From positions 62,001-126,000 of the forward strand of contig BGKB01000173.1 of the NCBI GenBank assembly GCA_003116975.1: a stretch of 64,000 bases of DNA. Direction: 5' to 3'. Of this stretch, positions 1 to 64,000 are shown piece after piece. Within the stretch, counting starts at the first letter, position 1. Each line of letters opens with the position of its first letter. A program made the position numbers and the translations under genes. The DNA comes from Aurantiochytrium sp. KH105. Lineage: Eukaryota > Sar > Bigyra > Thraustochytrida > Thraustochytriidae. The notes below the pieces were generated by a model. The model was given only the letters and a program-made list of their open reading frames with translations. It searched no databases and was not told the origin of the DNA.

Positions 1-340
1 CTAACTGTAATTTACACACGCGCCGTCCTCTCTCTCTCTCTCCCTCTCCGTCTGTCCGTCTACAGTTTGTCTGTTTGTCTGTCAGTTTGTCTGTCTGTGC
101 CTTCTTCTGTGTAGTAGTATTGCTGATGCATGCATGCATTCATGCATGCATGTGAAGCAAGTGCCAGGTGGCTGCGGGCTTGATTGACAGGGCAGCAAGC
201 AAGAAAACCCGAAATGAATGAATCCAGTCGCAGCCGCACCGCAGTGGCCGCTGCGTATAGAGAGGGAGAAGGGGCTGAGTAGGGAAAAAAATGCCACCGC
301 TTGGTTGCTTGCTGGCCGTGCCGCATGCAGCCGCTCCACC

Positions 341-372
341 AGCCCAGCCCAGCCCAGCCCAGCCCAGCCCAG
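341..372. repeat. CCCAG pentamer microsatellite
   Basis: About six uninterrupted copies of a CCCAG unit. It produces artificial open frames of alternating Pro/Ala/Gln-type translations on both strands. No associated gene. Confidence 0.85.
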
Positions 373-2718
373 TCCGGCACGGCCCCAACACGGCACGGCC
401 CGGCCGCTCCGCTGCCCCCTTGCGCCCCAGGCTTCCCGGTCCTTCGCAGCGCGTATGGAGCCGCTGGTGCAGCCGCCGCGCGAGACAAGAGCCCGAAAAT
501 GGCGAAATTGCTTTCATCACTTCATCGGACCGGCAAGATCGCATGTTTTGACTCGCAGTGTCCGCCTTGCACTCGCCATGGTCGGAGCGCTACACTGCTG
601 CACTGCTTGCTTGCTCGCTCGCTCGCTTGGTCCGGCCGATACAGGCGCCGCCGTACCGCGAGACGAGCACCGCGAGACAGCTCACCGCGAGACGACTCAC
701 AGCATGGGCGCTCGAGAAGGGTGAACCGCCCCGCCTCCGAGGCAAGCAAGCAAGCTAGCTTGCTACTAAAGCGACAGCAGGCAGGCAAGAAAGCAAGAAA
801 GCCAAAGTACCAGCCTACTACGTGAGGCGTAGCGAGCCCATGCGCCATCTCTGCCTGGCGCGGACGTCGCGGCGGTCGCAATAAAAGTAGACCTATACCC
901 TTTTCATGGTGGCATTGGGAAAGACTGAGCGAGAGAAAGCGACCGCGCGCCGCGACAGGACAGTACGAGAAGGCACGGCATTGCAAGGCGCAGGAGCAGC
1001 TGCAGCAAGCGAGCGAGCAAAAGCAACAGCAACCATGGCTACTGGCACGCGATGCGACAGCAAGGACTGGGCTGGGATGGATGATGCACGAACAGCTCCA
1101 GAAGCTGTGCAAGTGCAAGGCAGGAAGGGGCTGCACAAAGAAGTGGATTCGTGCACAAGCGGTGTCAGAGGAGACGATCTACGCACGTCCCCCAGCGCGC
1201 AGGGCCGTAAGGGTTAACGCTATTAGCTTCTAGACCATCTGCCTGCACACGCGCGGTGTCCACGCCCCACACGAGCGTCACTGGCCCGCAGCGCAGCACT
1301 TTACAGTGCACCACTCCGTGCACCGCGGCAAAGTCGACGCGAAAAGTAGCCAGGTGCGGGGCGGCAGAGGGCGTCCATGGAGCCCGTGAGGAAGGGCACG
1401 CGCCCCAGGTGTGGGTGGGGCCGCCCCTGCCTGTCCGGCGGCTGTCTGTCTTGCGTCTGTCTCTCGCCGCGCCGCCGCCACGCGAATGTTCTGTAGCTGG
1501 TTGGCCTGCCGCGCAACTGTTCGTTGTCGTCCTTGTAGCAGCACTTCTACATGCGTGCACGTTTCTTTTCTTGCTGTCGGAGAGGTAGTAAATGTGCAGC
1601 TGACACTGTCTTGCACAGCAAAAGCGGCAGCCATTCAGGCTTGAAGGCCGGGGCTCGCCGGCTTTCGCCCCTTCTTTTTTTCTTTCCTTTCTTCTTTCTT
1701 TTTTATTTTTCTTCTGTGGCTGCTTCGAGCGGCAACTTTCCTTTTTCCCTCTCGAAAAGGAAAAAAAGAGAAGAAAAGGAAAATGTTTAAAAAGAAAAAG
1801 AAAAATGAAACTCCGGTGGTCGACGATTGGTCGGGGTGCAACAATCCGGTCGCCTTACCACGAAAGCAACCACGCCTCTTGAAACAATCGGTGGTCCTCT
1901 GCCCGGCGGACTTTTCCCAGACAGGCCGGCGATACTACCTGCGATTAGCAAAGGTATTCTCTTTCGTCCCGGCCGCAGCTGCAGCTCGAAGAGGCATACC
2001 GAAAAGTGGACGCTCCCTTGGCGGCCGCAGCCGCGCCAAACATTTCTTTTCTTTTTTCATCTTTCTTTTTTCTTTTCTTTTTTTCTTTTTTCTTTTTTTT
2101 CTTTTTCTTCTTTCATCTTTCTTCTTTCTTCTTTCTTCTTTCTTTTACGCAAGTACCAGTGGCCATGGTGGCAGGGCAAGTTAGATTGGAAATCGCTGGC
2201 CTCGTGGGCTGCCACCTCTGGCTGGTGATGGTTGGCGCGGCGGCTGCGATGGCATGAAATGAATGGACGGACGGGCGAATGGATGGAATGAAATGGATGG
2301 ATTGACGGATGCGTGCGATGGATGGATGGATGGATGATGAGCTTGCTTGCATGCGCTGGCTGCTGCTGGCTGCAGCCAGCAGTTAGCTGCTGCCAGCACA
2401 GCTGCCACTGCTGCATGGACGGGTGCGTTTCGAGAATGCAATCAAAGCTGCTAGCTTGCACACTGGTTTCCACTGCGCACCAAGTCAACTCACTGGCCGA
2501 AGCGCCAAGTGTCGCCTTGTTATCAATGTCTTCACCTGCCACCATGGCCAGTGACAGAGTGGCAGTAGCGCTGTCGGCATCGGCAGCCGCACTTGCATGG
2601 CCTCCATGAGCAGCAGGGCCACTGCCAGCAGCAGTAGCAGATCAGCACCAGCTAGAATGGAAGGCCGCCTGGCTGCTGTACTGGCAGCAATCTCTACTTG
2701 GCAGCTGTCACTGCCTGG

Positions 2719-2751
2719 CAGCAGCAGCAGCAGCTGCTGCTGCTGCTGCTG
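2719..2751. repeat. (CAG)5(CTG)6 perfect palindrome
   Basis: Five CAG triplets run directly into six CTG triplets, giving a near-perfect 30-base palindrome with no loop. It could extrude as a cruciform or fold as an RNA hairpin. It lies in non-coding DNA. Confidence 0.85.
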
Positions 2752-3945
2752 CAGCTGGCTTTCAGTTGGCGTTTAGTTGGCGTTTAGTTGGTTGAGAGGT
2801 TGGTTGGTTGGTCGGTCTCGGTGCCAAAAAATCTTAGAGTTGGAGGCGGCAGCCATACTAGCCTTAGCTCACCCAAGAGCCAAGCTCAGTCAGCTGTAGC
2901 CTATTCAGCTGGCCTCGGTGAGCCACGAGTGGTGTGAAGAGTGGACAAACTATTGTCTTGGTGTTGGTGGTGGCGGCGACAACGGCGGTGATCTCTGTCC
3001 GGGATCTAGAAGGCCCAGTAAGTTAGACACTGTGAGTGCCTTTTCGGGACGGCATTCATGGCCACACGGTCACAAGCGACGGTTTGACGGCGTCCTAGGC
3101 CTCTACCAGTGTGTAGCAGTAGTACATACAAGTGCCAATGCAGGGCACACCTCGGCGTGATCCTGCAAGGAGCACAGTCACAGTGTCCGACTTGACGTAG
3201 ACCAGTCACCATAGGCTGCGCTCCCGCAACGTAGGCTATCTCTCGATGGCGCGCAAGCCTCGGTTAGGGCAAGAAGAAAACGACAAGCGCAGAGGACTGC
3301 GCGCAACTGCAACGAGAACAGCATTGGCTGTACACTCGCGCATTGACCCCCTCGTACCTCGGATCCGGGCGAACAGGACCGGAGCGTAGAGGCGCAGCCT
3401 ACGAGTCTTGCGCCACGAACGACGGCTCGCGTATCCATGCGCTCATGGTGGCCGCTCGGACCGCGAAGAGTACCACTCACCGCGGCCGCGCGAGCTCGGT
3501 CGGATAAAAACTGTCAGACGCCGCCAGCAGCACCGGGGTGCAGGCCATGCCGGAGCCGAGCGCAGTCTTTGCGCTCGCTGCACTGGCTGCCCTCGCACGC
3601 ACTCGCAGTCACATCGGGTCTCCTTTCTTTCCGACAAGGAGCCCGCGTATACCGGGGTGTGCGAAAGGGGCCGCGAAGACTAGGAACTACAAAAATTGGG
3701 CCGTTCGTCCCAGGACTCGGACGCGCGCGATCTGGCGATCAGCAAGTATGAACGCGAGCGCCGGAGCAGAGCTGCTTCGAGCGAGCGGGCGTGCGAGGCG
3801 AACCGTGCCCAAGCGGGCATTGACCGCGACACGTAAGCGAGCGAGCGAGCGAGCGAGCGAGCAAAACTAGCACGTTGCGCTGTACTGCGCTGCGTTGACT
3901 TGGAGACCAAGCGAGCGGCGAGAAAGAGACCCGCGGGGGGCAAGC

Positions 3946-5181
3946 ATGAACTCGGACGCGCACACGGGCGCGTACAGCGCAGAGGAAATCCAAAGCTGGG
4001 ATCAGAGGACGTCTATGCGACCGGCGCCGTACAGATTTGCCATGGCGAGACCTGCAAAAGGTCTCAACGTCGCGGACCCACTCATGGCTCGCGTCCCAAC
4101 AAGCGAGCTCGTCTGTCATGGCAAAACGTCACCAAATCTCCCTCGCGACCCCGAACCGGACTGGGTTGATTGGGATCTTGTCGAGCGCGGACAGGTCGTA
4201 TGGAAAGAACAGGTCGCGCGCAGCTTTGCCGGACTCGGTCTGGCCCTGCTCAGCGGCTTCAGCATTGCCAGATTCGCAGAGATCCTCTTTGTCAATGGCT
4301 ACGCCAAGAGCGGCGAGACGGCCATGCAACGCTACCGTGCCACGGGATTCTACGTGACCGACTTTTACCGCAGCTCCTTGCGGGATCCCAAATCCAAGGC
4401 GCGCCGCGGAATCGCCAATGTCCGCGCCATGCACGAATGGGCGCGTCGTCGCAGCGAGAAGATCTTTGATCAAACCAAAGGCGAAGGCGTCGCCCTCTGC
4501 CAGCTCGACATGGCCGAAGTCCAGCTCGGCTTTTCCGGCATTTGCATGGAAATTATTGAGCGTGACTTTGGCGCCGGACCGATTTCGCAAGAGGACGCGG
4601 AAGCCATGGCCCACTGCTGGCGTCTCATCGGCTACCACCTGGGCATCATGGATGAGTACAACGTGTGTCGCTCACTCGAGGATCTAAGGGCCTGTGTCGA
4701 CGACTTTATGGCCTTTACACCCCGCAGATTTCAAACGATGCGCCCTGCCACGGCCGAGCTTCGCCGTACCGCCATGGAGGGCTTTGGAATGGAAACGGGC
4801 CTCGGCACGGGCTTTTGGCACGGCCTCTTTCTAACCTACTTACACTCGGCCCAATATGATCTCAAGCAGCTCACACCGGAAGTCGTCGCGCACCCCGGTA
4901 TGGGCATTGTCGCGCATCTGTACATTCAGCTTTTTCGTTTCGACACAATCTCCGCTGTCATGGGTCGCATCTTGCTGGCGGATCGCGATGCGTACGAGAA
5001 AGACCCTGATACTGCCAAGCGCAAGGCTGCACTCCGCAAGTCTTTGGCGCGCTTCCATGACGTCTTTGTCTGGCGCTTTACAGGCATGCTTTACATCTTG
5101 CGACATCTTCTCCTTGTGCTTGGTCTCTGGCGCATTCTCCGCCGCGCCTGGCGCGCCCGTCTGTCGTTTCGACAAAGGTAG
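3946..5181 (+). CDS. MPAB/Lcp-type (DUF2236) oxygenase-like membrane protein
   Basis: A 411-residue protein. The ATG at 3946 is the first in frame, with A at -3; the open frame reaches upstream only through a TTG. It resembles the ER-bound oxygenase mpaB / rubber-oxygenase catalytic family (DUF2236): a hydrophobic helix near residues 91-112, an Arg/His-rich segment with RAMHEW at about 150-172, and CWRLIGYHLGI..EYN at about 223-239, matching the family pattern of a conserved Trp-Arg-x-x-Gly-x-x-x-Gly-Ile near a metal- or heme-binding His. A second hydrophobic helix (about 380-400) followed by Arg residues suggests a membrane anchor. Members are heme-dependent oxygenases where tested; substrate unknown here. 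GAGC repeats precede it by about 90 bases and AATAAA follows the stop by 11 bases. Family call fairly sure, function not. Confidence 0.75.
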   Translation: MNSDAHTGAYSAEEIQSWDQRTSMRPAPYRFAMARPAKGLNVADPLMARVPTSELVCHGKTSPNLPRDPEPDWVDWDLVERGQVVWKEQVARSFAGLGLALLSGFSIARFAEILFVNGYAKSGETAMQRYRATGFYVTDFYRSSLRDPKSKARRGIANVRAMHEWARRRSEKIFDQTKGEGVALCQLDMAEVQLGFSGICMEIIERDFGAGPISQEDAEAMAHCWRLIGYHLGIMDEYNVCRSLEDLRACVDDFMAFTPRRFQTMRPATAELRRTAMEGFGMETGLGTGFWHGLFLTYLHSAQYDLKQLTPEVVAHPGMGIVAHLYIQLFRFDTISAVMGRILLADRDAYEKDPDTAKRKAALRKSLARFHDVFVWRFTGMLYILRHLLLVLGLWRILRRAWRARLSFRQR

Positions 5182-5192
5182 GATTTTACCAA

Positions 5193-5198
5193 AATAAA
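5193..5198 (+). terminator. AATAAA poly(A) signal candidate
   Basis: Canonical AATAAA hexamer 11 bases after the stop of the DUF2236 gene. If used, the 3' UTR would be very short. No expression evidence. Confidence 0.4.
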
Positions 5199-5708
5199 GC
5201 CACCTACACTAGGCAAGTGCTTTTCATTGCACCGTGGGGGTTCGTCGTCGCAGGTCAAGCGCAAACACTTACTATTCAATAAAAACCAAGTTGTGCCACG
5301 AATTTCTCCACGTGCTTGTTGGGTCGAGAGATCACAACGACTACCAATCAAACAGTTGAGATCTACCGCTTACCAGCCTTGTAGAGGCTCCGCGACTCTG
5401 GTATTGTTTCTGGTATTGTTCGGAGTCCGGCGCTTTCTTTGCAGCGAGCATCCCTCTTACGGGTTCAATCAAGCCTTGCCTGTGGTGCGGAGGACCGCGG
5501 AGGGCTGCGGAACACTCTCCGCTGACCAGGGCTACAATCTTTTCTCTGCTGCCGGCTGCAGTGCAGCTGCTGCCAGCCCCTGCGTCAGCGTGCAGATGTG
5601 TTGCTAAACACCCTGGCCGGCCTCCGCACTATCTTGGACTGCGAGTTCCCGAAGATCTGGCTGCATCATGGCTTGGGTCCGGTGAGTCAAGAAAGAAGGC
5701 AAGCGAAG

Positions 5709-5819
5709 CGAAGCAAAGCAAAGCAAAGCAAAGCAAAGCAAAGCAAAGCAAAGCAAAGCAAAGCAAAGCAAAGCAAAGCAAAGCAAAGCAAAGCAAAGCA
5801 AAGCAAAGCAAAGCAAAGC
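5709..5819 (+). repeat. (AAAGC)n pentamer array in the 5' leader
   Basis: About 22 nearly perfect AAAGC units ending 68 bases before the ATG at 5887, so very likely within the 5' UTR or core promoter. The purine-rich strand is the coding strand. A shorter array of the same unit lies at 8515-8546. Length is probably polymorphic. Confidence 0.9.
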
Positions 5820-5886
5820 GCGAACGAAGAAGACGAGAGAAAGCGCCACAAGCTGAGGCGAGAGTTCTGCCTGCGTGCACGGCAAG

Positions 5887-7605
5887 ATGGAGCTCGAGTT
5901 TGCCGCCTCGGCGCGGCGACTGGAGCGTGAGCGCCTCGCTCGCAAGCGCGAAGTGGAGCGCAAGAAACGCAAGCAAGAAAAACTAAGCCGCGAGGCAGAC
6001 GCCATGCAGGCAAGGGTCGCACGTCTCGTGGAGGAACGTCGACGCGCGCGCGCACAAGAAGCGCGAGAGGCTGCAAGGCTCGAGGAGCAGAGCCAGGGTA
6101 TCCAACTCGATGTCAGTCTCTGCGTCAAACCACGCGCAAAGGCTGATACTAACCGCATTGTGCTGCCCAAAAGCGTGCTCGAAACGCTCGAGGCGCAGCG
6201 CGCTCTGGACATTGTCCAGGGTCCGCTGACATTTGCGGTGTCTGTCAATGTGGACGGGGTCGGCGTTGTGACCACGCACTGTGGCGTTGACGAGTTCACC
6301 GAGGATGATGGCTGCTGCGCTGTGCCTCCGGCCGTCGCTCTATCTCTTACCGGGGGTAATCAGGTCGACTGGCTGGTTGGGCGCCAGGTCCGTGTCCGCT
6401 TTGCGCAGCTTCCGCATCATGCCAAGGTCAAGGTCGCCTTCCAGCCGCGAGGTCAAGGATTTCATCGCGGTGAAGACGAAGTCGTCAACATTGACATCAA
6501 AACTGTTCTCTTGCGAACACTTCGCGACATGCTCACGCTTACCGAAGGCGACGTGGTGCCGATCCGCAACGAGGGCGTCACGTACGAACTCGTTGTGCGG
6601 CACATTTCTCCTGACCCGGCTATTCTCATTCTTAACACGGACGTTGAGGTCGATTTGATGCCTAGCGAGCGCGCCGAAGAAGAGCTTCGTCGCCGAGAAG
6701 ACCGCGCCACCTGGCTCGCGGCGCGCCGCGCGAGAATCGACGCCAAGCAAGCTGTTCTTGAAACCGCCGACAAAAATGAGGACAACAAGAAGAACGTTGG
6801 TGTTCCAAAGCGCTTTCCGTTGCGTTTGCGCATGCCCAGTGGCAAGACCTTTACGAGGACCTTTCAAGCAGATACGCCGCTCGAGCAGGTGCTCGACTGG
6901 GCCGCCATCAATCTTCCTGAGCCACCCTCAGATTTGCCTCTCCACGTGGAAGACAACGCGGAATTTTATCTTGTCCAAGCCCTTGCAGGTCGCACACAAG
7001 CTCGATACGACGTTTCAATGGCCGCGCGCTCACTCGCTGATCTCGGATTTGCTGGTCGCGAGTCGCTCCTTGTCAACTGGAACTACTTTCCGAGTGGCGA
7101 AGCACCTTCACAGGCAACAGAAGAAAACGTGCCAGAGGAAGGAACAAGCGGTGCAGCTTTAGCGTCGGCTTCGAGGCCTCCTGCAGCGCCACAAGAAACG
7201 CAAACTCCTTTGCAAGACATTGACAGCGACGAAGATAGAAGCGTCGGTAACAGTGCGGAACCCAAGGCTACAGCAACATTTACAGATGCTATGCAGGCAG
7301 CAGAGGCCCAGCTGGACCGCTCGTTGGAGGAGGAGAATTTGCGTAAAGCCATGGAGGCCTCGCGCGTTGATAAAGGCCCCAATGCCACGGAAGAGACCGC
7401 GGCCGACAAGGTCCATATTTTTCATAGTCTCGTGGCCAAGGGCGTGGCACCAACAGAAGCTGCTCAGGCAGCTCAGAAGTACCCTGACCAAATTATCGAG
7501 CTTGAGACGATGGGTTTTGTCGATCATGCCCGTAATCTCGAGCTCTTGGACCGCTATCAAGGTCGCCTCGAGCGCGTCGTCAACCTTCTCGCCGGCGGTG
7601 ACTAA
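5887..7605 (+). CDS. UFD1-like / UBX / UBA multidomain ubiquitin adaptor
   Basis: A 572-residue protein. The ATG at 5887 (context GGCAAGATGG) is preferred over an upstream GTG. Residues 1-80 are a charged helix or coiled coil. About 88-258 match the UFD1 N-terminal double-psi barrel, including RIVLPKSVLETL, THCGVDEF, a valine-rich strand and a closing segment ending VEVDLMP. About 307-401 look like a UBX beta-grasp fold (KRFPLRLRMP...), though the usual Phe-Pro-Arg loop that contacts p97 is not evident. After an acidic linker, the last 35 residues (ETMGF...LL.GG) look like a UBA domain. UFD1 works with NPL4 and p97/Cdc48 to extract ubiquitylated substrates; UBX also binds p97 and UBA binds ubiquitin. 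The architecture suggests a p97 cofactor distinct from plain UFD1, which has neither UBX nor UBA. Confidence 0.8.
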   Translation: MELEFAASARRLERERLARKREVERKKRKQEKLSREADAMQARVARLVEERRRARAQEAREAARLEEQSQGIQLDVSLCVKPRAKADTNRIVLPKSVLETLEAQRALDIVQGPLTFAVSVNVDGVGVVTTHCGVDEFTEDDGCCAVPPAVALSLTGGNQVDWLVGRQVRVRFAQLPHHAKVKVAFQPRGQGFHRGEDEVVNIDIKTVLLRTLRDMLTLTEGDVVPIRNEGVTYELVVRHISPDPAILILNTDVEVDLMPSERAEEELRRREDRATWLAARRARIDAKQAVLETADKNEDNKKNVGVPKRFPLRLRMPSGKTFTRTFQADTPLEQVLDWAAINLPEPPSDLPLHVEDNAEFYLVQALAGRTQARYDVSMAARSLADLGFAGRESLLVNWNYFPSGEAPSQATEENVPEEGTSGAALASASRPPAAPQETQTPLQDIDSDEDRSVGNSAEPKATATFTDAMQAAEAQLDRSLEEENLRKAMEASRVDKGPNATEETAADKVHIFHSLVAKGVAPTEAAQAAQKYPDQIIELETMGFVDHARNLELLDRYQGRLERVVNLLAGGD

Positions 7606-8514
7606 TCGACTGCCAGCCAGATCAAGAGTCCGGGAATGAGTTGTTATACTAGTAACCTTTTGTACTACCTAATGATTGTCTGAAACCATGCGTGAGCTCT
7701 GCTCTGCTGTTGCTTGTTGCTGTTATACTGCTATTTGACAGTGAGTCCACAGTTTCTGGACAGCTGAAAGCGCGCGCGCCTTGCGCTGTCCCCTGCAAGT
7801 CGGACTTTGGCGAGTGAAAGAGGCCCTTACAAGGCCTATCGGCAGCAGGCAGCCTGCCACTGCCTGGCTAGAAGCCGCCTCGATGGGCGCATGGGGCGAG
7901 TCCAATCTGCACCTGGCCGGTCTTGTCTTTAGTGAAGCCGGAGGGGAGGGCTCAGCTTATCGGACGCGATGCCCCTCTGGCACCACTGCCCCGCAATGAC
8001 TCCGGAGAGAGGGGGCCTGGCCTCAGAGTCCGCAGAGGGGGGGCGAGGAAGAAGCAAATTGTCGGCTCGTGCCGCATCGTCGCTCGCCGGTTTCGCGCCA
8101 CTGTCGCGTGCAGCGGCACGCTATGCCACGTCAAGTCGGAGGTGCTTTGCAAGGTTGTCGCAGCAGTTCAAGGCGAGCCGAGCGCTAGCCTCTTTCTGCA
8201 TGCCAATGGTCATCATTCATTCGCTGTCATTCACAATCATACTTTCTTTCTCTTGCGTGCGAGAGTCAAGAAGTGTCGGAGATCAATCCCATTTTTTTAT
8301 TATTGTACATTCTTTCCACCGCTCACTACAACCGCACCAAGCCAGCCAGACAGTACGCCGCACACGTAGAGTTCACTTGCAGGGCCTGCCGCAAGTGGGT
8401 TATCGCATCGCATCGGCCCCAGCGGCGGACGTGTGCGCCGCTCGCCCAGCCGGCCAGTGGCGGTCGGAGCCGAGGCCGGCGAGCCCGCAAGGCAAGACGA
8501 GGCAAGACAAGGCA

Positions 8515-8546
8515 AAGCAAAACAAAGCAAAGCAAAGCAAAGCAAG
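8515..8546. repeat. Short AAAGC pentamer run
   Basis: Five to six AAAGC/AAAAC units, the same unit as the longer array before the UFD1-UBX gene. Not next to a recognised start codon. Confidence 0.75.
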
Positions 8547-9220
8547 GCGGGCAGGCACGGGAGGGCAGCAAGCATCGCGAGCGGCCGGCCCCGGGCGGGT
8601 ACGTAGCACTCCTCGCCCGTCGAAGGAGGCAGCCAGCTGCAGCTGCGCTGGTCGCTGCAGCCAGAGCGGGCAGCACGCGCGCGTGCCTCTCTCTGCCCCT
8701 CTCCCTCTCTGCGCCTCTGTGTGTGTGAGAGAGAGAGACAGACTGTCTGTCTGTCTACGCGCGTGTGCGTGTGTGTGTGCGAGCGTGCGCGTGTGCGCCT
8801 GTGTGTGCAGGCAGGGGCGGAGGGGAAGTGGAGCTGTCTGGCTTGCGCAAGTGGATAGTTGACTGTAGGCGCGCGCGGGAAGTGGAGCAAAGCGCGGCGA
8901 AGAAGGAGCGGGAGGCGCGGAAAGCCGAGCGAGACGCGGAAGAACAGGAAGGGGAGCAACAAGGGAAAGCATGCAAGTAAGCAAGCAAGCAAGAAGGAGG
9001 GAAAGAAGAAGGCAGAGCTGCAAGTCTTGCCTCCGCAGAGAGCGAGCGAGCGAGCGAGGGAGCGCGTACGTGCCGGGCGCGGCGGCGGAGGCGGGCGCGG
9101 GCGGGCGCGCGGCGAGGCGCGCGGCGCGACGCGCAGCGTCTGCGCGCGGCGGCGCGGAGGAGGGGAGAGATCGGGAGAGCCGGAGGGAGCGAGCGAGCTC
9201 GGCCGACAGGCAGGCAGGCA

Positions 9221-9289
9221 CGCGCGAGCACGCGGACGCGCGACGCGCGAGCACGCAGACGCGCGACGCGCGAGCACGCGGGCGCGCGG
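9221..9289. repeat. 23-bp GC-rich minisatellite, three copies
   Basis: Three consecutive 23-base units beginning CGCGCGAGCACGC differ at only a few positions. They are followed by two copies of a roughly 20-base GGGC/GCGC unit to about 9324. The array lies 130-230 bases upstream of the G-gamma-like start codon. Confidence 0.8.
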
Positions 9290-9451
9290 GAGGGCGGGCG
9301 GGCGCGCGGGAGGGCGGGCGGGCGTATGAGGAGGACCGGGAAGGCGAACGGCTGACTGACGAACGAGGAGGGCGACGAACGCCTCGATACGCTTACGTTT
9401 TGCAAACGCAGCGCAGAATAGCGCACGTCGTACCGCGAACACACAGGCAAG

Positions 9452-9670
9452 ATGCCCATGGGCCGGGACCTCAAGTCCTTGAACGAGGAGCTCCACGCTC
9501 TCGAGGCGGAGCTCAAGCTCATCGAGAACGCGCAAACCACGAGCGAGCGCTGCGAGGAGATCGCAAAGTATGTGAGGGAAAACGAGGGTTACGACGCGCT
9601 CGTCTCCAAGACCCCCAACAACCCGTTCACCCAGGCACGCAAGACCGGCGGCGGTGGCTGCTGCGGCTAA
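9452..9670 (+). CDS. Heterotrimeric G-protein gamma-subunit-like protein, Rab-like CC tail
   Basis: A 72-residue protein starting in a GGCAAGATG context. It has the expected size and layout of a GGL protein: an amphipathic, Glu/Leu-rich helix (residues 6-50) followed by an Asn-Pro-Phe motif (SKTPNNPF) at about the place where animal gammas have ENPF. The end is unusual. Instead of a CaaX box, it finishes Gly-Gly-Gly-Gly-Cys-Cys-Gly, like the dual-cysteine tails of Rab proteins that are geranylgeranylated by RabGGTase. A role as the membrane-anchored partner of G-beta in receptor signalling is inferred from family resemblance. No G-alpha or G-beta gene is in the window. An alternative is an unrelated short coiled-coil prenyl protein. 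Confidence 0.6.
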   Translation: MPMGRDLKSLNEELHALEAELKLIENAQTTSERCEEIAKYVRENEGYDALVSKTPNNPFTQARKTGGGGCCG

Positions 9671-10544
9671 TGTGCGCGGTGTCTTGCGCCCGTGCGTATC
9701 GCCTTGCGGTTCTTTCAGGCGAACCTTGGTTCGTCCGAGCGAAGTGAATTCCTGCAGGAAAGTCTGCACACGCTTCACATAAAAAAAGCCTTCTCCTCTT
9801 CCTACCTCCTCCTTCCCAAAGACAAGAAAAATACAACAAACAAGAATCGCTCCAGGTAGCCCGAACCCTCGACATCATCGCACAATAGGGGCGCCCCGTG
9901 TGTCTCGCTGCAATGGCGCAAGAGACCTTTTTTAGTCGGTGCCGCGCTCGTGTTTAAACAGCTTGCGTTCCGAATGTAGATTCCCCTTTCCGGGGGGTGC
10001 ATTTGGAGCTGCTTTTCACAATTGCGTGCAAGATTCCGGACAGGTCTTTTTCGTCAAAGCTCTTCTCTTCCTTTTCTGTTCATCCATCATCAAAAACCTT
10101 ACAAACCATTTGCTGCATAGAAGCCAAAATACCATCAATGTTGTCTGCTTCCTTCGCAATGAGTAAAATTCTTGTTCTCGCGTGCGATAATGTCCTCGGC
10201 CAACGGAAGGCGAATGCATGCTTGCTCGATCCCCTCGTAGTGATCCCAAGCACATGTCCACTTTTCCGAAGAAGAGTTCTGCAAACAAAAACAAAATAAT
10301 ACGCTGACTCCACGCGCTAAACCCAGACCTACTTTTCTTCTTCTTCTTCTTCTTTCCTCGCTCTTGATCTCGCATCATGACGATTACTAAAAGTGAGAGC
10401 GAATCCAGAACTACAGGCCTACATCCCAGTTTCGATATAAAAAAAAACTTTTCAAGCGTCGTTTTCAAGAATAAAAAGTACATCGGTGCACGCCCTCTCT
10501 CCTTTTTGTCTTTCTTGTTTGCTTCCTCCATCATCCACCATTCT
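9671..10544. other. Convergent 3' intergenic region
   Basis: Lies between the 3' ends of the G-gamma-like gene (plus) and the FKBP gene (minus), so it should carry both terminators. It is more AT-rich than the surroundings, with a CTT tract at 10333-10355. No coding region recognised; a minus-strand frame over 10016-10657 mostly reads as Lys/Arg-rich low complexity. Confidence 0.5.
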
Positions 10545-11528
10545 TTACGCATCCTCGGGCGACGGTTCCTTACCGGCCGGCTCGATGGAAAGAATCTCAA
10601 CCTCAAACACCAAATCCGCGTTGGGAGGAATGACACCATTGCCCGCGCCCCGCTCACCGTAGGCGTGCACGCTCGGCAGGTGTACCGTCGCCTGCTCTCC
10701 CGTCGTCATGGACATGATCGCATTGTCGAGACCGATAATGAGCTGACGGTGGCCTGCAGAGAACGTGAGGGGCTCGCCACGGTTCCGGCTCGAGTCAAAG
10801 GGCTCCTCCGAACCGTCAATCCGTCCCGTGTAATGCATCGTCACACTGTCGCCCAACTCCGGCTTTGTCGACCCGGTACCTGGCTTTGATACATCAACAC
10901 GCACCGGGGGCAGGCGCTCCACATCGACCACGCGAATGTCAAAGCGCAGGGTTTCGCCAGCCAAGGGATGATTCAAATCCAAGACGGCCAGCTCCTCCTC
11001 CTTGAGAATCTCCTGCACGCGGACCTGCTGACCCGTCGACATTTGCAGCCTCATGCCTGCCTCCACGTCCTCCGGCAGCCGATCCAAAGGCACCTTGGCA
11101 ACCTTTCGGTCGTCCTTTTCGCCGTACGCCAGCTCGGGCGCGATGAGAACCTCGGTGCGTTCCTCCCTGGCCTCCATGCCGCGGACCTCGTCCTCGATGC
11201 CGGGAATGACCTCTTGACGGCCCAGGATGAACGACATCGGACCATGCTTTTCGCTGCTGTCGAGCACCTCGTCAGCGCCGGCAAGTCGCAGGGTGTAGTC
11301 CATCTTCACGCGCATCTCATCGTCCGCAACGAGCTTCTTGCTCCCGTCCGAGGAGTCCCCGCTCAAGAGCCGCCGCTGCACCTGCGCCATCGCAGGCATC
11401 GCTGCGGACCGCGCGACCACCGTCGATCGCGCCGTAGAGGTCATCGAGGGCATGCGCCCCATCGTCGCGCCCAGCACACGCCCCGAGATCGATGGCTGCA
11501 CCAGCCTGCGCACGCCGAGAAGCGCCAT
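10545..11528 (-). CDS. Mitochondrial tandem SlyD-type plus FKBP12-type peptidyl-prolyl isomerase
   Basis: A 327-residue protein. The ATG at 11528 (TTGAAGATGG) is chosen because residues 1-57 from there form a typical mitochondrial presequence: Arg/Ser/Ala-rich, no acidic residues, ending RRLLS. About 68-205 resemble bacterial SlyD-class FKBPs, with a split PPIase core around an insert and the closing DLNHPLAGETLRF signature. About 215-320 are a classical FKBP12-like domain: VTMHYTGRI, FDSSRNRGEPLTF, IIGLDNAI, AYGERGAG.G.IPPNADL.FEVE. Most active-site aromatics of the second domain are present. The likely role is prolyl isomerisation and chaperoning of imported or organelle-made proteins. It is convergent with the G-gamma-like gene. 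A plastid-derived origin for the SlyD half cannot be excluded. Confidence 0.8.
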   Translation of the reverse strand: MALLGVRRLVQPSISGRVLGATMGRMPSMTSTARSTVVARSAAMPAMAQVQRRLLSGDSSDGSKKLVADDEMRVKMDYTLRLAGADEVLDSSEKHGPMSFILGRQEVIPGIEDEVRGMEAREERTEVLIAPELAYGEKDDRKVAKVPLDRLPEDVEAGMRLQMSTGQQVRVQEILKEEELAVLDLNHPLAGETLRFDIRVVDVERLPPVRVDVSKPGTGSTKPELGDSVTMHYTGRIDGSEEPFDSSRNRGEPLTFSAGHRQLIIGLDNAIMSMTTGEQATVHLPSVHAYGERGAGNGVIPPNADLVFEVEILSIEPAGKEPSPEDA

Positions 11529-12241
11529 CTTCAAAAGTCCACGAAGGTCGTCTCCGCGAAGAGCAAGCAATTCGCGGTCGTGCCGAGTCTTTGACACGAG
11601 CTGAGGTCGGCCTGCGCGCTCGCCCTGCCTACGCGCTGCTCCTCCGCCTCTGTCTGCTGCCCCTCCTCTTCTTTCCGCCGCGCGGACGCTCTTGCTTGCA
11701 CCCTGCTGCGCGCACGCTTCAAAGAGAGGCCTCGTTTGGATTCTGTCTGCCGTCCGCACCGCAGCTTGCAAGATTACAAGTGGTCTCACCATCAATCTAT
11801 CTAATCAATCAAGCAATAAAGGAAAGGCCTCCGAGGAGGCTCCGAGATTTGCGTGATCGTTAAGCGAGGTAGAAGGCCTAGTTGTTGGTGATATGAGCTC
11901 GCCGCCCGCTGCCGGCGTTGGCTGGGGCTGTGTGAACGGAAATCAACAAGATTGACCTAGCCTTCTGACTGTGTATGCGATGCGAGCAGGAGCAGCTAAA
12001 AGGCACCGACCGTCAACGAGGTTTAATATCGATATCGACAGCCAGATCGAGATTGCAGCTCCTTGAGAACTTTCTTTTTGTGATGCGTGAAGCGACCACG
12101 TGAGAAAAGGCCCAAGGTCGCTCCATCACAAGGTCATGCAAACAGGAAAAAGACAAAAAACAAAAAAACAAAGAAGACTCGCAAGATCAATTTGCAAAAC
12201 TCAACGCAAACCCCTCGAATTACATTACGCGTAGCCAGGAC
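11529..12241. other. Promoter of FKBP gene and 3' region of TRAPPC13
   Basis: About 700 bases between two minus-strand genes. An A-rich tract at about 12148-12176 lies just past the TRAPPC13 stop. No gene or RNA element recognised. Confidence 0.45.
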
Positions 12242-13994
12242 CTAGCTCCGAACAAAGAGCGTCGCACTCGTTGACGTTAGTGGCAGCGGCTGCGCGGTTC
12301 GAGAGTCAACAACAGAGATGCAAGAGACAGCATGTAATCCAGCGCGCAGAGGCAGCACCGAAAAGGTCCCCGAGAAATATGCCTCCGGCGCCAAAACGCC
12401 CAGAGTATGTGTTGTGGAACCGGTGAATAAGAGGCTTCCCTCCGGTTCATCGTCGACACGGAGTTGGGCATTGACCTCCGCTCGGGATGCGTTCGTGACC
12501 GAAAAAGAGACCTCTGCTGGTTCTCCGACCCTTAGAGGCTCCCTTGGCTGCTTGAGTGACAAAACTACGCCATTGGGTCGCACCTCATTCCACACTAGCG
12601 GCTGCGACTGCAGCCGACCCTGCTCCGCAAAGTCTGTTCGCCAACGCGTAAAGACACGCGCTACAGAAGCGCCTGGCATAATTAGCGTTGTTCTCTTGGC
12701 TTCTACTTCATATAGAACATTATAGGTACCGCCAGGCGGTACGATGCGTGGAGATGACAATGCCCTTGTTCTCAAACCTTTCCTGCTCGGCTCTTCCAGG
12801 CCCATCACAGGAGACGCCACCGCATTCTCCTCGTGTAGTTCGACAGGCTGGCAGACGACATTTTCGAGCATTGGGAGCAGTGAGAGATGCGGCACAAAGA
12901 GATCGCGGTCTGTCAAATTTGTCATGGTGATCTGCGCCAGCAACTTTTTGGCGCCAAGTGCACTTTCTTCCTTGCCGGTCAAAACCTTGCTAAAAGCGCA
13001 GGTGAACGAGATGGGCTTTTCGACGGGAAATTTGTAATGTTTCCGGATCGCACGCTTCGATCCCTTGAGGGATTGACTATCAAACTCTACGCTCACGCGC
13101 AACGTGTGCATCCCGATATTCACCAGCTCCTTTTCTACAACGAGCGCGATTGTATCGCCAGCACGCGCAACTGCTTTGAATCCGTAGCTGCTTTCCGAAG
13201 CCAATCCTTCTTTAGCGTTTGCGCCAGTACTACTCGCATCGCTAGTTCCTTGCGTATTGGTTGTATCACGCCGGTCCAGCAATACATGGCGAGTTCCATT
13301 CGCTTCGAGCTCTGCGTGAATCGAGACGTTGTGCACTTCTTCGCACAATCCGTTGTTACACACACTTATGTAACATGCAAATGTCTGGCCAATGTAGATC
13401 TTTCCCAATCCGCTGGGAAGGAGCAGAGTTCCGGCAGGCCCTTGCGTCCATGCGCGAGCTTCCAGGCCATGCAAACCAAGACCAAGTGGTGCCTCCGTCA
13501 TGCGGGGCTTGTACAGCCGCATGACTTTCAGTGCCAGCGACTGCTCCTCTTCGGTTATCGTCTTGGCCGAAGGCGAATGTGCAGTTGACACGCGAGCTTG
13601 CTGGTTTGGATCTCCGTCATGTGCAATTTGCCGAGTTTGCACGGGTGCTGCCGGGGACTGCTGTGCTGCTGTCCCACCGGGCCTTCCTCCGGCTGCTGGA
13701 GGAGGCTGCATTGGTGGCGAGAAAGACCCTCCTGATCCTGCTCCTGATGTTGTTGCCGGCATAGTAGTAGAGCTTGTTGTAGTCGAAGGATGAGGCGCAG
13801 GACTGGCATTAGAGGACATCAATCCTCTCGGACCCTGACTCGGCGAGTAGCTTTGCGCGAATCCGCTTCCTCCAGAGAATGAGGACGCCTGCGCGCTTGC
13901 AGCAGGCGAACCTCCTCCAACAAAAGGCGTGGCGGGATAGCGGTGTTGCAGTGGTCGCGGCCTTGCCTGTTGCTGTTGTAGCGGCGGTGGTGGC

Positions 13995-14026
<32 letters not shown>

Positions 14027-14206
14027 ATAGAGTGGCTGCGTTTGCGGCTGGTATAGTTGTTGCTGTTGCTGATTTTGTAGCGGCGGCTGCTGCTGCTGCG
14101 GTGATTGCGCTTGATGATAAGGCTGCAGGCCTTGGGGTGACTGAGCGTACGGCGGCTGCCCCTGCTGTTGCTGGAGACCCCCTTGGTCTCCTCCTGGATA
14201 CGACAT
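12242..14206 (-). CDS. TRAPPC13: TRAPP complex subunit 13 (TRAPPC13/DUF974 family)
   Basis: A 654-residue protein starting MSYPGGDQGG at the ATG at 14206; an upstream in-frame start is avoided because its extra residues are unlike a conserved start. Residues 1-215 are Gln/Pro/Ser-rich and variable, encoded in part by a (CTG)10 tract. From about 222 the family signature begins: SLALKVMRLYKPRM, then GLGKIYIGQTFACYISVCNN, which corresponds to the human LP..FGNIFLGETFSSYISV.N region, followed by Ig-like beta-strand regions ending with SATLFV. TRAPPC13 belongs to metazoan-type TRAPPII/III tethering complexes that activate Rab GTPases at the Golgi and in autophagy. The long polyglutamine N-terminus is not usual for the family, whose members are about 400 residues. 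The start lies 248 bases from a transposon. Confidence 0.85.
13997..14026. repeat. (CTG)10 triplet repeat coding for polyglutamine
   Basis: Ten uninterrupted CTG triplets on the plus strand, read as CAG (Gln) in the TRAPPC13 gene. Interrupted Gln codons flank it. Likely to be length-variable between strains. Confidence 0.9.
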
Positions 14207-14453
14207 GCTCGAGCGACCTTTTCTTATCAGTAATAAACCCGTGAACACAGGCAGGTTCGAACGTTGTCAGCGCCAAGAGAGCAAAAAGGACACAAGTTTG
14301 CCGAGACGCTGGCCACTTGCGGCGAGCGTCCACACAACACTCGCGCCGTACGGCCGCGCCGCGCTGAGACGGGTCTGTGCTAGCGGTCTCGCCTCGTAGC
14401 CTAGTAAAAAAGAGACAGAATGAAAAAAAGATAAACCTTCCATACACTTCTTA
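14207..14453. promoter_or_regulatory. Upstream region of TRAPPC13, truncated by the transposon
   Basis: Only about 250 bases remain between the TRAPPC13 start and the transposon end, so its promoter either lies here or was displaced by the insertion. The other half of the former intergenic region lies at 16446-16832. Confidence 0.4.
14451..14453. repeat. Target-site duplication, left copy (TTA)
   Basis: TTA next to the left inverted repeat, matched by TTA at 16443-16445 on the right. Confidence 0.7.
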
Positions 14454-14482
14454 CAGTCAACGAGACCATAAATCGGTAATTA
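14454..14482 (+). repeat. Transposon left terminal inverted repeat
   Basis: 29 bases, perfect reverse complement of 16414-16442. The match stops at 14483. Confidence 0.95.
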
Positions 14483-14642
14483 GCCTCTAATTTTTCCTTC
14501 CGTCCACGCGAGAAGCGGCGCTTTTTAAGATGAACTGGAAAAAGTCGACGGCGTGCAGATCGCGACGAAGCGCGCGGCTACGACCAACGCCAGCGAGCAC
14601 ACGACGCGGACTTGCGGTGAAGAGGGGGTGTGTACTAAAACG

Positions 14643-16277
14643 ATGAGCGGGTCCCCCAAGCGTCGCCGGACATCACTATCTCAAGAGCAAGGGCGTCCGC
14701 GAAATGAAAGCGTCAAAACCCGGGTAACGGCGACCATCGAGGGCTGCGAAGGAGAACTTCAGGCAATCAGAAAAGCTCGTGGACGACCGGTGCTCACGTC
14801 TCAAGAGCGCTTCATGGCTCTACACGCTTATTTCGCGTATCAAAAAGATCAGTTGGCTTCGCAGAAAAAGACAGGCCGCAAGTGGCCGATTAACGCGATG
14901 GCAAACGTGTCCGCAATGCTGGGCATATCCAAGTCTACACTCGCTCCTCTTATAAAGAGCTGGACCGACTCTCGAACGAGTGAGACTGGCGATCGCAGTC
15001 TGCAACCAGTCTCGAATCGCGGCAATCGAGAGGCGAAGCCGAGACGTGTTCCAACGACGAAGCAGGTATTCTTCAAGATTCGTGACTTCGTACGCGAAAG
15101 GCGGCTGCGCCATGAGGCTGTGTCAGCCAGACACATCACAGACTACCTGGTAGAGACTGGGGTGCTTTCGATTATCCATGACGAAGGCGGTGTGATAGAC
15201 GCCAAAGACTACAGTGCTGCTCTTCGCGCCACACAGTCCTATCTGGTCGCGATGGGCTTCTGCCGTGGGAAGCGTCCGGGAAAGGTTTCGCTGAAGGTCG
15301 AACATATTGCTCTGCGCGACGATTACATCGTCAGACTCTTACAGAATCGATCCCTTCCGCCTGAGTTGCAGCTAAGGGAGGTCTATCTTGATGAGTCATA
15401 CGTGCATCAACACTACCATAGGTTTGACAAAAGTCTATTTGATCCAATGGACGCGGAAGACACAACGACGCGCGTTCAACACAAGGGACGTAGGTATTGT
15501 ATTTTGGCTGCCATTCAGAATTCGAGTCCAAAATACCCAGATCGTGAAGCTGGCCTCGTGCCAGGCTCTGTTTGGACGTTTTGTCCGCAAGCAGCTGACG
15601 CGAGCAAAGGAGACTACCACAAGAACTTCAACGGGACTAATTTTGCATTGTGGTGGCGGACGCAGCTCCTACCTAACCTTCATGAGCCGTCCCTGATCAT
15701 AATGGACAATGCGAGCTACCACAAGACGCTGCCGCCAACCGCACCCGACGTCGCGAAGCTAAAGAAACGGGAGGTTATTGCAGCGCTCTATCAATATCAG
15801 ATACCGCACGACGCAACGAGCACAGTTGCGCAGCTGAAAGTTCTGCTGAAGAACTGGATCAAGGAGAAGGTGCTGCCGGAAGTGATCGAGGCAGCACAGA
15901 GGGCAGGGCATCGCGTCCTCTTCACACCACCTCACTACTCGGATCTGCAGCCCATCGAACTGATTTGGGCTTACGTGAAAGGAAATATTGCAAGGCAATA
16001 CACGAAGGACACCACTCTCCAAGATGTGAAGCAGAGACTCGATGCCGAGTTCATCAAACTCGAGCAACCCTCTGGTCGAGACTTGGTGAAGCGGATTATC
16101 GTCTCACGTGATCGTGTCATAGAGGAGTTTCGTAGTGAATCCTCGATTGAAGATGGTGTTGAAACTGACAGCGATGATAGTGGTGATGATGATGACCTTT
16201 TTGAAGAAGAATACGACGTTGATGAACTCGAAAAGCAGCTCGAAGCTGTCCTAACAATTTCAGATGGTCGACCCTAG
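14643..16277 (+). CDS. DDE transposase, IS630/Tc1/mariner superfamily (DD83E spacing)
   Basis: A 544-residue transposase. The ATG at 14643 is the first in this frame, which otherwise opens at a GTG; a Lys/Arg-rich nuclear-type stretch (SPKRRR) follows the start. The N-terminal third is helix-turn-helix-like DNA-binding sequence. Catalytic residues read as Asp250 in VYLDESY, Asp355 in LIIMDNASYHK and Glu439 in YSDLQPIELIW. The last two blocks are hallmarks of the IS630/Tc1/mariner clan. The second Asp and the Glu are separated by 83 residues, far more than the 34-39 of classical Tc1/mariner and close to the DD82E (Sailor) group that has been described. The C-terminus is an acidic Asp/Glu tail (about 500-540). 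All three acidic residues are present, so it may be active. Confidence 0.9.
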   Translation: MSGSPKRRRTSLSQEQGRPRNESVKTRVTATIEGCEGELQAIRKARGRPVLTSQERFMALHAYFAYQKDQLASQKKTGRKWPINAMANVSAMLGISKSTLAPLIKSWTDSRTSETGDRSLQPVSNRGNREAKPRRVPTTKQVFFKIRDFVRERRLRHEAVSARHITDYLVETGVLSIIHDEGGVIDAKDYSAALRATQSYLVAMGFCRGKRPGKVSLKVEHIALRDDYIVRLLQNRSLPPELQLREVYLDESYVHQHYHRFDKSLFDPMDAEDTTTRVQHKGRRYCILAAIQNSSPKYPDREAGLVPGSVWTFCPQAADASKGDYHKNFNGTNFALWWRTQLLPNLHEPSLIIMDNASYHKTLPPTAPDVAKLKKREVIAALYQYQIPHDATSTVAQLKVLLKNWIKEKVLPEVIEAAQRAGHRVLFTPPHYSDLQPIELIWAYVKGNIARQYTKDTTLQDVKQRLDAEFIKLEQPSGRDLVKRIIVSRDRVIEEFRSESSIEDGVETDSDDSGDDDDLFEEEYDVDELEKQLEAVLTISDGRP

Positions 16278-16413
16278 AGGTTATATAGTAAAAACAATAA
16301 GAATGGTTACAATCAACTATTATCCAAATACGAGTTGGGCTCGACTATCAGCACAGAGGCCCGCCAACAACGCCCCTTCCCCCGGCCCTGTGCAGCTCCG
16401 TCCATTGCCTTTA

Positions 16414-16442
16414 TAATTACCGATTTATGGTCTCGTTGACTG
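16414..16442 (-). repeat. Transposon right terminal inverted repeat
   Basis: 29 bases, perfect reverse complement of 14454-14482. Confidence 0.95.
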
Positions 16443-16445
16443 TTA

Positions 16446-16832
16446 GTTCCTCGACTAGTTCATCACTAGACGAGCACTGCGCTGTGAAAATGAAAAAGTG
16501 TCCGTTTGCACGGCGACTCCTTCAAGTTCCTTTTCTGCGGCCTAGTCACACGAGCGCGCGACAAGGAGAGGGGCTCTTTGGGCCGCGCAGCTAAGCGTAC
16601 GTAGACAGACCTCCAGACAGAGAGACAGAGAGAGAGATCATCATCTCCTTCCGCCTTGGCGGGCGCATTCGTGGGTGGACCAGAAGGGCTCATGATGCGA
16701 GGGCGTTGAGCGTTGACAATAACAGTGAGAGAGTTTCATTCGCACAGGAGCCTGTCTGCGTGCAAGACACAAGCAAGCAGACAATTAAGCAGCCAGCGAG
16801 ACCATTTGGCCCCAATCAGGTGACAAGGCAAG
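16446..16832. promoter_or_regulatory. Upstream region of the MORN gene
   Basis: About 390 bases between the transposon and the MORN start. Contains an AGAG-rich run at 16616-16637. The sequence just before the start reads GGTGACAAGGCAAGATGG. No defined promoter element could be assigned. Confidence 0.35.
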
Positions 16833-19427
16833 ATGGCGGAGAAAATGGTGGGCAATGCGCCCGAGGCGATCCGCCAGGCCCGTCTCAAGACCATGCGCGA
16901 GAAAATTCACTTTCTCCGCGAGTCAGACGGCTTCGAGGTGTTCATCCCTCGTTTCCGGCTAAAAAAGGAGCACGTCAATAAACTTTTTGGCGACGAAGTC
17001 GAGCACGTTCACGACCTCGAGGGAAATGTCATTCTTCCTGATGACTATATGTGGCACTGTCTGCCTCCACCGCTCAAATATTTTGTCTACCATCGCGAAC
17101 GTGTTCCACTTCCCCCCGATGACGCCCACGATCCATGGTATATTGGCGAGACCCAGGTCGTAGTCACACGTGCGCCTGCCGACATTCCAGCCCACGCTTT
17201 GGTGGCCTGGATTCGCAAGGGTGTCGAACGCGGCGATGAACGCTATATGCAAGCCAAAAATGCAGTGAATGAGCTCCACGAACAACTGAAACGCAACAAG
17301 GAGCGCCAGGACAACGTTCCCTTTATGAAAACCAATGCAGAGTCCGAACAAGGTATGGCTGGAGAGCGCCTTTACGTCACCAAAGAGCTGAAAAAGAAGC
17401 GTGCCGAGCTCGAAGATCAACTGAAAAAGGCACAAACCCGTCTCGACCGAGAAAATGCGAGGCGCAGGATGCACGAGGTCACGGTTGAGTGCATCCGGGT
17501 CGATGACAAGCGCAAGGTTACTGACTGGATGGCCTATTTTGGAACGCGGAGAGAGGAGAATGCCGCCATCGATATGGACCAGTGGCCTTCTGTGCGCGTT
17601 TTTCACAAAATGGAAAAGGGTGGCAGCCCCACGGCTTATTGGGACGATGAGCTCGAAGCCACTGATGAAATTCTTCAGGACCCTGACCTCGAAATCAACA
17701 TGCGAGGCGTTCAGCTTCGACGCATCAAGCACGGTCTCGGGGCATTCACTGATTGGCAGCGCGGGGATGCGTACAAGGGTCGCTTCGTTGAAGGCAAGCG
17801 CCACGGACAGGGAATTTTGTATGACCGCGTCGGTGTCTATCGTGGCGAGTTCGAAGATGACGTACGACATGGAAAAGGCATTCAGGTCTTTGCGAACGGA
17901 GACGTGTACGAGGGCCCATTTGAATTCGACAAGATGCACGGCCCTGATGGTGTGCTCAAGTTTGCTGATGGCTCCGTGTACGAGGGTGATTTTGCCATCG
18001 GCACGCCGACCGGTCAGGGAACCTACAGTAGTCATGAGTCTTGCGAAAGGATCGCCGGTGATTTTTCTGATGGGGTGCTCCACGGCATTGGACTGCACAC
18101 GAAGCCAACGGGAGAGCGCTGCGAGGGTGACTTTGTTCTTGGAGACTTGCATGGTCGCGGTTCGTGGCGGTCGCGCAAGGGCGACACCTGCGATGGCGAC
18201 TTTGAAAACGGCGAACCACACGGGTACGCGCGATATAACTTTCGCAAGGGCCCCATGTACGACGGCTTCTTTCGGGATGGCTTGCGCGATGGCCCGGGCT
18301 CCATGGTGTACGGCAATGTGAGCGCAGTCTTTGATCGTTCGACGGGCAAACACGGTTTGCGGCATGACTTCAAGTACGAGGGCACGTGGTTAGCAGGCCG
18401 CATTCAAGCGCGAAATACCCATGTTACCGTGCACGACAGATTTCTTCCCATTGAAAAGGAGACGCCGCAACCTGGCTACGTGTACGAGCAGCTCGATACC
18501 CTTGGCTTCACCACCAACTCGAGGTCGTGGACCCGATACCCTTTTTTGCACGCGCTCGTTCACAAAGAGGACAGCAAGCGCGAAAAGCGATTTCTGCGTT
18601 CGCGAGCGCTTGCGCGCAGAGAGAAAAAGTCTCTTCGCCAGCTCCGGAAGCGTAACTTGGCGTCTTTCAAGCAGAAGCGCCGTGACACGATTGCTCTCTT
18701 TAAGCGAATCGACCGTGCGTTGCAGTCTATTCACAACGAAGCTGAAGAGGCTGCCCAGGCGCGGCGTGAAGCCGCTGCCAAAGCAGGAACTGGACAAGCA
18801 ATCGACCCACAAAACAATGAGGGTAATGACGACGATGGCCTTGGAGGTGGTGTCATGGGGGGATCCAAGAGACAATCGGATGGAGACAATGCAAATCCGC
18901 AGGAATACGACGAGGTCAGTGAGTACGGCGGCAATGGAAGTGGAAGTGGCAATGGGGAGCGTTCGACGAGCCGAAACAGCAATTCGAACGACCGTAGAGA
19001 GCCCTTGTCTGCAGATGACGAAGACGCTTCCTATGAGTCCGGCTCGTCCGGAGATGATGATGACGATGATGAAGATGAGGAGTATGAGGATGTCGATGAG
19101 GACGAAGAAGAAGAAGAAGAGGACGGTGATGAATGGGGCTATTACGACGATTCCGACTGGTACTCGGACGAGGAAGACGAAGATAATGAGGGTCTGAGAA
19201 CGCGCGCGCAGAATGCTGCGTCATCCTTGCCCAAGTCTATGTCCAGCAATCCAGTGTACCATGATCTGCGACTGTCACTCGTGGACATTTTCGAGGCCCC
19301 GCCCCCTACCGATTCCAAGGCTGGCATTATCAGTCTTCGGGCCGCACTTGAATATTACGCTCAGCGTGAGCACAAACGCAAACTCGAGGAACTCTTGCGC
19401 AAGCGCAAGTCGGGCAGCGGCGGATGA
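16833..19427 (+). CDS. MORN-repeat protein with acidic C-terminal tail
   Basis: An 864-residue protein starting in a GGCAAGATGG context. Residues 1-150 are an unrecognised globular segment with a conserved-looking DDYMWHCLPPPLKYF. Residues 150-210 are a charged helix (likely coiled coil). About 305-540 contain roughly nine MORN repeats of the Y.G.F..G..HG.G type (YKGRFVEGKRHGQGIL, YRGEFEDDVRHGKGI, YEGDFAIGTPTGQGTY and others). A Lys/Arg-rich helix follows, then a Gly/Ser region, then a long Asp/Glu run at about 740-790, and a final helix (YYAQREHKRKLEELL). MORN arrays act as scaffolds at membranes and in cilia and basal bodies; some bind phosphoinositides. There is no kinase or SET domain. 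The exact role is unknown. Confidence 0.85.
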   Translation: MAEKMVGNAPEAIRQARLKTMREKIHFLRESDGFEVFIPRFRLKKEHVNKLFGDEVEHVHDLEGNVILPDDYMWHCLPPPLKYFVYHRERVPLPPDDAHDPWYIGETQVVVTRAPADIPAHALVAWIRKGVERGDERYMQAKNAVNELHEQLKRNKERQDNVPFMKTNAESEQGMAGERLYVTKELKKKRAELEDQLKKAQTRLDRENARRRMHEVTVECIRVDDKRKVTDWMAYFGTRREENAAIDMDQWPSVRVFHKMEKGGSPTAYWDDELEATDEILQDPDLEINMRGVQLRRIKHGLGAFTDWQRGDAYKGRFVEGKRHGQGILYDRVGVYRGEFEDDVRHGKGIQVFANGDVYEGPFEFDKMHGPDGVLKFADGSVYEGDFAIGTPTGQGTYSSHESCERIAGDFSDGVLHGIGLHTKPTGERCEGDFVLGDLHGRGSWRSRKGDTCDGDFENGEPHGYARYNFRKGPMYDGFFRDGLRDGPGSMVYGNVSAVFDRSTGKHGLRHDFKYEGTWLAGRIQARNTHVTVHDRFLPIEKETPQPGYVYEQLDTLGFTTNSRSWTRYPFLHALVHKEDSKREKRFLRSRALARREKKSLRQLRKRNLASFKQKRRDTIALFKRIDRALQSIHNEAEEAAQARREAAAKAGTGQAIDPQNNEGNDDDGLGGGVMGGSKRQSDGDNANPQEYDEVSEYGGNGSGSGNGERSTSRNSNSNDRREPLSADDEDASYESGSSGDDDDDDEDEEYEDVDEDEEEEEEDGDEWGYYDDSDWYSDEEDEDNEGLRTRAQNAASSLPKSMSSNPVYHDLRLSLVDIFEAPPPTDSKAGIISLRAALEYYAQREHKRKLEELLRKRKSGSGG

Positions 19428-19920
19428 GATCTACTTCATAGAATAAATAGAAAAGGAAATCTGTCTTCCTATGTCTGCCTGCCTGCTACGGCCGCCTGCT
19501 ACGACCGCCTGCGACCTGCAAGCCACGATGCGATGCGATGCGTGGTGACGAACGAGAGCGAACCGGTCGACCTCATCCTGAGCTTGCTTGCCAAGGCGGC
19601 GGCAGCGACATCTGCGACGTGCGCACAAGAGACCGACCACCCATCGCCGTCCCGCGCCGTTCGCGCCCGTCGCTGCAGAGTGTGCTACATCCATCCAAGC
19701 CAGGCCTGCCTTCTTCTCCCCGGGCTCCCTGGAGCTCGCAGGCTGAAGTCAAAAAGGTCCCAGTCTGCCGCCGGGTCTTTTCTGCGCGCGACTAGAACGA
19801 GGCAGCAGCGCCCGCCCGTCCAGCCCGCCGCGCGCAGGAGCCGCCAGCGGAGCGGAGCAAAGCCGAACGCAGCGCGCGCGGCGCGGCGGGGCGCGGGCGA
19901 GGCGACGCGCGCGCGCGAGC
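19428..19920. other. Intergenic region before the carrier gene
   Basis: About 490 bases, increasingly GC-rich toward the next start. No element recognised. Open frames here are shadows of base composition. Confidence 0.4.
19442..19447 (+). terminator. AATAAA poly(A) signal candidate
   Basis: AATAAA 14 bases past the MORN-gene stop, matching the close spacing seen after the DUF2236 gene. Confidence 0.4.
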
Positions 19921-21492
19921 ATGGCCTGCGAGGGCGGCGTGCGCGCGCTGGCGCGGCAGGGCGGCGGCGGGAGCGGCGGCGGGGACGCGGGATGGCGGCG
20001 CGGCCGGCGCGACGTCGACGACGCCGGCACGGGTGGCGGGCCCGCGAGCGCGCGAGGCGGAGCCGCGAGACGGCAAGGCGGCGCGCCCGCGGCGGGCCGG
20101 GGAGGAGGGCGAGGGGGGGGAGGAGGAGGAGGAGGCGAAGGGGCCGCGGAGACCCCTTCGAGCGCCGCGAGCCTCGGGAACATCGTGTGGCGGAGCAACG
20201 TGGCGAGCTGCATGTCGAGCGCCGCAGCGGCACCCGGGGTCCAGACGCTCGCGGCCAGCCAAACGTGCGCGACAAACGCAAACGCCGGCGTCGCCACGGT
20301 GCAGCATGTCTCATACCCAATGCACCGCGCAAACTCGCTGAGTCGTCGACGGTCGCGAGCACCCGCTGGGGCCTCAGACCATGCAGGAATGAGCAGCAGC
20401 AGCAGCAGCAGCAGCAGCGGCGGCAACCCCCAGGGGGGGCCAGGAGGCCCTGGCGGCGATCGGGCCAGCACCGACTCACACTCCTTGGAAATGGTCCAGA
20501 CACATGCCTGGGCAGGCGCTGTTGCAGGAATGGTGGCAGAGACCTGCATGCACCCTCTTGACACGATTAGTACGCGTCTCAAGGTGCAAGGCGTCGATGT
20601 TGCTGAAAAGGGTTACCAGGGTGTCTTTGGCACGGCGCGCACCATGATTGTGCAAGAGGGCCCCGGTAGCTTGTTTCGGGGTGTCAGCGCCACCTTGCTC
20701 GGGGCAATGCCCTCGAGCGCCCTTTACTTTGCCGTGTACGAAACATCAAAGCACTACGGCATGCAACACATGTCGTCCATCACGCGAGAAGCGAATGGCG
20801 GCGAGGACGTCCCTCTCACGGAATGGCAAGAGGACCTTGTCCATCTAGGCGCCGGTGTCGCGTCAGAGCTTGGCTCGTCGTTCGTTTGGGTCCCCTTTGA
20901 AGTTATCAAGTCCCGTCTCCAAATCTCATCGCCGGGGTACACCGGCACCGTTAGTGGCCTGTGGAAGATCGCGCAGCAGGAAGGCATCTCAGGCCTTTTC
21001 GCGGGATACCGGGCCTGTCTATTTCTCGATTGCACGGCTTCAGGTCTGCAATTTCTGTTTTACGAGCGTATCCGTCGCGGGCTCAAGAAAAGGCGCGAGG
21101 AACGTGCCGAAACGCGGGCCGAGACCGTCGTGGATGACACCGTCTCGTGGCCGCTGTTTGCAGCATTGACTGGATCAGGGGACCTGCGTGAGTCCGTAGA
21201 GGAGACCGCAGAGGACCTCGTTGCGGGCGCCTGTTCGGGTGGTCTGGCGGCTTTTCTGAGCAACCCTCTCGATGTTGTCTCGGTGCGTCTCATGACCCAG
21301 CGTGAGGACATTGAGGCTGCTTCATTGCGACGCTATCACTACAAGGGCTTTTGGGACTGTCTCGTCTCTGTGGCGCGCCACGAGGGCGTGCGCGGGTTGT
21401 GGAGCGGGTCGTTAGCACGAACTCTTTCCATCCTGCCTCTTAGTGCTCTGCAGTTTGCCATCTACGAGAAGATGAAAACCTGTTTTGCTTGA
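19921..21492 (+). CDS. Mitochondrial carrier family (SLC25) protein
   Basis: A 523-residue protein when read from the ATG at 19921. The first 190 residues are Gly/Ala/Ser-rich low complexity, so a later in-frame Met (for example at 20212 or 20389) is possible. From about 195 there are three carrier repeats: the first with HPLDTISTRLK and GSLFRGVSATLLGAMPSSAL; the second with PFEVIKSRLQ and GLFAGYRACLFLDCTASGLQF; the third with NPLDVVSVRLM and GLWSGSLARTLSILPLSALQF. These match the six-helix inner-membrane carriers. In repeats one and three the basic residue of the PxDxx[K/R] signature is Ser, which would alter the matrix salt-bridge gate. The second-repeat insert before PFEV is long. It resembles S-adenosylmethionine-type carriers most, but the substrate cannot be assigned. 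Confidence 0.8.
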   Translation: MACEGGVRALARQGGGGSGGGDAGWRRGRRDVDDAGTGGGPASARGGAARRQGGAPAAGRGGGRGGGGGGGGEGAAETPSSAASLGNIVWRSNVASCMSSAAAAPGVQTLAASQTCATNANAGVATVQHVSYPMHRANSLSRRRSRAPAGASDHAGMSSSSSSSSSGGNPQGGPGGPGGDRASTDSHSLEMVQTHAWAGAVAGMVAETCMHPLDTISTRLKVQGVDVAEKGYQGVFGTARTMIVQEGPGSLFRGVSATLLGAMPSSALYFAVYETSKHYGMQHMSSITREANGGEDVPLTEWQEDLVHLGAGVASELGSSFVWVPFEVIKSRLQISSPGYTGTVSGLWKIAQQEGISGLFAGYRACLFLDCTASGLQFLFYERIRRGLKKRREERAETRAETVVDDTVSWPLFAALTGSGDLRESVEETAEDLVAGACSGGLAAFLSNPLDVVSVRLMTQREDIEAASLRRYHYKGFWDCLVSVARHEGVRGLWSGSLARTLSILPLSALQFAIYEKMKTCFA

Positions 21493-21846
21493 TACCAGTC
21501 GAGCAAATTGATCATGTCACATGATGAGAGTGAGCGATTCTATTTCGCTCTTCTTTTCTCTTCGTCATTGTATCTCTTATCATGTGTCGTCACTTGATTG
21601 CTGGATAACTACTGTCCAGCATCACTTGTACTGAAAATGAATCTGCTCTGATTGATTGGTGGATTGATTGATCGATATTTTTTCGCCGTCGCCCTTCTTC
21701 TCTAGGTTATCTCTGTACTGCTTCGTCTCGACTTAGACCTGAGCTAGATCGAGCAAATGCCTCATGCTCAAGCAAATCCATGAAAATTGACATGCGCGAT
21801 GGGAGGGACGCGCTGCCAGGCACAAGTTTTGGGGGCACGCTCTCTC

Positions 21847-21852
<6 letters not shown>

Positions 21853-21901
<49 letters not shown>

Positions 21902-21902
21902 G
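21853..21902. repeat. (CT)n(CA)n compound microsatellite
   Basis: About 14 CT units followed directly by about 10 CA units. Confidence 0.9.
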
Positions 21903-21941
21903 CATTCTCTCTTCCTTGCTGCTGATAAAAAGAACAAATAT

Positions 21942-22464
21942 CCCTATTTCAGACGACATTGCAGTTTTAACTGCAAAGTACTGCTTATTTCTATCAAAAT
22001 CGGCTCCATATAAATGATAGAAGCTAAAAACTTGCGCAATAAAACTGCGTTCTTTGCCGAAGCCCCATATTAATCAAAGAGACACATGATAAGTGTCTTT
22101 CTTTCGTTCGGGTTGAAAGTCTTTTTCCAAGACCACCACCCCGTCCTCCGCGGCCGCCGTGGCGGTAGGACATGTGATGATCCGGAGGGATTTCTCCCGC
22201 GCACTGCCCTCGCGCAACTTCTACTGCACCCACGAACCCAGAAGTTTGGGCAAATGAAAGAGCGCGTTTCAAGGTTTGCGGTGCTATGTTTAGCATCGCC
22301 TCGCACGCATTCTGCACGATCTCCCACTGTATCGAAGATAGACAAACTTTGCAGTTTTAAACCCAAGGTTTATATGGGAGGGGTTAAAAAGTTTTTAAAT
22401 TGGCGCGGAACCAACAAAGAACGCAGTTTTATACTCAAAGTTAAGCAGGGGCTCTGAAATAGGG
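21942..22464. repeat. Imperfect inverted-repeat unit, possible MITE or foldback remnant
   Basis: Two nested inverted matches: a 12-base pair (21942-21953 with 22453-22464, CCCTATTTCAGA) and an 18-base perfect pair (22039-22056 with 22415-22432). The spacing between them is 85 bases in the left arm and 20 in the right arm, so one arm has lost or gained sequence. The interior is AT-richer than the neighbourhood and non-coding. It could be a small non-autonomous DNA element. No target duplication is evident. Confidence 0.4.
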
Positions 22465-22637
22465 TTTGTGTACATTTTTTATGAACATTTGGCGTTTCTC
22501 CCAAAGACGATGTCGCCGGCCCACGCTTTAAAATTCTTGCCAAAACGAAGTGAGATGGCCCGCTTCATGCACATCTCTGAGCAGGACAGACAGAGAGCTA
22601 CGTACACGAAGAGCTCGTCGAGATTTTCGAATAAATA

Positions 22638-24501
22638 TTACACGGAGAGCTCGCCGAGACGATCCTGCACGAGTTGCTGTGTACGTTTCATGGAATGCGG
22701 AGGAAGGGTCGAGGCCGCTTTTTCGTGTAACGCAAGGACCTCGCTGCGAAGCTGTGCAACGGTGCTTGCAAGATGCGCACGTTCCTCCTCACGACGGGAT
22801 GCCTCTTGTTCGAGAAAGTTGCGCGCAAATTTCACAGCACGCGCATGTCCCTCGCAATCTTGGCGCGCGCTCTCAAGCTGCAGCTGAAGGCTCTGCACAC
22901 GTTCGCGCAGACCAGCTTTGACCATGCGAATGTTAACCGAATCGTGTGAGAGGCGGACGCTTGACGTGGACAAAAGCGAACACGACGATAAAGAAGAAGA
23001 AGAAGAAGAAGAAGAAGCAAGTCGGCGCCGGATTCGAGCGTCATCGAGGCGCAGCGATAAGTCGCGCAGCTCCCGTCGTAATCGTGCACGCTCCTCCAAC
23101 GCCACGCGCTCAAATTCCTCTTTGTCCGCCAAAACTCTCTCGATCGTACGCAAAAGTTCGTCCTTGAGACCTGCTCGAGCCGGTTCGCTGCGGTCGTACA
23201 CCAGGGATGCAATGTGAGGAGGCAGGCACGAACCTGGATCCAAAAAGATATCATTCTTGAGGTCCTGTGGTCCAGTTGGCGCCGCCGGCCCCGAAGCGCT
23301 CTTCGCCTCTTCGTCGACGCTTTCGCTTTCGTCGATTCGCGATTTTGTTTCGCCTTCTTTTCCTTCGCCTGGAAGATGTACAGCAACAACAATCTTGTTC
23401 AATTTGTTGTTCTGACTGTTATCATCATCGTCGTCGTCGTCACCCTCGTTGATTTGCTCTTCCTCTTCGAGATCTACTTCATGAGCCTGAGAGTGATTCG
23501 GGGATGCAGGGCATAATCCTTGCCTGAAGACATCGAGAGCATGCGACGGAAGCTCCATCCATTCAAGCTCGTCGCCATCCCCGCCATAATCAGATGGAAT
23601 CTGCTCACGCTCGATGAGTGCTGAAAGGCTCGCATATACTTGGCGTGTGTTTTCGGGAACGATGGTGATTTTTCGCTCCGTTTGAGGGGAAAGAAACTTG
23701 CGCACCACTTTCCAGACGACGGTAAAGAAGATTGGCGCGTTGATAATAATCATTTGCCCAAAGAGGCCAGGAAAGTGCTTTTGATCGACTTCAGCCAAGA
23801 GACGGATCAAGCCATAAAAGTTCCCATTCGCCTGCGCAAGTCGCGAGCCTCCCAAGTCCATGACTGCCGTGTAATACGGTGCGCCATCAGACTGTGCTAC
23901 ACTCGCGCGACGAACCGCCGATTCGCGAAGCCACACCTGATACAAAATGAAGGCTTTGGAGGACGTTGCCTCGAGGACTGCGGTCGCACAAAATGATATG
24001 GAAATGGGTGAGTATATCGTCCTTGACCGGCCTCACCAAGAAAAACAACGAAATGAACTACAATGACTCGCTCGAACAACAGCGCGTCCTCTTTTCTGAC
24101 AACAACGACTTACCAGCATCAGCATTCATTCCCCGCGCATTGTAGTAAAGTACCGGCCGACCCGTGCGATCGGTGCCAAATTCCTTGCACGGGAAACGCT
24201 TGAGCACAAGCGCAGGATCGCAGCCCAGAATTTCGCCAGGAGAGAGAGTCATCAAGTTGTCCATGTGCACTTGTTCGCGCCAACGGAGATCGTGCACCAG
24301 GACCTCTGCCGCCTCGCTCACGTCACCGTCGCACGCGTACAGGAATCTGCCCAGCAGCTTTTCACGCGGCTCGGACGTAAACCTCTGTACCAGCTGCGCC
24401 GTGGCCGTGCGCCCGCCGCGCAACTCGATCTCTCGCTCAAGCGCGGCCAGACGCGTTCGAGTCCCACGAGTTTTCGACAAAGTAGTCATTCTGCTCATCA
24501 T
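22638..24501 (-). CDS. Sec14 / CRAL-TRIO lipid-transfer protein with coiled-coil tail (two exons)
   Basis: Two exons, 24501-24114 and 23977-22638, join to a 575-residue protein. Exon 1 ends in a GTAAGT donor and exon 2 follows a CGCAG acceptor; the phase-1 join reads GMNADAVLEATSS. An ATG at 24498 or 24489 is an alternative start. The joined region, from about residue 85 to 300, is a CRAL-TRIO domain: DRTGRPVLYYNARGM, AVMDLGGSRLA, HFPGLFGQMIIINAP, WKVVRKFLSPQTERKI and a closing IPSDYGGDG. Such domains bind phosphatidylinositol, phosphatidylcholine or other lipids and present them at membranes. The C-terminal half has an acidic Asp run, an eight-Ser run (coded by a CTT-type repeat at about 22987-23018) and a long charged coiled coil. 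Without the intron both halves of the domain are incomplete, so the splice is well supported. Lipid specificity unknown. Confidence 0.82.
23978..24113 (-). other. Spliceosomal intron, 136 bp, GT-AG
   Basis: Donor GTAAGT at 24113-24108 and acceptor GCAG ending at 23978 (minus strand). Removing it restores a continuous CRAL-TRIO domain. It is the only intron that the coding sequences in this window clearly require. Confidence 0.85.
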
Positions 24502-25987
24502 CAACACGGCTCCGGCTCTTGAGCACGCAGCGCACGCTCGAGCCAAGCCTTGCCGAGCCAAGCCTTGCTCTGTCCCGCGCTGCCTGCCTGCCTGTCTGCC
24601 TGCCTGCTTGCGCCTGCCGGCCGCTCCGCTTGGTGGGCACTGACGGATGGATGAATGGGCTTTGCAGGAGAGCGGAGCTCGCTGATCTCTTCTTCCTTCG
24701 GTCTGCCTGATTGCGCAATGGCTCTTGGACTTCCATGCCGAAGGTGTGATCATGCCGGGACCACACCGGCCGGTGGCTGGCTGGCTGGCTGGCCGGCACG
24801 CTTTGCGAGTGTGCACCCCGCTGCCTACGCTCAACCAAGCTTGGCCGATTCAGCGTTGCCTCTGTCGCCGAGCCTCAGCAACGGCATTCTATTTTGCGAG
24901 GCCTTCTTTCAAGTTGTAGGCCTACTACTCACAGTCAGCATGGCCTTCCAGTGGAAATCATCCTGATGGTACGTACTAGGCCTAGGCCTACTTCTTCATG
25001 AACCAGGGCAACGAACTCCGTCCACGACTGAGCTAGTCTCTCGTTTCAAGCGAGAGCGAATGACACATCTCGAAAGTACAACGCACCGAAGCAGCGTCAG
25101 AGACGTCAACGAGGACGGGAACTCTGTGCGGGACTGACATGAAAAAAATTCGAACAAGTTAAAGTAGCCTTTGTCCTCCAATCAAACGCTTATCCTTTCT
25201 TACCAACTTCGACCGATCATCGTCTATGACTCACGCCGTCAATTTGAAAAGCCCAAACGAAGGTTCGAGCAAGCTCCTTAATAAAAAAAAAAAAGGTTTC
25301 CTACTGGTGCTACGATTGCTCCATGCCTTGAGCGTCCCAAGCGACCCACTTTGACGCATGCAACAGATTCGCTTCTTTCTGGATATACTAGGTTCCCTTT
25401 CCCTGCCTCTATAGCCTAGTACTATTCCTACTTCGATGAAGATCGCAACCCCCTACCCCCCCAAAAAAGCCCGGACCCTGGGACCGGCCGCCAAGCCTGC
25501 CTTCGCTGCGTTGGTTGCCGCGTTGTTTGCGTCACGCAGCAACGGAGCTCGCTAGCTAGCTAGCTAGCTCGCTAGCTGCGTGGTCCGCATCCGAGTCGCT
25601 CCGTCCAAGCCCAAGTCCGTCGCTCGCTGCCAGCAGCAGCAGCAGCAGCAGCAGCTGGAGAGCTATTCTAGCTAGCTGCTTGTGCAATCTGCCGTTCGCC
25701 GCGACTGGGCCTAGCTCGAACTGCATCGCTCGCTGTCGCATCGCATCGCATTGCGCATCACATCCCAGGGTCCGGATGTCTGTCCCCTCATCTGCTCGGC
25801 CAGGCACGCATCAGTCCGATGTGGTCCGCTTGCGACGGACAAACGCGGCGGGAGCGTCGAGGGGCGCAACGAGCATCCTGGGACCGCGGCGCTGCAGGCG
25901 CCTCGACAGAACCCGATCGCCGCGCGAGAGATCGAGTGACGCGCGGAGGATCGAAGCGGGTCGGACGAGGCAGAGAACGGAGGCGAC
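24502..25987. other. Divergent intergenic region between Sec14 and thiolase-like genes
   Basis: About 1.5 kb that must contain two promoters. Contains GCCT/TGCC tetramers near 24590, an A-run at 25280-25295, CTAG tetramers at 25551-25570 and a CAG run at 25632-25653. No gene recognised. Confidence 0.45.
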
Positions 25988-27655
25988 ATGCCGCGCGCAG
26001 TTCTCGTGGGCGTGGGCCGCCTGACCCAGCGCCGCACGGAAAAGCTGGACGATGCCGATGACGCAGTGCGTCTGAGCGCCAAGGCCGCGCGACTGGCGCT
26101 GCAGGACGCCGGTGTCGGCACGGACGACGTGGATGCCGTGTATTTTATTGACATGTTCGGCGAAGGCCGGGTCTTCCCGAGAAAAGGACCCACGTACAAT
26201 GACCCTGCCAAAGATGTGGCCAAGGAGCTCGGCCTGCACAAGGTCAAGCCCGAAAACCTCTTCAAGGGGCCGGTGGGCGGAAACACCCCACAAGCTAGTG
26301 TCAACATGATTGCGGAACGCATCGCCAACGGCGAGGTCGAGTGCGCTCTCATCACAGGCGCCGAAGCCCTCGACACCTACACGCTCGGACGGAAAAAGAA
26401 GCTCCAGCCTCGCGCTGACGTCGAGCGCACCAACGAGGCGGAAAAGGTCATGCGCTGGGGTGACACTGAAGAAAAAGGACAGGTCTGGGGAAAAAAGCTC
26501 AAGATGAGCTCCTCGCAGGACGTCATCCATGGAATCGCGCAAATGCCGCCCTCGTACGCACTCTTGGAGCAGGGACTGCGCCATAGCGATGGCGTTTCGG
26601 AGGAAGATCGTCGTATCAGCAACGCCAAGCTCTTTTCGGGTTACAACAAGGTCGCCTCGGCGTCGGAAAACAAGGACCAGAGCTGGTTTCCCGCTGCGCA
26701 TTCTGTCGAGGAAATTGCTACCGCCTCCAACGAGAATCGCATGGTCGCTTACCCGTACCCAAAATACATGTGCGCCGTCATGGATGTGAACCAGAGTGCT
26801 AGTGTGCTCATCATGTCTGAAGAGCGCGCACGCGCGCTCGGGGTTCCTCAGGCCAAAATGGTCTATCTGCATGGCTGCGGAGACTGCCAGGATGCCGCTA
26901 TCCGTGTCCTCGAAAAGCCGTGCTTCGATCGCTGCTTTGGCATGAAACTCGCGGGCGAGGCCGCACTCCGCTCAGCGGGCGTCTCTGTGCAGGACATCAA
27001 GTACTATGATGTATACTCTTGCTTTCCCGTCGCAGTTCGACTCGCCTGCCGTGAGATGGGCATCGACAAGGTCATCGATATCGAACGCGAGTCGCACCGA
27101 CTCACAGTAACGGGCGGCCTCCCGTACCATGGCGGTCCTGGAAACAACTACGTTACCCACAGCATCGCCGCCATGGTTGAGACCCTTCGTGGTGACCCCG
27201 GCACATTTGGCCTTGTCACCGCCAACGGTGGCGTCACGTCCAAGCATGCTGTCGGCGTCTACAGCACCTCTCCACCCCCGGAGGATCGCCCCTTTGAGCG
27301 CCCTGACCTTTCCGGCGCACTCAAAGAGGTGCAAGCGCAATACCCGCCGCGTGTATGCGCTCGAAACCCCGGCGACTGCACGGGCATCGTGCGTACCTTT
27401 ACCGCTAATTTCTCCAAACACGGAGATCTGCCCGACTCGGTAACCTGCGTTGGCGACATCACCTCGGGGCCTTGCAAAGGCGATCGCTTTATCGCCATCT
27501 CCCACGAAGCCTCGGAAATGCGTCCATTTATCGAGTCTCCTGACGCCTGTTTTGACATCGAGGTTGCGATAACCTCCAAAGGCGGCGCCTTGGGTCGCAA
27601 GGACTGGTATCAGTCTACATTTCGTCGAACCAGCGGTCAACGAACAAAGCTTTAG
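25988..27655 (+). CDS. Thiolase-like protein (TLP1/SCP2-thiolase type) with C-terminal add-on domain
   Basis: A 555-residue protein starting MPRAVLVGVG at a GCGACATG context. It is thiolase-fold throughout: an N-terminal half with DDVDAVYFIDMFGEG and GPVGGNTPQASVN, and a C-terminal half with YYDVYSCFPVAV, GGLPYHGGPGNNY (about 371-383) and TANGGVTSKHAVG. A final beta-rich segment (about 455-545) resembles the extra C-terminal domain of bacterial thiolase-like protein 1. The position normally holding the nucleophilic Cys reads GGNT (97-100), with no Cys, so classical thiolysis or condensation is doubtful; the His of the HGG loop is present. The C-terminus ThrLysLeu is only weakly like a PTS1 peroxisomal signal. 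A CoA-linked role in lipid metabolism is inferred. Relatives are mainly bacterial, so lateral transfer is possible. Confidence 0.78.
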   Translation: MPRAVLVGVGRLTQRRTEKLDDADDAVRLSAKAARLALQDAGVGTDDVDAVYFIDMFGEGRVFPRKGPTYNDPAKDVAKELGLHKVKPENLFKGPVGGNTPQASVNMIAERIANGEVECALITGAEALDTYTLGRKKKLQPRADVERTNEAEKVMRWGDTEEKGQVWGKKLKMSSSQDVIHGIAQMPPSYALLEQGLRHSDGVSEEDRRISNAKLFSGYNKVASASENKDQSWFPAAHSVEEIATASNENRMVAYPYPKYMCAVMDVNQSASVLIMSEERARALGVPQAKMVYLHGCGDCQDAAIRVLEKPCFDRCFGMKLAGEAALRSAGVSVQDIKYYDVYSCFPVAVRLACREMGIDKVIDIERESHRLTVTGGLPYHGGPGNNYVTHSIAAMVETLRGDPGTFGLVTANGGVTSKHAVGVYSTSPPPEDRPFERPDLSGALKEVQAQYPPRVCARNPGDCTGIVRTFTANFSKHGDLPDSVTCVGDITSGPCKGDRFIAISHEASEMRPFIESPDACFDIEVAITSKGGALGRKDWYQSTFRRTSGQRTKL

Positions 27656-27806
27656 GCGGCTTCGTCGGTGCAAGAGAGAAAGGAAAAATTCTTTGGTTGG
27701 GTCACGCTCCTTCTACCTAGGGCCAAGGCTAGGTGTTCTTGTGGTCCGAAAAAAGAAACTCCCTCTTGTTGTGGTAAAAAAAAGAAAAAGATTGAATATT
27801 CTCCCA

Positions 27807-30800
27807 TCATCGTTTCTGTTTTACCGTCTTCGGCTTCCTTGACCGAGCAGCTGAGGACGGCCGCACCATATTTGTCGAAGTGCTGCGCGTGCGCGCGCGC
27901 CCGTGCAAGTCAAACTCATCTTCTGCATCATTCGATAATTTGCTCAATTGTTGCTGCTGTATCTCGACGGCTTTGGGGACCTCATCGCGTTGCAAATCCG
28001 CAAGAATCTCATACATGTCTGCCTCGAGAGTCTTCATGTCGATCCCCATCGATGCCTCGACCACCTCTTTGGTATAAAAATGCGCAGCGACAAGAAATCC
28101 GATGCGTCTGTCCGTAAGAGCGCTATTCCCGAACTGTGAACAAAAGTAGCGAATTTCCTCGAGGGAGAACTCTTTCTCCGTAATCGTTTTGATGTCCTTG
28201 CGCTTTAGAAAGTAACCTCCAACGCGAAGTTCTGTTCGATTGTGTGGAATAGTGTCCGCCTTGCCCTGGATCGCTTGCGCCAAGCGCATTTCATCGACAC
28301 GATAAATCTGTTTGCGTTGTCGAGGCTGTCTTAATGTAGACAGTGCCCAAATTGGAGCGACTTCGCGAGCCGTGGCTGATATTGAACTCGGAAGATGCGC
28401 TGGTTTCGGTCGGTGTGAGCTACGTCCCTGAGAAATGACCAATTGGTTACGCACCTGCACGTAATTGTCGTACTCATTCATGCGCTCGCGATACTGCTCA
28501 GGGGACACAGACGCCGCTTCCATGGACATTTTCCCCCGCCGGCGTTCGCGCATTGCCTGGCGCTGTGCGGATTCGATGCGATCCTCAAGCTCCAAGAATG
28601 AGGAGTGTCGCATTTCAGAAAGGTCTCGCGCCCGCTCGGCTGCCATTTTCTCTCGCGCGGCTGCCTCTTTGGCCCACTCGAGCTGCATTTTAACGCGTAA
28701 CGTCTCTCGTTCTTGCGCATCGGCTTGGCGCGCTGCGAGTGCTTCGCGTTGCCGTAGCTTTGCGACACGTTGTCGCGGCGATTGATGTTGGCCTCGCCGT
28801 GGGGATTTACTCGGAGAAGACGCCGCTTCGGGTCGTATTGCGGCCACTCGCGCCTTGTAGGCGGCCGCCTTGCGCTCTCTTGAACGAGCCTGAACTTCGG
28901 CAGCGTCGCGCTTGCAGACTCGCTGCGGGACTTCTGGTGCGGGGCCAATGTTGGCCGGCGTGAGAATTGGAAGTGCTGTGCCCAGCGCTTTGGATAAAAT
29001 CAAGAGCTCCTGCTCCATGCAAGGACTGCTGATTAGCTTTCTGATGGTTTCTTCTTCTGCGCCATTGGCTTTGTCTGCTGCTGCAGGGCGCATCATTTTT
29101 TGTAATACGTGAACCCTCCGGGCCGTCGATCCAATTTGCGTTGGGTGAGCTGGCGCGTGGGGTCGAAGACGCCCGACTTTGATCCGCGCCATTGTAGCAG
29201 CGCCACCTGTTTGCGCTTCATCGACGGCACCGTCCTCTTCTTCCCCCTTGTCCTCTTTTTTCTCCTCGACGGGGTCCGGAAAGAGAATCTGGCGACAATG
29301 AGCAAGTATTTCACCCCACGAAATCCAGTCGTGATTGCATTCGCCTTGGCCCAATCGGGAAGCAACGACGGCTCGCGCTCCTGGAACGCTCTCCGAGCAC
29401 ATGACCAACGATCGTACCTGGAAACCTGGGCGAGGCGCTTCGGTAAAGCCTGAAAGTGCTTGAGCAGTGCCGTAATCTTCTTGGCCAAGAGAACCCAACA
29501 CAGCCCAACGGAGCGCAGGAAGAGCCGGCACTTGAGCATCACCAACAAGCGCTTGGCATAAGTCGATGCGGCGCACAAAAGAAGGGCCTCGAGTAGATCC
29601 CGAATTAGCTGGGCGCGCGTTTATTCCCCTGTGAGACGATAACGTACGCATGGTCTCTCGAATCAGCGATAAAGCTTTTCCTCCGCCGAGCTCGATGATA
29701 CGCGCCTCCACTGCGTGGGAAGTATAGGCGGTAGCAACAGGCCACCATATCACCGTCGAACCACCCTCTGCTGCATTGCGAAGATAGTCCTCGGTCAATA
29801 GATTGTCCAATGAAACATTGGCATTGTCGTCATCGGAGAGGTCAGGGGGACTCCGGTCCCGTTCATCGAGATCTCGACCCAAGTTTGGAAAGCGAGCAAG
29901 TCGGTTTCGGGCCACAAGAAAACCCGAAAGCGTTCGCGAGAGGGATCCTGCGTCAAGGCGACGTCGAAGTACTGCGAGGAGTGAATAAAACGGAACGGAT
30001 GGTACCAGGTCGTCAAAAAGCTTGTGTGTGGCATCATGAAGAGCTGCCGCTTCGCTGAAAACATCTCGAAGTTCGCCGAGGCGATTCCGCTCGAAACTCG
30101 CAAGCTGAGGTCTTGGGCTTACCTGCAGCGTGATGCCCACAACACGGTTTGCAGGATCGAGTTCGGTCAGGCTGTATACTTTTGGATAAGTGAACGTTGA
30201 GCTTCGAAGCGCAGATGGTTTGTCCAGCGTCTCAATGTTTTTATAAAACTGATGCGCCGTTGCGACGACGCCATGTATAAATTGTACCGTATCCTCGTAC
30301 GTCGCTGTGGCATTGTGCGCTCGACACCAGTTCTGATACGTAGTTTCAAGTTTCGAAGAGACGGCAATAAGTCGGACGCCATTCACGGTGAGTCCATTGA
30401 GACGACAGAGCATACGTTGGTTTCCAAGATGCATGTGAGCAAACTCGCAGAAGAACCGAGTTGCGTAAACACGCAATGCTTTCACCTGCGAAAACATGTC
30501 GTGCTGCATCTCCGCCAGTTGATCTGTACTGAGGATTTCGCCCAAAACGTCTTGCATTGAAATATCGCGAGCCAGAACTCTTAGAAGGCCCTCATAAGCT
30601 TCCACTCGGTAGCGCACATCCGTTCCGCTGATCGAAAAACCTCGCAAAAGGCTCCAGGTTCGCTGCACTCGCAAAGTCTTTTGCTCTTTGCATCGCGACA
30701 CAAGCTTGGCACGGACAGAACGCCCGCGTGCGATTTTTTGGATCTCGATCGCTGCCATGTTCCGCTTGTTACTTTTCTTGGCGGCTTCGTATTTGCGAAA

Positions 30801-31361
30801 TGTCGTTTGGAAATGCACGAGAGCGCTCAAGAGATCCGAGGCCCCGCCTTCCTCGTTTTCTTTTTCCTTAGCACGTTCTGCTTTGCGTGAAGATCGACCT
30901 CGTGTTATTTGGCGTCGTTTCTTCTGTACCACGCATGTGCTTGCTCGACGGAGGAGGTTGACTTTTGGCGTTTGATTAAGCTCCTTATCCCGGAGGTTTT
31001 GGTCGGAGGAAGCAAAACTGCCGCTCTCCTCTTTCATCTTTTGCCGCAAGCTCCCAGATGTATTGCCACTTTGCCCCTCTTCAAGCTCGTTGCTGGAATA
31101 TCGACGTGAGGACGCTTCGTTTGAATGATGCTCACGAGCGTCCTCATGCTCAGATTCCTCGTCTCTGCTCGCATCGGCCTCGATCTCATCGTCGGTCTCG
31201 ACCCAGTAAGGAATGAGCTCATCCTCCTCGTCTTGTTCGTCGTGCTCTACTCCGTAGCCAAGCGGGGAATCGTCTCCATCTCGCTCGCGCTTTAGCAGGG
31301 CAAGTCGCCCTGCATACGAGGCTGCGTAGGCTTCGAAAGTGCGGCGAGACTCAGGGTTCAT
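27807..31361 (-). CDS. Large IQ-motif protein of unknown function
   Basis: An 1184-residue protein from the ATG at 31361 (MNPESRRTFEAYAASYAGR); the frame extends upstream only through a TTG. Residues 40-175 are acidic and Ser/Lys-rich, likely disordered. One clear IQ motif, IEIQKIARGRSVRAKL, sits near 205 and would bind calmodulin or a light chain. The region from 230 to 700 is helical and globular without a family I recognise. A highly charged Arg/Lys/Glu/Ala helix lies at about 815-940. A compact C-terminal part contains YFLKRKDIKTITEKEF and SQFGNSALTDRRIGFLVAAHF. The gene is head to head with the giant IQ/WW/B-box gene (start codons 543 bases apart) and convergent with the thiolase-like gene. 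A ciliary or cytoskeletal role is a guess from the IQ motif and the neighbour. Confidence 0.7.
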   Translation of the reverse strand: MNPESRRTFEAYAASYAGRLALLKRERDGDDSPLGYGVEHDEQDEEDELIPYWVETDDEIEADASRDEESEHEDAREHHSNEASSRRYSSNELEEGQSGNTSGSLRQKMKEESGSFASSDQNLRDKELNQTPKVNLLRRASTCVVQKKRRQITRGRSSRKAERAKEKENEEGGASDLLSALVHFQTTFRKYEAAKKSNKRNMAAIEIQKIARGRSVRAKLVSRCKEQKTLRVQRTWSLLRGFSISGTDVRYRVEAYEGLLRVLARDISMQDVLGEILSTDQLAEMQHDMFSQVKALRVYATRFFCEFAHMHLGNQRMLCRLNGLTVNGVRLIAVSSKLETTYQNWCRAHNATATYEDTVQFIHGVVATAHQFYKNIETLDKPSALRSSTFTYPKVYSLTELDPANRVVGITLQVSPRPQLASFERNRLGELRDVFSEAAALHDATHKLFDDLVPSVPFYSLLAVLRRRLDAGSLSRTLSGFLVARNRLARFPNLGRDLDERDRSPPDLSDDDNANVSLDNLLTEDYLRNAAEGGSTVIWWPVATAYTSHAVEARIIELGGGKALSLIRETMRTLSSHRGINARPANSGSTRGPSFVRRIDLCQALVGDAQVPALPALRWAVLGSLGQEDYGTAQALSGFTEAPRPGFQVRSLVMCSESVPGARAVVASRLGQGECNHDWISWGEILAHCRQILFPDPVEEKKEDKGEEEDGAVDEAQTGGAATMARIKVGRLRPHAPAHPTQIGSTARRVHVLQKMMRPAAADKANGAEEETIRKLISSPCMEQELLILSKALGTALPILTPANIGPAPEVPQRVCKRDAAEVQARSRERKAAAYKARVAAIRPEAASSPSKSPRRGQHQSPRQRVAKLRQREALAARQADAQERETLRVKMQLEWAKEAAAREKMAAERARDLSEMRHSSFLELEDRIESAQRQAMRERRRGKMSMEAASVSPEQYRERMNEYDNYVQVRNQLVISQGRSSHRPKPAHLPSSISATAREVAPIWALSTLRQPRQRKQIYRVDEMRLAQAIQGKADTIPHNRTELRVGGYFLKRKDIKTITEKEFSLEEIRYFCSQFGNSALTDRRIGFLVAAHFYTKEVVEASMGIDMKTLEADMYEILADLQRDEVPKAVEIQQQQLSKLSNDAEDEFDLHGRARTRSTSTNMVRPSSAARSRKPKTVKQKR

Positions 31362-31904
31362 CGCAGACTCGCCCACGGGTGTGTCCAGCGCGGGCGCATT
31401 CCTGAATCGCAATTTGCTTTCTTTCTCTCAGACAGCTTGACCACCTAGCGCCCTGAATTGAGCCGCGTGCGGGCGATTGATAGCATAGCGATACATACAT
31501 ATATACCGTGGTAACCTTAGTAAGCAGTGTGGCCGATCACAAGCCCCACCCACCTACCCACGGTCGCATAGAGTCGAATTCGGCTCTCCGCAATATGACC
31601 TGCACGTGGCTGCCTCTGTGCTTTGAGTCGAGAATGGTTCTGAAAACCAGGGGTGGCGGCAGCCAGGCGGCTGTCACGTGTCTTAACGGACAAAGTTAGA
31701 AAAACGGTGTGTACTGTTTTCTTTTTCTTTTTCTTTTTTCTTCTTTTCTCATTGTTTATGAAGGACTCATGATGACGATGCAAAAGGTTCGCAAAGAGCT
31801 CATGCGCGCGCTTGGCGCGCTGGCGTGCAAGCGCTCACGTAGTGCGCTAGCTTGCGAGCGCTCACGACGCCCGTAGTTGAAGCGCCCGGCGCTCGCACAA
31901 AGAC
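31362..31904. promoter_or_regulatory. Bidirectional promoter region between two large IQ-protein genes
   Basis: About 540 bases between divergent start codons. It includes a CT-rich tract at 31719-31749 and short palindromic GCGC/GAGCGCTC elements at 31806-31864. Shared regulation is plausible but unproven. Confidence 0.4.
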
Positions 31905-34900
31905 ATGCAACAACAACAACAAGAATCAACGTCGCCACAAGAACTAGAAGGTCGGGTGCTCCGTTCGTTCGAGCATGGCACAAGGCGAAAGCGAAATGCT
32001 CCGCACACCGCTGCTGCAGAGGCCAACGAGGAGGGCAAAGACGACGCACAAGGTGCTCTCGACCGCGAAGCATTGACATCGGCCCATTCGCCCTCGAGCA
32101 TTCTTGAGGAAGACAACGACTCGAGCATATTGCACTTTGGCGTGTCTAAAAAGCGTCCACGTACTGTGCGCAGAGAGCTTCCGGGTCTCGAAGAAGTACT
32201 GCAGGACTTGGAAAGCGATCCTTGGTTTGCGCTGCAACAGCAAGAGCAACAACAGCAGCTAAAACAACATCACAATCTTGTACAGGAGCAGCCAGAGGAG
32301 GCGGATGCACGAAACCAAATGGTGCAAAGCAATCATCAAACAAGAATATATAACCAAGAAAGCAACCAGGTCGAAGACGACACACCGGAGGCAGTCATGT
32401 CCAAGCTACGCAGTCTCGCACCGCAAATCATGCAGAGACGTTCCAAAGTAGGCGATGATACGGGAAGCATCCGACGCCGTTGGGTAAAGAAAGCAGCTCC
32501 TCTGGAACTGCCAACAATGACGATGATCACGCCTCGAACACGAAAGAAAATCGAGAGATTACCACGGCCCGGGCCTGCAGAATTGGCACGACTCGCAGAA
32601 TTCGACGAAAATTTTCTGAGCATGGATCAAGAGCGCGAGATCGGACATGCAGCAGGCGAGAAACAAACCTTGTATTCGAAGCTATGGATCGTGGCAAGGA
32701 AACGAGCCTATGATCTCCACATGCTGCCTCCGGTACCTCTGCGTGATCGTATAAAAGTCGTGAGTCAACCTCTTGGTAAAAAGCGTAAATTAGCGAAAGC
32801 GCGCGAATCCAAAATACCTGAGGCACCGAAGATGCGGCTCTCGCCTCACAGAGATCAAGAGCAAGCTGCCGGAGACTTGCAAGACCGAGAAAATGAACTG
32901 ACCTTTGCAGAACCTCGTGTCTCAATGCTTCGAGATCGCCTGCAGCGCGCCGATGCAGCCACAGAAGCAGCAAGAGGCCGTATCGGGGAGCTATTGCAGG
33001 AAACCCGGAACATTGTTCCTGCCACGGCATTATTCGAGCACCGCCTCAAAAACTTGCTGTCGGCGGCTTCGCGAAAGAACCAGAACAAGTTGCAGCGAAT
33101 GCTCACTCGCCTTGTTCGCAAATACCAGCGTGCTCAGCTCCTTCCGAGCTGGAACAAGTGGCGTGGGGCCATCGACTTTCTCCGCCTGGAGTCCCAAAAC
33201 GCTGCGGCACGGCGCATTCAGTCGCTTTTTACGAAAGCAAGCTGCAAATATGAGCTTGAAGAGCGTGCACGTCAACAAATTCGACCGCGAGAGCGCCATG
33301 AAGTTCAATTGGCGCATCGAATTGAGCTCCGTCGGCGAGGCCCTGAACCCTTGCAGCGAGCATTTCGAAAATATTGCGCGCGACGAGAACTGGCGTATCT
33401 GCGACGCCGGCGCGAGGCCGTTGTTTGCGTGCAGTGCGCTTGGCGCGCTCGGAATTGCCGGATTGTGCTCGCTGCCCTCCAAGCAGCAAAGCTCCACCGC
33501 AATCAGAGCGCAACGCACATCCAGCGCGTTTTTCGTGGTCATTGCGCACGGGTTCGAGCAGGCCTCTTGCGCAAAGTCGAGGCCGTGGCGGCCAAAGAGC
33601 GCGCTCGTCTGGCCGCGCAAGCCGCAATTGAAGCACGGCTTATGCGCATTGGCGCTGCTGCACTCATGCAAGGCTGGTGGCGCAGTCTTCAGCGGCGCTG
33701 GCTCACACGCGCGATGGTCATGGTTATGAAGAGACGCGCAGCAATCCGAATTCAGAGCTTTTGGCGGTCAGTGTGGGCTGTACTTGAGCTTAAAAGGGCC
33801 ATCGCGAGAAAGCGCGATCAAGACGCTCGCGAAAGCGCAGCGGCAACCATGCTGCAAAAGAGATTTCGCATCAGACGCGCTCAAGCGCTTGTGGAGCGCA
33901 TCAAGGTAGAGGCGGCCGAAGAAAAGGCGCAGCGGGACGCAAGTCGCATCGAGAATATGCAAGACCGAACCATGAACATTTTTGGGCGGACGTTCAATGT
34001 TACCAAGAACCGCCGCGTCTTGCACGAATTGCGGAGCAAGATCGACCCCTTCACGGCGTCCCGACAAGAACGAGCCGCGACACGGATTCAGCGCGTCTGG
34101 AGAGGTTATCGTGCTCGTCGTCGCGTGAAGCGCCGACGCGCAGCAGAAAACCATGTACTCTCCAAGTTACGTCGCGACAAAGTCCGAGCCGCAGCTTTGC
34201 AAATGCAAAAGCGCTGGCGTGGCATTCGCGAGCGCCGTCGACTTGAGATGGAGCGCCAGAACCGCGCGGCCTCCTTGATACAGGCAAAGTACCGTGCTCG
34301 CATTGCCAGACGGAACTTCTTGCTCATTCTCGAGCGCCATAAGGCTGCCAGCAGGGTGCAAAAACGCTGGAGAGGGCGTCTAGCGCGAAAGATGATGGTC
34401 CTTTTTCGTGAGGAAATGCGAGTGCAGAATGCAGCTGCGAGGGTATGCCAGCGTGCGGTGCAGCGTTATTTGTTTCGAAAGGGCTATCGAGATCGTCTCG
34501 AAAACGAACGCACCTGGTTCGAACTCCGTCAGCAAGGTGCGATTGAAACGATCCTGGCCAAGCGCGCCGAGGGGTACCGTATGCTTCTTCATTCGGGCTT
34601 TCTTAATAGCGCCAAGGGTGGTGGTGAGCTGCGAGCACTTTTTTGTGAGCTTTCAGAGCCGCTGGCACAACTCTCTGGGGACAAGTTTGTCAAGATGGTC
34701 CTCGCTTGTCCCGGTCTGGCCCATCTCGAGCGCAAGACGCTTGACATCATTTTTGCCAAAGCTAAAAAACCTGATAGTAAGCTGCTCGGCTATCCCGAGT
34801 TCCGTGAGTCTCTCATTGGCCTGGGAATGCACCTCTACGTTGCAGAGGGCGTCGACGCCAAGATTAAAGCGTACAAGGAAACTGTGCAGGCTGAGCGAGC

Positions 34901-37343
34901 AAAGGCGAAGCGCGGAAGGTTCAGTGGTGGTTCATCAGGTGCGGCGCAGAGCGCAGAGGCTGCACGTGCACAGCGGCAAGCGGAAAAGGATGCCGATAAA
35001 AAGGCGGAGACGCAAATTCGGGATGAGGCCATTGGTCAATTCACCTTTCGTCGTCATCGTGGACGTCGCGGTCTTCTTTTGCGCGTTCTCCATGAGCACA
35101 TCTGGAACATGGGGTTTGCGCAACGACAACGGGAAGCGCTCGATGCCCGTGCCGCGCGACGAATGGAATGGGCTTCGGTGATGGTGCAACGACGTTTTCG
35201 TGGAGTTGCGAGCCGCAGCATTCTCGATCGTATTCGTGAGCAGCGACATCGTGAGATCGAAGCAGAGCGACAGCGAGCGGCAAGTACTCTGATTCAAACC
35301 TTTTGGCGAATGTGTCTTGCAAAACGTAGAGTTCGTGCGCTTGCGCGGCGGTGTCTGCAAAAATGCATCGACGCAGAAACGGGTGATCCGTACTGGTTCA
35401 ACACACAAACAGGAGAAAGTTCGTGGACGAAGCCCAAGCTGCTTGGCAATGATGAGGCAGAGGTGAGCATTGTCATGCCTCAAAAAGACGACGAATTCGT
35501 GATCAAGTGCGCCAAGTGCAGAGCAGAAATGGCTACTGTGGCCTGTCTCGACTGTGCGGACCCCTTTTGTGAAGACTGTCACAGGCAAGAGCACCATGGC
35601 GCCACGATGCACACCAATATTCCCATTCCCCTCTGTACAGAGTGCAACTTTCAAGCAGCAACGCGGAACTGCGCGCCGTGCCAGCGCAAATTTTGCTGTA
35701 GTTGCTTCGAGATGGCCCACTTTATTAGTCCTCCATGGCAAGACGAGCCTGTGTGCGCACAGCCGAGTGAGGAGCAATCGCAGCTGGCAGCGCACAAGTG
35801 GCAACCTTTGATCAAAGTTTGCGCCGAGTGCGATGCTCGAGCAGTGCGATGGCGGTGCGAAGAGTGCGGCGATGACTTTTGCGCACGCTGCCTCAAGGAC
35901 CTCCATCGAAAGGGCAATCGACGCCTCCACAACTTTCATCCGCTGTCCTATCACTCGCTGCAGCTCGAGGTGCGGGAGCGCCAGGTGCGCGCTAAAAAAC
36001 GCGCTATTGCAGAGAAGGAGCGACGCAAGGTGATGCAAAAACAGGCCGAGCAAGACAATATGGAAAAGGTTGCTCTCAAGCTGCAATCTCTCTATCGCGG
36101 AAGGCGAGATCGTGCTGTGGGAAAGAGCTTGCTACGCGACGCCCGTCTGCGAGAGCGCAAGCACTGGCGACTTGTCAAGCACGATATGGCAGAGAGGAAA
36201 AAGCTCAATTACCGTCTTCAGGCTGCCGTCGGAATCGCTCCGATCTTGGAAACGGACGACGACGAGACAAAGGACAGAAAGCGCATGGGATGGAAGGCAA
36301 CCCCCTGGGGACGCGCGGCAGTCGCTGCGGGTGTAGCTCTGCCTATTGGAGAGGCACTACCTGGCCCAATTAAGGTTCATGACAATGAGACTTTGTTCAT
36401 TCATGTAATCGAGGAGTGGCGCTCTCTCATTAGTGTGGATGAATACATTCGTCTGGACAATCAGTACTTTCTCGTCAAGCACATTGGCGAGCAAGACGAA
36501 AATGACCCCGGCAAGCCCGTGGACACGGTCCAGATGATGCGAGAAGAAAAGCTCCGCAAACGGCAAGAGAACGACCCATGGGCAGTCGCTGCTGCTTCCG
36601 AGGAATCGTCAACTGCGGGCGAGACCGGGAAAAGCAAGAAAAAGAACAACAAGAAGAAAAAGAAGAAGACAAAAGATCAGAACTCGGGAGAAGATCAAGG
36701 CGGTGAAGTTGGCCCTGAGGGAGTTCAAGATGATCCTTCTGCGAAGGAGTCTAAATCGTCAGAAAACGAACGCGAAAAGAAGAAACGCGCGCGTCGAGGA
36801 ATCATGAACAAAGCAAAGCAAGTCAAAAAGAAAGGGTTCCAGGCATGCACACTCCAGATACACCTCGATGCTCCTTTTAGCGGAGAGATTCCTGTTGAAG
36901 TACGTGGTTTCTTCGTCGGCAGTTTCAACCTCGCTCAAGATGCGATTGTCAAGGCGAAGCGCGCGGACAAGCAGGCCATCAAAGAGAAGATGGGGGGCCG
37001 ATTTGCCGATGTGATGGCCAAGACCAAAGAATTCATTGCAGAAAAAGCAGATGAGTACATTGATCCTGATACAGCCGCGCGTCTCAATAAGCGGTTCACT
37101 GGTGTTGCAAGACTCGTCGGAAAGCGACGAAGCTCGATTGCGTCTCTTGAAGATATGGACGACGAGGACTTGGGCGAAGCAGACGAGGCCCCAAAAGTTT
37201 CGACTCCCCCAAAGTCTGCGACCCAAGCCGCGAAAGCGTCCTTGCCACCGGGTTGGGAAGAATTTTTAGATGATGCAAGTGGAACGCCTTATTTCTACAA
37301 CCATAGTACGGGCGAGTCTGTTTGGGAACGTCCCTTCGAGTAG
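31905..37343 (+). CDS. Giant IQ-repeat protein with two WW domains and B-box-like zinc fingers
   Basis: An 1812-residue single-exon protein. The N-terminus is Gln-rich and disordered. From about 430 to 880 there is a dense array of IQ-type repeats (IQRVFRGHCARV, IQRVWRGYRARRR, LQMQKRWRGIRERRR, IQAKYRARIARR and others), with more near 1090, 1130 and 1385; about 15 in all. Around 900-985 is a segment resembling an EF-hand or TPPP-like fold (ELRALFCELSEPLAQLSGDKF...). A WW domain lies near 1155-1190 (GDPYWFNTQTGESSWTKP), followed by Cys/His clusters at about 1205-1345 that look like two or three B-box zinc fingers (CAKCRAEMATVACLDC, CAECDARAVRWRCEEC). A Lys-rich linker follows, then a C2-like or unassigned region, and a final WW domain (LPPGWEEF...YFYNHSTGESVWERP) at 1781-1812. 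It is probably a calmodulin-binding scaffold, perhaps ciliary. Domain calls are firm, function inferred. Confidence 0.85.
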   Translation: MQQQQQESTSPQELEGRVLRSFEHGTRRKRNAPHTAAAEANEEGKDDAQGALDREALTSAHSPSSILEEDNDSSILHFGVSKKRPRTVRRELPGLEEVLQDLESDPWFALQQQEQQQQLKQHHNLVQEQPEEADARNQMVQSNHQTRIYNQESNQVEDDTPEAVMSKLRSLAPQIMQRRSKVGDDTGSIRRRWVKKAAPLELPTMTMITPRTRKKIERLPRPGPAELARLAEFDENFLSMDQEREIGHAAGEKQTLYSKLWIVARKRAYDLHMLPPVPLRDRIKVVSQPLGKKRKLAKARESKIPEAPKMRLSPHRDQEQAAGDLQDRENELTFAEPRVSMLRDRLQRADAATEAARGRIGELLQETRNIVPATALFEHRLKNLLSAASRKNQNKLQRMLTRLVRKYQRAQLLPSWNKWRGAIDFLRLESQNAAARRIQSLFTKASCKYELEERARQQIRPRERHEVQLAHRIELRRRGPEPLQRAFRKYCARRELAYLRRRREAVVCVQCAWRARNCRIVLAALQAAKLHRNQSATHIQRVFRGHCARVRAGLLRKVEAVAAKERARLAAQAAIEARLMRIGAAALMQGWWRSLQRRWLTRAMVMVMKRRAAIRIQSFWRSVWAVLELKRAIARKRDQDARESAAATMLQKRFRIRRAQALVERIKVEAAEEKAQRDASRIENMQDRTMNIFGRTFNVTKNRRVLHELRSKIDPFTASRQERAATRIQRVWRGYRARRRVKRRRAAENHVLSKLRRDKVRAAALQMQKRWRGIRERRRLEMERQNRAASLIQAKYRARIARRNFLLILERHKAASRVQKRWRGRLARKMMVLFREEMRVQNAAARVCQRAVQRYLFRKGYRDRLENERTWFELRQQGAIETILAKRAEGYRMLLHSGFLNSAKGGGELRALFCELSEPLAQLSGDKFVKMVLACPGLAHLERKTLDIIFAKAKKPDSKLLGYPEFRESLIGLGMHLYVAEGVDAKIKAYKETVQAERAKAKRGRFSGGSSGAAQSAEAARAQRQAEKDADKKAETQIRDEAIGQFTFRRHRGRRGLLLRVLHEHIWNMGFAQRQREALDARAARRMEWASVMVQRRFRGVASRSILDRIREQRHREIEAERQRAASTLIQTFWRMCLAKRRVRALARRCLQKCIDAETGDPYWFNTQTGESSWTKPKLLGNDEAEVSIVMPQKDDEFVIKCAKCRAEMATVACLDCADPFCEDCHRQEHHGATMHTNIPIPLCTECNFQAATRNCAPCQRKFCCSCFEMAHFISPPWQDEPVCAQPSEEQSQLAAHKWQPLIKVCAECDARAVRWRCEECGDDFCARCLKDLHRKGNRRLHNFHPLSYHSLQLEVRERQVRAKKRAIAEKERRKVMQKQAEQDNMEKVALKLQSLYRGRRDRAVGKSLLRDARLRERKHWRLVKHDMAERKKLNYRLQAAVGIAPILETDDDETKDRKRMGWKATPWGRAAVAAGVALPIGEALPGPIKVHDNETLFIHVIEEWRSLISVDEYIRLDNQYFLVKHIGEQDENDPGKPVDTVQMMREEKLRKRQENDPWAVAAASEESSTAGETGKSKKKNNKKKKKKTKDQNSGEDQGGEVGPEGVQDDPSAKESKSSENEREKKKRARRGIMNKAKQVKKKGFQACTLQIHLDAPFSGEIPVEVRGFFVGSFNLAQDAIVKAKRADKQAIKEKMGGRFADVMAKTKEFIAEKADEYIDPDTAARLNKRFTGVARLVGKRRSSIASLEDMDDEDLGEADEAPKVSTPPKSATQAAKASLPPGWEEFLDDASGTPYFYNHSTGESVWERPFE

Positions 37344-37576
37344 GAAAGACAAGAGCACAAGCGCGGGCAACAATTTGCAAAGAGGCCGAATTTACAAAAC
37401 AAGTATGAACAACATGAACATTTTTATTTGTAACAAATAAGGAACTCCTGCAAGGAGAAAGAAAAAGGAAAAGAAGAGAAAAAAACAAACAAACGAACAA
37501 ACAAACACGCAAACAAGCAAAGTAGACTTCTCCTCTTCGCGACAAAGGGTCATTGTGCGTGTGTTGCTTTTAATTT
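37344..37576. other. Convergent 3' region between the giant IQ gene and the cyclase gene
   Basis: About 230 bases, AT-richer, with TTTATTT near 37419 and CAAA/AAAC repeats at 37483-37517. AATAAA-like hexamers are available on both strands for 3' end formation. Confidence 0.45.
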
Positions 37577-40500
37577 TCAGTGTTGCGACTGCTTTCGACG
37601 CATTAAATGGAGAGGATTCTCATACTCTACCACATCCTCATCCTGTGTGGCACCATCGAGATCCTTGATAAACCACAGTTTCTTGTCGCCTGCACGCGCC
37701 ATTCTCTCTGTCTGTGCCTCGTCCTCATCAAACATAAGAGACCGATGGAAAGCAATTGCGATGGGGTGTGCTACACTCACACTGCAGCGCACAAAGCGAC
37801 AATCCCGGCCGCGACAAGCAGCGAAAAACCTGCTGTACAGCGAGCGGCCAATGCCTTGACGCCGAGCCCATGGAAGTACTGCGCAGGCATCGATGGATCC
37901 GGACATTTGTCCAAAAAGGACAACCAATTTGCCCATAATGTAGCCATCAATCTCACCCGCAGAATTTTGTGAGACAAAGGACATACCTTCGCACTCGTAG
38001 TACATGTTACTCGAATGATTCGGCATGTAATGATCCGTAGACGACGGGCTCCCTGGCTCTTCCCAGAACTGCTCCAAGGTGCCTGCCTGGGAAATTGCGT
38101 TGAAAGCCTCGGGAGTCATTGAAGCACAAGACACCCCATACGTGATGCCCGGGACGCCAGTTGTCTTGGAGGGCCGCGTCTTCACTGTCGAAAGTTTGCG
38201 CTGATTCCGTGAGCCGTTGGAGCCCCGAGGGCCATGCCCGAAGACAGACTTGAGCATGCCCGTCTTGGAATTGCGGGTTTGAAGCGGCCTCGACGCGATT
38301 TTCGGCTGAACAGCATCGTCATCGTAGTCCAGATGCTCGCGACCTGCGTCCGGGTCCGACGAGTACGAGACACTTGTAGCCCGCACAAGGGAGCGTTTGC
38401 TACCCCCCATCTCACCAGCGCTGGCGGCCGACTCGGAGGCGCTCGCGTCAATGGACAATTCGCCGCCCGGACCCTGAATTTTCAGCAAGTCAATCTCGTA
38501 CTGGACCTTGTACACCCACTGCACACGATCCTCTTCGTTCTCGCAGCCAAGTGTAAAGGTGCGCATGTCACCTCGTTCCTTGCCCTTTTTGATCCAGCGG
38601 TTCGTACGGATCGTGAAGCAGTACAGAGGAGCGGGGCCAGCACCGGGCGTAAGCTTGGACTCAATACCAAAGTAACCAATTGGGTCAATGGAGACTTCGG
38701 AAGTCCGCTCAATGATGATGGTCTCGAGGCCCTTAGCCTCGTCGCTGTCGTAATACTGAACGAGTTTGTGGCCACGCAGGTGACACCAGCGCGGTTTCCA
38801 GGGGCTCATGATGTTGCGCGCGTTTTCCTTGCGAATTTGCAAAAAGCCGCTGTGTTCGACCTGAAACGTATTCTCTGCTGCCTTTTCCAGGTGCAAGAGC
38901 TTTTGCTGTTCCTCCCACTCCTTTGTGATTCGCTTCTTGGCTGCCACAAGTTTGCGCTTTTGCTTGTTGAGCATGCGGTGACGGAGAATTTCCACCATCC
39001 ATCCGGACTCGAAGCTAAATTTCACCTTGTCGGTATCCTTCCTCTCCGCCATGCCCTCGTCGCGGCGAGCGTAGACGATGACGCCCGTATCGATGAGTTT
39101 CTGAAAGTTCTCCTCGAGCTGCTCATTCGTGTGTTCAATCGGAAAGATGGACTTGACAAGTCCGAGCGTGAAGACGTCACCAATAATGGATGCCACCTTG
39201 ATGATGAGCTGCTGCACGAGCGTCATCTTATCGATGAGAGCGCCGACGATGGCCTCCACGGACAAGGGAATGGGCACGGCATGAATGTTGGCGAGACGCT
39301 CGAATTCATCGCCAACAAAGGCGAGAACCGGTTCCGGACTGGTTTGCCGTTCGATGAGCTCGAGCTCTGTGTAGTACGCGATGGCGTCGGCAATGTAGAG
39401 TGGGTTTCCCTTGGTCTTTTTGCGAATGAAGGAGATGAGAGCTTCAGGCATGTTGTCCACTTGGGCGCAGTTGCAAATAATGTCAAAGGTGTTGGACGGG
39501 CGCGCGGCAAGCACAAGATTTTCTACGCCTTCGAGCTCGGTCAGAGACTCGAAAAAGAGCACAGCCTTTTCAAGTTCTGTTGCCATGGAAGCGCGTGCCT
39601 GTAGCTGTTCCCTGACCGCAGCGGACATGTGTTCCTCCCAGGCTGCGTGCATCTTGACGGGAACCGGACGAAACATGGAGACGCGTTCGTTCGCATTCCC
39701 TTGTGTCAGGCTTTCGTCTTGCAGCGAGAAATGAGAGAGGCGACGCAACAGAATGATAAAGACATTGGACTTGTTCCACGTCGCGACGATCTCCTGGAAG
39801 ACAAAAAGGGAAAAGGTGTCGAGGTACTGGCTGTCGTCCACCACGACGGTGAGGGGAATGCGGGCAGCAAGCCCGCCGAGAATGGTTGCAAGGATGCGAA
39901 TGACGCTCTCGGCCTCGGGATTCGCCACAAAGGCAGCGACAGTATTCGTAAAACTTACCGACCTTCGAAGCGAATGCCGGATACGTGACACCTGCGAAGC
40001 GAAAGCGCCCGCGACGCCGCTGCCGGTGCCTGCTCCTCCCGCAGAGGCTGCGCCGGCGGCAGCTCCCTTGCGACCGAGGCTATCCTCACTGTACGGAGTC
40101 CAGTTCATGCCGAGCGCCTTGAGGCGCGTTGGCTTGCCATTCGCGCCAAAAACGGTCTTTGACTTGGCCAAACCGAGTGCCTTCTTGGTCTGCTTCGGGG
40201 CCGCGCGCCCAAGAGTGGAGCCGGAGCTCGGTGCAAGCAACGAGGATGCAACTTGGCCGGGTGGCACCTCAAAGCTGGTACTGAGGATGTCATTGAGGAG
40301 ATAAAGCCGGTCCTCGATGTCTTCGGCAACGACTTCGGGCCCGTAGGATCGGCGCGCAGCTTTGATGGCGCGGACAATGTGATCCTCGCGCGTCAAGGAC
40401 TTGTCATCGCCTTCTGCAGAGTCGAGAAGCTCGGATATGATGTGCGTCCATACCGCAAAGGGGCGGGCGCGGCGACCGGTCTCAAAAGGGTTTCCCCGAG

Positions 40501-42754
40501 CATAGGCAAAAATCGCCTCGCCTTCATCGTAGGCGGCGCCATCGTCACTAAAGAGAAAGTTCTCCACAAGATGCGTCTTGCCGACACCCTGCTCGCCGCT
40601 GAGCACAACAAGACGCGAACCGTTGCCAGCAAAGACGTCTTCTTGAAAGCCGGCAAGAGCCGAGCGAATGTAATCGGTGCCATTGGGGTCTGGACCATTG
40701 CGCGAGGCAATAATGTTGCGCCGTGACTGAAAGCGCGTGAGAATCATGGTGAGAACCTCGGTGCTGGAAAAAGGAAGAGTCGAGAGCAAACGCTCCGGGT
40801 CAAGGGTGGTCCGCTCGTTGTCCCGAAGCCATAGTAGCTCGTAGTATGCCGGGTCAGACGCGCTGGGGTCAATAAAGCCCTTGTTGATGAGGTTGCTGAT
40901 GGCCGCCTCAGTGAGGTCGAGAACGGTCTCCATGCGAGTCTCGGAAACTGCAATGGTGCATTCGATTTCATCACCTTGGTTGCGATAGCGGATGCGCGCA
41001 AGGAAAACATCATCATCCGCGTCCTCGTGGTCATCTTCGTCGGCTGCGAAGTGTTGCAAGTGCTGGGTTGTACTTTCGGAGAGCTCCTTGTCGTGACGAC
41101 GATCATGCTTGCGTGCCTTTGCGGCGCGCCTCTTGGCGAAAAACCCACTCGTGTCGTTGAGAGCCTTGACTTGCTGTTCTTCAAGGCTCATCATCTCCTC
41201 TGGACTGACAACGACGTGCGAAGGGTTTAAGTCCCTCCAGCGCGTCCTTTGCTGGGTCACGCGAATGTTGTGTTGCGTGAGGGTGCCGAGGCGGGCAAGG
41301 TGAACAGAGTGAAAGTCGTGGGCCTCAGGGTGTAGATGAGCCCCGCTCCTGATTTGAAAACAGTGAACGGGTTCGCGCTTACCCTTGACGGAGACGTCGA
41401 CAGGGTAAAAATCCAGGGAAGAGTTGGTGAGGCGCCCCTTGGTTGTGCTGTCAATGAGGATGGTGCTCTTGCGTGAGCGTGCATTCTGCATGAGACGTGC
41501 CGCAAGATTGACCGAGTCGCCAATGACGGAATACTCTCGGCGATTGCCCGAAGCGTGCCCAATAATACCACAAAAGGCGAGACCGGTGGCGATGCCGACG
41601 GCGCCTTGTAGCTGGTAGTTGGAGAGCTTGTAGAGCACCTTGAGACCACTGAGTACGCCGCGCAAAGGGTCGTCTTCGTGACCAAAGGGGGGAAGGCCAA
41701 AAACGGCAATGAGGGTTGCTCCCTTGTCGTCAACGAGAAACTTATTGATGGTTCCCTCATAGGAGAGAACGACGCTTTGAATCTTGTCAAAGACACCTGC
41801 AAGCATTTCGTCCTTGTCTCCCTTCATGATTTCATTCATGTTGAGACCAAGACTGAAGAAAAGAGTTGTCACCGTGCGAAGCTCAGGTGCCCAAAATGCG
41901 TCGTTGGACACAAGCAGGTACGGCATGACAGCATTCGGGACGTACTTCCAGAGCTTGCGCTCCGTTTCGAGGCCAGAAGCGATGGTCCGATCGTAAATCT
42001 TCCACGCGACGCGGCATTCTGCGCGCCAGTCCTTGACAATGACGTGGCCGCCGGAAATCTTCTTTTCCTGTACAAAGAAGGACCCCACCTTGTCCCAAAT
42101 TGTGCTGCTCACCACAACCTCGCCGGGCTTTGCAACATTTTCACTATCAATCGCTTCTGCAAGTGCTTGTCCAATGGCCAGGTATTCAAAGCGTTCACGC
42201 TGGATGAGGTCGTCGTGACCGCCAAGATGCATAATGTTCAGGGATCCACAACCGAGGCCGAGCTTGACGCGTAGCGTGCATTCTTTGCGAGGTGCCTTCT
42301 TCCCATCAGGCAGAGTCTCAACGTCTCTAAACTCGGTGTCTTTTTCGTAGACGCTAAAGACGAAGTTGTCGAGGCGTAATTGGATTTCTCGAGCGCACTG
42401 GACGGCCCGCTGCACACGCTGCGTGTAGTCGCCCTCGTCGATTTGCGGCCAGAGAGTGATGACGGCATCGCCTGCAAATTTGAGGACGTCGCCGCCCGAC
42501 TTGCTGACTGTCTTGACGATCTGCGTCACGAATTTGTTGAGGTTCATGGAGAGTTCCTCGAGTCCATCGGGTCCGAGGCTGCACAGCTCCTCTGTGAGCG
42601 AGGTGAACCCGCTCATGTCTGCAAAGAGGCAGACGATCTCGTCAAAGTGCTGCGTCTGCGGCCGAAGAGGGCCATCTTCGTCGCGCTCGGTGTTGGCAAT
42701 ATGCTGCGCCACCACGGCGGGCAGGTAGAACTGCAGAGCGTCCAGCTCCTTCAT
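37577..42754 (-). CDS. Soluble adenylyl cyclase with NTPase, PH and GNAT acetyltransferase regions
   Basis: A 1725-residue single-exon protein. The first cyclase domain (about 35-195) has both metal-binding aspartates, Asp46 in FADMSGFT and Asp96 in GGDVLKFAGDA, corresponding to the ADCY10 pair. The second (about 290-450) has Lys338 in INKF and Asn416/Arg420 in SVNLAARLM, the purine-binding and transition-state residues. So a complete ADCY10-like pseudo-heterodimeric catalytic centre is predicted to make cAMP from ATP. A STAND/AAA-type NTPase follows, with Walker A SGEQGVGKT near 717 and a Walker B-like VVVDDSQYLD near 955. A PH domain spans about 1299-1425 (SGFLQIRKEN...WKPRWCHLRGHKLVQYY). 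The last about 150 residues form a GNAT domain (VLPWARRQGIGRSLYSRFF near 1630, the RxxGxG acetyl-CoA loop). Human ADCY10 has TPR-like sequence instead of PH and GNAT. The start is the first ATG of the frame. No internal stop or frameshift seen. Confidence 0.88.
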   Translation of the reverse strand: MKELDALQFYLPAVVAQHIANTERDEDGPLRPQTQHFDEIVCLFADMSGFTSLTEELCSLGPDGLEELSMNLNKFVTQIVKTVSKSGGDVLKFAGDAVITLWPQIDEGDYTQRVQRAVQCAREIQLRLDNFVFSVYEKDTEFRDVETLPDGKKAPRKECTLRVKLGLGCGSLNIMHLGGHDDLIQRERFEYLAIGQALAEAIDSENVAKPGEVVVSSTIWDKVGSFFVQEKKISGGHVIVKDWRAECRVAWKIYDRTIASGLETERKLWKYVPNAVMPYLLVSNDAFWAPELRTVTTLFFSLGLNMNEIMKGDKDEMLAGVFDKIQSVVLSYEGTINKFLVDDKGATLIAVFGLPPFGHEDDPLRGVLSGLKVLYKLSNYQLQGAVGIATGLAFCGIIGHASGNRREYSVIGDSVNLAARLMQNARSRKSTILIDSTTKGRLTNSSLDFYPVDVSVKGKREPVHCFQIRSGAHLHPEAHDFHSVHLARLGTLTQHNIRVTQQRTRWRDLNPSHVVVSPEEMMSLEEQQVKALNDTSGFFAKRRAAKARKHDRRHDKELSESTTQHLQHFAADEDDHEDADDDVFLARIRYRNQGDEIECTIAVSETRMETVLDLTEAAISNLINKGFIDPSASDPAYYELLWLRDNERTTLDPERLLSTLPFSSTEVLTMILTRFQSRRNIIASRNGPDPNGTDYIRSALAGFQEDVFAGNGSRLVVLSGEQGVGKTHLVENFLFSDDGAAYDEGEAIFAYARGNPFETGRRARPFAVWTHIISELLDSAEGDDKSLTREDHIVRAIKAARRSYGPEVVAEDIEDRLYLLNDILSTSFEVPPGQVASSLLAPSSGSTLGRAAPKQTKKALGLAKSKTVFGANGKPTRLKALGMNWTPYSEDSLGRKGAAAGAASAGGAGTGSGVAGAFASQVSRIRHSLRRSVSFTNTVAAFVANPEAESVIRILATILGGLAARIPLTVVVDDSQYLDTFSLFVFQEIVATWNKSNVFIILLRRLSHFSLQDESLTQGNANERVSMFRPVPVKMHAAWEEHMSAAVREQLQARASMATELEKAVLFFESLTELEGVENLVLAARPSNTFDIICNCAQVDNMPEALISFIRKKTKGNPLYIADAIAYYTELELIERQTSPEPVLAFVGDEFERLANIHAVPIPLSVEAIVGALIDKMTLVQQLIIKVASIIGDVFTLGLVKSIFPIEHTNEQLEENFQKLIDTGVIVYARRDEGMAERKDTDKVKFSFESGWMVEILRHRMLNKQKRKLVAAKKRITKEWEEQQKLLHLEKAAENTFQVEHSGFLQIRKENARNIMSPWKPRWCHLRGHKLVQYYDSDEAKGLETIIIERTSEVSIDPIGYFGIESKLTPGAGPAPLYCFTIRTNRWIKKGKERGDMRTFTLGCENEEDRVQWVYKVQYEIDLLKIQGPGGELSIDASASESAASAGEMGGSKRSLVRATSVSYSSDPDAGREHLDYDDDAVQPKIASRPLQTRNSKTGMLKSVFGHGPRGSNGSRNQRKLSTVKTRPSKTTGVPGITYGVSCASMTPEAFNAISQAGTLEQFWEEPGSPSSTDHYMPNHSSNMYYECEGMSFVSQNSAGEIDGYIMGKLVVLFGQMSGSIDACAVLPWARRQGIGRSLYSRFFAACRGRDCRFVRCSVSVAHPIAIAFHRSLMFDEDEAQTERMARAGDKKLWFIKDLDGATQDEDVVEYENPLHLMRRKQSQH

Positions 42755-44538
42755 CCTTCCTTCCGGGGCACGCTCGAGGCCAACTCACTCGCGCGGAGCT
42801 CCGCGCTTTCCTTTCTCGAGCTCTCGGAGCTTGCGCGCGCCCCCTTTCCCTCGCTCCCTCTTTGCGCGGGCACGCGCGGCGCTTGCCGTCGTTTGAATCT
42901 CCGCTGGCCTCGCTCGGCCTCGCCCGGGCTCGCGACCGCGCGCGGGCGGCCGGCAGCCCTCGCGGCCAGGCCCGGCGCAGGTACGCGCGCGCGCGAGCGA
43001 GCGCGCCCTGCCTGAGCGAGCGGGGGACCGCGCGCGCGAGATGTAGATGGATGGATGGATGGATGGATGGATGGATGGGTGGATGAATGGATGTCTGGGA
43101 TGGATGTATGGAGGGACGCGCCCCCTCCGTTGCTTGAGGGCCGCGTCGGCGCGCCTGAGCGGGGCTGCTGGCCGCGCGCGAGTCCGATGCGCTGCACTGC
43201 GCTGCGCTCGGTCGCTCGGTCTTGCGCGCGCGCGCGCGAGAACGGGCGCCGAAAAGCGGAAAAGCGGATTGACTCGAGGTATACTCGTCGTTTTCCTTTC
43301 TGGTTTTTTATTCACTTGGCTGCGTATTCCACACTTGCGTGAGCATATGTTCCACTTGCGGGCGCGTTTTTGTGGACTGTGAACGCGCACCGATTCCGAC
43401 TTGCGCGCGCGTGCACTTGGCTGTGAGCGCCCGCACATTGTCTGTAGAGTAGCCCCTCCGCGCCGGAATGTGTCTGTGTGGGAAAAGAGCGGCGAGCTCA
43501 AGGAGGGGGTGCGGCAGAAGAGTTCGCCCTTGCACGTGCGTGTGCGCTCCGCCGGGGACGCGCGCAGGAACAGCAGCAGCGCTGCGGAGATGAATGTATG
43601 AATGGAGGGATGGATGATTGCAGCACTGACGAGGATCTGCTGCTCACTGTCACTGGCCGGTGTGCGTGGGTGATGGACGCGACCGCGATGGCGACTTCCT
43701 CTTGGTCGCGAGAAGCTTGGCGAATCTGGGTTTTTCGTTGGTGCAGATGCGACCCGGTTTGCTGAAGCTACCTGCGATAAAATTATGAGATAATAAGCGG
43801 AGTCAAGAGAGAGTGGGCGAGAGAGAATGGGAGTCATCGTGCGACAGGTATACTGCAAGGTTTGCGTCTGGCTTCCGCATGGCGACAACCCACTCGGGCG
43901 ACAGCAAACGCATGCTCTGAGGTGCAATCGTTCGGTGCATTGCGTGCGTCATTCGTTGGCGTGGGCGTGAGTGTGCTTTGCACAAGTGAACAACGGCAAC
44001 GCTCGTTTATCGTGGCTGGCAAGGCATTGGCAGCGTGCGGTTCTGGCCTTCTTACTGCAAGTACGCATGCGCATGGTAAAAGATGAATGAATTGGGTTGG
44101 TGAAATGGCAAGTTCTTGCGCCGCAATAGATTATGAAAAACGGCTGCGATGGTCCCTTGCTGATTACAGAAGATCACAACTCAAGCATAAGGATGGAAAA
44201 TCACTCTACGTCTGTCTCAAGCACAGGATTTTGTGATCTCTGCAGAGAATGCCAGAATGATTATCTTTATAACGCAACCCCCGCAAGGAAAACACTTCTC
44301 CTCATGTGCAAGAAAAGTCATCCGGAATTTCCCCCCCTCATAATGGTATACGATATTATTCCCACTGCAGAGTGATTCTAGCCTTTTATCTTTGCCGTAT
44401 TTCTGGCACACAACTTGCAGTAGGTAGCATGGTTTTTGAGGTGATTTTTTATAATAAAATTTTAATAAAAAGCAGCCGAAAGCCTACGCCAAGCCCATGA
44501 TTTTTGAGGTGTTGATTGCACTTTGGCCAGCCGAGAGT
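42755..44538. other. Intergenic region upstream of the cyclase gene
   Basis: About 1.8 kb. The first 500 bases are very GC-rich with GAGC tetramers near 42992-43023, probably the cyclase promoter or leader. A GGAT tetramer run lies at 43046-43092. The part from about 44050 to 44500 is AT-rich, with a weak 80-residue frame that matches nothing recognisable. No gene supported. Confidence 0.5.
43046..43092. repeat. (GGAT)n tetranucleotide run
   Basis: About ten GGAT units with minor interruptions, continuing as scattered copies to about 43112. Similar runs occur near 2318-2340 and 58848-58955. Confidence 0.85.
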
Positions 44539-45834
44539 CTAGACCAAGCCCACTTGAAAGAAGAGAATGCCAAGCGTGCCAGCGAGAAGTCCAAGAAGAG
44601 CCCATTGCGGGATATTCGAAGTTGACTCAGGAGAGGCGGCGGTGGGGCGGCCGGACCACTCTTCCTTGAGCCACTTGATGGTTCGGCGATTTGCCTCTTC
44701 GATAGAGAAGAGCGGCGAAAACCCGAGGTTGTGGAGCGCTTCCTCGTCTGTAAAGGTCATGTCATCCACGATGGCCAACACGGATTCGGGCGTAAAGCTG
44801 TTCCTAGGGCGAAGTGCTCTCGGAATGAGCGAAAGGAGGAAGACCACGATGTGAGCGAGAACCGACATGATCCATGCGGGTACCCGGCGCGTGGGAACAG
44901 GTATGTCAAACGCCTCAAGAAAGGGTGCAATTGCTTCATAAAAGGACCTTGGCTCTTCGTGTGAGAGATTAAGTGCGCGTCCTGCGATTTTGGAAATGCG
45001 ATTTTGATCTTCGCTTTGCAAAACGTTGATCGCGCAGAGATGCCCGTAAGCGGCATTGCCAATATACATGTTATCTTGTTGCGGTTCGTTCATGCCAATG
45101 CGAAAGGACATGAGGCCTTGAAGGCCAGCTTGAACGACTTGTGGAACCAAAACTTGGTCGTGCTCACCATACACGTTGCGCAGACGCAAGGCGCATGTAC
45201 GAAGCATTTGGGGTTGCTTTGCAGCGTCTTTTGTATCTGAAGAAGTTTGTACGCTGCAAAGACTATTGTCAGCCGCTACACAGAGCGACTCGGCAATGGC
45301 CTTGGAGAAGGCATAAAGGCCTCCACTGTAATCCTGAGGAGCTGCAGGATACGGTGCGTCAGACTTGAGGTTTCTGTTGTGACCCATATGGGAGATTGCG
45401 GTCGTGGAGCTTGTGTACACGAGCGAGGAGACGCCGGAGGCGCGGCAGGCGCGAATGACACAGCGCATTCCCTCAACATTGACTTGAAGCAGCTTTGTCG
45501 GCGAGAGATCACCCGTGCCATAGTCAATAAGGCTTGCCGCATGAATTACGACATTGCATCCCGCAAAGGCCTTGCGCAGGAGCGTCTCGTCGAGCACGGA
45601 TCCGGCGATGTACTTGAAAACGGGGCGAGAGGTACTTTTGCTCTCATTCGCGAGCAGGTCTGTAAAATTCGACCCCGCGGGCTTGACGAGGTCTAGCGCT
45701 CGGATCTCGAACACTGGCTTAGCAGTGTGCTGTTCGCCGAGCAGTCTGCAGATCGTGGAGCCCACGCCGCCGCAGGCTCCCGTAACGCAGACCACGAGGC
45801 CTTCTGCGTTGCCTTCGTCGCCGCTGCCTGCCAT
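44539..45834 (-). CDS. 3beta-hydroxysteroid dehydrogenase-type short-chain reductase, membrane anchored
   Basis: A 431-residue protein from the ATG at 45834 (CAGAGATGG). The frame upstream is GAGC-repeat leader sequence. It has an N-terminal Rossmann fold with Thr18-Gly-x-x-Gly-Gly-Val-Gly25 and the catalytic pair Tyr174 and Lys178 in YAFSK, as in extended SDRs of the 3beta-HSD/NSDHL group. VYTSSTTAI supplies the catalytic Ser/Thr strand. Two hydrophobic stretches, about 335-352 (MSVLAHIVVFLLSLI) and the last 22 residues, suggest ER-membrane anchoring like sterol-4alpha-carboxylate 3-dehydrogenase. The likely reaction is NAD(P)-dependent oxidation of a 3beta-hydroxyl in sterol or steroid-like substrates. 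It is head to head with the ELMO-domain gene, 455 bases between start codons. The exact substrate is uncertain. Confidence 0.8.
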   Translation of the reverse strand: MAGSGDEGNAEGLVVCVTGACGGVGSTICRLLGEQHTAKPVFEIRALDLVKPAGSNFTDLLANESKSTSRPVFKYIAGSVLDETLLRKAFAGCNVVIHAASLIDYGTGDLSPTKLLQVNVEGMRCVIRACRASGVSSLVYTSSTTAISHMGHNRNLKSDAPYPAAPQDYSGGLYAFSKAIAESLCVAADNSLCSVQTSSDTKDAAKQPQMLRTCALRLRNVYGEHDQVLVPQVVQAGLQGLMSFRIGMNEPQQDNMYIGNAAYGHLCAINVLQSEDQNRISKIAGRALNLSHEEPRSFYEAIAPFLEAFDIPVPTRRVPAWIMSVLAHIVVFLLSLIPRALRPRNSFTPESVLAIVDDMTFTDEEALHNLGFSPLFSIEEANRRTIKWLKEEWSGRPTAASPESTSNIPQWALLGLLAGTLGILFFQVGLV

Positions 45835-46289
45835 CTCTGGTGCGCTCGCCGCCCTCACTCGCTCGCTCGCCGCCCTCGCTCGCTCGCTCGCTGACAACGC
45901 CTTCAACCTTGCAAACGCCGGGCGCCCCGGCGAGCGCGCGGCTTCTGCGCGGCGCCGGAAATGCGCGTGCGGTCGACGCGGCAGGGCTCGCTGCCCTCGA
46001 CTGAGGTCTGCACGCGCCGACGACGTGCCGTGCCTAGTACACTAGAGACCCCTGCGTCTCTCTCTTCGGTCACGCAAAACCCGTTTGCAGAACTTCGCCG
46101 AGGCCGCGCGGCAGACGCGTATCTTTGCGCGATCGAGGGCCGCGCGGGCGGGCGCGGCGCAGCGCGGGCGCTCTCGGCGCGGGCCGGGCGGCGCGCTCGC
46201 TGGCGCGCGGAGGGAGCAGGGCCGGAGTTCTCCGGGGGAAAAAGGCAGTCGAGCGCGTCGCTCGGTTTTGTCGACGGACGCCAAGCGAG
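45835..46289. promoter_or_regulatory. Bidirectional GC-rich promoter region
   Basis: About 455 bases between divergent starts. GAGC tetramers (minus-strand sense) at 45855-45895 begin about 20 bases before the dehydrogenase start. The rest is CpG-rich. No TATA-like element near either start. Confidence 0.4.
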
Positions 46290-47321
46290 ATGGCGGCCGC
46301 GGTGGCGCCGCGCGACGCGGCGGGGCGGCCGACGCGCGACATTGTGCGGAGCGTGGGAGGGGACACGCTGGACGCGCACGACCCGAGGTGGTCGCTGGAG
46401 AGACGCGTGGTCAAGTGGGTCTTGCACCAGGTCACGGGGAAATGCGAGGTGCAACGCATCCTGGACGGGGAGGCGTGGCACTCGGTACGCATGTCCCGCG
46501 CTCTGAGCAAGAGCCTGCAGCTCTCCAAGCAACTCAAAAACGTGCACGAGACCATTTACGTGGAGGTGAATGCGGGGTTTAGCATTGACAGCGTCACTAC
46601 GAACGTGATCGACCTCAAGATGATCGAGAGCGAGGCGGCGCGCTTGCGACACTTGCGCATGTGTCTTGTGGATTTACGTAAGGCGAACACGTTTTTGACA
46701 GAGCTGGAGAGATCGCGACATGTGAAGTTTGACGCGAGCGAGCCCAGTCATGCGGACCTCTTGGAGAGGCTATGGAAGGGGCTTTTGCCGGGGGAAAAGG
46801 CGCCGGTCAAGACGGACTGGAAGCGCGTCGGCTTTCAAGGCGCAGATCCCTCATCTGACTTTCGTGGTATGGGTTTGCTCGGTCTGGAGGCCCTGGTCCA
46901 TTTTGTTGAGCGTAATCAGGACGCGGCTCGGCTCATCATGAATCTCTACGAGGAGCTTGGATTTGCCATTACTGGAATTAATCTTGCCGGGTTTACGCTG
47001 CGGATGTTCGAGACACGGCAGCTGGATCATATCTTTTTTGCAGCTCCCGAATCTCTGCATAAGCCCAAGCCCAACAGCTCTACAAAGGAAACGGCGAATC
47101 TGCTGGAAGGATATGATGATGGTAGTGACGCGGCAACCGCGGACGATGTTCGAAAAGATTTGCACGATCGTGCTGTTGCGATATTTGCGGAGCAGTTTGG
47201 GCACTACGTCCGCGAGTTCTTTTCGCGACAATGGCGAACGAGCGATCGTAACATTATGCACTTTGGCATTCATTTGGCAACCTTTGAGGCACGCGTGCGA
47301 TCGCGTCTTTTCCGCAACTGA
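46290..47321 (+). CDS. ELMO domain-containing protein (ELMOD-like Arf GAP)
   Basis: A 343-residue protein starting MAAAVAPRDAAG in an AGCGAGATGG context; a longer reading frame upstream is Arg/Ala/Gly composition only. The ELMO hallmark is clear near 176-200: WKRVGFQGADPSSDFRGMG, followed by LLGLEALVHFVERN. The Arg in DFRG is the residue required for Arf-GAP activity in ELMOD proteins. The helical flanks (NLYEELGFAITGINLAGFTLRMFE) fit the family, and the length is usual for ELMOD1-3 types rather than full ELMO, which adds Armadillo and PH regions. It probably stimulates GTP hydrolysis on Arf/Arl GTPases at the Golgi or the ciliary base. Convergent with the CR-type kinase gene. Confidence 0.85.
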   Translation: MAAAVAPRDAAGRPTRDIVRSVGGDTLDAHDPRWSLERRVVKWVLHQVTGKCEVQRILDGEAWHSVRMSRALSKSLQLSKQLKNVHETIYVEVNAGFSIDSVTTNVIDLKMIESEAARLRHLRMCLVDLRKANTFLTELERSRHVKFDASEPSHADLLERLWKGLLPGEKAPVKTDWKRVGFQGADPSSDFRGMGLLGLEALVHFVERNQDAARLIMNLYEELGFAITGINLAGFTLRMFETRQLDHIFFAAPESLHKPKPNSSTKETANLLEGYDDGSDAATADDVRKDLHDRAVAIFAEQFGHYVREFFSRQWRTSDRNIMHFGIHLATFEARVRSRLFRN

Positions 47322-47510
47322 TGATGACTCATCCCACAGTCGCTCTTCTGCTTTCGTCAAACGACTCTCAGATTGACTCTGTGTATGTGTGTCTCAAGTG
47401 GCGTTGCCTTTCCGAATTTAACGCGAAGAACAAGTTTAAAAACTCTCTCTTTGAGATTTCCTTCTGACTGTAGAGTTTGGCTGACAAAACATTAACGTTA
47501 TGATAATCAG

Positions 47511-49277
47511 CTAAAAAATTTTATCACTAACAAAGGCAGTCTCTTGCTCAAACTCTTGGACATTTGTGCATTTCTTCGCGTTCCCGAAGTCGATGAACTT
47601 GATGGCGAGCATCGAATCGCTCGCATTCTCGTTGACAACAATGTTTCGTGGCGCCATGTCCTGATGCAAGATGCCATGGGAGTGAATGAGCTTGAGAGCA
47701 CGAAGTGCACTTGCGCGCAACTTTTCTTTCGAGAACACATTGCCACTATGTGTTTGCGCCAAATACTTGTCGAGTTGAATGCCTTCACTCGACGTGATGA
47801 TGAATCGACCACCAAACCCATCGTCACCGCCTGCAATCAACACTGGCACTGCGTTTCCCTGAATCGAGTGAAGAACAGAATAGCACTCGAGTTCATTGTC
47901 AAAGGTTTTGATGGCTTGGTCATTCGAGTACTCACCCGCGCGTCCAGACTCGTTCCAAAGCATTGTCTTCACGTATAAATCGAGTCCCATCGTTGAAGTG
48001 CGATGGATGATCGTGAACTCGTTCCCAACAATGGTTGGACCATAGTCAAGTGGCGTTGGAAGCATGACGTTCTTGGATTGCAATGGAAATAGGTTTCGAA
48101 TCGAAGAATCGCTGGCTGTGCCTGAGACATGTGATGACACGAATCGCGCAAAGTTTGCTCTTATTTGTGGTGTCGCGAGGAGTGGCTCAGCTTGTGACGT
48201 TGCTTGGCCTGAAAGTGCGCATGCGAGGTTGATGTTGCGTGATGCGACTCGAACAAAAAGCGGCGACCCTGGCGTTACTCCCATTCCAACCGAATCCTGG
48301 TCGCGTAAAGCAAGACGGACCATCGCAAAGTACGCACGTCTTGTAGAATGACGACCTCTTTCGCTGCCTTTGAAAGGTTTTGAAACAAAAAGAGCGCCGC
48401 GTCCATCGCGACGCAAAAACCACGTGTATTTCGTTGTTGACAGTACGCCGTATTTGAGTGCGTATTGGATCATGTAAGTGTAGACTTTTTGCAATGGTCC
48501 TTTGTAGAGAGCCTCGTAATTGTTCGGTATTTGATGTGTTGCAACAACATGCGGGAAGCGATTCCACCATTCAACGACATCTGGAATCTCTTCATCAATT
48601 GAATCACCACCATCTTGTTTTACGCGATGAAATGGAAATGTGGATGTCGACTCGTGCTCGTGCACCAAAAATGCAGTTCTCTGCTTAGACATTGCAAAAC
48701 GCGAGAAGACATTTGCGAGTCGTTGTTGGTGTTCTGGATCTTGTTCAACTTCAAAGTCACTCTCGCCTGTGCCAATGAGCGCCTGGTCTGAAACAACCCA
48801 TAAGCCATCAGAGCGAAATCCAAATGAGTTTAATTCTCCGATTGCGAATCGAAACGTGTCGCGACTTGCGTCTGTTTTTGGCAGCGCGAAACGAATCAGT
48901 GGACTTATCACTTGTTCGATAAACGACGCGAAGAGCTCTCGCTCTGTGCTCCCAGCGTCTATCGAATCGAGAGAGATAATGGATGACTCTGGTATTAGCG
49001 TTGTGTTACACATCGTCTTGACCCTGATGCCAGCGTCTTCTCCAAACGTGGTCCATGGTTGAACACTCGATGGTGAGAAGTATCTTGGTTGTGCTCCAGA
49101 TGAAGGTGGCCCCGTGGTCCGACAGCTCTCTGACGTGGCGCCTTCGAGAAGGCCACGATAGAGTTTCTCTTTGAGAAGGCACCACACGGAGACGACCGTC
49201 ACGAGCCTTAGCGTGCCTTCGTCGGGCGAGCTCTCCAGCTCGGAGTCTGACGAGCTCTCCAGGTTGGAGTATGACAT
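47511..49277 (-). CDS. Crinkler/CR-type protein: degenerate REase-like domain plus protein-kinase domain
   Basis: A 588-residue protein from the ATG at 49277 (MSYSNLESS, A at -3); the frame upstream begins with a GTG only. The middle (about 130-330) resembles the restriction-endonuclease-like domain fused to kinases in Crinkler and related eukaryotic CR effectors, best at KVYTYMIQYALKYGVLSTT followed by KYTWFLRRD. The nuclease Asp/Glu-x-Lys motif is not visible, so it is probably non-catalytic. The C-terminal part (about 395-588) is kinase-like: VKTML with a following NELECY, HGILHQDMAPRNIVV as catalytic loop, and FIDFGNAKK as the DFG site. It ends about 23 residues after the DFG, so the C-lobe is very short. 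Such proteins are effectors or selfish-conflict factors in oomycetes and fungi. Low-complexity Ser/Glu residues lead the protein. Base use is less GC-rich than its neighbours. Confidence 0.68.
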   Translation of the reverse strand: MSYSNLESSSDSELESSPDEGTLRLVTVVSVWCLLKEKLYRGLLEGATSESCRTTGPPSSGAQPRYFSPSSVQPWTTFGEDAGIRVKTMCNTTLIPESSIISLDSIDAGSTERELFASFIEQVISPLIRFALPKTDASRDTFRFAIGELNSFGFRSDGLWVVSDQALIGTGESDFEVEQDPEHQQRLANVFSRFAMSKQRTAFLVHEHESTSTFPFHRVKQDGGDSIDEEIPDVVEWWNRFPHVVATHQIPNNYEALYKGPLQKVYTYMIQYALKYGVLSTTKYTWFLRRDGRGALFVSKPFKGSERGRHSTRRAYFAMVRLALRDQDSVGMGVTPGSPLFVRVASRNINLACALSGQATSQAEPLLATPQIRANFARFVSSHVSGTASDSSIRNLFPLQSKNVMLPTPLDYGPTIVGNEFTIIHRTSTMGLDLYVKTMLWNESGRAGEYSNDQAIKTFDNELECYSVLHSIQGNAVPVLIAGGDDGFGGRFIITSSEGIQLDKYLAQTHSGNVFSKEKLRASALRALKLIHSHGILHQDMAPRNIVVNENASDSMLAIKFIDFGNAKKCTNVQEFEQETAFVSDKIF

Positions 49278-49523
49278 GGTTTGTTTGGTTCTTGGTTTAT
49301 TCGCTCCTTCATCGTTGCTCACCGATATTCACAGTTTTTTTTTGAAAAGAAAATAGGAAAAAATAATAATAATGAACTTCTTCACAGTAAGATAATCGTG
49401 CGAGTCTCTCTCGTGAACAGAGGCGGATTGCAAAAGCCTGTGCAGTGAATTAGAGCCACGCACGGCCTGTGTCGCAAAGCAGTACGAACAACTACAATAA
49501 TAACATTTATTATTTTCGACTGA

Positions 49524-51650
49524 TCAACGGGCGGTCCTGATGCGCTCGATGAGCTCCTTGTAAAAGGCCTCTGCCAAGTACCGGCGACGCTGGAAAGACA
49601 TGGACTCTTTCTCCTTGAAGAGATGCTTGGCCGATGCCGGAGCAGCGTCAATGTATGCGGGGAAATTGGCAAACCCAGGACGATTCGGATCACTCTCGTG
49701 CACGACCAAGTTAGGTCGTGCCGTCTCCAGCTTCATGATCACCGCGCCCTCGAACACAGTCTTGGAAAGAAAGAGCAAGTAGAATTTAAGCTCTCGGATG
49801 CCTTGCTTCATTTCATCTCCTGCGAGGTTGCCCTCGGCCTCCTGGTCGATCCAGACACGAAGTCCACGATTGCGAAGCTTGTTTGCCATGAGATTGCAAG
49901 CATCGTCTGCGTCATACTGGCGATGACTCAAAACGATGTGGTACTTGAGCCCAGCAGCCAGCGGGATATTCGCCTGTTCCACACTCCCCGTGTCCTTTTG
50001 GTCTTCGAACAATGAACCATCCTCGAAGAAGGGGTCAAAATCGGCGACAGAAGCATTGGTCACGCCGACTGACGCAACCACACGAGACTTTGCCTCGTGC
50101 GACTTGACCAACTCATCGTACTTGACTTGTGCCCGTGGGTCGCGAGGTGATTGCAAAAGCAGTTGCCAGGGCAGATCCTTGAAAACAGCGTCGCGAGCTC
50201 CGAGGAACATGCTAATGAGCGTCTTGATCGTGCTAGCCGGGCTCTCAGTTTCTGGAACCATGATAAGTCGGATCTGGTTGTCTTTTTCCTCCAGCGCAAA
50301 CATCGACAAATCAAATCGGATGACGGCTTGGTGTCCTGCGAGACGCGGTGCACCCCAACGTGTGCTCAGATCGCCGCTGTGCTTGGCACAAAGCGAAAGA
50401 AGACGTGCAAAGATACCATCAGGGAGAAAGAACTCGGAAAAGTCCAACACGCATGTCAACCCACTCTGAATACTCGCAATATCTTGTTCGAGTTTGCGGT
50501 CCGTCGAGATCTTGAACAGACTACTCACCAAGAAAAGCGTCTCGTCTTGGCGGCCCCTCGTCAGCGCCTCTTCTGGAAACGCCCAGTTTGACATCAGCAT
50601 CGTCTCGTGCATGGACTAAGCGTGGCGATGCCGCGTTTGCGCAGCACCGTTAAGTCTTTCTTGAGACCAGCGTTCTGTAGTTCACGATTGTAGTGCATCT
50701 GCTTGACGTGAGTCTTGTCCGCAATAACGCGCGAAAGCTTGTCAAGAAGCAACTACGGATTCAGAACGACCTTGTCGTACAAGGTGTCTGTTGTGCGGAG
50801 ATGGACGAGCATGCCGAGCTCGCGGAAGAAGCTCAGGAGCTCGTCGAAGAAGCTCAGGAGCTCGTCAGTCTGAGCACCGGCGAGGTACTTGGTCGCGAGC
50901 TCTTGCGCTGTATCAAAAGGCACATAATCGCGGTCCAGCTTCAGCAGGTCGTCCGTCACCTTGAGCCAGCGCAGCGAGATCTTCCGCGAGACAGTCTCGA
51001 GCGACGATGCACTTGCTTCGACAGCAGCGCGCAATTCCGAGGCACAATTTGGCTCGGGCTCAATTGTCGATAGAGAAGAAACTCAAGCTTGCTCTCGAGT
51101 TTGGCACAATGTTTTCGTTTTCGTGAACAGACAGATATTCGACGAGGATATTATTCACCTCGTTGACGTCAATTGATGCCTCGTCATAGTGCGTGCTCAT
51201 GCGAATGATGGGTGCAGTCGGCGCATATAGCTTGATCGAGTTGAGCCAAAAGGAAAGATACTCCACGCCTTTCTCTTGCTTGATGAGGAGTTCCTGCATG
51301 TCGAAGACGACCATGGAAACGCCACCTTCGCGCGTGAGGAAAATGTGGTGTAGCGTGTAAAAGACGTCCTGGCCCGCATAGTCCCAAATCGTAAAGATGA
51401 TCTTCTGGCCCGACTGCGTCTTGCCGGCCATGTTCCTGATCTCTGCAATGTCGAATCGTCGCGCCACCTCGGCCTCGGGCACCAGTTCCACCTGCACCTC
51501 TGCCGCGAAAGGCCGCGCGGCAGAAGAACGTCGGCGTCCAAAGTCGATATTTGAAAATGCCTTGGGAGGAAGAGGTATGGAAGCAAAATCTGCCAACGAG
51601 GTTCGACTTGTTACGGTCAAGAACCCAAGCAAGACACCCAAGCAAAACAT
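49524..51650 (-). pseudogene. ROCO-type (Roc-COR) gene with C-terminal TIR domain, broken
   Basis: Three pieces in order on the minus strand match one ROCO protein. The Roc piece (51060-51650) has WDYAGQDVFYTLHHIF as switch II and STHYDE as the G4-like motif; its P-loop region reads VTSRTSL and has lost the GKT signature. The COR-A piece (about 50750-51034) includes VSRKISLRWLKV and GMLVHLRTTDTLYDKVVLNP. COR-B plus TIR (49524-50612) remains a 362-residue open frame, with VLDFSEFFLPDGIFARLL and then a TIR domain from about residue 228 (KYHIVLSHRQYDADDACNLM, GLRVWIDQEAEGNLAGDEM, LLFLSKTVFEGAVIMKLETA). At least three reading-frame breaks separate the pieces, so it is most likely a pseudogene, though the TIR part could still be expressed alone. 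The Glu in KLETA falls where TIR NADases keep their catalytic Glu. ROCO and TIR proteins work in signalling and innate-type defence. Confidence 0.65.
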
Positions 51651-52747
51651 GAAGACTTGATCGACACGTTGGGCCCAAGCCAGCTAGCTTCCCTACAACG
51701 ACCCAGATCAAGGCAAAGATTGCCAACGTGAAGACCAAATATCGCAAAGTGCAGGCAAAACCGACCAACAACGATCTTGCGCTGGTCCATCGTCGATGAT
51801 TAACCGCTTGGGGTGAAAAAAAGGAGGTGACACAACTTTACGACAAAAGCTTGCACGTCAGGTCCGCCGGGTGTTCTGGGCAGCCAGGCGGCTGCGGAGC
51901 GCGCCTGCGCGCCGTCGAGGCGATCGGCTGAAGTGCGGAATATCGCGAGTGCCAAATCTCTGCAAGACTGTCTTCAGGTCTGACATGAAGACTGTACGAA
52001 AGTGGGAAAGAAAAAATACAGTAATTCTTGCTCATGAAAGAAGAAAAACCCAGGCCGTTCTTTCTATTGTTGCCCGATCTTGGAAATAAACAAAGTCGAT
52101 GGCGAAATGTATGCTTGTTCATGGATGGGGAAAATCTTCGCAATGCCGGGAGAGATAGAGAAAAAATGTTTCAGTTGCGGTTGCGACGAGGACCGGCCTC
52201 TAACGGCCAGCCCGTCAATGCGCCACTTGAGCCTCTCTTTTCTCTCTGCCTTTCCTGTTCCTTTTCTTTCCATTCCATTCTCGTCTTTTCCTTGACGCGG
52301 ATGCACATGCGCACGAATACACACACGCACACACACGCGCAATAAACACATTGACGGGTCGCCTTGCTACCGGCTGCAACCAGTCCTTTTGCTCTCCCGA
52401 AAGCAGGTCGAAAGAACGACTCTCTAAAGGCTTGATTGGGTGGGGCGGGATGCTCTACACCGATGCGCGCGAACCCCCTTGTCGCATTGCGTCTCAGCAG
52501 CATCCTTCTCGGCATCCCAGGACCTTCTAGACACAGGACGCGCGCAAGCGCAAGAACCCCGTCTCTGCGCTTTCTTTCCCATTTCCATTTTTCGCGCGAG
52601 CGAGCGAGCGAGCACGTCGGCCGTTTGGTCGATCGATGGGTGGGTGGGTCAACATAAGTTAGCGCTCGGCCTTGGTTGTCGTGGTCGGGCGAGCGAGCGC
52701 GCACGTCGACCGTTTGGTCGATCGATGGGTGGGTGGGTCAACTTAAG
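51651..52747. other. Intergenic region between the ROCO pseudogene and the PAS-like gene
   Basis: About 1.1 kb. The first 200 bases may hold further decayed ROCO sequence (weak). An ACAC run is at 52320-52340, and an 88-base tandem duplication straddles the stop of the next gene. No supported gene. Confidence 0.45.
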
Positions 52748-52776
52748 TTAGCGCTCGGCCTTGGTTGTCGTGGTCG
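52600..52776. repeat. 88-bp tandem duplication across the 3' end of the PAS-like gene
   Basis: Copies at 52600-52687 and 52689-52776 align with an offset of 89 bases and only three mismatches. Copy two contains the last codons (TTTTKAER) and stop of the minus-strand gene. Copy one repeats the same codons and stop within the 3' UTR. A recent slippage or unequal-exchange event. Confidence 0.9.
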
Positions 52777-55099
52777 CTCCGGCCTTGAGTTGCGGCGGGG
52801 AATTGCCTTTTCTCGTTTTTTTGCTCACCGGACCGGTGCTATCGAACATAGGCGGGAGAGAGACAACGCCTTGGTAGTGGTCCGTGACATCTTGCATGGA
52901 TAATTTGATGAAGACGCCCTTGGGAGAAGGGCCAACGATGTGGGCGCGGTAGCGCAGGACGAGGGTGTTGCCGTTTTTGGCGTCGACGAGGGAGTGTCCC
53001 CAAATCTTTTGTCCCTGCGCCAAGCGCTCCTCCACGCCGCACTTTTTGAAGGCGTGTACCGACCATGCGTCGTAGAGCGGGGACGTGGAGGCGAGCAGGG
53101 GTCCGCCGATGGGGTTGACGCCGGTGAGGGCCTCGAACTTGGCGTCCATCTCGAGACAGAGAAAGGGAGTCCCGTCGTTAGCGTACTCCACAAGTGCGTC
53201 GAATGTGGGGCGGTCCGGCAAAAAGGAAGCCTCCTTGGGGCAGATGAACTCGAAGTCGAAGCGCGGGTCTTTCTGGTGGAGCAGCTCGTTGAGACGCATC
53301 GCGATGGGGCGCTCGAGGAGCTGCTGGCAGATCTCGTACTTGCGCGCGAATCCCTCCTTGGGCAGTGCGCAGAGCGACTCGAAGACCTCATACGCGACAA
53401 CGAAGTTGGCGTCCTCGGGTGCGGGCGCGGCCTCGAGGGGAGGCGCTGTGTGGTCTGCGGTAAGCAGCAGAAAGGACCCATCGACGTCAGCGTCGTCGTC
53501 GTCGTCGTCATTGTTGTTGCTGTTGTCTTTGGTGCCCTCGGCGGCGGCGCTGCGCTGCTCCTCGTCTGCGCGCGGGTGATGGCGCGCGAGCGAGAGGTCG
53601 GTGTGTCTGCGCTTGGCGCCGGCGGCGCGCCTCGTGGTTTCGCCGCCGGTCGCTGATGCTGACGTTGACGTTGACGTTGACGCTGCCGCCAACGCCGCGG
53701 CCGCGGAATCGGAATGCGCACTCCCACTGCGCTCGTGGCCGCCGCGAGCGGCTTGCTGTTGGAATTCTCGCCGGGGATCGAGCTCGAGCTCGTGCTGTTG
53801 CTGGTGCTGATGCGAGGTCTCGTGGACCTGGGACTTGGACTCGGCGGTGGACGACTGCTGTTGCTGCTGCTGCTGCGTCTGCAATGGTCGTGGGGCGGCG
53901 CCGTCGGGATCGGGATGGCCCGTCGGGAAGCTCATAGACGTGGCTGTCATCGTGGAGGTTGAGGACGTCGCCGAGGATGACCGCATCGTGGGGTACGGGG
54001 GGTGGTCCATCACGAGGTGAGAGGCGGCGAAGTTGGACGGCTCGCTCGAGGCGGCGCGGATGAGTGTCCTTCCCTGGCTTGGGCGGCGGTTCTCGAGCGT
54101 GGAGGTCGTCGCAGGGGCACTCGAGCGGTCGATGAGCTGGCGGTGGTACGCGTGCTCGAGGTGCGCCGAGGCCAGTGTCTGGAACGGCCCCCCCGGGATG
54201 CCGTGTACGTGGGGAGACGGGTGATTTTGCGTGTAATCGTGTTGGTTGCTGTGCTGAAAATGCTGGAAAGGTTGTGGTTGATGTTGTCGCTGCTGTTGCT
54301 GCTGCTGTGGCGTTGGCGGGTAGGGAGCGTAGGGGCCGCGCGAGTACGGGGAATAAAAGGGCTGCTGAGGCGGGTAGAAGGGTGGCGGTGGCCCGTCAGT
54401 GCGCGACCCAGGCGGTATCATGGCACTTGCCCGCTCGTGGGGCGTGGCGTTTACGTAGCTGGTGTTGCCGGGCGTGCGTTCCATCGTAGAGGGGTCAGCG
54501 ACGCCAGCGTTGTTTGGCGAGGTCGATGTCACAAGCATGGGAACGTAGTTTGGCTGATGTTGATGTTGTTGTTGCTGCTGCTGCTGCTGCCGCTGCTGCT
54601 GCTGCCGCTGAAGGTTGGCGTGGGCACCCGCAGTCTGGGTATAATCTTTGATGGCGGGACCAGCTTGTCGTTCGTGATAGCCCATGATTTTCCACCCGCG
54701 CTTGCCGATCTGGACGGAGGGGTCGTTTTCGAAGCAGGGCCATACCCTTTCGGCCCGGAGGTGTCGCAGCAAATCGTGCTCGACGGCCGGCGGGAAGGGC
54801 TTGCAGCGGTTGTTGGCCATGACGATGGACTTGAGCGCGTCCTTGAAGGCCCGCGGGCTGTCTTTGGGGAGCGAGCGGCGCGTGCGCAGCCAGGCCTCGT
54901 AGCACTCGCGGCTGAGGATGCCGGAGGCGTCGATGTCGTCTGCGGCCGCGCCGCCCGCGCGCGGCTTCACGAAGCGCATGAACACCTCGAACGAGGTCTG
55001 GCCGCTGCCGCGGCCCGCGGTCCTCTCCGCGGCGGCGGCCGCTATCGCCGCCGCCGCCGCCGCTGCTGCTGCTGCCTGCGCATCGTCGCCCTCGTCCAT
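52748..55099 (-). CDS. Polyglutamine-rich protein with PAS-like C-terminal domain
   Basis: A 783-residue protein from the ATG at 55099 (GAGCATGG, A at -3); about 320 residues of frame upstream are Arg/Ala/Pro composition and are rejected as coding. After a poly-Ala start, residues 30-140 are a helical domain without known family (FEVFMRFVKP, DIDASGILSRECYEAW). The centre is Gln/His/Pro/Ser-rich with CAG-type codon runs. Residues 560-740 are globular: VAYEVFESLCALPKEGF, RPTFDALVEYANDGTPFLCLEMDAKFEALTGVNPIGG and KIWGHSLVDAKNG.TLVLRYRAHIVG, the last two resembling a PAS fold with a sensory pocket. A signalling or transcription role is possible but unproven. GAGC repeats occur about 620 bases upstream on the coding strand. 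Confidence 0.68.
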   Translation of the reverse strand: MDEGDDAQAAAAAAAAAAIAAAAAERTAGRGSGQTSFEVFMRFVKPRAGGAAADDIDASGILSRECYEAWLRTRRSLPKDSPRAFKDALKSIVMANNRCKPFPPAVEHDLLRHLRAERVWPCFENDPSVQIGKRGWKIMGYHERQAGPAIKDYTQTAGAHANLQRQQQQRQQQQQQQQHQHQPNYVPMLVTSTSPNNAGVADPSTMERTPGNTSYVNATPHERASAMIPPGSRTDGPPPPFYPPQQPFYSPYSRGPYAPYPPTPQQQQQQRQHQPQPFQHFQHSNQHDYTQNHPSPHVHGIPGGPFQTLASAHLEHAYHRQLIDRSSAPATTSTLENRRPSQGRTLIRAASSEPSNFAASHLVMDHPPYPTMRSSSATSSTSTMTATSMSFPTGHPDPDGAAPRPLQTQQQQQQQSSTAESKSQVHETSHQHQQQHELELDPRREFQQQAARGGHERSGSAHSDSAAAALAAASTSTSTSASATGGETTRRAAGAKRRHTDLSLARHHPRADEEQRSAAAEGTKDNSNNNDDDDDDADVDGSFLLLTADHTAPPLEAAPAPEDANFVVAYEVFESLCALPKEGFARKYEICQQLLERPIAMRLNELLHQKDPRFDFEFICPKEASFLPDRPTFDALVEYANDGTPFLCLEMDAKFEALTGVNPIGGPLLASTSPLYDAWSVHAFKKCGVEERLAQGQKIWGHSLVDAKNGNTLVLRYRAHIVGPSPKGVFIKLSMQDVTDHYQGVVSLPPMFDSTGPVSKKTRKGNSPPQLKAGATTTTKAER

Positions 55100-56462
55100 G
55101 CTCGGGGCGGCGAGCCACCAGCCGCCGCGCCTGCGCTTCCTCGCGGCCCAGCGCAGCTCTCGCGGGCGCGGCGCGGGGCCCCAGCGCGCCGCCGCCGCGG
55201 CCCTGCCGCTCAGCTCCGCCGCCGCGCCGCGCGCCCGCGCCGTGGGCGCCGTGGTGCCCGCTTCTGCGTCTGCCCGCCCGCGCGCGCGCCGCGGCCCTCC
55301 TCCTCCTCCTCCTCCCCGCGCCGCGCGCCCGACCGGCCTCGCGCGGGCGCTCTCGCTCGCGCCGTTCTCTCGCGGGACCCGCGCGCAGACAGGCAGGCAG
55401 AGCCCGCGCGCTCTCTCTCTTCCCGCCCCGCCCGCCCGCACGCCGCGCAGATCGTCGCGGGCGGCTCGCAGGCGGCGGCCGCGGGCACGCCGCGGCCGCG
55501 AGCGCGCCGGCGATGGATAGCTAGCTGCGCCGCTAGCTCGCGGCGCCCCCCCCCCGCGCGAAGCTGGGCAAGCTGGCCGCGGCGCGGCAGCAGCGGCTGA
55601 CCCGAGAGGGCGCGCGGCGCGCCGGTGCTTCCCCTGGCCCTGCTGCGGACCCGCGCTCGCTTCCGGCGCTGCCTCGCGAGCGCGCCTGCGAGGGCCGCGC
55701 TGCCCGCGCGCGCGGGAGCTTGCTCGCTCGCTCGCTCGCGCGCTTGCCTGGGCCACCCGCGGGCGCTGCGCAGCGCGAGGCGGGCTTGGAGGCGGAGAGG
55801 CAGGCACGCACGGCTGCGAGCGATGGAGGGAGGGATGTTGGATGTTGGTTTGCTTGCGGTGCTTGCTTGCGATGCTTGCTTGCGGTGCTTGCTTGCGTGC
55901 TTGCGTGCTTGCGTGCCTGCGTGCTTGCTCGCTCGCGCGGGGCGAGCGTCGGAGGGGAGGCGGCGGCGCCCACCGTCTGCTTCTCCGCGCTTCCCGGCGG
56001 GCAGGCGTGGGGCCGCTTTGCCTTGGGCGCGGCTCGAGAAGGCGGTTTGCTTCTGGCGCGGGCAAGGCCAGGCGGGAAGGCAGGGCTTTCTTTCTTTCTT
56101 TCTTTTTCCAAGCTTTTTTTTTTCTTCTTTCTTTTTTCTTTCCTTTCTTTCTTTTACTTTACTTTCACCACGGACCACCGTCCCCTCAGCCCCGCCGGGA
56201 ACTGACTGACTGACTGCTGGAACAGACTCCCCCGCAGAGCGGCGGAGATGTGGGGCCGGAGAAGTTGATGTGGGACTACCCGGAAGACGCCCCTCTCGCC
56301 TTGTGTCGCCTGGCATTTCTATCTCTCTTGCGGCCTGTTGGTTTCTGGCGACACGGCCTCTGGCCAGGCCCGGCACCCAGCCAACAACCGAGCGCACCGC
56401 CCGCCCCCCCGTCTCCGTGCTCTCGGCCTCACGCGGATCGCCCCATCCACCCATCCGTGGCC

Positions 56463-56491
56463 GTTCATTCATTCATTCATTCATTCATTCC
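56463..56491. repeat. (CATT)n tetranucleotide run
   Basis: Seven CATT units in non-coding DNA. Confidence 0.85.
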
Positions 56492-57051
56492 ATTCCATCC
56501 TTCGTTCATTTCATCCATGCCTCTCGTCGCGCGGTCCCTCATCGTGGCTGCCAGCCAGCTTCTTTCCTCTCTGCTTCCCTTTCCTTTTTCCTCCTCCCCT
56601 CTCCTTCCGCGAGACCGACTCACAGACAGACAGACAGACAGACAGACAGGCATCCACCCGCCCGACTCCCTCCCGCGCCCCGGCACAAGCCACGCAGAGC
56701 CCGGCCGCGAGGGCGGTCCGCCTCCCCGCGCGGGCAGGTCTCCGCTCGCCCTCACGCCGCCGCCTCGCGCCGGGATGCCCTGCCTCGCGCCATTTCGCCG
56801 TGCGCGCCCGCCGACCAGGCCCCGCGCGCGCCCTCCCTGGCTTCCTGCTGCCTTCCCCTTCCTTCCCCCCTGCGCCCTCCCAGGCCGAGCTGCGCGGCGC
56901 TTACTGCTTGCTCGCTGCTTGCCCTTGCACCGCGCAGCTTGCCCCGCGCGAGCTAGCGCGCCAAGCTGTAGCTCGCAGGACCTGGGGGGGGGCGCCTCCT
57001 TCCTTCCTGCCTGCCTGTCTGCCTGCTGCGTGCGACAGACAAAGAAAGCTC

Positions 57052-57053
57052 GA

Positions 57054-57105
<52 letters not shown>

Positions 57106-57107
57106 AA
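57052..57107. repeat. (AAAG)n tetranucleotide run
   Basis: About 14 AAAG units, the longest tetramer run in the window. Codes only artificial Lys/Glu/Arg frames. Confidence 0.9.
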
Positions 57108-59946
57108 CTGCATGGCAGCTGCTTCAGGTTGGTGCGAAGTATGCTGGCCATGCATGGCGCGAGACTCGCGGTCTTTGTTAGGATCCTTCCTGCTGGTCTG
57201 CGTGCGTGCGTGCGTGCCTGGCTCGGCGTCGCACCGTGCTGCAGCTGCGGTGCGTATGCGATAGCGACATGCGAGCGCGCGAGGGAGGGAGGGAGGATGC
57301 GTGCGACAAACGTGCAGCGTCGCGTTCTTCTTGTCTCGGACGACAGTGCCAGCCAGACAGACAGCCAGCCGCCCGGCCGTGAGGGCGATGCAATCGATTG
57401 CAGCGACTGAATGCGATGCGATGCCATGCGATGCGACGAGAATCATCTGACCTCGCCTCCTCGCCTTCGAGTTAGCTTCGCGAGGCCGCGGCGCTTTTCC
57501 ACGCGGCAGGCACAAAGAAGCTGGCGGCTGCGCTGGGCGCTCTCTTAGATGAAATGCAAGCATGGCCCTGCCGCTGGCAAACAAACATTCCATTCACTGG
57601 GGCCAGGAAGAAAACAGAGACAGATGTGAGGTCGCGACGCGAACAGCGGCGGCGCTTCACCGGGAGGTTCAAGTTGGCAGCTCCGCGGGCGGGTGGGTAG
57701 TTAAAACTAGTTGGCAGTTCGCTCGTTAGTTGCTTCTCACGCACGGCCTAGAGAGCGAGAGCTAGAGGGACCGACCACGGGTAGGCAGGCCTAGGTATAG
57801 GTGGTCGATCGATCGCCGGGAAAGCTTTATTTTGTTCCGTTTTCTTCTTTTTTTTTCTATGATGTATAGATAAGGTCTATAGCGTAGGTAGTACCAACGA
57901 GGAGGCATTGCGCGTGCGTGCGCATCAATTTTCTGCGCGGACGAGCGATACTTGCCTCGCCCGTGGCTGGCTGCAGGCCGCAGCTGGCCAGGCCAGAGGT
58001 GGGGGAGCGCTAAGGCGCGCGAGAGAGTCCCGCGGCTGCGGCGGCTCACACCAGCCAGGACGAAGAAAGAGGGCGAGCGCACAGGGCAAGAACACGGGGA
58101 AGGAAACGGTGGTGAGGCGTGGGGAGAGCGCGCGCGCGAGAGAAAGCAAGAGATAGAGAAAGAGGACGGAGAGATCGACACGGAGAGAGAGAGAGAGTGC
58201 ATTCTTGCGTTCTTGCGCTGCGCGAGGCTTCCGGAATCCGCCCACAAAGACTGCCAACAACCAAGCTGCCGTGCGGCCCCACAGAGGAGCACTGCAACAC
58301 AAACCCGAGTATCCCAGAGCCCCCACACAAGGCGATGGGCCCCACGAGAGACCCCCCTCACCAGACCCACACCTGGCCGTTTCCGCCGCGCGCCACAGCC
58401 ACTGGCTCGCCTGCCTGCTTTCTCGTTCGATCCTGGCTGCTTCGCGAGCAAGAGCAGGTCCGCGCCTGACGGGCTGCTGGCTGGCTCGTTGCCGGCCGGG
58501 CTGTGGCGGCTGGCTGGGCCGGTGTGGCTACGCGGCCCTTGCCACTGCGAGCCAGGCGTGCGGCCGTCGAGGCGTCCCCGAGCGGTGCGACCAGCGGTTC
58601 TCGATAAAGTTCGTAAGACGGGCGCAACGACCACTCACTCAATCAGGCCAGCTTTATCTAGCGAGCGGGCGAGCGAGCGAGCGAGCGAGCGATCTCGCCT
58701 GTCGCGGGCCGTCGACGACCGATCAATCGATCGGCGCCGACGGATCTTTGGCCCTGGCTGTGGCTGCTGGCCGCCATGCACTCACCCAGTGCACGGCCAG
58801 GTGGTGGTGAAAGGGTCGGTGGGTGCAAGGCTGCTGTCGCCAGCGTCCATCGATCCATCCATGGCCATGCGCACATCCATCTGTACATCCATCATCTGCG
58901 TCCAGCACGGCAATGCAGACACATCGAACCACCATCCATCCATCCATCCTTCCATCCATGCATCGCACAGCACGCGGATCCAGCGCCTCGCTCGCTCACC
59001 TCACCTCCCTCACCTCGCGCGGCGCCCCGAGCGTGACAGCGGACGCTTCCTCGGCGCGGTCAGGTCGTGCCAAGCCCTCGCCGCGCCCAGAGTCGTTCCC
59101 GAACGCCCGGCGCTCCGTGGCTCCGGCGGCCCCGCCAGACTCGGGGACGCTTGCAGCTGCGTGCGGCGCGGCGCGGCGCGCCTCGCTTCGTGCGATCTGT
59201 CGCACATCAGTGTAGTATCTAGTATGTGCACACAGGATCAGCTGCAGGCAGTCAGTCTGTCAGTCATATCGCGCACAGTCGCCGCCCGGGTCTAGTCAGG
59301 CCGGCCAGGCGGCGCGGAGCCAGGCCGGCAGCCGTCCCCGCGTCGCAGCGTCCCGGGCGGGCGGCCGCGTACGAACTCGCGAGGCGCGGGACCTCAGGCG
59401 GCCGCCACCTGGCTGCTGCAGCCAGCCAGATGGATAGACAGTTTGGGTCTCGGGATCCTCGCGCAAGGCGCAGCGCATCCCGGCGGTTTCCTCGCCGCAG
59501 ACACAGAGAGAGCAGGCAGAGAGGGAGGGGCTCGCAGGCGGCTCGCGCGGCCGAAGTTGCAGAAGCTGCGCGCCCCCGCGGCCAAGCTAGCCGCCGCCGG
59601 CCGGCTTCTCCGCTAGCTCGGCGAGCTCCTCGCGGCGCACGCGACGCACGCGCGGCCGAGCAGCCAGCTTCACGCGCGCAAGCAGTAGCTTCTGCAGAGG
59701 GGCGCAGAGGGAGAGGGAGTGAGCGCTTCCTCTCCTTCCCGAGTTCTTTCATCTTCTTTTTGTTTTCCTTCTTACTTTTAAAGTTGTTTCTTTTGTCGCC
59801 ATCCACCGTGCGTCTATGGTCCGCGCCTTGATTGATTGATTGATTGATCGATCGATATACTAACCCTAGGCGGCCGCGGCAGGAATCCGGGCCGCGCCGC
59901 CTCGCTGGCTGCAAGAAGGGCTAGCTGCGCTGCGCTGCGCTGGGTC

Positions 59947-59994
59947 TGCCGAGCCTGGATCCTGCCGAGCCTGGATCCTGCCGAGCCTGGATCC
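59947..59994. repeat. 16-bp tandem triplicate
   Basis: Three exact copies of TGCCGAGCCTGGATCC, each containing a BamHI-type palindrome, followed by a partial fourth. Confidence 0.85.
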
Positions 59995-61431
59995 TGCCGT
60001 GGCGGCCGGGGCGGGCGCAGACGTCGCTCCACGGCCATTTGGAAAACCTCCGCCGCCTCGTGCCCCGGACAGCGCCGCCCCGGAGATTTCGCGCGGCGGC
60101 CAGGAAGGCGGCCAATTTCCAGAGCTGAGGCCAGCAAGAACGCGACCGACAGCGCAAATTTGGTTGATCAATCGACCAACCAGGCATGGCAAGCGGTCGT
60201 CCACTTCCCCCAACCAACCAACAACTTGCAGATACACGAGACCTAACATAAGCAAGGTTTTCGTCGTGAAGGCCAACTCCAGTGACAGTGAGAGAGCGAG
60301 CGAAAGCTGTTCCAGGTTGCCAGCGGGGCGACGACAATGCAATAGCTTGCGCTAGGAAAGCACTAGGCCACAGCATATTCACCGCCTCGCGCTGGACCGT
60401 CTGTCGACATTGTGAGAGGCGGTGCCCCCCACACGATGAAATCCCCACAGCGAGGACCGGTGTGGGGTCGCGCGCTACTTGGCAAATGGTTGTGTCTGGC
60501 TCGCATCACAACGCAGGCGGGCGAACGAACGAACGAACGAATCACCAAGTTGGCAGCTGCAGGCAGCAAGTATACCTACGATAGAAAGAAAACGAAAATG
60601 AATGAAAGGAATAAAAGGAATCAACAAAAGGCGGCTGGCAATCAATCACCCCTGGCAGCCTCGTGACTCCCCCCACGATGAAATCACCACCTCTGACCAT
60701 CCAACAGACGCTCTCGAATCATTTTGCCAAACAAACGAAAACATCGATCGATCGATCAATCGGCCGGGGATCGTTCTCCGCCGCCGCGCCGCCTCACTTC
60801 TTCTCACTCACCGTCTCCACCGACAGTAGCCGTCCAAACCGCAAGGCCTCCGTCCCCGCGTGGCGATCCAACTGCAACGACCCTCATCATCAGCGTCCAG
60901 GCACACCCCCTCTGCGCAGAACGTGGAAGAGCCGCCAGCCAGGGGGCCCCCCAGATGAGCCATAGCCGGCGAGCCAGCAATAAACTGGCTGCCCCGAGCG
61001 TCCCTGGACCCATCCTCCCGTATAGAGATCCTCACGAGCACGAGGTGAACCGGGCCTCTCTGCCGTTCTAGTTGGCAAGCAGGCCCACGCCCAATCGCTC
61101 GCGATTTTCCTCTCGCAGTCTCTGCAGCTGCCACTTACAGACGGAGAGCGTCACCTCTCGTCGCGTCGCCGCGTGCTGCATCGCGTCGCCTCGCGGCGCC
61201 TCGCGAGCGTTACTAACGTGTGCGTGTGCGCGGCACGTCGCTTCGCGTCCGCCGCCGCTTTCGGCTGCTTGCCGCTGCGGCGGGACGCGAAGACAGACGC
61301 GCTGCAAGCATCCATCGCACGACGCACAAACGGCCAACATGTCGAAAGAATAAAGAGCGGCGGCGGATCAAAGAATAAGGAGCAGAGCAAGCGTCGCTTC
61401 CGCCGGTTCGCCGCCCGCCCAGAGGGCTGAC

Positions 61432-63021
61432 TCACGAAACCGGCACCCCCGGAATCTCGGCGGCCTCGTGCGTTTCGACAGCTTTGTCGTCGCCACCGAC
61501 GGGCTTGTCCGGATCCGCGGCATTGAGCGCGCCCGCGTCAGCAAGAGCCTGGATTTCCTCCTTGGTGCGCAGGTGCACGCGCCGTAAGTGAGACTTGAGA
61601 TTCGATTTGTGACTCGAGCGCTTTCCGCAAGCCGGGCACTTGAAGGGCGCCAGGCGCTGATGCACCGTGCGAAAGTGATTGCGGAGGTTGCTCCGCTGCG
61701 AAAAGCTCTTCTCGCAGACCGAACACGTATACGGCCGTCGGCCCTCGTGCACAGTCGCCACGTGTACCGTCAAGCTCTTCTTTTCCGAAAATGATCTTTC
61801 GCAACGTGTGCACGTGTAGTCTCGGCGTTTATCGTGCACGTTGCGCACGTGCACCTGCAGAGTTTCTGGCAGCGCAAATGCTTTATCGCACTGCTCACAC
61901 TTGTGATCCCGCCTTCGCTGGTGGATCGTCCGAACGTGGCGGTTGAGATGAGATTGATTCGAGAACAGTTTGCCGCACGTGCCACATGCGTGCTGGCTCA
62001 GTCTCTTGGCGGGGTGTTCCTTGTGGATGTGCCGCACAAGGTCTTTCGGGCTTGAAAACGTCTTGTGGCACTCCTCGCAAACGTGGCTGTGCTCCAGCCT
62101 CACATGCGTGAGAAAGACGCTGTGATTGGGTGCGCTCGTGCCGCAAATCGGGCACGTGACAGGCCCATCTGCCACGCTTCCCAGCATCACCTCGAGCTCT
62201 TCGGCGGTCGGCGTGCGGTCAATCTCTGCAGTCTCTTTCGTGCTTCCGGCAGCGCCCGATTCAGGCATGGCTTGCGCATTTGCAACCGATTCTTGATCTT
62301 GCTTGTGCTGATCCGCATTCATGACCAAGGAATGATCTTGCGCAGGACTGCGCGGCTGTAGCAACGACAGCGATGCCCGAGAAACATGCGGCTGCTCCTG
62401 CTCTTGCTGCTGCTGCTTCTGCTGCGATTCCTGTTGCTTTGCCCTCAAAGTCTTGGCCAAAGCTGATGTGCTGCTCGGCGGTTGTGCCGCGATGAATTGA
62501 GCGTCGATGCCAAGCGCTCTTGACAAGTCGCTGTGCGCCAGAGTATTATTGCCGGCATCCCTTGCACGCTGCGCAATGCGTGGACGCTTCCTTGAAGGCC
62601 CGGCTTCTGCAGCAGCTGCAGCGGTTAGGTCTAACAGCGATGACGACAAAGGTTCTTTGTTTGGACCATAGTGGCCGGCATTGTACGAAGCGCTTGCACT
62701 ATTGTCTGCAGGCGCATTTCCTTCCGTGTGAACAGACTGCCGCGCGACGCTCTGCCTTCCGGCTTCCGTCAAAGCTGGAGTTCTCGTCGTCGTCGTCGTA
62801 GCTGCCGTCGTCGTCGTCGTCGTTGTTGTTGTCGACGGCGTTGTCGCCGCATCCCCAGCGTGACGTTGCGTTTGGACGCCCAAGTGACCCGACAAGGCGC
62901 GGTCGCCGTTCTGGTCTCGATCAGCAGACGTGGGCCGCCCTTCTGAGGCTACCAGCTCAGCCGAGGCAGCTCCGCGGGCCGCCGCGCGGGTCGAGACCTT
63001 GTCCTTAGCGGCGGCAACCAT
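61432..63021 (-). CDS. C2H2 zinc-finger protein, seven fingers
   Basis: A 529-residue protein from the ATG at 63021 (AACCATTAT on the plus strand). Residues 1-285 are disordered, with Thr runs (coded by a GTC/GTT repeat at 62783-62840) and Gln/Glu runs. About 289-480 hold seven C2H2 fingers: CPIC, CEEC, CGTC, CEQC, CTRC, CSVC and CPAC begin successive Cys pairs, each followed by a spaced His pair such as HVRTIH or HVRNVH. The linkers have four to six residues and lack the classic TGEKP, but contain basic residues, so DNA binding is likely. A short acidic C-terminus follows. It is probably a nuclear transcription factor; target unknown. The gene is upstream of RAD51 on the same strand, 467 bases from its stop. 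Confidence 0.85.
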   Translation of the reverse strand: MVAAAKDKVSTRAAARGAASAELVASEGRPTSADRDQNGDRALSGHLGVQTQRHAGDAATTPSTTTTTTTTTAATTTTTRTPALTEAGRQSVARQSVHTEGNAPADNSASASYNAGHYGPNKEPLSSSLLDLTAAAAAEAGPSRKRPRIAQRARDAGNNTLAHSDLSRALGIDAQFIAAQPPSSTSALAKTLRAKQQESQQKQQQQEQEQPHVSRASLSLLQPRSPAQDHSLVMNADQHKQDQESVANAQAMPESGAAGSTKETAEIDRTPTAEELEVMLGSVADGPVTCPICGTSAPNHSVFLTHVRLEHSHVCEECHKTFSSPKDLVRHIHKEHPAKRLSQHACGTCGKLFSNQSHLNRHVRTIHQRRRDHKCEQCDKAFALPETLQVHVRNVHDKRRDYTCTRCERSFSEKKSLTVHVATVHEGRRPYTCSVCEKSFSQRSNLRNHFRTVHQRLAPFKCPACGKRSSHKSNLKSHLRRVHLRTKEEIQALADAGALNAADPDKPVGGDDKAVETHEAAEIPGVPVS

Positions 63022-63489
63022 TATTCTTTCTTTCCCTTCCGAGTTTGTTTTCTAACTACAAGGGAATCCGATGTTGGAACTCGACTACTACGTGACGACA
63101 AAAGATGATCAATCTCATCGTGTATTCTAATTCGCAGCGTGCATGGCTGACTTTGCACTTGCAGAATTCCCGTTCTCCTCTTCTTGCAAGCTGGCCGAAA
63201 GCAACAGGTCGTATACCTTGCCGCACGTAGGAAAGCCTATCACTCCATCAAGCCAAAGCAAGCCTCGTTATAGTTGTTTATTTTTTTACCGTGAACAGCC
63301 AAGATGATAAAGCGTGCGCAAGACTTTCAGTTGTGCCTCCTTTCCTGCCGCTAAAAACAAACAAACAAACAAAAACGCAACCACAAGTCACAAGCACAAT
63401 ACATTTTCTGGGTTTTGAAAGAAAGGAAGAATCAATGCTGACGCACATCGTCCAAAGCGGGCAAAAACTCCCACAATCACCATTTCGAA
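63022..63489. other. Intergenic region between the zinc-finger gene and RAD51
   Basis: About 470 bases containing the zinc-finger promoter and the RAD51 3' end. TTTATT at 63277-63282 would read AATAAA for RAD51, about 210 bases past its stop. A CAAA tetramer run lies at 63356-63372. Confidence 0.4.
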
Positions 63490-64000
63490 TCAGTCCGAGG
63501 CGTCAGCAATGCCGGCACCCGTAATGGCAAAGGTCGCGTCTGCCTCTGCGAGGGTTGGGGAGTCAATCACCTTGCAAATGCGCGTCTCGCCACGACCCTT
63601 GCGAAGCTTGAGTCGAGTCTGCGAAGCATGTGCGATGATGTTGCCGCCAATCGGCCGCATGGTGTCGCCGGCAAAAACGCCCGAGTCCGGGCTCGCAACC
63701 ACCTGGTTGGTGATAACGACAGCCGCTCCATACTCGTTGGCCAATCGTTGCAGCTGGCGCATAAACTGCGCAAGGTTCTGCTGCCGCTCCGCAAGCTCGC
63801 CGCGACCCTGATAGTCTGTACGAAAGAGCGCCGTTGCGCTGTCCACGATAATGAGAGCATACCTGCTCTCGGCCATCATGGCAGACGCCTGCGCGAGAAG
63901 CTGCATCTGGTGCTCGGAGTTCTGCGCGCGGGCCACAGCAACATTGTCGAGAACGTCCTCGACACTGAGTCCAAAGCGCTCGGCGATCTTGGTGAGGTTC
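63490..64000 (-). CDS. RAD51: RAD51 recombinase, C-terminal part (5' end outside the window)
   Basis: About 169 residues are visible and the frame stays open to the window edge. [20 protein letters not shown], the Walker B strand [37 protein letters not shown], the loop L2 region [18 protein letters not shown] and [25 protein letters not shown] match eukaryotic RAD51. [13 protein letters not shown] with [11 protein letters not shown] favours RAD51 over DMC1, which usually reads PAGGHVLAHA. It forms filaments on single-stranded DNA and drives strand exchange in homologous recombination. The Walker A region is outside the window. No intron in the visible part. Confidence 0.93.

Follow-up and report, generated by a model that had tools for sequence, protein, structure and literature searches.

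A gene on the minus strand of a stretch of 64,000 nucleotides from Aurantiochytrium sp. KH105 (contig BGKB01000173.1, positions 62,001 to 126,000, referred to below as the window) encodes a protein in which the two catalytic halves of an ADCY10-type adenylyl cyclase are followed by a STAND-type NTPase, a PH domain and a GNAT acetyltransferase. The explanation that we favour, and to which we give about an even chance of being right, is that of an ADCY10-type STAND-cyclase placed at a membrane by its PH domain, with a C-terminal slot whose enzyme, here the GNAT, acts where cAMP is made. We rate as new an ADCY10-like enzyme with an exchangeable enzyme end; ADCY10 itself, cAMP-binding bacterial GNATs and cyclase-phosphodiesterase fusions are already known.

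Domain architecture of the predicted protein

The open reading frame runs on the minus strand from an ATG at 42754 to a stop codon ending at 37577 and encodes 1725 residues with no internal stop, in agreement with the original prediction of a continuous 5.2-kb frame, in which no strand had been named. On base composition alone (55.7% G+C in the frame) the probability of a stop-free run over 1725 codons is about 7e-30. All four families scored above their curated Pfam cut-offs, namely Guanylate_cyc (two stretches, 49.3 against 21.9), AAA_16 (45.8 against 32.6), PH (36.5 against 25.1) and Acetyltransf_1 (33.0 against 20.7), and the proposed order of cyclase, NTPase, PH and GNAT, including its C-terminal part, is thus borne out by profile search. 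The features of the gene are the following.

37577..42754, minus strand: complete open reading frame with C1-C2 cyclase, STAND NTPase, PH and GNAT (translation and Pfam; intact second haplotype copy)
42080..42673, minus strand: cyclase half C1, residues 28-225, with metal sites Asp46 and Asp96, Lys92, Lys164 and Ile202 (alignment to PDB 4cm2)
41351..41974, minus strand: cyclase half C2, residues 261-468, with Lys338, Ser409, Asn416 and Arg420 (Pfam PF00211; PDB alignment to residue 423)
40685..41023, minus strand: region 578-690, possibly beta-grasp or ubiquitin-like, unproven (low-confidence model with beta-beta-alpha-beta-beta order)
39455..40684, minus strand: STAND-type NTPase, residues 691-1100; the insert separating Walker A from Walker B is poorly conserved (PF13191; module conserved in relatives)
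40574..40597, minus strand: Walker A GEQGVGKT, residues 720-727 (sequence)
39833..39853, minus strand: Walker B LTVVVDD, residues 968-974, Asp973 invariant (sequence, alignment of relatives)
38885..39454, minus strand: residues 1101-1290 of the STAND module, winged-helix-like, with the GNPL motif at 1116-1119 (conservation; blastp continuity with the sister genes L029 and L031 into PH)
38492..38860, minus strand: PH domain, residues 1299-1421, with K1309-x10-K1320-x-R1322 (PF00169; model; Foldseek)
38135..38479, minus strand: linker to the GNAT, residues 1426-1540, predicted to be disordered (pLDDT under 50 at model residues 270-376; poorly conserved)
37655..38134, minus strand: GNAT acetyltransferase, residues 1541-1700, with acetyl-CoA loop R1631-R-Q-G-I-G1636

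A search of the organism's own genome found the whole frame again on a second contig at 99% identity, and we read this copy as the other haplotype; in the assembly (76 Mb in 367 contigs) the cyclase matches are mostly paired, which we likewise read as two haplotypes. The two copies of the frame differ by 93 synonymous and 14 nonsynonymous changes, giving an overall pN/pS of 0.045 by simple count. Domain by domain, on counts that are small, the ratio is 0.037 in C1, 0 in C2, 0 in residues 471-577, 0.24 in 578-690, 0.039 in 691-1100, 0.023 in 1101-1290, 0.090 in PH, 0.23 in the linker (1426-1540) and 0.050 in the GNAT. Since the last value is low, the selective constraint on the GNAT looks similar to that on the cyclase. 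Conservation in relatives and between the haplotypes leads us to reject a frame artefact.

The STAND module is recognized by its motif set, which consists of a P-loop, a Walker B of the form hhhhD[DE] and a G-x-P motif. All three were found after C2, where ADCY10 also has an NTPase module: the Walker A and Walker B of the original prediction lie at 720-727 (GEQGVGKT) and 970-974 (VVVDD) in the NTPase module (PF13191), GNPL follows, and the key positions are conserved in relatives. That the part at 1101-1290 is a winged helix is our assumption from the usual STAND layout, the predicted model being poor there. Ahead of the NTPase, region 578-690 has no Pfam match, and the best Foldseek match for its whole model has an E value of 0.0096, with none below 0.001; given also the low pLDDT, we did not retain it as a Ras-association or ubiquitin-like domain.

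The PH model has a pLDDT mostly between 71 and 86, with a loop at 37-53, and matches the Grp1 PH domain with an E value of 1.2e-5 in Foldseek. A basic K-xn-K/R-x-R pattern is associated with phosphoinositide binding, and K1309, K1320 and R1322 are invariant in the window protein and its three relatives described below; fold and pattern together are consistent with a phosphoinositide-class PH domain, the pattern being one that PH domains without lipid binding often show as well. Of the earlier proposal of a protein at a phosphoinositide membrane, the PH domain with the expected basic residues stands, and the membrane placement itself is our extrapolation from it. The linker beyond it, of about 115 residues, is predicted to be disordered, and the model of the tail (pTM 0.34) gives no reliable packing of the domains.

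Relatives with the same architecture

The best protein match is an NCBI entry named "Adenylate cyclase type 10 [Hondaea fermentalgiana]", from a thraustochytrid (Bigyra, Stramenopiles), which has 1725 residues, is 100% identical over residues 1290-1725 and differs from the window protein by a handful of residues overall. A search with the tail (P0001) returned four proteins, this entry and P0003, P0004 and P0005, whose tails are 55, 43 and 41% identical and whose whole lengths are 61, 50 and 43% identical to the window protein. Each of the latter three carries all four Pfam families above cut-off; in P0005 the Guanylate_cyc match is marginal (24.0 against 21.9 bits) and the database's own Pfam list lacks the cyclase. 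P0005 is probably truncated, as it starts inside C1 and its longest contig has 5459 bases. A tail search with P0005 returned three proteins, none of them additional, among the 7987 candidates sharing most words that were scored. These tail searches require shared 5-residue words and limit the candidate length, and say nothing of absence elsewhere. The order of domains therefore recurs in three more proteins; the novelty claimed for it stands in so far as we found no description of a cyclase joined to an acetyltransferase, including the order cyclase-STAND-PH-GNAT, in the open-licence literature.

Sister dual-cyclase genes carry other tails

The same genome search gave 31 matches, which we grouped, with each allele pair taken as one, into 12 dual-cyclase genes. 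We took one allele of each of the 11 other genes, five further cyclase loci outside this set and the window gene's second allele, and ran Pfam on the longest frames of every non-allelic locus except L044 (15 of 16); frames were read regardless of introns, so that any tail encoded in another exon would have escaped notice.

Two of the sister genes end in a phosphodiesterase, and the GNAT is not a one-off end but one of several tails that vary among sisters, a variation beyond the view of the original prediction. L029 (G000:C160:76300-86200, ORF 663-8579, minus strand, 2639 residues) contains Guanylate_cyc, PH (34.5 bits) and PDEase_I (279.6 bits), the phosphodiesterase beginning about 690 residues beyond PH; AAA_16 is below cut-off and Walker A is present. 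From these domains L029 is possibly a self-limiting cAMP source. A C2-like domain that we suspected by eye in its residues 1600-1820 has no Pfam match. L030 (G000:C139:120200-130100, ORF 2023-8970, minus strand, 2316 residues) contains Guanylate_cyc and PDEase_I (163.3 bits); pattern search and Pfam detected no Walker A in it and no PH in its tail, so that the picture of a uniform chassis is only partly true, and its NTPase may be degenerate. In both, the phosphodiesterase motifs HN..H and HD..HPG.N are intact by eye. L031 (1796 residues) has Guanylate_cyc and AAA_16 and no tail enzyme; its PH match, at 16 bits, is below cut-off, and the stretch aligns with the window protein from the winged helix into PH (E 1e-5), which suggests that PH alone is probably its tail. 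Window residues 1160-1426 align with L029 residues 1321-1600 as one stretch through winged helix and PH (blastp, E 2.7e-17).

No C-terminal enzyme was found by Pfam at E 0.01 in the other eight genes (L032-L039), in which sub-threshold C-terminal matches were DUF6817 in L033 and TPR_MalT in L036. In a maximum-likelihood tree of the cyclase regions (14 rows) one branch, supported at 91/89, sets the three rows of the window type together with L029, L030 and L031 apart from the others; this support is below the program's strict bar, the tree leaves the inner order unsettled and seven of its end branches are long. Labelling the tail-bearing rows requires 1 change on this tree against 4.8 in shuffles, for a group that was named after the tails were known.

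Among the further cyclase loci, L043 (G000:C21:344500-354400, ORF 4608-8936, minus strand) has its cyclase near the C-terminus and a match to ion transport that is weak (19.1 bits) and does not reach cut-off, and is possibly a channel-cyclase fusion. The genome as a whole has 154 cNMP-binding and 25 PDEase_I matches, counted across the two haplotypes and including some that are fragments of a single domain, which points to a rich cyclic-nucleotide network.

The GNAT and its possible roles

The C-terminal domain has the GNAT fold and the R/Q-x-x-G-x-G/A acetyl-CoA loop, at R1631 to G1636, so that the RxxGxG loop of the original prediction is upheld by both profile and fold. The Acetyltransf_1 match is present in all four members of a four-GNAT profile, which matched Naa20, YqjY, Naa10 and Ard1 in the PDB with E values of 1.3e-10 to 7e-5. 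Apart from YqjY, the best PDB profile matches and most of the fold matches listed are Naa20, Naa10, Ard1, Naa50 and RimI, that is, protein N-terminal acetyltransferases, which are among the closest relatives of this GNAT by profile and fold. The fold and CoA loop are like those of Naa20, Naa10, Ard1 and RimI, whereas the fusion to a cyclase and the residue at the helix-4 Tyr position are not. This Tyr, which is the general acid in many GNATs and is found in the Naa20 chains, is replaced in the four proteins by His (His1670 in the window protein, P0003 and P0004) or Gln (P0005).

We searched the genome with the GNAT region and found the two haplotype copies only. In a GNAT profile search 27 matches had an E value up to 0.01 (best 3.8e-10); seven of them carry an organism name, in each case actinobacterial, at 28-48% identity over 27-85% of the query, which is too little to support an actinobacterial donor. 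A cAMP-sensing GNAT was also set aside, as Pfam (E up to 1) finds no cyclic-nucleotide-binding domain (PF00027) in the protein.

The GNAT is likely to be catalytically active, judging from its CoA loop and its nearest solved relatives. Nevertheless, the loss of the helix-4 Tyr, the lack in this GNAT of a GCN5-kind Glu at the start of strand 4 and a Ser at the first Gly of the acetyl-CoA loop of P0004 mean that it could bind acetyl-CoA without transfer. Thraustochytrid lipid making runs on acetyl-CoA, and the GNAT might accordingly be a sensor, its catalysis weak or lost, that reports carbon status to the NTPase and the cyclase and thereby matches cAMP production to the supply of acetyl-CoA and ATP. 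The acetyl-CoA loop, kept despite the changed helix-4 residue, and the physical tethering of the tail to the cyclase would suit such a role; but GEIDGY, H1580 and W1564, which lie outside the CoA loop, do not vary among the four proteins either, as for a substrate site, the sister tails are phosphodiesterases with intact motifs, i.e. enzymes, and in YqjY, whose PDB title calls it a probable acetyltransferase, the helix-4 residue is likewise His. We therefore consider a sensor unlikely. Another alternative is that the target of the GNAT is a diffusible amine or a small molecule and that the fusion does no more than co-regulate two unrelated enzymes; in its favour, some weak profile matches are aminoglycoside or phosphinothricin acetyltransferases, and GNAT specificity is hard to infer from sequence. 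The predominance of protein N-terminal acetyltransferases among the best matches speaks against this, and we regard it as quite unlikely.

An enzyme tethered to the cyclase and acting nearby, as in the explanation that we favour, fits better than rigid allostery with a GNAT on a disordered linker and with the distance between phosphodiesterase and PH in L029. On this basis the GNAT probably acts on nearby proteins. The phosphodiesterases in the sister slots suggest, by analogy, that the slot enzyme shapes the local cAMP signal, which for the GNAT would most simply mean acetylation of the protein or its neighbours.

Cyclase halves and the bicarbonate site

Two N-terminal stretches, residues 28-225 and 261-423, match PDB chains of adenylate cyclase type 10 (phmmer, whole-protein E 9.5e-33), with tandem class III halves that hold the catalytic equivalents. 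In the PDB alignment Asp46, Asp96, Lys92 and Lys164 of the window protein pair with Asp47, Asp99, Lys95 and Lys144 of human sAC, and Lys338, Ser409, Asn416 and Arg420 with Lys334, Thr405, Asn412 and Arg416, so that Asp46, Asp96, Lys338, Asn416 and Arg420, the residues singled out in the original prediction, are all present and align with the human catalytic set. With this set and the Lys/Ser adenine pair kept, ATP is the likely substrate.

The bicarbonate site, made in human sAC by Lys95 and Arg176, is preserved in part: Lys92 is kept and Arg176 is replaced by Ile202 in the window protein and by Ile in all three relatives. In L029-L031 the position holds Phe and in seven other sister genes Ala or Gly; L037 aligns an Arg, at a point where its alignment is untrustworthy. 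Roles for the catalytic and bicarbonate residues of sAC have been assigned (PMC12867704, PMC12250328), Arg176 being the bicarbonate switch of the human enzyme (PMC12250328). Sea urchin sAC, with Asn at the Arg176 position, and salmon sAC, with a neutral residue at the Lys95 position, are described as bicarbonate-insensitive, pH-controlled and activated by alkaline pH, and most non-mammalian sACs, with few exceptions, have one or both residues substituted (PMC12867704). The window protein resembles these two in having a neutral residue at one bicarbonate position, and sea urchin sAC in keeping Lys95 and losing Arg176; it differs from both in that they are animal sperm proteins. Restoring the Arg in sea urchin sAC did not restore bicarbonate sensitivity (PMC12867704), so a single residue is not the whole story. 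Neutral residues at Lys95/Arg176 of human sAC also greatly lower its catalytic activity (PMC12867704), and by analogy Ile202 could mean that the window cyclase is weak.

A bicarbonate-responsive cyclase, as originally proposed, is thus not favoured, and bicarbonate gating is unlikely from the residues at this site. The retention of Lys92 speaks for a bicarbonate-sensing ADCY10 homologue, but with the switch residue replaced in all four proteins, and with the sea urchin and salmon enzymes insensitive after losing one position each, we hold that identity to be very improbable. The loss of Arg176 adds one more lineage with ADCY10-like enzymes that are probably switched by something besides bicarbonate.

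The 3' end of the gene

Downstream of the stop codon, on the minus strand, a long pyrimidine tract that closes with a CAG (37448-37450) resembles a splice acceptor within the expected 3' untranslated sequence, and an AATAAA lies at 37423-37428. We do not favour an intron from a donor-like site at residue 1659 to this tract, since relatives align across 1659 and terminate at the same point, give or take a few residues; a second donor-like site, at residue 933, is inside the poorly conserved insert. Although the acceptor-like CAG, about 130 nt past the stop, leaves the 3' end of the gene model open to doubt, it is scarcely credible that PH-GNAT is a separate transcript in frame by chance, as the frame is open in both haplotypes and in four proteins whose linkage is conserved and whose stops lie at almost the same position, and the junction into PH is common to L029 and L031.

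The stop codon of the cyclase-GNAT gene is separated by 233 bases from that of a convergent neighbour (31905-37343, plus strand, 1812 residues) with an IQ motif, WW domains and B-box zinc-binding domains, and a 3-beta-hydroxysteroid dehydrogenase/epimerase family gene lies upstream of the cyclase (44539-45906, minus strand).

Comparison with known systems

In ADCY10 a STAND-type NTPase follows C1-C2 and is itself followed by a long C-terminal TPR-like part. The window protein is like it in the C1-C2 pair, where the metal, adenine and phosphate residues are conserved, and in the NTPase behind it, and unlike it in the Ile at the Arg176 position, in a 470-690 region with a possible beta-grasp and in having PH, linker and GNAT in place of the TPR-like part, no TPR family being found by Pfam (E up to 1). 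In type III bacterial GNATs such as MtPat, bound cAMP allosterically activates the acetyltransferase (PMC8556138); cAMP signalling and a GNAT share one polypeptide there as here, but the window protein has a cyclase and no detected cNMP-binding domain. CAPE proteins (combined AC with PDE) occur in streptophytes, and CAPE-like proteins in non-photosynthetic stramenopiles such as Saprolegnia (PMC8115329). As in L029 and L030, a cyclase there shares its polypeptide with a second enzyme of the cAMP circuit; however, CAPE has the phosphodiesterase first and the cyclase last, the available part of that report (PMC8115329) mentions no STAND or PH domain, and the window protein has a GNAT instead of a phosphodiesterase.

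Proposed mechanism and significance

STAND modules in general switch with nucleotide state and assembly. In the mechanism that we favour, PH would place the protein at a phosphoinositide membrane, and the NTPase, through its ATP/ADP state or oligomerisation, would set the output of the cyclase, perhaps together with pH, bicarbonate not being the direct switch. The C-terminal slot would hold an enzyme working at the site of cAMP making. In sister genes a phosphodiesterase in the slot would limit the same cAMP pool; the GNAT of the window protein, probably of the N-terminal-acetyltransferase type, would be less likely to acetylate a diffusible small molecule than the protein itself or partners held in the same membrane patch. 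The link between acetylation and cAMP may thus lie in co-localisation and a shared switch, without a cAMP-binding domain.

More tentatively, as something possible rather than probable, thraustochytrids may have evolved a small family of membrane-anchored STAND-cyclases with an exchangeable enzyme slot, in which a phosphodiesterase would make a self-limiting source and a GNAT would leave a lasting acetyl mark on the protein or its neighbours while cAMP is emitted, joining ATP, acetyl-CoA and phosphoinositide status. Cyclase families usually vary at the sensor end; here the variation is at the enzyme end, within one genome, sisters differing by a GNAT or a phosphodiesterase. If the GNAT is active, the protein would physically link cAMP production to acetyl-CoA-dependent modification in an oil-producing protist, and would be a natural case in which to see whether a second enzyme acts back on the cyclase to which it is fused.
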